Notes under the pieces: generated by a model
Databases searched by the model: none
Seen by the model: only the letters and a program-made list of their open reading frames with translations
What the model was told of the DNA's origin: nothing
Shown here: positions 1 to 35,528 of the stretch, one piece after another
Position numbering within the stretch: position 1 is the first letter of the stretch
Layout: the number at the start of each line of letters is the position of its first letter
DNA from: Defluviitaleaceae bacterium
GTDB taxonomy: Bacteria; Bacillota; Clostridia; Lachnospirales; WQUN01
Direction: 5' to 3'
Length of the DNA: 35,528 nucleotides
NCBI GenBank assembly: GCA_009788085.1
Contig: WQSB01000008.1
Coordinates: 1-35,528 of the forward strand
Translations under genes and position numbers: made by a program

Positions 1-102
1 GCTGAGCGCACGTAGCGTTTTGCGAAGCAAAATGCAGGGAGCGAAGCGTCTTGCCGCGCAAGCACGAGACGAAAATTACAGTTGCGCAAGAAGCCTATTT
101 GA

Positions 103-564
103 TTAAGAGGCAGTGACTTGAAAATTTTTTAATACGCCGTTTTCGTAATTAAACTTTGCAGAAAATACCCCTTCATATTCATTCATCCATTTAAAAAAAT
201 AGTAATCCCCCTCGTGCATTTGCAAGCTATCTATTTTGTCTTTGTCCACCCAAGCTAAGTCACCTTCGTTGCATGATGTTATTTCTCCGGTAAAATCTGT
301 TGCGGTGAATAAAAAAACATACCAATCTTCTTCTTGGCTAAAATTAGGAAAAGTTAAAATTCCCCTTAATTTAGGGTTTTTAATTATCAGGCCGCTTTCT
401 TCAAAGACTTCTCTTACCACACAATCCTCAGGTGATTCCCCGGCTTCAAACTTACCGCCCAGCCCAACCCACAGCCCCTTGTGCATATCATTTTCCTTTT
501 TTGTTCTGTGCAACATAAGATATTGATTATCTCTTTCAATATAACAAAGCGTGCCTAGTTTCAT
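103..564 (-). CDS. Nudix hydrolase (MutT/8-oxo-dGTP diphosphatase-like)
   Basis: ORF contains a Nudix box: GKFEAGESPEDCVVREVFEESGL (GX5EX7REUXEEXGU pattern). Confidence 0.93.
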   Translation of the reverse strand: MKLGTLCYIERDNQYLMLHRTKKENDMHKGLWVGLGGKFEAGESPEDCVVREVFEESGLIIKNPKLRGILTFPNFSQEEDWYVFLFTATDFTGEITSCNEGDLAWVDKDKIDSLQMHEGDYYFFKWMNEYEGVFSAKFNYENGVLKNFQVTAS

Positions 565-594
565 TAAAAGCTTTCCCCTTTACAAAATTATTTT

Positions 595-1599
595 TTATTT
601 TTTCAGCGCGTACACCACGCCCAGAATAACCCCGCCAAGCAACCCGCCGAGATGGGCGAAGTTGTCGATGCCGGTGGTGGAGAAGCCGACGGCGATGCCA
701 ATTCCGATGTAAATGAACATAAAGAACCAATTGAGGGACTCAATTGTGCGTTTTGTGATACGGGTGTAGGCAAAGAGCGCGCCGACGAGGCCGTAAATCG
801 CGCCGGAGGCCCCGGCGGCGTAGGCTTGTGACAGAAACAAGCTGGCCAGCGAGCCAAGCAACCCGGATAAAAAATAAATCGCGATAAAAGCAGAGCGTCC
901 AAAGTATCGCTCCATGCGGGAGCCAAAGACTATCAGCCCAAAAGCATTTGCCGCAAAGTGAGCCACGCCAAAATGCACAAACATCGCGGTAAAGAGCCGG
1001 AACCACTCGCCATGCTCGTGAACTAAGTAGGGCACAATTGCCCCAAAGCGCATGGGAATCAAAAAATCCCCCGGATATCCGGCAAGGTACATAAGCCCCA
1101 AAATAAGGGCGTTAATTCCAATCAAAATATATGTGATTACAGGATGGCGATATTTTGCCCTCAGATGTTCAATGGGAGCAATGGCTTTTGATGTGTTGCA
1201 GGCTTGGGCTATTAGGCTCTGCAAATCAAAAACTTTCCGGGGCTGGCCCTTTGGCGCAGATACTTCCCCCGTGGAAAGGTCCACATGCCAGAAAACACTG
1301 TATACCGGCTGGCCATAGTAGGGGGCTCCACCCTCAAAGTCCGGTTTTTCGCCGCCAGCCAGTACATATATGTTTGCTACTTGCTTTACTCTGTCAAGCA
1401 AACCTTCCGCGTTCTTGCGCACTTGGGCGTCGTGGTGTTGCAAAGCTGACCAATCTATTTGGGTTGTGTCCAGTACGTTAAGGATTATCAGCGTGGTCAT
1501 TTCGACTTTTTGTGCCGTCCAGTGAGTGCCGTCACCTGATATTTGATATTCCTGATTCGCCACCAAGGTATAAAGGCGCGTGGAAAACTGAGCAAACAT
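595..1599 (-). CDS. Rhomboid family intramembrane serine protease with N-terminal soluble extension
   Basis: Multi-TM C-terminal half with catalytic GASGAIYGLVGAL (GxSx) and HLGGLLGG; HFGVAHFAANAFGL motif in an earlier TM. Confidence 0.92.
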   Translation of the reverse strand: MFAQFSTRLYTLVANQEYQISGDGTHWTAQKVEMTTLIILNVLDTTQIDWSALQHHDAQVRKNAEGLLDRVKQVANIYVLAGGEKPDFEGGAPYYGQPVYSVFWHVDLSTGEVSAPKGQPRKVFDLQSLIAQACNTSKAIAPIEHLRAKYRHPVITYILIGINALILGLMYLAGYPGDFLIPMRFGAIVPYLVHEHGEWFRLFTAMFVHFGVAHFAANAFGLIVFGSRMERYFGRSAFIAIYFLSGLLGSLASLFLSQAYAAGASGAIYGLVGALFAYTRITKRTIESLNWFFMFIYIGIGIAVGFSTTGIDNFAHLGGLLGGVILGVVYALKK

Positions 1600-1618
1600 A
1601 GGCGTCTCTCATTTCTTG

Positions 1619-1627
1619 TGATATAAT
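1619..1627 (+). promoter_or_regulatory. Putative extended -10 element (TGATATAAT) for the membrane operon
   Basis: TGN-TATAAT match in the divergent intergenic region between 1599 and 1704; no clear -35. Confidence 0.35.
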
Positions 1628-1703
1628 CTTAGTATAACACCGATTGCGTGCTTCGTGTTGCCAACTAGAGCGATTTCGGTCTCGAAGCCGGAAGGATGAC
1701 GTT

Positions 1704-2651
1704 ATGCTAAAGGAATTCGCACCGATGAACGCCGCAGAGCTTTTCGACAGAGCCATAGATGTGTATAAAAAATCCTTCTGGAGGCAGCTTGCGTTTGCCG
1801 CCATTGTTGGCGTTCTTGCCTTTGCAGGTTTGATTTTTCTGGGAATAATTTTGGCCTTCGTTCTGACATTTGTATTTGCGGTGGTGCCCGTCACCGGTGG
1901 AAACTCAGCCGCTTTCCTCTCGTTCATTATTATGGTTCTGGTTCTTGCCCCGTTGCTTTTGCTGTGGCAGGCAGCTTCCTCCACAGGGCATATTATACTG
2001 GCCAAGCAGGCTTTCTACGGCCACACGGTTAAATTCCATCTCCAAGGGATTGCACGTATAGCTTGGAGGGTTTTTACCGTTCTGTTGGCCCAGACTTTGA
2101 TTATATTGCCCTTTATTATTGTGCTGTTTGGTCTGGTTTCTTTGCTTTTCCCTGTATGGGATGAGCTTATTTTTATGCCTTGGGATGTTTTCCCGTGGGT
2201 GTCTGTGCTAATTTTTGTAGGACTGATTGCTTTTGGATATCTTGCCCTTACTAATGTTTTTGCCCTATCTTTAACCGTGGCCATTTTTGAGGAAAAGCAT
2301 TTTTTCTCCGCCATAAAACAGGGCTGGTGGCTTATTAAGGGCGAATTCTGGAGAATTTTGGGCGTTAGGGCCATGTGGTACTTGATGATTTTTGCCGCAT
2401 CATTTGCCCTGCAAGGCATGTTTATCTTGGCCAGGGACGCCATGGCTGTGTTTTCCGAAACAACCGGCTTCGCCATGTTTGGGTTTGGCCTTTTGCTTGG
2501 ATTGTTTTCTTCGATTGCTTCAATTTTTGCAACCTTCGCCCTCACGCCGCTGGACGGAATTTTGCAAACCGTAATTTATTTCAACCAGCGTATCAAAAAG
2601 GACGGCCTTGACATCGAAATCGTCTTGGAAAAATTGCAGGTGCGTTCATGA
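1704..2651 (+). CDS. Multi-pass membrane protein, first gene of the MoxR/DUF58 operon
   Basis: Long ORF (listed from 1644); ATG at 1704 (MLKEFAPMNAAELFDRAIDVYKKSFW) is the preferred start. About six hydrophobic segments; ATGA overlap with next gene. Confidence 0.75.
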   Translation: MLKEFAPMNAAELFDRAIDVYKKSFWRQLAFAAIVGVLAFAGLIFLGIILAFVLTFVFAVVPVTGGNSAAFLSFIIMVLVLAPLLLLWQAASSTGHIILAKQAFYGHTVKFHLQGIARIAWRVFTVLLAQTLIILPFIIVLFGLVSLLFPVWDELIFMPWDVFPWVSVLIFVGLIAFGYLALTNVFALSLTVAIFEEKHFFSAIKQGWWLIKGEFWRILGVRAMWYLMIFAASFALQGMFILARDAMAVFSETTGFAMFGFGLLLGLFSSIASIFATFALTPLDGILQTVIYFNQRIKKDGLDIEIVLEKLQVRS

Positions 2652-3289
2652 ATTTTGACGACGCTCTCTACGAGGTGCTGCAAACCTCGCGTTATGACAG
2701 GCTTACCGGGCGAAGCGTGGATTTTCGCCAAGTGTTTATGGAATGGCTGGAACGGGCGTTGGTGTGGCTCTTAAGCCGGCTTAACTTCGCCTTTCCCGAA
2801 GGCTCGGAGATAAACACGGGCGTGGTGGCCACGGTTTTTGTAGTTGTGGGCGCGCTGATTGTGGGTGTGGCGGGAGTCCTACTGGCGCGGACTTTTCTGC
2901 GCTCGAGGGTGGTTGAGGAGTACGACCTGCACGATATCTTTGAAGAGCTTGCAGATAAAAAATACACTGTTGCCGACCTGCTTAACCTTAGTAAAAACGC
3001 CGAAAACAGACGGCTTGCGGTGAGGTTCAAATACATCGCGACCTTGCTTGCCCTAAACGAAAGGCAAACAATCCGCATCAAACCCTCCGCCACAAACTCT
3101 ATTATTTTAAAACAAATCAAGGCCTCCACGCCGGGTTTGGTCGCATCTTTTATTGTGGTTGCGGAGGTTTTTCACCGGTCGTGGTTCGGGTATAAAAATA
3201 TCACAGACGAAATGTTTGAAAAATTTATTTCCGCCACGGACACGCTGGTGTCAGGGCCTCCGTTGAAAAGAGGTGGCGAACATGCGTAA
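2648..3289 (+). CDS. DUF4129-type membrane protein
   Basis: Single TM plus soluble C-terminal region; position in MoxR/DUF58/DUF4350 operon. Confidence 0.7.
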   Translation: MNFDDALYEVLQTSRYDRLTGRSVDFRQVFMEWLERALVWLLSRLNFAFPEGSEINTGVVATVFVVVGALIVGVAGVLLARTFLRSRVVEEYDLHDIFEELADKKYTVADLLNLSKNAENRRLAVRFKYIATLLALNERQTIRIKPSATNSIILKQIKASTPGLVASFIVVAEVFHRSWFGYKNITDEMFEKFISATDTLVSGPPLKRGGEHA

Positions 3290-4052
3290 GCGAAGCCGGA
3301 TTCCTCTGATGCTGATTGTATTTGCCGCCGCCGCGCTGATTTTTTTTCTGGGGCGGGGATATGGCGGGCCGGCGTATGTGGTTTCCACCACGGACGAGTA
3401 CGGGGTCAGTCTGCTGTTTGACACCTTGCGGCATATGGATTATCAGGTGAGTGTGGGTAATCGTCCGGTGGACAGACAGACTGATATTTGGGCTGTTTCC
3501 GTTATTATCCAGCCCTCAATTATCGTAAATGATGCAATGGCCAAGGAGATGCTGTACTGGGTCAGCCGTGGCGGGAGGCTGATATTTCTGCAAAACCGCA
3601 TAGCTACGGTTATTGATTCCGCTATCATTACTGGAGACTTGGCGGTTTATGTACGGCTGCTTGGAAATTTTGACGGCTTTACCCTTTATCAGGTGGGAAA
3701 CGGCGAGGTGCTAACAGGCCGCGCTCTTCCCCTCTCGAATCAGCGTTTAATGAACGACCCCGCCCCCGGGGGGATAATCCATTCCGTGTTGGAACGCTGG
3801 AACGCCGACAGAATTACCTTTGCCGAGTATTATCACGGCTTTCAGTTGACGGAAAATTTCATCGGCAGTCTGCCGCTAATTGTGCGGCTGATTCTGCTGC
3901 AAATGCTAATTGTGGCTGTGATGATGGTTTGGTTTTTGGGTAAACGCTTCGGCAACCCCATTCCCTATTACGAGGAGACCGAGCGGGAAGAAAATGAATA
4001 TGTACGCGCTTTGGCGCGCTTATATATGAAGATAAAAAGGAGACGGTCATAG
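3273..4052 (+). CDS. DUF4350 domain-containing protein
   Basis: N-terminal TM followed by YGVSLLFDTLRHMDYQVSV..., C-terminal TM; operon context. Start may be the ATG at 3282. Confidence 0.75.
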   Translation: MANMRKRSRIPLMLIVFAAAALIFFLGRGYGGPAYVVSTTDEYGVSLLFDTLRHMDYQVSVGNRPVDRQTDIWAVSVIIQPSIIVNDAMAKEMLYWVSRGGRLIFLQNRIATVIDSAIITGDLAVYVRLLGNFDGFTLYQVGNGEVLTGRALPLSNQRLMNDPAPGGIIHSVLERWNADRITFAEYYHGFQLTENFIGSLPLIVRLILLQMLIVAVMMVWFLGKRFGNPIPYYEETEREENEYVRALARLYMKIKRRRS

Positions 4053-5044
4053 TGCTGAAAAACATCGCTGACATTTTAAAGGAAAGACTTAACAGCCGCG
4101 TTTTAAACCAAGAAAACCTTACGGAGCTGGCTATTACAGCCATGTTCGCCGGAGGGCATGTGCTTATCGAGGGCGTTCCGGGGCTGGCAAAAACCCTATG
4201 GGCGCGGTCGCTGGCTCAGCTTCTTAGCGTGGAGTGCAAGCGGGTGCAATTTACTTCCGATTTAATGCCGTCTGACATTTTGGGCACAAAGGTGTTTAAT
4301 CAGCATTCGGGGACGTTTGAGCTACGCAAAGGGCCGTTGTTTACCCGGCTGTTCCTTGCGGATGAAATTAACCGTACCCCTCCCAAGACTCAATCGGCCC
4401 TTCTGGAGGTCATGGAGGAACGCTCAATCACAATCGACGGGATTACGCACACTATGGAGGAGCCGTTTTTCGTAATGGCCACGCAAAACCCCATCGAATA
4501 CGAGGGCACATATCCCCTGCCCGAGGCTTTGACCGACCGTTTCATGATGAAATTACTAATCACCTATCCCGGCGTGGCGGCGGAAAAGCAGATTTTACAG
4601 ATGTACGCCACCTACGGTGGGCATAGCCGGGAACATGCGGAGGACGGTCTCACATACGACCCGAAGCCGGAAGGGCTATCCGCATTAGAAAATCTTTCTC
4701 CCGTCTGCGGGGCGGCGGAAATCGCCGGGGCCAAGGAGGAAATCAAAGCCGTTACCGTGGAGGACGGGGTTCTCAACTATATCGTAAGCGTGGTGGAAAC
4801 CACCCGGCGTGTGGGTGCGGTGCAATTTGGGGCGAGCCCGAGGGGCAGTGTGGCTCTTCTGCTGGCGGGCAAGGCCTACGCCGCGATTCAAGGGCGGGAC
4901 TATGTCATTCCCGACGATATTCACACCCTCGCGCTTCCGGTTCTGCGCCATAGAATTTTGCTGAAGCCCGAAGCGGAAATCGAGGGCATTACCCCCGACC
5001 AAGTAATCGAAAGCATTTTATCCCAGGTGAAAGCCCCGAGGTAA
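4052..5044 (+). CDS. MoxR family AAA+ ATPase
   Basis: GVPGLAKTLWARSLA Walker A variant, LADEINRTPPKTQSALLEVMEE Walker B, ATQNPIEYEGTYPLPEALTDRF. GTG start overlapping previous TAG. Confidence 0.95.
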   Translation: MLKNIADILKERLNSRVLNQENLTELAITAMFAGGHVLIEGVPGLAKTLWARSLAQLLSVECKRVQFTSDLMPSDILGTKVFNQHSGTFELRKGPLFTRLFLADEINRTPPKTQSALLEVMEERSITIDGITHTMEEPFFVMATQNPIEYEGTYPLPEALTDRFMMKLLITYPGVAAEKQILQMYATYGGHSREHAEDGLTYDPKPEGLSALENLSPVCGAAEIAGAKEEIKAVTVEDGVLNYIVSVVETTRRVGAVQFGASPRGSVALLLAGKAYAAIQGRDYVIPDDIHTLALPVLRHRILLKPEAEIEGITPDQVIESILSQVKAPR

Positions 5045-5051
5045 GCCGCCG

Positions 5052-6362
5052 ATGAGCGTTACGAAAAACTATGTACTCTTGACCGCACTGGGCGGGATAA
5101 TCACCCTTGCGACGTGGCCTCTGGGCTTTCACGGGCTTATGTTTCTGTTTTGGAACGTGCTTCTGCTGGGGCTTCTTTTGCTGGACATGATTATGACACC
5201 CGGAAAGAAGCTTTTATCAGTCCGCCGGCAAGACAAGGAAGCGACTTTGTACTTCAAGGCGGAAAACAGCGTAGCGTTTTATATAAAAAACAGCTCGCGC
5301 TATGTGCTGCTGATTGAAGGGAAAGACGAGTTGCACAGACATTTCCGCATAGTTGCCGGCGATTTGCTAAACCGCGCGGTAAAACCCCGCGCCGAGCGGA
5401 TTTTTGAATACACCACCATTCCCGCCAAGAGGGGTAGCTTTGGCATTAAAAACATTTATTTGCGCTGGCAGGGTTTGCTGGGACTGTGTGTAAAGCACGC
5501 CACTTACCTCTGTCCGGCCGAGTTTAAGGTATATCCCAATGTGCGTGATTTAAGCAAATACCGGCTGATGGTGCAAAAAAGCCGCCTGCTTCCGTTAGGC
5601 GATAAAAGCATCCGACACTATGGCCTAGGCGCGGAGTTTGAAAGCCAACGCGCCTATGTAGAGGGCGACGATTACCGAAAAATCAACTGGTTGTCCACCG
5701 CCCGGGAAAACAGGTTGATTGTAAACCAGTTCCAAATCGAGCGAAACCAGCCCGTGTTTATTTTGCTGGACATCGGCCGGCCCATGAGTTATTCGGTTAA
5801 GGGCTTCAAAAAGCTGGATTACGCCATCAACGCGGCACTGATTTTGGGCGATATTGTAAACCAGCAGGGCGACAAAACCGGACTGATGGTCTTTGACTCG
5901 CAGGTGCGGGCGTTTATTGCTCCGGGGCAGGGAGCGGGCCATAAAAACCAGCTGATGGAGACGCTTTATCATGTGGCCGACAACCGCTCCACCGCAGATT
6001 ATGAGGGCGCGTTCCGCTCCCTTTGCGAGAAACAAAAACGGCGAAGTCTTGTTTTCATTTTTACGGATTTTGAAATCCTAGAAGAAGCGCAGAATTTAAT
6101 CGCGCATATGAAGCTGTTAAAAAAACGGCATTTGCCCATCGTCGTTTTCATGCGCAACGAAAATCTTGACGCGATGGCAGAGCAGCCCGTTTACAAGGAA
6201 TTTGACCGCGTCCTCCGCGACACTGCCCGGGAATTTCAAGACGAGCGGCGCGATATTTTCAGGACTTTACACGCCATGGGCATTCCCAATGTGGAAAGCA
6301 CAGCGGAAAATTTTGCCGTAGAGGCTGTCAACCGGTATATGCAGCTAAGGAGGAACGGTTAA
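5052..6362 (+). CDS. DUF58 domain-containing protein
   Basis: GAEFESQRAYVEGDDYRKINWLSTARENRLIVNQFQIERNQPVFILLDIGRPM is a typical DUF58 core; directly downstream of MoxR. Confidence 0.93.
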   Translation: MSVTKNYVLLTALGGIITLATWPLGFHGLMFLFWNVLLLGLLLLDMIMTPGKKLLSVRRQDKEATLYFKAENSVAFYIKNSSRYVLLIEGKDELHRHFRIVAGDLLNRAVKPRAERIFEYTTIPAKRGSFGIKNIYLRWQGLLGLCVKHATYLCPAEFKVYPNVRDLSKYRLMVQKSRLLPLGDKSIRHYGLGAEFESQRAYVEGDDYRKINWLSTARENRLIVNQFQIERNQPVFILLDIGRPMSYSVKGFKKLDYAINAALILGDIVNQQGDKTGLMVFDSQVRAFIAPGQGAGHKNQLMETLYHVADNRSTADYEGAFRSLCEKQKRRSLVFIFTDFEILEEAQNLIAHMKLLKKRHLPIVVFMRNENLDAMAEQPVYKEFDRVLRDTAREFQDERRDIFRTLHAMGIPNVESTAENFAVEAVNRYMQLRRNG

Positions 6363-6390
6363 TGAAGAAACTTGGAAGAAGGTGTCTTTT

Positions 6391-7044
6391 ATGAAATTTG
6401 CCACCATTATCACCCCGGCTAATATAGAGGTTGAATACCGTCTTGCGGGGGCCGGGTCGCGGCTGGCGGCGTTTCTGATTGATTTTATTTTGCAGATGCT
6501 GGCGATTTTGCTGATTGCGTGGGTGGTTTTGCGCGTAACAGAAAGATTCGAGGGCACGGTTTTGGCCTTTATTATCGTTACAGGATTTGTTATTCATTTC
6601 GGGTATTTTATTGTGTGTGAGCTTACGATGAACGGTCAAAGCATCGGCAAGCGAGTGTTCGGCCTGCGGGTAATCCGTGACAACGGCCAGCCCATTGAAT
6701 TCACTCAATCATTGGTGCGCGGGCTGATTCGTTCTTCCGTGGACATGATGTATGTGGGGTTGTTTACGATTTTGTTTTCCAAAAATCATAAACGGCTGGG
6801 AGACATGGCCGCCGGAACCATTGTTATCAGCGAAAAACATGCCAGCCCCCGTGAACCGTCGCTTTTTGGCCCGCAGTATCAGTGGCCAGCCGATTTTCCG
6901 GACTCACTGGCCCTCTCCGTCGAGGAGCGAAATCTAGTAGAGGAATGGCTGCGCCGCAAAGATGACTTGCCCGATGTGGGGGTTGAAATTGGCCGAAAAT
7001 TCAGGGAGTATTTTAAGAGTAAAGGCGAGGAGCAAACAATATGA
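6391..7044 (+). CDS. RDD family membrane protein
   Basis: AGAGSRLAAFLIDFILQ...GQSIGKRVFGLRVIRDNG...HKRLGDMAAGTIVI. Confidence 0.92.
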   Translation: MKFATIITPANIEVEYRLAGAGSRLAAFLIDFILQMLAILLIAWVVLRVTERFEGTVLAFIIVTGFVIHFGYFIVCELTMNGQSIGKRVFGLRVIRDNGQPIEFTQSLVRGLIRSSVDMMYVGLFTILFSKNHKRLGDMAAGTIVISEKHASPREPSLFGPQYQWPADFPDSLALSVEERNLVEEWLRRKDDLPDVGVEIGRKFREYFKSKGEEQTI

Positions 7045-8081
7045 AGCCTCTTGAAACCGAACGTCTGATTTTGAGAAAATTCCAAGAAAGCGATTTTGAA
7101 GCGGTACACAGCTACGCCGCCGACCGCGAAAACTGTATTTACATGTTTTGGGGGCCAAACAGCGAAGATGAAACCCGCGAGTTTATAAAAATGGTCATGT
7201 CCAATGCTTCGCAAAGCCCAATAAAACATTATTCATACGCGATTACATTAAAAAGCACGGGGGAATTAATCGGCGGGTGCGATTTGCCCCTCAGCGGCGA
7301 TAAAGAGGCCGAAATAGGCTGGCTTATTAACCGAAATTTCTGGCGGCAGGGTTATGCCGCCGAAGCGGCGCGGGCACTGTTGACATTGGGCTTTGAAGAA
7401 TTAAACCTTCACCGCATTTTTGCCAAATGCGACGCAGAAAACATCGCCTCAAGCCGCCTGATGGAGAAAATAGGAATGCGGGGCGAGGGCTTGCTTTTTG
7501 ATGTCCGCCCGCCCCACAAAAATTCATCCCGCCCACACAGTGACGAGTTGCTCTACGCCATTGTCAAGGACGAATGGGAAATTCAAAAGGAAATCGCCTA
7601 TTACAACACTCTCCCCTATGAATTCAACGGCTTCATAGAAGTCCCCGCTCTTTCTGGTGGAGGAATTTTTCTGGTTTGCACAAAAAAATCCCCGGCTAAC
7701 CCGGAGAAAAAATACGTACCCGAATACCGTTTTGCCATATGCAAGGGAGGTGAAAAAATCGGCGATATTACTCTGCGCATAGGCTATGGCGGCGGCATCT
7801 ACAACAGTAACCTATATTACGGCGGCAACATAGGATATGGCGTTGACGAAGCTTACCGGGGCAACGGATACGCCTCTTTAGCGTGCAGCCTGCTTGCGCC
7901 CGTGGCTAAAGCTCACGGCATTACCAAGGTACTTATCACCAATCATATAAACAATAACGCATCCCGGCGGGTTTGTGAAAAACTAAACGCCCAATTAATA
8001 CGCGAAGTCCGCCTACCCGAATGGACGGACCTATACAAGGAAGGTCAACGCTTCGTCAATATTTTCGAATGGAATATTTAA
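7041..8081 (+). CDS. Tandem-domain GNAT N-acetyltransferase
   Basis: Two GNAT-like modules: ETERLILRKFQESDFEAVHSY...GWLINRNFWRQGYAAEAARALL, and a second with GYGVDEAYRGNGYASLACSLL...NHINNNASRRVCEKL. Confidence 0.88.
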   Translation: MKPLETERLILRKFQESDFEAVHSYAADRENCIYMFWGPNSEDETREFIKMVMSNASQSPIKHYSYAITLKSTGELIGGCDLPLSGDKEAEIGWLINRNFWRQGYAAEAARALLTLGFEELNLHRIFAKCDAENIASSRLMEKIGMRGEGLLFDVRPPHKNSSRPHSDELLYAIVKDEWEIQKEIAYYNTLPYEFNGFIEVPALSGGGIFLVCTKKSPANPEKKYVPEYRFAICKGGEKIGDITLRIGYGGGIYNSNLYYGGNIGYGVDEAYRGNGYASLACSLLAPVAKAHGITKVLITNHINNNASRRVCEKLNAQLIREVRLPEWTDLYKEGQRFVNIFEWNI

Positions 8082-8101
8082 AATATGAGAGGAGCAACAA
8101 A

Positions 8102-8680
8102 ATGAAAATCCTGGCAATCAACGGAAGCCCGCGCCCGAAAGGGAACACAGCGGCAATGCTTAACACGGTGCTGGACGTGTTAAAAAACGGCGGCGCAGAA
8201 ACGGAGCTTTACCAAGCGGGGGGACGCGCCGTACACGGCTGTCTGGACTGCGGAAAATGCATCAAGACTCCCGGCTGCTGCGTCACCGACGACTGGATTA
8301 ACGAGCTGTATCCAAAAATGAAAGAAGCCGACGCAATCATCATCGGCTCACCCACCTACTTCGCCGACCTCACCCCGGAAACAAAGGCTGTTATCGACCG
8401 TTGCGGATATATGTCCCGGCGGGACGGCTTCGCGTTTTCTCGCAAAATCGGGTCGGCGGTAAGCGCGGTACGCCGTGCGGGCGGCATTTTCACGCTGGAT
8501 TCCATTCAGCATTTCTTCCTTATTAATGACATGGTCGTGCCGGGCAGCTCTTATTGGAACATGAGCCTAGCCAAACACGAGGGAGACTTCGCCAAGGATA
8601 AAGAAGGCCAAGACACAATGATACGACTTGGCGAGAATATACTTTGGTTGGTAAAATTAATAAAAAAAATTGCTCTATAG
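8102..8680 (+). CDS. Flavodoxin family protein / NADPH-dependent FMN reductase-like
   Basis: MKILAINGSPRPKGNTAAML, CxxCxxCxxxxxCC-like iron-sulfur/thiol segment, GSPTYFADLTPETKAVIDR. RBS GAGAGGAG upstream of ATG 8102. Confidence 0.9.
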   Translation: MKILAINGSPRPKGNTAAMLNTVLDVLKNGGAETELYQAGGRAVHGCLDCGKCIKTPGCCVTDDWINELYPKMKEADAIIIGSPTYFADLTPETKAVIDRCGYMSRRDGFAFSRKIGSAVSAVRRAGGIFTLDSIQHFFLINDMVVPGSSYWNMSLAKHEGDFAKDKEGQDTMIRLGENILWLVKLIKKIAL

Positions 8681-8727
8681 CAATTATTCTGGTAATCTTA
8701 AACAAAGACACAAACGGGAGGAATTGC

Positions 8728-10059
8728 ATGTTGCTGGTGTACAACGGAAGACTAATAACCCGCGGAGAAGAAAACCGTTTAATCGAAAACGGATGCGTGG
8801 CAATCGAAAACGGGCTTATAAAAGATGTGGGTGAAACCACTCATCTGCGCAAACTTTATCCGGACGCCGAAGCCATCGACGCCAAGGGCGGCCTTATTAT
8901 GCCGGGGCTGATTAATGCGCACAATCACATCTATAGTGCCTTTGCCAGAGGAATGTCCATCAATGGATATTCGCCGCAAAACTTTTTGGAAATTCTCGAC
9001 GGGCTGTGGTGGAACATCGACCGTCACATGAACCTAGAGGATACTTATTGGAGCGCGATGGCAACCTATCTCGCTTGCATTAAAAACGGATGCACAACTG
9101 TGTTTGACCATCACGCAAGCTATGGCGGCATTCGAGAAAGCTTATTTGCCATTGCGAAAGCGGCAAAGGAGCTTGGAGTGCGCACAAGCCTTTGTTACGA
9201 AGTTTCCGACCGGGACGGCGAAGCCAAAATGAAAGAAGCCGTGGCGGAAAACGTTGAATTCATTCGCCATTGCGCCTCCGACGATACGGACATGCTCAAG
9301 GGAATGATGGGACTGCACGCATCGTTTACCCTTTCCGACGATACACTCACCCTTTGCCGCGAGCAAACACCCGAGAACATCGGCTTTCACATACATGTGG
9401 CCGAGGGAATGGCCGACGTATACGACAGCCTGAAAAAATATGGCAAACGGGTAATCAACCGCCTATATGACCACGACCTGCTGGGCCCGCAAACGGTTAC
9501 GGGGCATTGCATCCACGTAAACGGAATAGAGATGGACATTATAAAAGAAACCTCCACCATGGTTGTACACAATCCGCAGTCCAATATGGGCAATGCCGTG
9601 GGTATCCCGCCATGTATGGAAATGATGAAACGCGGAATTCTGCTGGGCCTTGGCACGGACGGTTTCACACAGGATATGTTTGAATCGGAAAAGGTTGCAA
9701 ATGTAATCCACAAGCATGTGCTGTGCGACCCGAACGCCGCATGGGGCGAAGTCCCGCAGATGCTGTTTACAAACAACGCATTAATTGCCAACCGCAGCTT
9801 TGGCACAAAGCTTGGTACGCTGGAGCCGGGTGCGGCGGCGGATATTATCGTATGCGATTACGACCCGCCCACCCCCATTACCGCCGGCAATTGCGACGGG
9901 CATATAGTCTTTGGCCTATGTGGGCGCGATGTTGTTACCACGATTATCAACGGCGTGGTCAAAATGAAAGACCGTGAATTAATAGGCATAGACGAAGCGG
10001 CTATTATGGCAAAATGCCGCGAGCAATCGGCCGCTCTAGCCAAACGGATAAATTCATAA
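8728..10059 (+). CDS. ssnA: Putative aminohydrolase SsnA
   Basis: Amidohydrolase motifs (PGLINAHNHIYSAFARGM, HVAEG, GLGTDGF), SsnA-type FLEILDGLWWNIDRHMNLED; adjacent to ygfK. RBS GGGAGG before ATG 8728. Confidence 0.9.
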   Translation: MLLVYNGRLITRGEENRLIENGCVAIENGLIKDVGETTHLRKLYPDAEAIDAKGGLIMPGLINAHNHIYSAFARGMSINGYSPQNFLEILDGLWWNIDRHMNLEDTYWSAMATYLACIKNGCTTVFDHHASYGGIRESLFAIAKAAKELGVRTSLCYEVSDRDGEAKMKEAVAENVEFIRHCASDDTDMLKGMMGLHASFTLSDDTLTLCREQTPENIGFHIHVAEGMADVYDSLKKYGKRVINRLYDHDLLGPQTVTGHCIHVNGIEMDIIKETSTMVVHNPQSNMGNAVGIPPCMEMMKRGILLGLGTDGFTQDMFESEKVANVIHKHVLCDPNAAWGEVPQMLFTNNALIANRSFGTKLGTLEPGAAADIIVCDYDPPTPITAGNCDGHIVFGLCGRDVVTTIINGVVKMKDRELIGIDEAAIMAKCREQSAALAKRINS

Positions 10060-10083
10060 AATAGGTATAAGGAGGCGTTCGAC

Positions 10084-13035
10084 ATGGGTGATAAAATGAG
10101 ACCGATTCCCTTTGGAAAGCTGATGGATTGGGTTTTGGAAGAGTATTCGCAAAAAGGTTCTTTTTTTGGGGTGAAAAAGCTATACATACACCCCGAAAAG
10201 GAGTGTTTTGAGATTTTTGGCGAAAAGCTTGAGATTCCTTTTGGGCCGGCAGCGGGGCCGCATACCCAGCTTGCTCAAAATATAGTGGCAAGCTACGCCT
10301 CCGGCAGCCGTTTTTTCGAGCTAAAAACCGTACAAGTGCTTGACGGCGAGGATTTGCCCGTGTCAAAGCCCTGCATACTTGTCCCGGATGAGGGTTACAA
10401 TGTGGAGTGGTCAACGGAGTTGCGTGTGCCAGAAGCCATGGATGAGTATATTAAGGGCTGGTTCGCGCTAAAGCTTTTAAGCAAGGAACTGGGCCTTGGC
10501 ATCAGCGACGGTTTTGTGTTTAACATGAGTGTCGGATATGACTTGGATGGCATTAAAACCGAGAAAATTGATGCTTTCATCGAGGGATTAAAAAACGCCG
10601 AAAATACCGAGCAATGGAAAACCTGCAAGGCTTGGGCACTGGAAAATCTTTTCCGGTTTAAGCAAATTGACAAAGATTTCATCGAGGGAATCAGCCCCAA
10701 TGTCTGCAGTTCGATAACACTGTCAACTTTGCATGGTTGCCCCCCGGAGGAAATTGAGCGTATCGCGGCGTACTTGCTTTCCGAGAAAAAGCTGCATACT
10801 TTTGTAAAATGCAACCCGACCTTGCTTGGTTATGATTTCGCCCGCAAGACCATGGATGATTTAGGTTTTGATTATCTCCGTTTTGACGACCACCATTTCA
10901 AAGCCGACCTTCAGTTTGACGATGCCGTGCCCATGCTTCGCAGGTTACAGGCCTTGGGGAATGAACTTTCCCTCAACTTTGGTGTTAAACTTACCAACAC
11001 CTTCCCGGTGCAAATTGCAAGGAAGGAGCTTCCCGGCAAGGAAATGTACATGTCCGGGCGCGCCCTCTTCCCGCTGACCATCGAAGTGGCCAACCGCCTG
11101 ACAAAAGCCTTTGACGGCAAGCTGCGCATCAGCTTCAGCGGCGGTGCGGAGTTCCATAATATTGATAAAATTTACAACACAGGCATTTGGCCGATTACGC
11201 TGGCGACAACATTGCTAAAGCCCGGCGGTTATGAAAGGCTAAAGCAATTGGCCGATAAGCTTGTGGATTGCGGATACAAGCCTTTTGAGCGGATAAGCAC
11301 CGAAAAGCTTCAGGAACTGGCGGCGGAATCTCTCAAAAATCCGCTTTATCGCAAATTGGACGCAAGGGCGACCGACAGAAAAATAAAAGGCAAGGCCCCG
11401 TTAATTGATTGCTTTACCGCACCCTGCCGTGCCGGATGCCCATTGAGTCAGGATATCCCTGCGTATTTAAGACTGGCCGGGGAGGGCAAATTTCTTGATG
11501 CCTTTAATGTAATTACCGAGCGCAATCCCCTACCCTTCATTACGGGAACTCTGTGCCCGCACCATTGTACGGATAAATGCACCCGGGATTTTTACGAGGG
11601 TTGCATAGATATCCGTAAGGTTAAGCTGGAAGCCGCAGAGGGGGCTTACGCCGCAGTAACACCGGAGACTCGTACTCAAAGCCACATATGCGTCCCGAAA
11701 CCGGCAAGCAAATCCGGCAAGCAAGTCGCGATTATCGGCGGGGGCCCAGCTGGTTTGGCGGCGGCATATTTCCTGTCCAGGGCAGGTTTGGATGTTACTA
11801 TTTTTGAAAAAAGGGGCAGCTTGGGCGGAATAGTCCGCCATGTAATCCCCGATTTCAAAATCAGCGACACCGCTATAGACAATGATTTGGAAATTGTCCG
11901 TTCATTTGGAATAAACGTTAAGCTAAACTGTGAAGTTGACAATTTAAAAGCCCTCCGTGAGGACGGCTTTGACATTATCATCGTGGCAGTGGGCGCGTGG
12001 AAGCCCGGGAAAGTTAAACTGGAGAACGGCGAAGCCCTTGACGCTCTTGCATTTTTGGAGGAGTTTAAAAAGAACACAATACACTTGGGCGAAAACGTGG
12101 CGGTTGTAGGCGGTGGTGACACGGCAATTGACGTGGCCCGTGCCGCAAAGCGTGTTAAAGGCGTAAAAAAAGTGTCCATTGTATATCGCCGCACCTTGAA
12201 GGAAATGCCTGCCGACCCGTCGTCATTTAAATATGCCGAGGAAGATAAAATTGAATTTTGCGAATTACTTTTACCCCTTAGCCTAAAGGACGGCAAGCTC
12301 ATCTGCGAACGCACAATTTCCGACCCGATATTAAAACGTGTCACATCAACCGGAAAAACCACAGACATTCCTACAGACACAGTAATTGCCGCCATAGGCA
12401 GTTACAACGACGGGGAGCTGCTCGGGCGTCTTGGACTTACCGTTGACGACCGGGGCGATGTAGTCGTCAACGTGGATACAATGGAAAGCCAGCAACCCGG
12501 CGTATATGTAATCGGTGACGCCGTGCGCGGTGCCGCAACCGTTGCCGAGGCAATCGGAGACGCCATCAAATGCGCGGAAGCGATTACCGGTGAAGCTTTT
12601 GATAAATACGCGGCATTAAATATAAGCCCGGACAAAACATCGGTAGAGGACAAAAAAGGGGTTCTCAAATATAATTGCCGGCACGAATCCGAGCGTTGCT
12701 TGGAATGCGCCACAATTTGCGAATGTTGCGTAGATGTATGCCCCAACAGAGCCAATATTTCTGTTGAAATAGGCGGCGGCAGTCAGGTTATACACTTGGA
12801 TGCCCTATGCAACGAATGCGGCAACTGCGCGGTATTCTGTCCATATGAGGGCGCGCCATACAAGGATAAGCTTACGCTTTTTGATAACGCCGAAGACTTC
12901 GAAGACAGCGAAAACCCCGGCTTTTTCGCCGTTGAAAAAGGTTTCCGCCTGCGCTTGGACGGCAAAACCGCCGATTATCACGATGGCAAAACCCTCCCCG
13001 CCGGCTTATGGGATATGATGACCTTGTCGTCGTGA
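10084..13035 (+). CDS. ygfK: YgfK-type putative selenate reductase subunit / GltD-like flavoprotein with Fe-S domains
   Basis: 983 aa: N-terminal barrel-like domain (FGPAAGPHTQLAQNIV), GltD-like Cys-rich segment, two GxGxxG folds (VAIIGGGPAGLAAAYFLSRAGLDVTIFEK; VAVVGGGDTAIDVARAAKR), C-terminal ferredoxin-like cysteines. RBS AAGGAGG. Confidence 0.92.
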   Translation: MGDKMRPIPFGKLMDWVLEEYSQKGSFFGVKKLYIHPEKECFEIFGEKLEIPFGPAAGPHTQLAQNIVASYASGSRFFELKTVQVLDGEDLPVSKPCILVPDEGYNVEWSTELRVPEAMDEYIKGWFALKLLSKELGLGISDGFVFNMSVGYDLDGIKTEKIDAFIEGLKNAENTEQWKTCKAWALENLFRFKQIDKDFIEGISPNVCSSITLSTLHGCPPEEIERIAAYLLSEKKLHTFVKCNPTLLGYDFARKTMDDLGFDYLRFDDHHFKADLQFDDAVPMLRRLQALGNELSLNFGVKLTNTFPVQIARKELPGKEMYMSGRALFPLTIEVANRLTKAFDGKLRISFSGGAEFHNIDKIYNTGIWPITLATTLLKPGGYERLKQLADKLVDCGYKPFERISTEKLQELAAESLKNPLYRKLDARATDRKIKGKAPLIDCFTAPCRAGCPLSQDIPAYLRLAGEGKFLDAFNVITERNPLPFITGTLCPHHCTDKCTRDFYEGCIDIRKVKLEAAEGAYAAVTPETRTQSHICVPKPASKSGKQVAIIGGGPAGLAAAYFLSRAGLDVTIFEKRGSLGGIVRHVIPDFKISDTAIDNDLEIVRSFGINVKLNCEVDNLKALREDGFDIIIVAVGAWKPGKVKLENGEALDALAFLEEFKKNTIHLGENVAVVGGGDTAIDVARAAKRVKGVKKVSIVYRRTLKEMPADPSSFKYAEEDKIEFCELLLPLSLKDGKLICERTISDPILKRVTSTGKTTDIPTDTVIAAIGSYNDGELLGRLGLTVDDRGDVVVNVDTMESQQPGVYVIGDAVRGAATVAEAIGDAIKCAEAITGEAFDKYAALNISPDKTSVEDKKGVLKYNCRHESERCLECATICECCVDVCPNRANISVEIGGGSQVIHLDALCNECGNCAVFCPYEGAPYKDKLTLFDNAEDFEDSENPGFFAVEKGFRLRLDGKTADYHDGKTLPAGLWDMMTLSS

Positions 13036-13042
13036 AGGGAGC

Positions 13043-14335
13043 ATGTTGAAGGTGAACTTCATTTTAAAAGGGGATATTTGCTACAGCGAGACGCCGCAAA
13101 AACTCAAGGCCGTTAAAAACGGCTATTTGGTATGCGAAAACGGCGTGTCGAGAGGCGTTTTTGAAAAAATACCGGAAAAATACAACTCCTTTCCCGTCAG
13201 CGAGTATGAGAATCAGTTAATTATCCCGGGCTTAACCGACCTGCATATACACGCATCTCAATACGCATTCCGGGGCTTGGGCTTGGACATGGAACTGTTG
13301 GGATGGTTGGAGACCCATACTTTTCCGGAGGAGTCGAGGTTCGCGGAGCTTGACTACGCTGATAAAGCTTATGACGCCTTTGTTGAGGATTTGCGGATTG
13401 GTGCGACAACAAGAGCCTGTATCTACGCGACCCTTCATACAGACGCCACCGTGCTTCTGATGGAAAAGCTGGAAAAATCCGGCCTTGTCACGCTGGTGGG
13501 AAAGGTCAATATGGACCGAAACAGCCCGGAGATTCTTCGTGAGTCAAGTGCGCAGGCGGCCTTTGAGGATACCAAGTTTTGGATTGAGGCCACCAAAGAC
13601 GCCTTTGTAAATACCAAGCCCATCATTACCCCGCGGTTTCTTCCCACCTGTTCTGAAGAACTTTTGCGCGGTTTGGGGGAATTACAGCGGGAGTACAAAC
13701 TTCCAGTACAGTCCCATATTTCGGAAAACAAAGGCGAAATCGCTTGGGTTAAAGAGCTTTTCCCCAACGCGGGCTCATATGGGGAGGCCTATGACAGCTT
13801 CGGGCTTTTTGGAGGAGAGGGCACGCCCACGGTTATGGCTCACTGCGTATGGTCCGAGGGTGCGGAAGAGGCACTGCTAAAGAAAAACGGCGTGTATATA
13901 GCCCATTGCCCACAGTCAAATGCTAATCTGTCCTCCGGCATCGCTCCCATCCGCAGATTTTTGCAAAAGGGAATGTACATCGGGCTTGGAAGCGATGTGG
14001 GCGCGGGCTGTCACACATCTATTTTCCGCGCGATGAGCGATGCCATTCATGTGTCAAAGCTTTACTCCGTGCTGGCTGAATCGGGCGACGCGCCATTGTC
14101 GGAAAGCGAGGCCTTTTATATGGGAACCCTCGGCGGTGGAAGCTTCTTCGGCAAGGTTGGCAGCTTCGACGACGGATACGAATTCGATGCCCTTGTAATT
14201 GACGACAGCTCTTTGCCGGTTTTGTCAACCGCGTCCTCTGTCGAAGCCCGAATTTCAAGAATGATTTACCTTTTTGAAAATAGCATGATTAACGCAAAAT
14301 ATGTACGCGGAAAAAGGTTGTACCAAATCATCTAA
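13043..14335 (+). CDS. guaD: Guanine deaminase-like amidohydrolase
   Basis: PGLTDLHIHASQYAFRGLGLDMELLGWLETHTFPEESRF and HCPQSNANLSSGIAPIRRFLQKGMYIGLGSDVGAG are guanine-deaminase-like signatures. Confidence 0.82.
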   Translation: MLKVNFILKGDICYSETPQKLKAVKNGYLVCENGVSRGVFEKIPEKYNSFPVSEYENQLIIPGLTDLHIHASQYAFRGLGLDMELLGWLETHTFPEESRFAELDYADKAYDAFVEDLRIGATTRACIYATLHTDATVLLMEKLEKSGLVTLVGKVNMDRNSPEILRESSAQAAFEDTKFWIEATKDAFVNTKPIITPRFLPTCSEELLRGLGELQREYKLPVQSHISENKGEIAWVKELFPNAGSYGEAYDSFGLFGGEGTPTVMAHCVWSEGAEEALLKKNGVYIAHCPQSNANLSSGIAPIRRFLQKGMYIGLGSDVGAGCHTSIFRAMSDAIHVSKLYSVLAESGDAPLSESEAFYMGTLGGGSFFGKVGSFDDGYEFDALVIDDSSLPVLSTASSVEARISRMIYLFENSMINAKYVRGKRLYQII

Positions 14336-14354
14336 AAAATGAAAGGGGAGACAT

Positions 14355-16469
14355 ATGAAAGCCATTAGTAAATCGGTGCCCAAGCGGGACCATGCGGCAA
14401 AGATTTCCGGCAGCGCAGTGTACGTGGGCGACCATCCCACCGATGATTTATTATTCGGACGGATGCTGCGTTCGACAAAGGCCCGGGCGAGGGTGCTTGG
14501 TGTAAAGCTGCCGGTTTTGCCGGAGGGATATTTTTTCATTGACAAAAACGACGTCCCCGGCGACAACGAGGTACACATCATACTGGACGACAACCCTGTT
14601 TTTGTGGAAGAAATCGCGGAGCATATCGGCGACGTCATAGGAGTGCTGGCGGGGACGGATGAACGCGAGGTAAACATATTGCTAAAACAAATCGAAGTGG
14701 ATTATGAGGAGCTTGAGCCGGTTTTTGACCCGCGCAAATCCGATGTAGCTTTTTTTGACTTCGGATACGAAAAAGGCGACGCAGAAAAAGCCTTTGCGGA
14801 GGCGGACAAAATTTACGAAGAGGATTTCGAGACGGGCCTGCAAGAGCATATGTATTTAGAAACCAATGGGATTATTGCGGAATTTAAGGACGGCAAAATG
14901 TATGTGCGGGGCTCTTTGCAATGTCCGTACTTTGTACATCGTGCGGTTATGAAAGCCACGGGGCTTTCTTCGGAGAATGTAAGCGTTACCCAGGATGTAA
15001 TCGGCGGGGCCTTTGGCGGCAAGGAGGATTTCCCCTCAATTTTAGGCTGCCAAGTGGCCGTTGCGGCTTATAAAACCAAAAAACCCGTGCGCGTCGTCTT
15101 TGACCGTCATGAGGACATCGAGGGAACCAGCAAGAGGCATCCTTCTTTTTGCAATTACAAAGCTGCCGTAAAAGACGGGCAGGTTACGGCTTTGGAAATT
15201 GATGTGCTATACGACGCGGGAGCTTATGCCACCATGAGCATGGTTGTTTTGCAGCGGGGTATTATCGGCTGTGGCGGAGTTTACAATGTGCCAAATCTAA
15301 AGGTTCGCGGCCAAGCACGCAAGACCAATACCGTGCCAAACGGCGCGTTCCGTGGCTTTGGCGGCCCGCAGGTGTTTTTCGCAATCGAAATGCTGATGAC
15401 CCATATTGCCAAGGATTTACAAATGGATTCGGTAGATTTTAAATTAAAGCATGTGGCAAAACACAATGATTTAACCTCCACCAGCGGAAGATTCCACTTC
15501 CCCGTGCCCATTCCCGCCATGGTAAAGGACATCACGGAGGCCAGCGGTTATTATTCCAAAAAAGAAGCGTATAAAAACCAGTCCGGGCGTTTCCGCAGGG
15601 GCATCGGCCTAGCGGCGGTATATCACGGCGCGGGCTTCACGGGCAACGGCGAGCGGGATTTAATCAAGGCTGTGGTTCAATTGCGCAAAGACCGGGACGA
15701 TAATGTGGAAATCCTTACCGCTATCACGGAAATGGGACAGGGTGTGAACACTGCTTTTATTAAAATTGTGGCACAGGAGCTGGGCCTGCCGCCGGAGCGC
15801 GTAATTCTGGTGCCACCAGACACGGCACGAGTGCCCGACTCCGGCCCGACGGTTGCTTCCCGTTCGGTTATGACCGTGGGCGAATTGCTAAGACGGGCGG
15901 CAATCCGGCTAAAAGCCGAATGGCGCGACGGCGAAGAACAGCTAATCGAAGAGCATTACAAGCACCCGGAGTATATGATTCCCTTCGAAATGCCGGCTTT
16001 CCGTGGGGATGCCTACCCCACATATTCCTGGGCGGTCAACGCCGTCGAAGTGGAAATTGACACTTACACGGGATTTATAGATATCCTTGGGGCGTGGGGC
16101 AGCTTCGACGCAGGCACACCCATTGACGAAAACATTGTCATCGGGCAAATGGAGGGCGGTTTCCTTCAAAGCATTGGATACGCCATGATGGAGAAAATGA
16201 CCGCCGACAAGGGTTATATCCGCAACAATAATTTCAGTGACTATATAATCCCCACGGCTGTTGACGTGCCGAATATGCAGGTAAAACTCCATGTCGAGGA
16301 CTTCCCCCTTGGGCCATACGGCGCGAAGGGCGCGGGAGAATTGCCGCATGTGGGCGGTGCGCCGGCAGTTGCAGAGGCAATTCAGAACGCCTTGGGCGTG
16401 AACTTGCATAAAATTCCGTTTTTGGCGGAAGACGTAATGGACGTATTACGCCGTAAAGGGGGCATTTAG
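14355..16469 (+). CDS. xdhA: Xanthine dehydrogenase family, molybdopterin-binding subunit
   Basis: GGAFGGKED, NGAFRGFGGPQ, TEMGQGVNTAF, GPYGAKGAGELP motifs; followed by 2Fe-2S and FAD subunits. Confidence 0.92.
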   Translation: MKAISKSVPKRDHAAKISGSAVYVGDHPTDDLLFGRMLRSTKARARVLGVKLPVLPEGYFFIDKNDVPGDNEVHIILDDNPVFVEEIAEHIGDVIGVLAGTDEREVNILLKQIEVDYEELEPVFDPRKSDVAFFDFGYEKGDAEKAFAEADKIYEEDFETGLQEHMYLETNGIIAEFKDGKMYVRGSLQCPYFVHRAVMKATGLSSENVSVTQDVIGGAFGGKEDFPSILGCQVAVAAYKTKKPVRVVFDRHEDIEGTSKRHPSFCNYKAAVKDGQVTALEIDVLYDAGAYATMSMVVLQRGIIGCGGVYNVPNLKVRGQARKTNTVPNGAFRGFGGPQVFFAIEMLMTHIAKDLQMDSVDFKLKHVAKHNDLTSTSGRFHFPVPIPAMVKDITEASGYYSKKEAYKNQSGRFRRGIGLAAVYHGAGFTGNGERDLIKAVVQLRKDRDDNVEILTAITEMGQGVNTAFIKIVAQELGLPPERVILVPPDTARVPDSGPTVASRSVMTVGELLRRAAIRLKAEWRDGEEQLIEEHYKHPEYMIPFEMPAFRGDAYPTYSWAVNAVEVEIDTYTGFIDILGAWGSFDAGTPIDENIVIGQMEGGFLQSIGYAMMEKMTADKGYIRNNNFSDYIIPTAVDVPNMQVKLHVEDFPLGPYGAKGAGELPHVGGAPAVAEAIQNALGVNLHKIPFLAEDVMDVLRRKGGI

Positions 16470-16470
16470 T

Positions 16471-16947
16471 ATGGCAAACGAAATCAGATTTAAGCTGAAC
16501 GGCAGCGAGATTGTATACACCGGCAACCCATCGATGCGGCTGGTGGAGTATCTACGCGGTGAAAAACAGCTTACCGGCACAAAAATCGGCTGCAAGCAAG
16601 GCGAATGCGGGGCTTGCTCTGTAATCATGGACAGTGAGCTGGTAAATTCATGTCTTGTAGCCATGGGACGTGTAAACGGCGCGGAAGTTACAACCATTGA
16701 GGGTTATAGCAAGACTGAAAAATTCGCCGCGCTGGATAAGGCATTCGAATCGGTTTCCGCTGTGCAATGCGGCTTTTGCATTCCGGGCATGGTGCTGGCG
16801 TCGGAAAGTTTGCTTGCTTCAAACCCGCATCCCACGGAAGAGGAAATCCGAGAGGGGATTTCCGGCAATTTATGCCGCTGCACGGGTTACAATTCCATTG
16901 TAAAGGCCATAGAAATAGCGGCCGAGGAAGGGAGTGGGTTATGGTAA
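16471..16947 (+). CDS. xdhC: Xanthine dehydrogenase family, 2Fe-2S subunit
   Basis: GCKQGECGACSV and CGFCIPGM ... GNLCRCTGYNSIVKAIE. Confidence 0.95.
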   Translation: MANEIRFKLNGSEIVYTGNPSMRLVEYLRGEKQLTGTKIGCKQGECGACSVIMDSELVNSCLVAMGRVNGAEVTTIEGYSKTEKFAALDKAFESVSAVQCGFCIPGMVLASESLLASNPHPTEEEIREGISGNLCRCTGYNSIVKAIEIAAEEGSGLW

Positions 16948-17759
16948 AGGGGATTATCGCCAAATCACTTCGGGACGCGCTTGAGTTGCGCAAGGATTCC
17001 ACTTTTGTGCCCTATATCGGGGGCACTGATTTAATGGTGGAAGCGGATGAAAATAAAAGCTATCTTTTTTTGCACCAAGTCCCCGAAATGAAAAATATCG
17101 CAGAGGATGAGGAGTTTATCCGCTTTGGGGCGGCCTGTACTTTTACGGAAATCATAAAAAACCCGCTGTCGCCCATGATTCTCAAGCAGGCATGTAGACA
17201 AATCGGTGCGCCGGCCGTGCGCAACATGGGAAGCATCGGCGGCAATATCGGCAACGGCTCGGCCAAGGCCGACAGCGCGCTAATATGTATGGTTACGGAT
17301 TCAAAACTGCGGCTGGCCAGCGCGGACTCCGAAAGAATTGTGCCCATCAAGGATTTTTATCTTGGCCGCAAAAAGCTGAACCTCAACCCCGATGAGCTGA
17401 TTATCGAAATTTTAATGCCCAAGCACGGCTTGGAGAATTATTATCACGAAAAAGTGGGCGCAAGGAAAGCCCTGGCAATTTCGCGGGTATCCTTCGCCGG
17501 GATAATGGACATAAAAAACGGCGTGATTCAAAACAACGCCACCGCTTTCGGCGCGGTAAGCGATGTAATAATCCGCCTTGACACGATTGACAATATGCTA
17601 ATCGGAAAAACAATAGAGGAAGCCAAAAAACTGCGGGGGGATTACATCCAGGCCATAGGCGACGCCATTGTCCCCACCAGAGGCAGAGTCGGGATTGAAT
17701 ACAGAAAAGATGTATGTATAAATCTGCTCAAAAGCTTTCTGGAGGTCAGCGGGATATAA
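16941..17759 (+). CDS. xdhB: Xanthine dehydrogenase family, FAD-binding subunit
   Basis: YIGGTDLMVE, GAPAVRNMGSIGGNIGNGSAKADSA. Real start ATG 16941, overlapping the previous gene by 7 bp; the ORF listed from 16767 reads through the 2Fe-2S gene in another frame. Confidence 0.93.
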   Translation: MVKGIIAKSLRDALELRKDSTFVPYIGGTDLMVEADENKSYLFLHQVPEMKNIAEDEEFIRFGAACTFTEIIKNPLSPMILKQACRQIGAPAVRNMGSIGGNIGNGSAKADSALICMVTDSKLRLASADSERIVPIKDFYLGRKKLNLNPDELIIEILMPKHGLENYYHEKVGARKALAISRVSFAGIMDIKNGVIQNNATAFGAVSDVIIRLDTIDNMLIGKTIEEAKKLRGDYIQAIGDAIVPTRGRVGIEYRKDVCINLLKSFLEVSGI

Positions 17760-18711
17760 GCGAGTGGTATTCCGCAAAGATGTTTTTGGTGATTTCGATA
17801 AAATCGTTAAAGTGAACAGATATAGGTTTGTCGCAAAAGTGTATAAGAGCAATGTCGCAATTGATTAGTATATTTTGTACCGGAAAAGCCAAGACATTGT
17901 TTAGCGCGCCGGAATAATGCGCTGCGGTATGACGCAGAATGGTTTGTGACATAAACATCCCCGCATTACCGGCACTACATAAAGGCAGCAAGGACAGCAC
18001 ATTGCTGGATTCGACAGCGATATTAGGCTTTGCCCTGAGTTTAATATATTCCTGCATAATTTGGGAGTGAATTTGGGATTTGCCGGGATTTAGGATAATG
18101 GGAATATTTTGAATTTCATCAAGCCGAACTCCCTCCGCGAGGGCTGCCTCCATTCGTTGCTCGGGAAACTCGTATTGGAAAAGAAGCTTTCGCGACGCAA
18201 GGAAGTACAGCTTCCTGTCTTGCAAAAGGGTTGTTGATGTGAGTATGCGGTTTTGCGAAGTGCTTGTATCGTCCAAGCCTATTATAAAATCAATTTTGCC
18301 GTCCATAAGGTCTTTTATTAGATTCGTGGTATGGTCCTCTCTTAGAGACAGCTCCACAAGAGGATGAAGCTCGTTAAACCTAGAGTATATTAGAGGGAAG
18401 AATATGGGCGCGCGGGTGGGCGTGACTCCCACCCGTATTCTTCCTTTTTGCTGAGAACGAATATGGCTAAATTCCGCCAGCAGCCGCTCTTCGTGGTAAA
18501 GAGACCGGCTTATATATTCCAAAAGCAGCTCCCCGGCATGAGTCAGGTGCAACTTTGGCTTGCGCCTAAAAAGCTGAATACCATAACGCTCCTCCAAACG
18601 CTTGATATACTCGCTTAAGCTTTGCTGTGATATATGCAAATTTTTTGCCGCCTTGGTAAAGCTTCTTTCCCTCGCAATTTCTTCAAAGTACCGGAAATAA
18701 TGTGTGTACAT
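17746..18711 (-). CDS. LysR family transcriptional regulator
   Basis: N-terminal wHTH (YFEEIARERSFTKAAKNLHISQQSLSEYIKRLEERYGIQLFRR) and substrate-binding domain. Convergent with xdhB, 14-bp overlap. Confidence 0.93.
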   Translation of the reverse strand: MYTHYFRYFEEIARERSFTKAAKNLHISQQSLSEYIKRLEERYGIQLFRRKPKLHLTHAGELLLEYISRSLYHEERLLAEFSHIRSQQKGRIRVGVTPTRAPIFFPLIYSRFNELHPLVELSLREDHTTNLIKDLMDGKIDFIIGLDDTSTSQNRILTSTTLLQDRKLYFLASRKLLFQYEFPEQRMEAALAEGVRLDEIQNIPIILNPGKSQIHSQIMQEYIKLRAKPNIAVESSNVLSLLPLCSAGNAGMFMSQTILRHTAAHYSGALNNVLAFPVQNILINCDIALIHFCDKPISVHFNDFIEITKNIFAEYHSLISR

Positions 18712-18716
18712 ACATT

Positions 18717-18763
18717 CACAACCTTTCCCCTGTATTACATTATATTACCATTTAACAGAGTTA
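18717..18763 (+). repeat. Third, internally deleted copy of the 88-bp promoter-like repeat
   Basis: CACAACCTTTCCCCTGT (16/17 match to 20865-20881), then ACATTATATTAccaTTTAA...GAGTTA matching the 3' half, with the middle missing. Confidence 0.55.
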
Positions 18764-18901
18764 CACCAATTTTGCATAATCTTGTCCTACATAGCATCTG
18801 TGCTGTCAAGGTAGTTTCAAAAAAAACGCTTGAATACCATAAATATCAAACTATATAACTTGTCTTAAACTTTTACTTGCAGGGGATTGGATTATGGTTA
18901 T

Positions 18902-19924
18902 TCATGATAAATCATTCAATACTTCAAGCCTACCAGCTATTTCATCGGGGGTAGGCAATAGGTCTTTCAAGTTATCAGGCAGGATGTTGTACATACCATA
19001 TGTCGCAACGCCTATCGGCACATCGGCGGTTTTCAGCGCGTACTCAACGATGGTACGGCTCTTGCCTTTGCATATAATAATTCCGATTGACGGATTTTCG
19101 TCCGGCAACTTCTTTGTTTCATTTAATGCGGTAAGGTAGAATTGCATCTTTCCTGCGTACTCCGGCTCAAATTTACCAATTTTAAGGTCTATGGCTACAA
19201 GGCAACGCAATCGCCTATGGAACAAAAGCAAGTCAATATGAAAATCTGTATCGTCAACGACCAAGTGATACTGGCTGTCAATAAAAGCAAAATCTTCGCC
19301 GATTTCCCTCAAAAACGCTCTAATATTTTTCACTAAAGCAGCTTCCAATTCTGCTTCTCTGTGTTCAAGCCCCATTTCGAGGAAGTCAAAATTATAATCG
19401 TCTTTGACTGCCAATTTTGCTTGCTGGCGATATTTTTCGGGAACAGTATCGTCAAAATTTGTTTGGTTCAGCAAGTATTTTTCATAGGCTTTATTCTCAA
19501 GGTTGTTCGTCAAAACATCTTTCGTCCAGCCATACTTCCGAACAGCCTTAATGTAAAATTCACGTTCCAAATAATCCTTGCAACGCTCCATGATGATGAT
19601 ATTTTTGCTCCAGCTAATTTCTCGCACCAATGGTGCGAGTTTTTCATTTTCGTGATAATTCAAGTAAAAATTACGCATACGCCACAAGTTGCCTGCTGAA
19701 AATCCTTTTACGCCGGGAAATTCAAGTTGGAGTTCTTTCGCCAAAACTTCAACGATTGATTTCCCCCAACCTTTTTCCTGCTGTTGGTTATGAATTTCCT
19801 CGCCAATTTCCCAATAAAGGTTAATCAATTCCTTATTTACAGCTTTCATGGCTTCGTACTGCCGCCTGTAAATAAGGGTCTTGATTTCCGTTATGAGGTC
19901 TTTGTAAATAATCAAGTCTTGCAT
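18902..19924 (-). CDS. PDDEXK nuclease domain-containing protein, DUF1016/YhcG family
   Basis: N-terminal AVNKELINLYWEIGEEIHNQQQEKGWGKSIVEVLAKELQLEFPGVKGFSAGNLWRMRNFY; C-terminal DFHIDLLLFHRRLRCLVAIDLKIGKFEPEYAGKMQFYL (D-xn-D-x-K core). Confidence 0.93.
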   Translation of the reverse strand: MQDLIIYKDLITEIKTLIYRRQYEAMKAVNKELINLYWEIGEEIHNQQQEKGWGKSIVEVLAKELQLEFPGVKGFSAGNLWRMRNFYLNYHENEKLAPLVREISWSKNIIIMERCKDYLEREFYIKAVRKYGWTKDVLTNNLENKAYEKYLLNQTNFDDTVPEKYRQQAKLAVKDDYNFDFLEMGLEHREAELEAALVKNIRAFLREIGEDFAFIDSQYHLVVDDTDFHIDLLLFHRRLRCLVAIDLKIGKFEPEYAGKMQFYLTALNETKKLPDENPSIGIIICKGKSRTIVEYALKTADVPIGVATYGMYNILPDNLKDLLPTPDEIAGRLEVLNDLS

Positions 19925-19978
19925 CTAACCCACCCTTCATATCATAAATCCTAGAAAAAAGGAACTCAACAAAATATA

Positions 19979-20098
19979 CTCAACTGCCCTGCTTGCGGTA
20001 AAACATCGGTTTTTGAGAAGCAATGTGAAAAGGGGCATAGTATTTTCCAGCCAGTAGAGCTTTGCTTTTGTGGAGACCCGTTCGTTTATCTGCTTTGA
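19979..20098 (+). pseudogene. Zinc-ribbon-like coding remnant without a canonical start
   Basis: Frame reads LNCPACGKTSVFEKQCEKGHSIFQPVELCFCGDPFVYLL*. It is open upstream only to a TAA near 19925 with no ATG/GTG/TTG. Confidence 0.4.
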
Positions 20099-20123
20099 CG
20101 GTGATGTGCCGTCTTGTTATAAT
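20095..20123 (+). promoter_or_regulatory. Near-consensus sigma-A promoter
   Basis: TTGACG (20095-20100), 17-bp spacer, TATAAT (20118-20123), 37 bp upstream of ATG 20161. Confidence 0.65.
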
Positions 20124-20160
20124 GAGTATAATATCTAAAGTCTCAGAAAAGAGGTGTAGA

Positions 20161-20421
20161 ATGAACGAAAAAGACAGAGCAATAGATTATAGCGACATTC
20201 CGGCAATTACTGATTTTTCAAGCGCACGCAAAAATCCTTATGCCGACAAAATAAAAAAATACGGCTATACGGTACGGATTCACTACAGCCCGGAAGATGT
20301 AGCTAATATGAATGCCCTCGCTATTGAAAAAATTGATGGGTTAGAGGATATGGAATGGCTTGACCTTGACCCTAACGAGATAAGGGCTCTGAAGAAATAT
20401 CGTGAAGCTAACAAGGCTTGA
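20161..20421 (+). CDS. Small antitoxin-like protein (BrnA-like N-terminus), orphan
   Basis: MNEKDRAIDYSDIPAITDFSSARKNPYADKIKKYGYTVRIHYSPEDV...; RBS AGAGGTG. Start 20161 preferred over the listed 20062, which would precede the promoter. Confidence 0.6.
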   Translation: MNEKDRAIDYSDIPAITDFSSARKNPYADKIKKYGYTVRIHYSPEDVANMNALAIEKIDGLEDMEWLDLDPNEIRALKKYREANKA

Positions 20422-20451
20422 GGTGCATCCAAATCATCGGAAATATCAACT

Positions 20452-20712
20452 CTATACATTGTGCTTTTCCTTTAACCGCTGAAGGGAATCCTTTGCGTTT
20501 TGGGCGCGTCCGGCGGCAACATCCGCTTCGGATTCGGCAAGTTTGCTGTAGATGTCATGCATGAATAATTTTTCTTGATACATTTTCATACTCATGATGA
20601 CCATATCACCATAACCGTTTTTGGTGACATAAATGGGTTCGCGGGATTCTTGGCACATTTGAGAAATTGCGCCAGTATTTTTCAAATCACGGATTGGAAT
20701 AATTTGCGGCAT
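20452..20712 (-). CDS. Phd/YefM family antitoxin, orphan
   Basis: MPQIIPIRDLKNTGAISQMCQESREPIYVTKNGYGDMVIMSMKMYQEKL matches the Phd/YefM pattern; no toxin ORF next to it. Confidence 0.82.
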   Translation of the reverse strand: MPQIIPIRDLKNTGAISQMCQESREPIYVTKNGYGDMVIMSMKMYQEKLFMHDIYSKLAESEADVAAGRAQNAKDSLQRLKEKHNV

Positions 20713-20801
20713 AAGACCACTCTCCTTTGTGGCATTATTATCCCACAATTGTGTGCAATTATCAAGACATGAACGAAGCAATAATGGCATACCATATTTG
20801 A

Positions 20802-20848
20802 GTCACCAGCCAAGATGCAGTATATGTGCATGGTTGGTGGCTTTTTTT
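20802..20848 (+). terminator. Rho-independent terminator-like hairpin
   Basis: CACCAGCCAAGATGCA-gtatatg-TGCATGGTTGGTGG followed by CTTTTTTT. Confidence 0.65.
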
Positions 20849-20864
20849 ATTTGACGCTACCTGT

Positions 20865-20952
20865 CACAACCTTTTCCCTGTGAACTTAACAAAATAAAAT
20901 CTATTGCCAGTATTAGCACATTATATTATCGTTTAATTGTGCAAAGTTAATG
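20865..20952 (+). repeat. 88-bp promoter-like intergenic repeat, copy A
   Basis: Ungapped alignment with 25543-25630: 72 of 88 positions identical by hand count, including CTGTGAACTT, TCTATTGCC, CATTATATTA and TTGTGCAAAGTTA-type blocks. Confidence 0.85.
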
Positions 20953-21053
20953 TATGACAGATAGGAGGATTAGGAAAATCTGAACAAAAGTGACAAAATA
21001 AGCTGCATTTTAACAATCAAACAAAATAAAAGGAGACAGGGAGGATTTTAATT

Positions 21054-24000
21054 ATGGCAATAAAGAAAGAAATGCAAAAATTCATTGCGCTGGCACTTTC
21101 TCTTTTGATGGTGTTCGGGGTCGTACCGGTTTCGGCCGGGGTTTACGGCTATGAAAATGGCTACGGAAACGCCTATACCGAACAAGGCTACTACATTGAG
21201 GATGGCGACCACACCCAGGGGGATTATACCAAGGAAAGCACTTATCCTCCTAAACAAGACAACTACGGACAAACAGAAGAGCAAGTTCTACCTTCTGACC
21301 AATGTTGCCCACCCCCGCAAGGTGACTATTCACTTGCACCAGTTATACAAAGCGGCTTTGCCGGAATAATCGCTGCAAGTATAAGCAGTGAGGTATTTTT
21401 GGCTTGGAATTATACCAATCCCACCGCATCCAATGTGTACAACTGGCCTGCAACATCCGGGGCGACAGCTGCTTTAACAACACTGGAATTTTTTTATGCC
21501 AATGGAGAAGTGGCAGAGCTTGGCCACGCTAACCGGGCAGCAGTCAATGCGCCAGGCGTTGCAGCCGGATGGTTCCCTGCCGGTGATGGTGCTATAAACG
21601 CGAACAACGCGGGAGGCTGGCGGTTTACCCTCAGCACCTTGGGTCAGGAAAACATTACGTTCTCCGCCCAACAAGGCTCAAGTAACAACGGGCCGCGTGA
21701 CTTTGGATTAGCTTACAGGCTTAACACAACAGGGTCATGGACTTCATTTGGCCCCGGCTGGGCAAACACCATTCTTGTTAGTGACGGCCCCGGATTTGGG
21801 ATGACAAACACCTTTGAAAATGTCCAATTACCCAGCACTACGTTTAATCAACCTTTTGTGCAAATAAAAGTTTATGTCGCAAGCAGAGCCAGACGTTCTG
21901 ACGGCGTGCTTTCATTGGCCCCGAATGGCGGCAACACATCTATTAACAATGTCGTTTTCAGTGGAGAGGCTATTGAAATACCATACACTGTTGCCGGTGT
22001 AGTAGTTTCTCCCAGAACTGCGGAAGTGGCGGTGGGTACGACTCAGCCATTCCAAGGAAACGCTATTGTGGTAGGAACAACCGGTTCCGCGCTTAGCACC
22101 ACCGTAACTTGGAGCGTAACCGGCAACGAAGCATCCGGTACGAACATCAACAGCAACACCGGTCTACTAACTGTAGCTGCCAATGAAACGGCTGACACCC
22201 TGACCGTAAGGGCAACTTCCGTAGCGACCACCAGCATGTATGCCACCGCAGAGGTTACGGTTTATGCACCGGATGAGGCGGTCTTTTTGGCTTGGAATCA
22301 TACTTCAGCCACCTTTACAGCCGGTGCATTGTACTTGCGCGCCACTCATGGTGCCGCAAGAGATACATCAATGCTTGAGTTTTTCTATGCCGGAGGCCTA
22401 CGGGCGACCTTGGGTACAGGAAATATGATTAACGTTCCAAACAATGCCTCCGGATGGTTTCCGACCCCCGTGGAAGCAACCACCGCAAACAATTCAGCAG
22501 GCTTCCAAATCACTCTCAGCACTTTAGGCCACAGCAATATCACATTCTCTGCCCAGCAATCCTCAAGCAATAACGGCCCCGCCGAATTTGGATTGGCTTA
22601 CCGGCTGGGAACAACAGGGCCATGGAGAGATATTGGTGTACGTGAGCTGGTTTTTAACGAGCACCCTGATGGCAGAGGAGACACCTTTGTTGATGTTCCG
22701 CTGCCCGCTACTGTAAACAACCAGGCAACTGTACAAATCAAAGTCTTTATTGCAAGCAATCTAAGACGTTCCGACCATGCGCCAGACTTGCCCGTGGCAG
22801 GCGGCAACACTTCCATTAACAACATTGTCTTCAGCTCACATGATACGCCTCCGGCACCGGCCGTCCTTGGCGTAGTGGTTGACCCCAGATTTGAGGTAGT
22901 AGAACCGGGGCAAACTCAGCAGTTTACGGCAGATGTTGTTACGGTAGGCGGCGTGACCAATACCGCCGTAACATGGCTTTTGGATGGTGGGGTAACAGGC
23001 ACAACCCTCAGCGACACTGGCCTATTAACTATAGCTGCCGATGAAACTTATTGCACCTTATTCATAACGGCAACTTCCGTTCACGACAACACTGTGTACG
23101 GATGGGCTACGGTGCTTACCGAAGAGCCGGGATTGCCACCATTGGAAATGGACTTTGAAATAGCGTTTCTGCTTGACGCTTCACGGGTGCTTTACGATTG
23201 CGGCGGCTTTAGGCTTCATTACCGCGAATTGCTACTTGGCGGCGCGGGCACCGCAGCAACCGGTGGACTACCCGGCCGCGAGCGTATACTCACCATCCAG
23301 TGGATGGATACGCCAGACCAAGTTTTCAGCCAGTACGGCTGGATTAACCGTGTCCGTCACAGAGACTGGCAGCCCAACCCCTTCCAAGTGACTTACAGAA
23401 ACAGAATACCCCTCGTAGGCCCCGTTTCTGAAGAGTCGATACAGGCCGCAATGGACATTGCCTATTCGCAAGGCTTTGGTAGCGGCTGGGATTTTGAGGT
23501 TGACTGGAGTTACGACTCTGCGGTGCTGTCTTTGACACACTCCCCTGCACAGCTGTCATACGCACGAATCGGCGATAACAGAGGCCCCGTCACTGATATA
23601 ATCACCAATCCCCTTCCCACAGAGGAGTTTGCAAGGGAGTTGCTGGCAACCTACATTCCAACCGCGCTGATTAATGCCGTCAACATCTCAAGCCTCGAGT
23701 GGTATCTGGAAAACCTTGAGCGCGTTGTGGCTCACGGCCCCGTTATCTACAGAAGATATGACAACAGAAGCCCCATAGGATGGAGCACCCCAGACAACAT
23801 CGGCCTTACCATTGAAGTAATGCCACTAAGAACCGAATGCGGCACCGGCATTGAATACATCGTTGAGGCGTCAGTCTCGTTCGAAGACGCAACTGTCGAG
23901 GAAGTTTATGCAGTACGTGCAGAGCTTCAAGAACTGCTTGAATACCTAGATATTCTTGAACCCAGAAGCGGCCTTAGAACATCAACGGTTTTGGCTAGAT

Positions 24001-25085
24001 ACGCGCGCACTTGCGAATGTGACGCCAATGCTTGCCGTAGGCCCGGTACAGGATGCGGCTTGGCAAATTGCACATGCACCCCCGTCGCAGGTCATGTCCC
24101 CGACAATGGCGCAGGAGCCGGCCCCGTCGTGACACCACCACCAACGGCGGTTACACCCGATGACGAACCAGCCCCGCCGCCACCAACGGAAGAAGAAAAC
24201 CACGAGGATGTTCTCGACCAGTTGGACGAATTAGGCGAAGACGACGAGCCTGTCATAGTAATCACACTGCCAGAGGGCGTTGACGATGTGCTTCTTTCTG
24301 CCGAAACCATTGAAATTTTGGTTGAAGCCGAAGCAGCCCTTGATATCGTAAGCGGAACCGTAACGGTGACGATATCATCTGATTTCCTAGACGCTCTGCT
24401 GGAAGATGAAAGCAGCAGCTTCATCGTACGCATTGCCGAAACCGTCCACGACGATGACGGCGAAGAACCGGGCGACGATGACGTTCAAGTATTCGTAACA
24501 GCCGAAATAACCATAATACGTGACGGCGAAGAGGTAGAGAGTGTTGGCATACCATACACTATTACCGTGGATATGTCCGGCTTTGACATCGAAGACCTCA
24601 ACCCCGCCCGCATCGTGCTATTGATTGACGGCATCCCCGTTGGCGGCACGTTTGACCCGGAAACAGGACAGTTTTCAATTGACACCGTCCTTTATACAGG
24701 GCTTTTGGAAATAGTCTACGTGCCCAACCTCCGCAGAGTCAGCATGGCTCTGGACTCCCCGATTATCGTGGACGCAGTCTATGGCACCATCACCAATATG
24801 GGCGCACTACCCGATAATGCTGATGGCCGCGCAATGATTCCGGCGCGTTTCGTAGCCGAAAGCCTTGGCGCGGATGTGCAGTGGGATACCCACAACCACA
24901 GGGCAATAATTGTCCTAAACGGCCAAGAGCTCATCCTCGCCCCCGGCCAAATGATGCCCGGAATGGATGTCCCCGCTTTCATTGAGGACGGCCGAATGAT
25001 GCTGCCCCTACGCTTCGTAGCAGAATTCTTCGGCGCAACCGTCATTTTCAACGACGACACAAGAGAGATTGAAATTATCCTGTAA
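21054..25085 (+). CDS. Large secreted multidomain protein: duplicated jelly-roll/Big2-like modules, central CYTH/VTC-like domain, Cys-rich and Pro/acidic linker, C-terminal stalk (copper amine oxidase N-like) domain
   Basis: Signal peptide (MAIKKEMQKFIALALSLLMVFGVVPVSAG); two VFLAWN...NITFSAQQ.SSNNGP modules, Big2-like segments, MIPARFVAESLGADVQWD...MMLPLRFVAEFFGATVIFNDDTREIEIIL stalk repeats. RBS GGGAGG. Confidence 0.88.
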   Translation: MAIKKEMQKFIALALSLLMVFGVVPVSAGVYGYENGYGNAYTEQGYYIEDGDHTQGDYTKESTYPPKQDNYGQTEEQVLPSDQCCPPPQGDYSLAPVIQSGFAGIIAASISSEVFLAWNYTNPTASNVYNWPATSGATAALTTLEFFYANGEVAELGHANRAAVNAPGVAAGWFPAGDGAINANNAGGWRFTLSTLGQENITFSAQQGSSNNGPRDFGLAYRLNTTGSWTSFGPGWANTILVSDGPGFGMTNTFENVQLPSTTFNQPFVQIKVYVASRARRSDGVLSLAPNGGNTSINNVVFSGEAIEIPYTVAGVVVSPRTAEVAVGTTQPFQGNAIVVGTTGSALSTTVTWSVTGNEASGTNINSNTGLLTVAANETADTLTVRATSVATTSMYATAEVTVYAPDEAVFLAWNHTSATFTAGALYLRATHGAARDTSMLEFFYAGGLRATLGTGNMINVPNNASGWFPTPVEATTANNSAGFQITLSTLGHSNITFSAQQSSSNNGPAEFGLAYRLGTTGPWRDIGVRELVFNEHPDGRGDTFVDVPLPATVNNQATVQIKVFIASNLRRSDHAPDLPVAGGNTSINNIVFSSHDTPPAPAVLGVVVDPRFEVVEPGQTQQFTADVVTVGGVTNTAVTWLLDGGVTGTTLSDTGLLTIAADETYCTLFITATSVHDNTVYGWATVLTEEPGLPPLEMDFEIAFLLDASRVLYDCGGFRLHYRELLLGGAGTAATGGLPGRERILTIQWMDTPDQVFSQYGWINRVRHRDWQPNPFQVTYRNRIPLVGPVSEESIQAAMDIAYSQGFGSGWDFEVDWSYDSAVLSLTHSPAQLSYARIGDNRGPVTDIITNPLPTEEFARELLATYIPTALINAVNISSLEWYLENLERVVAHGPVIYRRYDNRSPIGWSTPDNIGLTIEVMPLRTECGTGIEYIVEASVSFEDATVEEVYAVRAELQELLEYLDILEPRSGLRTSTVLARYARTCECDANACRRPGTGCGLANCTCTPVAGHVPDNGAGAGPVVTPPPTAVTPDDEPAPPPPTEEENHEDVLDQLDELGEDDEPVIVITLPEGVDDVLLSAETIEILVEAEAALDIVSGTVTVTISSDFLDALLEDESSSFIVRIAETVHDDDGEEPGDDDVQVFVTAEITIIRDGEEVESVGIPYTITVDMSGFDIEDLNPARIVLLIDGIPVGGTFDPETGQFSIDTVLYTGLLEIVYVPNLRRVSMALDSPIIVDAVYGTITNMGALPDNADGRAMIPARFVAESLGADVQWDTHNHRAIIVLNGQELILAPGQMMPGMDVPAFIEDGRMMLPLRFVAEFFGATVIFNDDTREIEIIL

Positions 25086-25108
25086 AACGTAACAAGCACC
25101 AAAAAAGC

Positions 25109-25145
25109 AAAGCGGCACGAGGAAAAATCCTTGTGCCGCTTTTGT
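25109..25145 (+). terminator. Rho-independent terminator of the secreted-protein gene
   Basis: AAGCGGCACGAGGA-aaaa-TCCTTGTGCCGCTTTTG immediately after stop at 25085. Confidence 0.85.
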
Positions 25146-25190
25146 TATAAATGATATTATTTGCAAATACTTTGTGGGGGCGTGTAGAAA

Positions 25191-25340
25191 ATGAATGAAA
25201 TCCAACTTGGTAAGGTTGCCGTCCGGGTTTCCCAGAGCGGTAAATATTTTGCCCGCTCACTCTTTACCCGAAACCGCGCCAAGGTAGATAGCTTCATTGC
25301 CAACGGCACTCTAAAGGCATTGACACAAGGACAGGCATAG
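25191..25340 (+). CDS. Small ORF (49 aa) of unknown function
   Basis: ATG..TAG: MNEIQLGKVAVRVSQSGKYFARSLFTRNRAKVDSFIANGTLKALTQGQA. Not in the ORF track (below size cut-off); weak RBS. Confidence 0.35.
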   Translation: MNEIQLGKVAVRVSQSGKYFARSLFTRNRAKVDSFIANGTLKALTQGQA

Positions 25341-25367
25341 ATTATAGTTGAGGCGGATATACTGTAT

Positions 25368-25452
25368 TGAGAATCGGAGGACGGAACGGGCGGCCGTCGC
25401 CCCCCATAAGAAGTTAGGAGATGTGGGAACTGTCACCCCACCTGATTCTCGT
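25368..25452 (+). ncRNA. Candidate structured RNA domain, unknown family
   Basis: Closing stem GAGAATC (5') with GATTCTC (3'); internal ACGG...CCGT and GTGGG-aactgtca-cCCCAC hairpins. Confidence 0.35.
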
Positions 25453-25478
25453 GGCAATTAAAAGGTCTAACGGCCTGT

Positions 25479-25525
25479 TAAAGAAAGACGCTTCCTAAAC
25501 TGGAAGTGTCTTTCTTCGCTTTTAA
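25479..25525 (+). terminator. Strong Rho-independent terminator
   Basis: AAAGAAAGACGCTTCC-taaact-GGAAGTGTCTTTCTT followed by CGCTTTTAA. Confidence 0.75.
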
Positions 25526-25542
25526 GTGCACTTTTTGCATCC

Positions 25543-25630
25543 CACAGCCTTTTACCTGTGAACTTCACAAAATTTAGTCTATTGCCTAAATTTATGCATT
25601 ATATTATTGTATAATTGTGCAAAGTTACTG
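25543..25630 (+). repeat. 88-bp promoter-like intergenic repeat, copy B
   Basis: See copy A; here it contains ATTATA-ttattg-TATAAT and is followed by AAGGAGG and a GTG start. Confidence 0.85.
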
Positions 25631-25654
25631 AACACCTGTGAAGGAGGATTGCTT

Positions 25655-26239
25655 GTGATTATACCACGATGGGAATGGCGCACGTTTGGCCAAGAGTTTG
25701 GTGAGGCGGAAGAAAAAATTAATCGGCATGAAAAGGGGGGGTTCAAGAAGAGCGAAGAGAAGTATATATTGTCAAAAGCAAGCAACGAAAATGTAAAAAT
25801 TCGCGACGATTTAATTGATATCAAAACCTTGAAGCAGGTAAACGGCGACAAGCTCGAGCAATGGTATCCGGCAATGAAAGAGGGTTGCCCCATCTCTAAG
25901 GAAAAGCTGGAGGTTTTGTTCCGCGACTTTTTCAAGGTAACGATACCGGAGTTTAAGAGGGACATTTACACCTACACAGAGTTTCTGGAGGAGTTGGTTA
26001 TCCCCTGCGAGCAACTGTGCATCGTAGATGTTTACAAAGAGCGTCAGGCATATGAAATAAACAATGCCACCGTGGAAATTGCCGAAACAAAATTTAACGG
26101 GGTTCCCATGCGCACCATTTGTGTGGAGCACACTGACCCGGCCAATGTAATAGCCACTGTGCGCGAGCTCAGCCTTGCCGGGTTTGAAAATATCAACTAT
26201 ATTAACGCCATGAAAACTGCTGTTGGGGTACCCTTATGA
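25655..26239 (+). CDS. CYTH-like domain protein (putative triphosphate/polyphosphate-binding), partner of Ppx
   Basis: IPRWEWRTFGQEFG...NVKIRDDLIDIKTLK...IVDVYKERQAYEINNATVEIAETKFNG...TICVEHTDPANVIATVREL, with a CYTH-like K-x-R/charged beta-strand rhythm. GTG start with AGGAGG; overlaps ppx by 4 bp. Confidence 0.6.
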   Translation: MIIPRWEWRTFGQEFGEAEEKINRHEKGGFKKSEEKYILSKASNENVKIRDDLIDIKTLKQVNGDKLEQWYPAMKEGCPISKEKLEVLFRDFFKVTIPEFKRDIYTYTEFLEELVIPCEQLCIVDVYKERQAYEINNATVEIAETKFNGVPMRTICVEHTDPANVIATVRELSLAGFENINYINAMKTAVGVPL

Positions 26240-27153
26240 GCAGAAAAGCAATAATAGATGTAGGGTCTAATTCCATCAAATTCTTTTTGGGCGAAGTCGG
26301 ACAGGACGGCACAGTTCAAGCCGTAATAGATGAAAACGACATTGTCCGCTTGGGCGAGGGCCTACGCGAAACCGGGGTAATAAGCACCGAGGCAATGCGG
26401 CGTAACAGCGAAGCCATATCCAGGTTTGCGGAAAAAGCCCGCGCAAACGGGGCTGACGAGATTGTATGCGTCGGAACCATGGCGTTGCGCAATGCAAAAA
26501 ACACAGATGAGTTTGTAAAGCTTGTCAAGGAAACCAGCGGTATTCAGCTTTCCGTCATTCCGGGCGGGGAAGAAGCCAGACTGGCCTATTTGGCCGTGCT
26601 TTCCGGCCTCCCCCTTCAAGACGGAAAACTTGCCATTTTTGACACCGGCGGCGGCAGCACCGAATTTGTTTTTGGTGAGTGCAAAGCGGTAAGTAAACGG
26701 TTTAGCGTAGATTTGGGGGCTATCCGTATTACGGAAAAATATTTTAAGGCAGACCCCGTTTCGAAATCGGACGTTAGTGCCGCCATCCAAGAAATTGACA
26801 GCGTTTTTGCCGAAAATGATGTCTGCGGCAACGTGTCACAGCTTGTGGGCATGGGCGGAACCGTAACCAGCATGGGTGCCGTAAAACACAAAATGGCCAA
26901 GTACGACCCGGATGTGATTCAAGGCTCTACGCTTACGCTGACCGACGTGGAAGAACAAATCGAAGCTTACAGTTCAAGAACCATCGAAGAACGCAAGGAT
27001 ATTGTAGGCTTGCAGCCCAAACGCGCCGATGTTATTTTGGCCGGGGCCTGCATTTTAAAGGTAATCATCAGCCGCCTAGGCGTGGATAAGCTGACCATCA
27101 GCGACCGCGGCCTAAGGCACGGAATGGCTTTTGATATGTTTGCAAAAAAATAA
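26236..27153 (+). CDS. ppx: Ppx/GppA family exopolyphosphatase / guanosine pentaphosphatase
   Basis: AIIDVGSNSIKFFLGEV, IPGGEEARLAYLAVLSGL, LAIFDTGGGSTEFVFGE, VGMGGTVTSMGAV. Confidence 0.93.
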   Translation: MSRKAIIDVGSNSIKFFLGEVGQDGTVQAVIDENDIVRLGEGLRETGVISTEAMRRNSEAISRFAEKARANGADEIVCVGTMALRNAKNTDEFVKLVKETSGIQLSVIPGGEEARLAYLAVLSGLPLQDGKLAIFDTGGGSTEFVFGECKAVSKRFSVDLGAIRITEKYFKADPVSKSDVSAAIQEIDSVFAENDVCGNVSQLVGMGGTVTSMGAVKHKMAKYDPDVIQGSTLTLTDVEEQIEAYSSRTIEERKDIVGLQPKRADVILAGACILKVIISRLGVDKLTISDRGLRHGMAFDMFAKK

Positions 27154-27174
27154 GGAAAAACAAGGAGGAAGATT

Positions 27175-28287
27175 ATGAGAAAGACCTTAGTTTCACTGTT
27201 TGCAATTCTGCTGTTTTCCGTCGCGCTGGCACTTACCGGTTGTGGCGGTAACGAGCCTGCGGCTCCGGCACCTGCGCCGGCCCCCGCACCTGCACCACCC
27301 CCGGCTCCAGCCCCCGCACCTGCACCTGCGCCGGTTGCCACACCAGAACCACCACCACCAGATATGACCCCACAAGAGCATCTGGCTTCCATCTGGCAGC
27401 CCACCGGCCCCATTACCATTTTGACCCACGTAGCACCCGGCGGCGGTATGGACGTAGCCACACGTTTGCTTATTGACATTGCAATGCGCAACTATACCGA
27501 TGCTACTTTAATCGTAGAAAACATGGCCGGCGGTGCAACCCGTCTCGCCTCCACAGAAGCCTTGAGCCGCCCCGCGGACGGATACACAATCTTCGGTGCA
27601 GCAATGTCTAACGTAAACAATGCTGTTGCCCACGGTTGGCCCTTAGAGCAGTACATTGACGGGTATTACTGGATTGCCAAAATCCAAAGAGACCCTGCTG
27701 CTATTATCATCACAAACGAAGCCCGCGACGCAGGTATGGACTTCCACGGTATTCTTGAGCAAGCCAGAGAATTGGACGGCGGACAAATTTGGGCCGTTCC
27801 AATGCTAGGCGGAAACAAACACTTTGAAGCTTTGCTTACATGGCAAGCCACCGGCGTAACCGGCACGGCTATTCCTTTCGAGTCCGGCCCCCTTGGTGCG
27901 GCAGCCGTACTTGGTGGCGAAGCTCATGTGCAAATGGGTAATCCATTTGACACAGCAGGCCGCGACTTGTGGGTAGCCGCAATTGCTTCCCCCGAGCGTA
28001 TGCCCGGCTTTGAAGATTCCCCCACTTTTGCAGAACTTGGCTTCCCTCAACTTAACGACATGCACATGTGGCGTGGTTATGCAGTAAGAAGAGGCACACC
28101 GCCAGAAATGATTCAATGGTTCCAACAACTTATCTATCTTGTTGCTCAAAACCCAGAATGGGTAGAATACAACGCAGGCAATGCTATTGCCCCAACAGCA
28201 GTATTCACCCAAGAGTTTAGAGAAGTCATTCAAGAGACCATGGATATAACTGAATACTGGTTAAGATATCTGGGCATGTTAGATTAA
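27175..28287 (+). CDS. tctC: Tripartite tricarboxylate transporter substrate-binding lipoprotein (TctC/BUG family)
   Basis: Lipobox LTGCGG; APAPAP linker; ITILTHVAPGGGMDVATRLL...VENMAGGATRLASTEALSRPADGYTIFG. Confidence 0.92.
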   Translation: MRKTLVSLFAILLFSVALALTGCGGNEPAAPAPAPAPAPAPPPAPAPAPAPAPVATPEPPPPDMTPQEHLASIWQPTGPITILTHVAPGGGMDVATRLLIDIAMRNYTDATLIVENMAGGATRLASTEALSRPADGYTIFGAAMSNVNNAVAHGWPLEQYIDGYYWIAKIQRDPAAIIITNEARDAGMDFHGILEQARELDGGQIWAVPMLGGNKHFEALLTWQATGVTGTAIPFESGPLGAAAVLGGEAHVQMGNPFDTAGRDLWVAAIASPERMPGFEDSPTFAELGFPQLNDMHMWRGYAVRRGTPPEMIQWFQQLIYLVAQNPEWVEYNAGNAIAPTAVFTQEFREVIQETMDITEYWLRYLGMLD

Positions 28288-28317
28288 ATTTTTTGTATCT
28301 CTCGAATATACGAAAAT

Positions 28318-28348
28318 AGCACGGGCGGCTCAAAAAGCCGCCTGTGCT
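28318..28348 (+). promoter_or_regulatory. Intercistronic hairpin between tctC and tctB, no U-tract
   Basis: AGCACGGGCGGCT-caaaa-AGCCGCCTGTGCT: 13-bp stem with one G-U pair. Confidence 0.8.
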
Positions 28349-28384
28349 GTATCGTAACGAAGGATGCCAAAGGAGGGCTTTGGT

Positions 28385-28975
28385 TTGACGGAGCTTTTTA
28401 CGACAATTGGAACATGGTTTGAAGAATTGGCTTTGCCGCTTCATTTTCTGTTGCTGGCTGTTTTTTTAGGCTTGATACTTGGGGTTATTCAGCTTGTCAA
28501 GAGACTACACCCCTATAGAGGCCAGCTGATGGTCTTGGCGGGGATTTTTTGGGTTTTCCTTGTATTTTATTTTATTACGTACACTTTTCCCGTGCCTAGG
28601 GGAATCTTGGTCGGCATGACCCCCGGAAGCACGATTCCGCGTCTGTGGTTTTACTCGTTGCTGCCTGTTATTGTACTTACCCTAATCCCCATCTTCCGAA
28701 ACAAAGAAGAAGTTGACCCAAAATGGGGAAATATGCGACTTATAGCCATTGTGTTTACCGTGCTGGTGATTAGTGTCGGCCTGTTTAATTTCATCGGTTA
28801 CTACATTAGCTCGGCGTTGTTTATTGTTACTGTTATGTGGATACTTGGCTCGCGCAACAAGGTTGAGCTTATCGCGGTACCCGCGGGCTGGATTGTGTTT
28901 TCATATTTGGTTTTTGCAAGGCTGTTAAGTGTTAGGCTGCCTGTCGGCAGTATTATAGAGAATATTATAGGTTAG
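28385..28975 (+). CDS. tctB: Tripartite tricarboxylate transporter TctB family protein
   Basis: Small four-TM-type protein between tctC and tctA; TTG 28385 after AGGAGG preferred over ATG 28364. Confidence 0.83.
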   Translation: MTELFTTIGTWFEELALPLHFLLLAVFLGLILGVIQLVKRLHPYRGQLMVLAGIFWVFLVFYFITYTFPVPRGILVGMTPGSTIPRLWFYSLLPVIVLTLIPIFRNKEEVDPKWGNMRLIAIVFTVLVISVGLFNFIGYYISSALFIVTVMWILGSRNKVELIAVPAGWIVFSYLVFARLLSVRLPVGSIIENIIG

Positions 28976-28989
28976 GGGGCTTACGACAA

Positions 28990-30552
28990 ATGGAGCTTCT
29001 TAGTAATTTAGCCGCTGGCATGGGTGTCATGTTTGCGCTTATGCCGCTGTTGATGGTTTTTGTGGGCGTTGTTGTGGGCATTATACTCGGCACCATCCCC
29101 GGAATCTCAACTTCCATGGCAGTTGCCCTTTTATTGCCTTTTACTTTCACAATGAATCCCATAAACGCCATGGCATTACTGCTTGGCTGCTACAAAGGCG
29201 GCAACTATAGCGGATGTATACCGGCGGTGACTATCAACACGCCGGGTACGCCGTCTTCCGTGCCCACCCTTTTTGACGGTTATCCCATGTCAAAATCCGG
29301 GCGGGGAGGCGAGGCACTTGGTATTTTGCTTTGGTCTTCCTTTGTGGGCGGTGTGTTCGGCTCGGTAATTTTGGTCTTGTTTGCGACGCCTATGGCACGG
29401 TGGGCCCTTAACTTCTGGTCTGCGGAATACTTCGCGCTGTGTGTGCTGGGTCTTGCGACTGTTGCTACACTGGGCGGAAAAAACTGGCCAAAGGCACTGG
29501 TTGCCGTACTTTTTGGTTTGCTAATCAACACCATGGGTACGGACCCAATGCTTGGCTTCCCGCGTTTCACCTTTGGCGTGGTTCGATTGTTTGACGGTAT
29601 CCACTTGATGCCGGTAATGATTGGATTGTTCGCGCTGGGTGAGCTTTTCCACAATATTGAAAACTATAAAGTAACTGACCAAAAATTTGAAAAGCATACC
29701 TATGTGTACCCCAACATGCTGTACTATTGGAAATTGAAATGGTCCATGCTTAGAGCCAGCGTTGTGGGCACTATAATCGGCATTTTGCCCGGTGCGGGAA
29801 GTGCCATCGCTTCTTTTCTAGCTTATGATTTTGAAAAACGTATCAGCAAAAATTCCAAGCAGTTTGGCAAGGGTGCGCCTGAGGGCGTTGCCGCCTCCGG
29901 CGCGTCCGACAGCGCGAATACCGGCGGCTCGCTGGTGCCGATGCTGGCACTTGGTATACCCGGCGCGCCTACTGTGGCGGTTCTTATGGCGGCACTTATG
30001 ATTCACGGCTTAAACCCCGGGCCGGAGCTTTTTGCCACCGCTCCCGACCTTGTGTACGGCATGTTTGCCACCATGTTCATATCCAGCTTTTTCGTGTTGG
30101 TTATAGGCTTCCTTGGTACAAAGCTTTTTGTGCGCACCACCAACATTAAAAAGCCCATACTTTATACGCTTATATTCCTGTTTACGATTATAGGCAGCTA
30201 TGCTATCAGAAGCTCTATGCTGGATGTGGGAATGACAATTGGCTTTGGCGTTATTGGCTGGCTGTTTAAGCGGTACAATTATCCGGTTGCACCGGTGGTG
30301 CTGGGTGTAGTGCTTGGGCGCATCATGGAAATGAACTTCCGCCAAGCTATGATGAGAGACGGCATAGAAAGCTTCTACACCCGTCCTCTTACGCTGATTT
30401 TCCTGTCTTTGGCCGTGTTGTCGGTTATTGTGCCCATTATTCAAGAGCGCAGGGCCGATAAAAAAGCAGCATTATCAGCCGCAGCGGCCACAGGCGCGAC
30501 AGTGGCAATCGAGACTGTAACTGTCGAGACTGATAAGGAAGACGAAGCATGA
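28990..30552 (+). CDS. tctA: Tripartite tricarboxylate transporter permease TctA
   Basis: GIILGTIPGISTSMAVALLLPFTFTMNPINAMALLLGCYKGGNYSGCIPAVTINTPGTPSS, GILPGAGSAIASFLAYDFEKRISK. Confidence 0.96.
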   Translation: MELLSNLAAGMGVMFALMPLLMVFVGVVVGIILGTIPGISTSMAVALLLPFTFTMNPINAMALLLGCYKGGNYSGCIPAVTINTPGTPSSVPTLFDGYPMSKSGRGGEALGILLWSSFVGGVFGSVILVLFATPMARWALNFWSAEYFALCVLGLATVATLGGKNWPKALVAVLFGLLINTMGTDPMLGFPRFTFGVVRLFDGIHLMPVMIGLFALGELFHNIENYKVTDQKFEKHTYVYPNMLYYWKLKWSMLRASVVGTIIGILPGAGSAIASFLAYDFEKRISKNSKQFGKGAPEGVAASGASDSANTGGSLVPMLALGIPGAPTVAVLMAALMIHGLNPGPELFATAPDLVYGMFATMFISSFFVLVIGFLGTKLFVRTTNIKKPILYTLIFLFTIIGSYAIRSSMLDVGMTIGFGVIGWLFKRYNYPVAPVVLGVVLGRIMEMNFRQAMMRDGIESFYTRPLTLIFLSLAVLSVIVPIIQERRADKKAALSAAAATGATVAIETVTVETDKEDEA

Positions 30553-32183
30553 GCATCCCTACTAATGTTCAATATGTTTTCTTGATTTTTGGCGGCTTGG
30601 GCCTGTTTTTATACGGCATGAAAATGATGATGGTTGGCTTGGAGGAGTTGGCCGGCAACCGTATGCGCACGATAATTGAGCGCGCCACATCCAACCGCTT
30701 TCTTGGAATAGGAGTCGGGGCCATTGTCACCGTCCTCATTCAAAGCTCTACGGCCACATCGGTTATGGCAGTCGGGTTTATTAATGCGGGGCTAATGACT
30801 CTTGCGCAGGCCATCAGCATTATTATAGGCGCGCATATTGGCACGACTCTTACCGCGCATCTGTTTGCTTTCCCGGGCATAACCGCTGTCGCGCCACTGT
30901 TTATTTTCTTCGGCCTTGTTATGTATTTGTTCCTGAAGAAAAAAGTGGTTAAGGATACCGGGTTTATAGTGCTGGGCGTGGGCATTCTGTTCTTTGGCCT
31001 TTCGGTAATGGGCGACCCCCTGCGAATGTTCGCCCAGACGCCGGGCTTCCAGTCGGTGCTTACCGCTTTTGCCAATCCGATTCTGGCGGTGCTGGCGGGT
31101 TTCCTTTTTACCGCTGTTATACAAAGCTCCACGGCGGCCACAGGCATTCTGATTGCCATTTTGCATGGTGATGTTTATTTGAGCTTTACCACCGCCGCGT
31201 TTTTAGTGCTGGGCATCAGTGCGGGCACTACCATTACAGCGGTGCTGGCCTCCTTTGCCGGTAAACGCGAAAGTAAGCGCGCAGCACTTGCAAATTTAAT
31301 TTTTATCACCATAGGCTGTGTTGTTTTTGGTGTGCTGATTCACGTTTTCCCAGGTGTTTTGGGGTGGTTTACAAATACATGGGACGATAACGCGGTGCAA
31401 CTGGCTTGGTTCTATACCTTCTTTAAGGTGGGGCTGACATTAATGTTTCTGCCCTTTGTCGGGCATTTGGCGGCACTCATGTACAAGATTATACCCAAGC
31501 GCACAAAATGGGTTGACGCAAAGCATCTGGTTTTCATTAAAAGCGACAGCGGCACAACACCCGCCGTGGCTATCGACCAAGCTTACAATGAGCTCAAACG
31601 CATGGGCACCATGACGTTAATCAACCTTGAGCTTGCCCTTGACGCATTCCACACAGGCGACGATGAAAGGGTTGCCGGTGTGCTTGAAGGGGAGTCGTCG
31701 ATTAATTTCCTTAACCGTCAGATTACCTCCATGCTGATGGAACTGCAAAATGTGGAATCGGCTGCCGACATGAAAAAACTAAGCACACTCCTGTACATTG
31801 CCTCCGACGTAGAAAGAATCGGAGACCACGCTCAGAATATCGCCACCTATGACATTCGCACAAAGAAAAAGAAAAAACTGCGGCTCTCCCCAGAGGCTAT
31901 GACGGAGCTTAGCACACTTGGCAGCGAAGTTGTAAAAATGGTGACATTAACAATAGAGGCCTTTGATGTCCGCACAGAGGAGCATATTCAGCGGATTAAT
32001 GAGTATAAGAACGAAATTAATGAGCTGTGCAAAGAGTACACCAAAAACCATGTCAAGCGTCTTAAAACTGAAAAAAGCGACCCGCGTGGCGGAATCGCCT
32101 TTGTTAATATGCTTTCAGACTTGGAACGCTGTGCCGGCCACGTTGAAAATATTGTCGAGTATTTCGAGGATAAAGCGGTTTAA
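30549..32183 (+). CDS. Na/Pi cotransporter family protein with PhoU-like C-terminal domain
   Basis: Inverted repeat IQSSTATSVMAVGFINAG / IQSSTAATGILIAIL; C-terminal helical domain YIASDVERIGDHAQNIATYDIRTKKK...DLERCAGHVENIVEYFEDKA. ATGA overlap with tctA. Confidence 0.92.
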   Translation: MSIPTNVQYVFLIFGGLGLFLYGMKMMMVGLEELAGNRMRTIIERATSNRFLGIGVGAIVTVLIQSSTATSVMAVGFINAGLMTLAQAISIIIGAHIGTTLTAHLFAFPGITAVAPLFIFFGLVMYLFLKKKVVKDTGFIVLGVGILFFGLSVMGDPLRMFAQTPGFQSVLTAFANPILAVLAGFLFTAVIQSSTAATGILIAILHGDVYLSFTTAAFLVLGISAGTTITAVLASFAGKRESKRAALANLIFITIGCVVFGVLIHVFPGVLGWFTNTWDDNAVQLAWFYTFFKVGLTLMFLPFVGHLAALMYKIIPKRTKWVDAKHLVFIKSDSGTTPAVAIDQAYNELKRMGTMTLINLELALDAFHTGDDERVAGVLEGESSINFLNRQITSMLMELQNVESAADMKKLSTLLYIASDVERIGDHAQNIATYDIRTKKKKKLRLSPEAMTELSTLGSEVVKMVTLTIEAFDVRTEEHIQRINEYKNEINELCKEYTKNHVKRLKTEKSDPRGGIAFVNMLSDLERCAGHVENIVEYFEDKAV

Positions 32184-32217
32184 GCACCAAAAAATTTTCT
32201 GGGTGCGGGAACACGCC

Positions 32218-32544
32218 CTAAGTAAAATAGCGCGTGAATACTTCATCTACGCGCTTTTTTATTTCCTCCATAAACCCGGCATAGTTTTGCATAAGCTCTT
32301 TGCCCTCTGGGGTAACGACTGAATTGCCGCCGGTCTTTCCCCCCTGCTGGCTTACGATAACGGGAAAGCCCAATTGCTGCTCCAAACGTGCTATTATGGT
32401 TCTACCCTTGCTGTAGGAGATTCCCATATTGCGGCAGGCCTCCCGCAGAGAGCCCGTTTCATGGGTAAGCTGTAGCAATAAATGCGGGCCCGGGCCATAA
32501 AACGGTTTTTCTTTGACCAAGCGGATTCGGATACTAGGTTTCAT
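32218..32544 (-). CDS. ModE-type (LysR-like wHTH only) molybdenum-associated regulator
   Basis: GPGPHLLLQLTHETGSLREACRNMGISYSKGRTIIARLEQQLGFPVIVSQQGGKTGGNSVVTPEGKEL; downstream of Moco genes; no molbindin domain. Confidence 0.85.
   Translation of the reverse strand: MKPSIRIRLVKEKPFYGPGPHLLLQLTHETGSLREACRNMGISYSKGRTIIARLEQQLGFPVIVSQQGGKTGGNSVVTPEGKELMQNYAGFMEEIKKRVDEVFTRYFT
32229..32260 (+). terminator. Plus-strand terminator embedded in the 3' end of the modE-like gene
   Basis: AGCGCGT-gaatacttcatct-ACGCGCTTTTTT. Confidence 0.55.
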
Positions 32545-32548
32545 ATGT

Positions 32549-33481
32549 TCATCCCCCACATTCATGCGCATCACCACGCAAAATCTCAAGGCCGTGTTTT
32601 AGAAACGGGAGTACATACTCCAAGCTTTCGCCCACGGCCTTTGGGCTGCCCGGTAAATTTATAATCAGCGTGCCGCCGCGAATAACCGACACCGCGCGGC
32701 TAAACATTGCCCGGTTGGTAATTTTTAGCGAATGGGAGCGTATTGCCTCTGCGATTCCGGGGGCCTGACGCTCCGCCACGGCAAGCGTTGCCTCGGGCGT
32801 TATATCGCGCCGCGAAAACCCTGTGCCCCCAGTGGTTAAAATCAAATCCGCCTGCTGTCTGTCCGCCAGATTAATAAGCTCGTTTTCGATTGTTTTTTGC
32901 TCGTCTGGCACTAATACTTGACCGACTACATTGTACCCGGCATCTTTTAGCATTTCTTCAATAATCGGGCCGCTTTTATCCTCCCGCTCACCTTTTGAGC
33001 ATTTATCACTAATCACTATTATGGCCGCACTTAGGCCTTTTTTAGTGCTTGCCAAAAGCTCCATCGTATCCCCTGCCGATATAATCCCGCTTTGTATAAC
33101 CCGGGCAAATACGCCCTCGCGAGGCATGATACAATCGCCCATTTTATGATAAATTTGACAGCGGGTGTGGCATTCCTTGCCGATTTGTGTGATTTCCAGA
33201 ACGCAATCGCCACATTTTAACCGCGAACCAATAGGCAAAGCGCGAAAGTCGATGCCTTCAACCACGAGGTTTTCGCCAAAAGCCCCATGATTCACCCCTG
33301 CCCCAAGCTCGTTGAATTTTTTTACCACGTCGTATGAAATTAAGCTGACTTGACGATGCCAATCGCCGCCATGGGCATCACCCTCCAAACCCCAACCAAC
33401 TTGAAGCCTCGCGCTGGTTACATCTTGCTTTTGTACGCCACGAACATCTGCGGCACAGACCGCTTTTACAATTCCTATCAC
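32549..33481 (-). CDS. Fused MOSC domain / MogA-MoaB-type molybdopterin protein
   Basis: N-terminal MOSC (LEGDAHGGDWHRQVSLIS, GAFGENLVVEGIDF, GKECHTRCQIY), C-terminal MogA-like (IIVISDKCSKGEREDKSGPIIEEML, LILTTGGTGFSRRDITPEATLAV, INLPGSPKAVGE). Confidence 0.93.
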   Translation of the reverse strand: MIGIVKAVCAADVRGVQKQDVTSARLQVGWGLEGDAHGGDWHRQVSLISYDVVKKFNELGAGVNHGAFGENLVVEGIDFRALPIGSRLKCGDCVLEITQIGKECHTRCQIYHKMGDCIMPREGVFARVIQSGIISAGDTMELLASTKKGLSAAIIVISDKCSKGEREDKSGPIIEEMLKDAGYNVVGQVLVPDEQKTIENELINLADRQQADLILTTGGTGFSRRDITPEATLAVAERQAPGIAEAIRSHSLKITNRAMFSRAVSVIRGGTLIINLPGSPKAVGESLEYVLPFLKHGLEILRGDAHECGG

Positions 33482-33486
33482 ACTTA

Positions 33487-34428
33487 TCAGCCCCCTATCC
33501 GTGACATATCCTTTATTCCCGATTGACTGCCCAGCATATGAAGCCCCGGTTTGCGCAGAAGCGCGGTTGCAAAAGCTTCCCCTACTTCGTGTTCATCCGC
33601 GCCACTTCGAATCAGTTCCCGCAAATCCAAGCCCTCGTCATGAAAAAGGCAGAGCTTTAGAAAACCATCACTTGTCAGTCGCACGCGGTTGCACTCTGGG
33701 CAGAAGCAGCTACTTACCGCGTCTATTAAACCGATGCTGCCCCGCATTTTACTGCTTTTATAATACTTGGCCGGGCCGGGCCCGCGCCGCTGCGTGTCCT
33801 GTGTCAAATCTGGATACGCTTCATTAATACGCCCCAGAATTTCCTCGCTTTTGACCCCCGTAAACTTCTCGCCCGCAGATGTGGGCATAAGCTCTATAAA
33901 CCGCACGTCTATTGGCATATTTTCCGCCAATCGCGCAAAAGAAAGTATTTCCGTATCATTTTGTCCGGCTATGGGGACGCAGTTGATTTTCACCCGCAGC
34001 CCCGCTTCGACGGCCTTATTAAGGGAACGCCATACGGCGGCAAATTCATCCTTGCGCGTAAGCTGTTTATATGTTTCGGCACTAAGGCTGTTTAGGCTGA
34101 TGTTTATGCCGTTTATTTTCATTTCGACGAGGTCTGGCACATAGGGCTCCAATAAAATTCCGTTTGTGGTTATGGTTACGCTTTCGATGCCCCCAAGGGC
34201 TTTAAGCTCCCTTAAAAAACCTATGCAGCCCTTGCGCACAAGGAGCTCGCCCCCCGTCACCTTAATATTGCAAATCCCGGCTTTTACCGCCGCTTTACAT
34301 ATCAATAAAATCTCTTCATAGCGGAGAATATTGCTATGGGCCAGCGACTCCAACCCTTCTTCGGGCATACAGTATTTACAGCGCAAATTGCAGCGGTCGG
34401 TGATAGATAAACGCATGTAGTCAATCAT
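33487..34428 (-). CDS. moaA: GTP 3',8-cyclase MoaA
   Basis: Radical-SAM [21 protein letters not shown]-terminal [22 protein letters not shown]. Start 34428 overlaps the moaC stop (ATGA). Confidence 0.94.
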
Positions 34429-34886
34429 GAGCTCTTTCCGCCGGTTTTTTCCAATAGCCGGATGCCGTTTATTTCCATGTTTTTGTCCACGGCCTTGCAC
34501 ATGTCGTAAATCGTAAGAAGGGTTATGCTCACGCCTGTTAGTGCTTCCATTTCAACGCCTGTGACACCCGTAGTTTTTACGGTGCATGTGGCTGTTATTT
34601 CGTTTTCTTCGTCACTTAGGGCAAAATCAACGGATGCTTTTTCTACCAACAAACTGTGACACAGCGGAATAAGTGAAGGGCATTGCTTGACCGCCATAAT
34701 CCCCGCAATCCGGGCCACGCCCAGCACATCACCTTTTTTTATCAAACCCTGAAGTAATGCCTGATAACACTCGGCAGTCATTTTTATTCGCCCTTGAGCT
34801 ATAGCCTGACGCTCACTTGCCTGCTTCTGACTTACATCCACCATTATTGCATTGCCCTGCTCATCGAAATGCGTAAAATCCTTCAC
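34425..34886 (-). CDS. moaC: Cyclic pyranopterin monophosphate synthase MoaC
   Basis: [76 protein letters not shown]. Confidence 0.96.
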
Positions 34887-34962
34887 TTGGCCCTCCCGTA
34901 TACTTGTTCACCACAAGGCAGTATCCCGCCCGCCTCACGTTTTGAATTGTCGTTTGCTGTAT

Positions 34963-34991
34963 ATCTTAGACTTTGGGTCATGCATTGTCAA
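34963..34991 (-). promoter_or_regulatory. Putative sigma-A promoter for the moaC operon
   Basis: Minus-strand TTGACA, 17-bp spacer, TAAGAT; overlaps the upstream permease stop codon. Confidence 0.45.
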
Positions 34992-35528
34992 ACCAGCTTG
35001 CGTTTGTAAACCTGCACCGCTGCGGCGAAAGCAACAATGATTATACCCGCGCACCACGCCAAGGCTAACCACAAACTCCCACCCAAGGGCAAATCAAGCA
35101 TCAAAGCCCGGGTGCTGTCAATAATGGGGGTCATGGGCTGATGCTCCGCAAAAAATCTAAGCCAGCGGGGCAAAGTGTCCGTGGGTGCGAAGCCGGAACT
35201 TACAAAGGGCAGAATAAATAACGGAAACATTAAACCGCCGGAGCTTTCCGGGGTCTTTGACACAAGCCCGCATAATACAGCAATCCAAGAAATGGCTACT
35301 ATAAACAACAAAAGCACACCCGCAACCATAAGCCAATCCACAAAACCGCCCTGGGGCCTAAAGCCCACGATAAAGGCCGTGGCGATGATTATGACGGTTG
35401 TGACTGTATTTCTTACAACGGAGGCAGCCGAGTGGCCAACCAGTACAGCCGCCTTGGACACAGGCATAGAGCGAAAACGGTCTATAATGCCCTTGTGCAT
35501 GTCATTGTTGATATTGATTGCCGCATAT
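34988..35528 (-). CDS. ABC-2 type transporter permease (DrrB-like), partial, continues beyond window
   Basis: Frame is open to the edge (YAAININNDMHKGIIDRFRSMPVSKAAVLVGH...), membrane segments, PLFILPFVSSGFAPTDTLPRWLRFFAEHQPMTPIIDSTRAL. Confidence 0.9.
   Translation of the reverse strand, partial: YAAININNDMHKGIIDRFRSMPVSKAAVLVGHSAASVVRNTVTTVIIIATAFIVGFRPQGGFVDWLMVAGVLLLFIVAISWIAVLCGLVSKTPESSGGLMFPLFILPFVSSGFAPTDTLPRWLRFFAEHQPMTPIIDSTRALMLDLPLGGSLWLALAWCAGIIIVAFAAAVQVYKRKLV

Follow-up and report, generated by a model that had tools for sequence, protein, structure and literature searches.

Within the 35,528-nucleotide stretch of DNA analysed here (the window), from a Defluviitaleaceae bacterium that we take to be a termite-gut bacterium, a nearly identical segment of 88 bp precedes two units that encode quite different proteins. 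This raises the question of what the segment is and why it occurs twice. Copy A (20865-20952, + strand) and copy B (25543-25630, + strand) form a direct repeat with a spacing of 4678 bp, and both precede a gene of their own strand. The 72 of 88 identical positions that the initial annotation had counted in an ungapped alignment were recomputed, with the same figure at the same coordinates. The second-best 88-mer match in the window has 42 matching positions, and copy A shuffled 200 times and compared with the window reached a maximum of 45; the similarity of A and B is far beyond chance. It begins sharply at CACA and stops at about TTA-TG, and AGGAGGATT follows both copies, offset by 1 bp between them. 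When the 2.92-Mb genome (229 contigs, 93% complete) was searched, copy B was found with an E-value of 1.4e-18 and every other place with an E-value of at least 0.33. Neither this sequence search nor a model scan found a third full copy in the 2.92 Mb.

The gene downstream of copy A encodes a secreted chimaeric protein of 1343 aa (21054-25085, + strand) with an N-terminal signal-like segment and a C-terminal Cu_amine_oxidN1 domain (Pfam). Copy B precedes an operon whose first gene (25655-26239, + strand) encodes a protein of predicted CYTH/triphosphate-tunnel (TTM) fold. Its AlphaFold model (pLDDT 93.9) matches TTM/thiamine-triphosphatase structures in Foldseek (E-value 5e-6), and almost all of the 31 chains with an E-value of at most 1e-3 are entries for a TTM protein, a thiamine triphosphatase or a putative adenylate cyclase. 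The protein matched no family in Pfam or NCBIfam. It is followed on the + strand by a Ppx/GppA phosphatase (26236-27153; Pfam E-value 2e-63), by TctC, TctB and TctA of a tripartite tricarboxylate-type transporter (27175-30552; Pfam) and by a Na/Pi cotransporter with a PhoU domain (30549-32183; Pfam, NCBIfam). The gene order CYTH-Ppx-TctC, with gene names read from the translations, recurs in L060, L061, L062, L064 and L066, and no papers on a CYTH-Ppx-Tct-Na/Pi operon were found in the literature. The proteins downstream of A and B have no Pfam family in common, and a profile comparison of the core of the secreted protein with the CYTH protein gave no match, in agreement with the initial annotation, which had described the flanking genes as non-duplicates.

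The terminator-like hairpins that had been noted upstream of both copies were also found, one with a T tract at 20800-20850 (+ strand; hairpin 20800-20843, -24.1 kcal/mol) and one with a T-rich tail at 25481-25522 (+ strand; hairpin 25481-25516, -23.4 kcal/mol). The box AGGAGGATT, which had been read as resembling a ribosome-binding site in both copies, fits this role only downstream of copy B, where it lies at 25642, precedes the CYTH start at 25655 and is the ribosome-binding site of that gene. Downstream of copy A, at 20963, no start codon is close behind it, and the 1343-aa gene has its ATG at 21054 and its own Shine-Dalgarno sequence, GGGAGGATT, at about 21039-21047. The box at 20963 may therefore be a leftover of the CYTH ribosome-binding site from the source locus.

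Comparison with 60 related genomes points to that source. Orthologs of the CYTH protein are present in four of them, and a LysR-type regulator gene of the window (lysR, 17746-18711, - strand; Pfam HTH_1 and LysR_substrate) has orthologs in exactly these four; the two thus co-occur in 5 of 61 genomes, the own genome included. The four relatives (L060, L061, L063 and L064) are Defluviitaleaceae MAGs that, going by isolate names, presumably come from termite guts. In all four, lysR and CYTH are divergent neighbours with the element between them, and copy B has the same position relative to CYTH as its counterparts there. A sequence-only model, R2, was built from the intergenic regions of L060, L061 and L063 alone and run on the whole genome studied here. 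It recovered copy B (E-value 1.2e-11) and copy A (7.6e-11), followed by a next match at 0.44; copy A is therefore recognisable as the lysR-CYTH intergenic region despite the unrelated gene downstream. These data support a reading of the element as a conserved, predicted promoter/operator region that separates lysR from the CYTH-Ppx operon and keeps its orientation and position. The shared regulatory cassette proposed in the initial annotation is likewise supported, both by the intergenic region of the relatives and by R2, which picks exactly the two copies. No element was found at the CYTH loci of L062 and L065-L068, which belong to other lineages and have no detectable lysR on the DNA examined; some of these contigs are short, and lysR can be called absent with certainty only from that DNA. 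A weak match in L015 (G001:C17, same genus; E-value 5e-4), which precedes the gene of a secreted protein of 181 aa, was taken as chance because it reached only 10.4 bits with the model and that genome has no lysR or CYTH ortholog. The remaining weak model matches in relatives, short AT-rich partial matches over nearly all genomes, were also attributed to chance.

Copies A and B and the regions of L060, L061 and L063 align without gaps as far as the predicted -10 box. The element has a common order: a dyad CACA-N10-TGTG (CACAA-N8-TTGTG in three relatives), an overlapping T-N11-A box, an AT-rich spacer, a -35 box, 17 bp and a -10 box. In copy A (+ strand), the 18-mer dyad lies at 20865-20882, the T-N11-A box TGTGAACTTAACA at 20879-20891, the putative -35 box TTGCCA at 20904-20909 and the putative -10 box TATCGT at 20927-20932. 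The corresponding parts of copy B (+ strand) are found at 25543-25560, 25557-25569 (TGTGAACTTCACA, a perfect palindrome), 25582-25587 (TTGCCT) and 25605-25610 (TATTGT). Counted from an assumed start 7 bases after the -10 box, the centres in both copies are -65.5 for the 18-mer dyad and -54 for the T-N11-A box. The T-N11-A box is in register in all six full sequences, and TTGnC of the -35 box is kept in all six as well; its general form is TTGCC[AT], with TTGACT in L060. The -10 boxes, TAYYGT or TACAGT, are weak matches. The 17-bp spacing of the -35 and -10 boxes is shared by five of the six sequences (A, B, L060, L061 and L063), whereas in L064 this stretch is 5 bp shorter and would require another -10. 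An imperfect dyad that the initial annotation had placed around the -10 box is not conserved in L061 and L063; the conserved dyads, CACA-N10-TGTG and TGTG-N5-(C/A)ACA, lie upstream of the -35 box.

LysR-type activators typically use a palindromic T-N11-A site, centred near -65, that overlaps the promoter of the divergent regulator gene (PMC4834489). The arrangement described here resembles this general model in its T-N11-A-type site upstream of the promoter (centres -54 and -65.5 from the assumed start), in the weak, sigma-A-like -35 and -10 boxes about 17 bp apart downstream of the operator, from which L064 deviates, and in a regulator that is ancestrally adjacent to and divergent from its target in all four relatives.

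In the own genome, lysR is 7 kb away from the operon, and yhcG/DUF1016, a Phd/YefM-like antitoxin gene, the 1343-aa gene and a small RNA lie in between. A third, partial copy is found beside lysR (copy C, 18717-18756, + strand). In the genome search it had surfaced as two weak fragments, 18716-18733 (E-value 0.62) and 18737-18755 (4.0), and model R1 matches it in element order at 18717-18734 and 18736-18754. As judged from its sequence, this relic retains the lysR-proximal CACAACCTTTCCCCTGT, whose distance of 5 nt to the lysR ATG is the same in L063, and the -10 region with the CATTATATTA part, while some 36-38 bp, the T-N11-A box and the -35 box included, are gone. Both copy C and lysR lie outside the coordinates covered by the initial annotation.

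The element is thus very probably a duplicated LysR-type operator-promoter. The 88 bp would comprise operator and core promoter, through which LysR would control the CYTH-Ppx-TctCBA-Na/Pi operon. The element would have been duplicated in this lineage and DNA inserted between lysR and the operon, leaving copy B with the operon at the ancestral position, copy A before the 1343-aa gene and the deleted relic C with lysR. LysR would occupy the half-sites of CACA-N10-TGTG and T-N11-A at about -75 to -48 and, together with an inducer, touch RNA polymerase at the weak TTGCC/TAYYGT promoter, so that both units are switched together. Here we infer that LysR binds and activates, as well as the start sites, the inducer and the order in which the rearrangement took place; activation as the sign of regulation is adopted from the LysR family. 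Since the switch region was copied before the secreted-protein gene, both units are probably switched together, and LysR most likely acts on both from equivalent predicted operator-promoters. It may, on the other hand, act on just one copy.

The pattern of differences between the copies bears on whether copy A has a function. A and B show 2 differences in the 32 columns that are invariant in the relatives and 13 in the 42 variable ones (Fisher p 0.0095), a contrast in which column conservation partly reflects kinship because only four relatives carry the locus. By region, the differences amount to 0/7 at the -35 box, 1/13 at the -10 box and 3/31 in the operator part, and they are concentrated in the spacer between -35 and -10 (7/11). 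A and B are identical at 61 of 76 positions, and either of them agrees with any relative at 45-52 of 71-74; the two were therefore duplicated in this lineage or kept alike.

An alternative that we consider unlikely is that recombination left the copies behind as direct repeats and that copy A has no regulatory role. A circular DNA with copy A, the secreted-protein gene and the small RNA could, for instance, have integrated by crossover in the promoter. In favour of this reading, the copies, as direct repeats with a spacing of 4678 bp, enclose a single gene that is patchily distributed, and AGGAGGATT at 20963, away from the gene start, resembles a relic of the CYTH ribosome-binding site. A copy without function is, however, at odds with A/B differences that avoid the columns invariant in relatives, with an operator, -35 box, spacer length and -10 box that are all retained in copy A facing a gene start, and with copy C, which lost its target and decayed by deletion. 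Recombination would account for the origin of the repeats and not for their function, and this first half is compatible with a duplicated LysR-type operator-promoter.

Less probable still is recognition of the element by another regulator, for example the phosphate-responsive PhoP/PhoB, with lysR as a mere neighbour. The Ppx, Na/Pi and PhoU functions of the operon and the TTAACA/TTCACA-like words in the element would suit such a regulator. Yet no Pho-box-type tandem 11-bp repeat is visible in the element, the T-N11-A box lies near the position expected for LysR, and element and lysR occur together in 5 of 5 genomes and are both missing from the DNA examined at the CYTH loci of L062 and L065-L068. 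Membership of the element in a family of mobile or REP-like repeats, which near-duplicate intergenic DNA might suggest, is very improbable and, in this genome as far as assembled (93% complete), refuted: the genome-wide search that the initial annotation had proposed gave two full copies in 2.9 Mb, each upstream of a same-strand gene, instead of many copies scattered regardless of gene starts as in a REP-like or transposon family, and the source locus is identified in relatives.

A LysR-type operator-promoter that serves two units has parallels. ThnR-type regulators serve several promoters with the same primary site (PMC4834489), and the locus resembles ThnR in having the same predicted site type at more than one promoter. 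It differs from ThnR and from the general LysR-type model in that the regulator is parted from the operon and a copy of the operator-promoter stands before a second neighbour that is not homologous. Promoter propagation, in which promoter-sized stretches are found upstream of non-homologous genes, was reportedly described by Matus-Garcia and colleagues in 2012. Here, too, the same promoter-sized stretch precedes non-homologous genes in one genome; in contrast, the two full copies lie within 5 kb, the source locus and a candidate regulator are identified, and there is no sign of independent mobility. In horizontal regulatory transfer of intergenic regions, regulatory DNA likewise ends up before a different gene, whereas the copy described here is local and within one genome. 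Control of this type is familiar, and there are earlier descriptions of promoter copying; the locus is a new instance and not a new mechanism. Source, relic and copy are found within 7 kb, and the undisturbed arrangement is kept in relatives. The locus would illustrate how a patchy gene, probably of lateral origin, is brought under an existing regulator by copying of an operator-promoter.

The core of the secreted protein (aa about 693-986) has no match in the 60 related genomes and no profile match, the profile of the CYTH protein included. A pattern DT...G..NRVRH...VTYRNR had led to the idea of a CYTH domain in this core; a second CYTH domain was unsupported by fold prediction (a poor model, pLDDT 34.8), by profiles and by family searches. 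At 28% identity (E-value 5e-26), the core matches a protein of 377 aa whose gene directly precedes CYTH on L062; this contig comes from a MAG that is filed under Treponema. Two settings thus show the same pairing of core protein and CYTH: on L062 the genes are adjacent, and here a copied promoter is added to adjacency. This hints at a pathway shared by the secreted protein and the CYTH operon and gives a testable functional link between a secreted protein and a CYTH-Ppx-Tct-Na/Pi operon that are both uncharacterised. As a tentative proposal, the secreted protein and the cytoplasmic operon could be halves of one undescribed system for the use of extracellular phosphate esters or polyphosphate, joined more than once in termite-gut bacteria.

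A candidate small RNA matching the Skipping-rope RNA family (RF02924, 62.8 bits) is located on the forward strand at 25370-25449, between the secreted-protein gene and copy B of the near-duplicate 88-bp element. A strong promoter-like sequence, TTGACA-17-TATAGT, precedes it at 25320-25348, and a terminator hairpin follows at 25481-25516. A single copy of this RNA was found in the genome of the window, and three copies, all on one contig, were found in the same-genus genome G001.

The CYTH-Ppx-Tct operon is also present on WQWD01000047.1, which belongs to a MAG labelled Treponema. There the CYTH protein shares 72% identity with that of the window, and a protein related to the core of protein A (about aa 693-986 of the secreted protein) is encoded directly upstream of the operon. 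Either the operon has moved laterally from one phylum to another or the contig has been misbinned.

The product of the secreted-protein gene (21054-25085) has a mosaic make-up. A stretch of about 195 aa close to the C-terminus shares 76% identity with a portion of a 2268-aa open frame on contig C65 of genome G000, and sequences like its N-terminal and repeat regions are found again in relatives, in many of their large open frames.

The DNA that separates lysR from copy A carries, within 18902-20721, two genes: one YhcG/DUF1016 nuclease-like and one for a Phd/YefM-like antitoxin. The locus is flanked by molybdenum-hydroxylase-type and molybdenum-cofactor genes (8644-17759 and 32549-34500), the molybdenum-hydroxylase-type genes comprising xanthine dehydrogenase-like subunits, two amidohydrolases and a pyridine-nucleotide oxidoreductase with Fer4_20.
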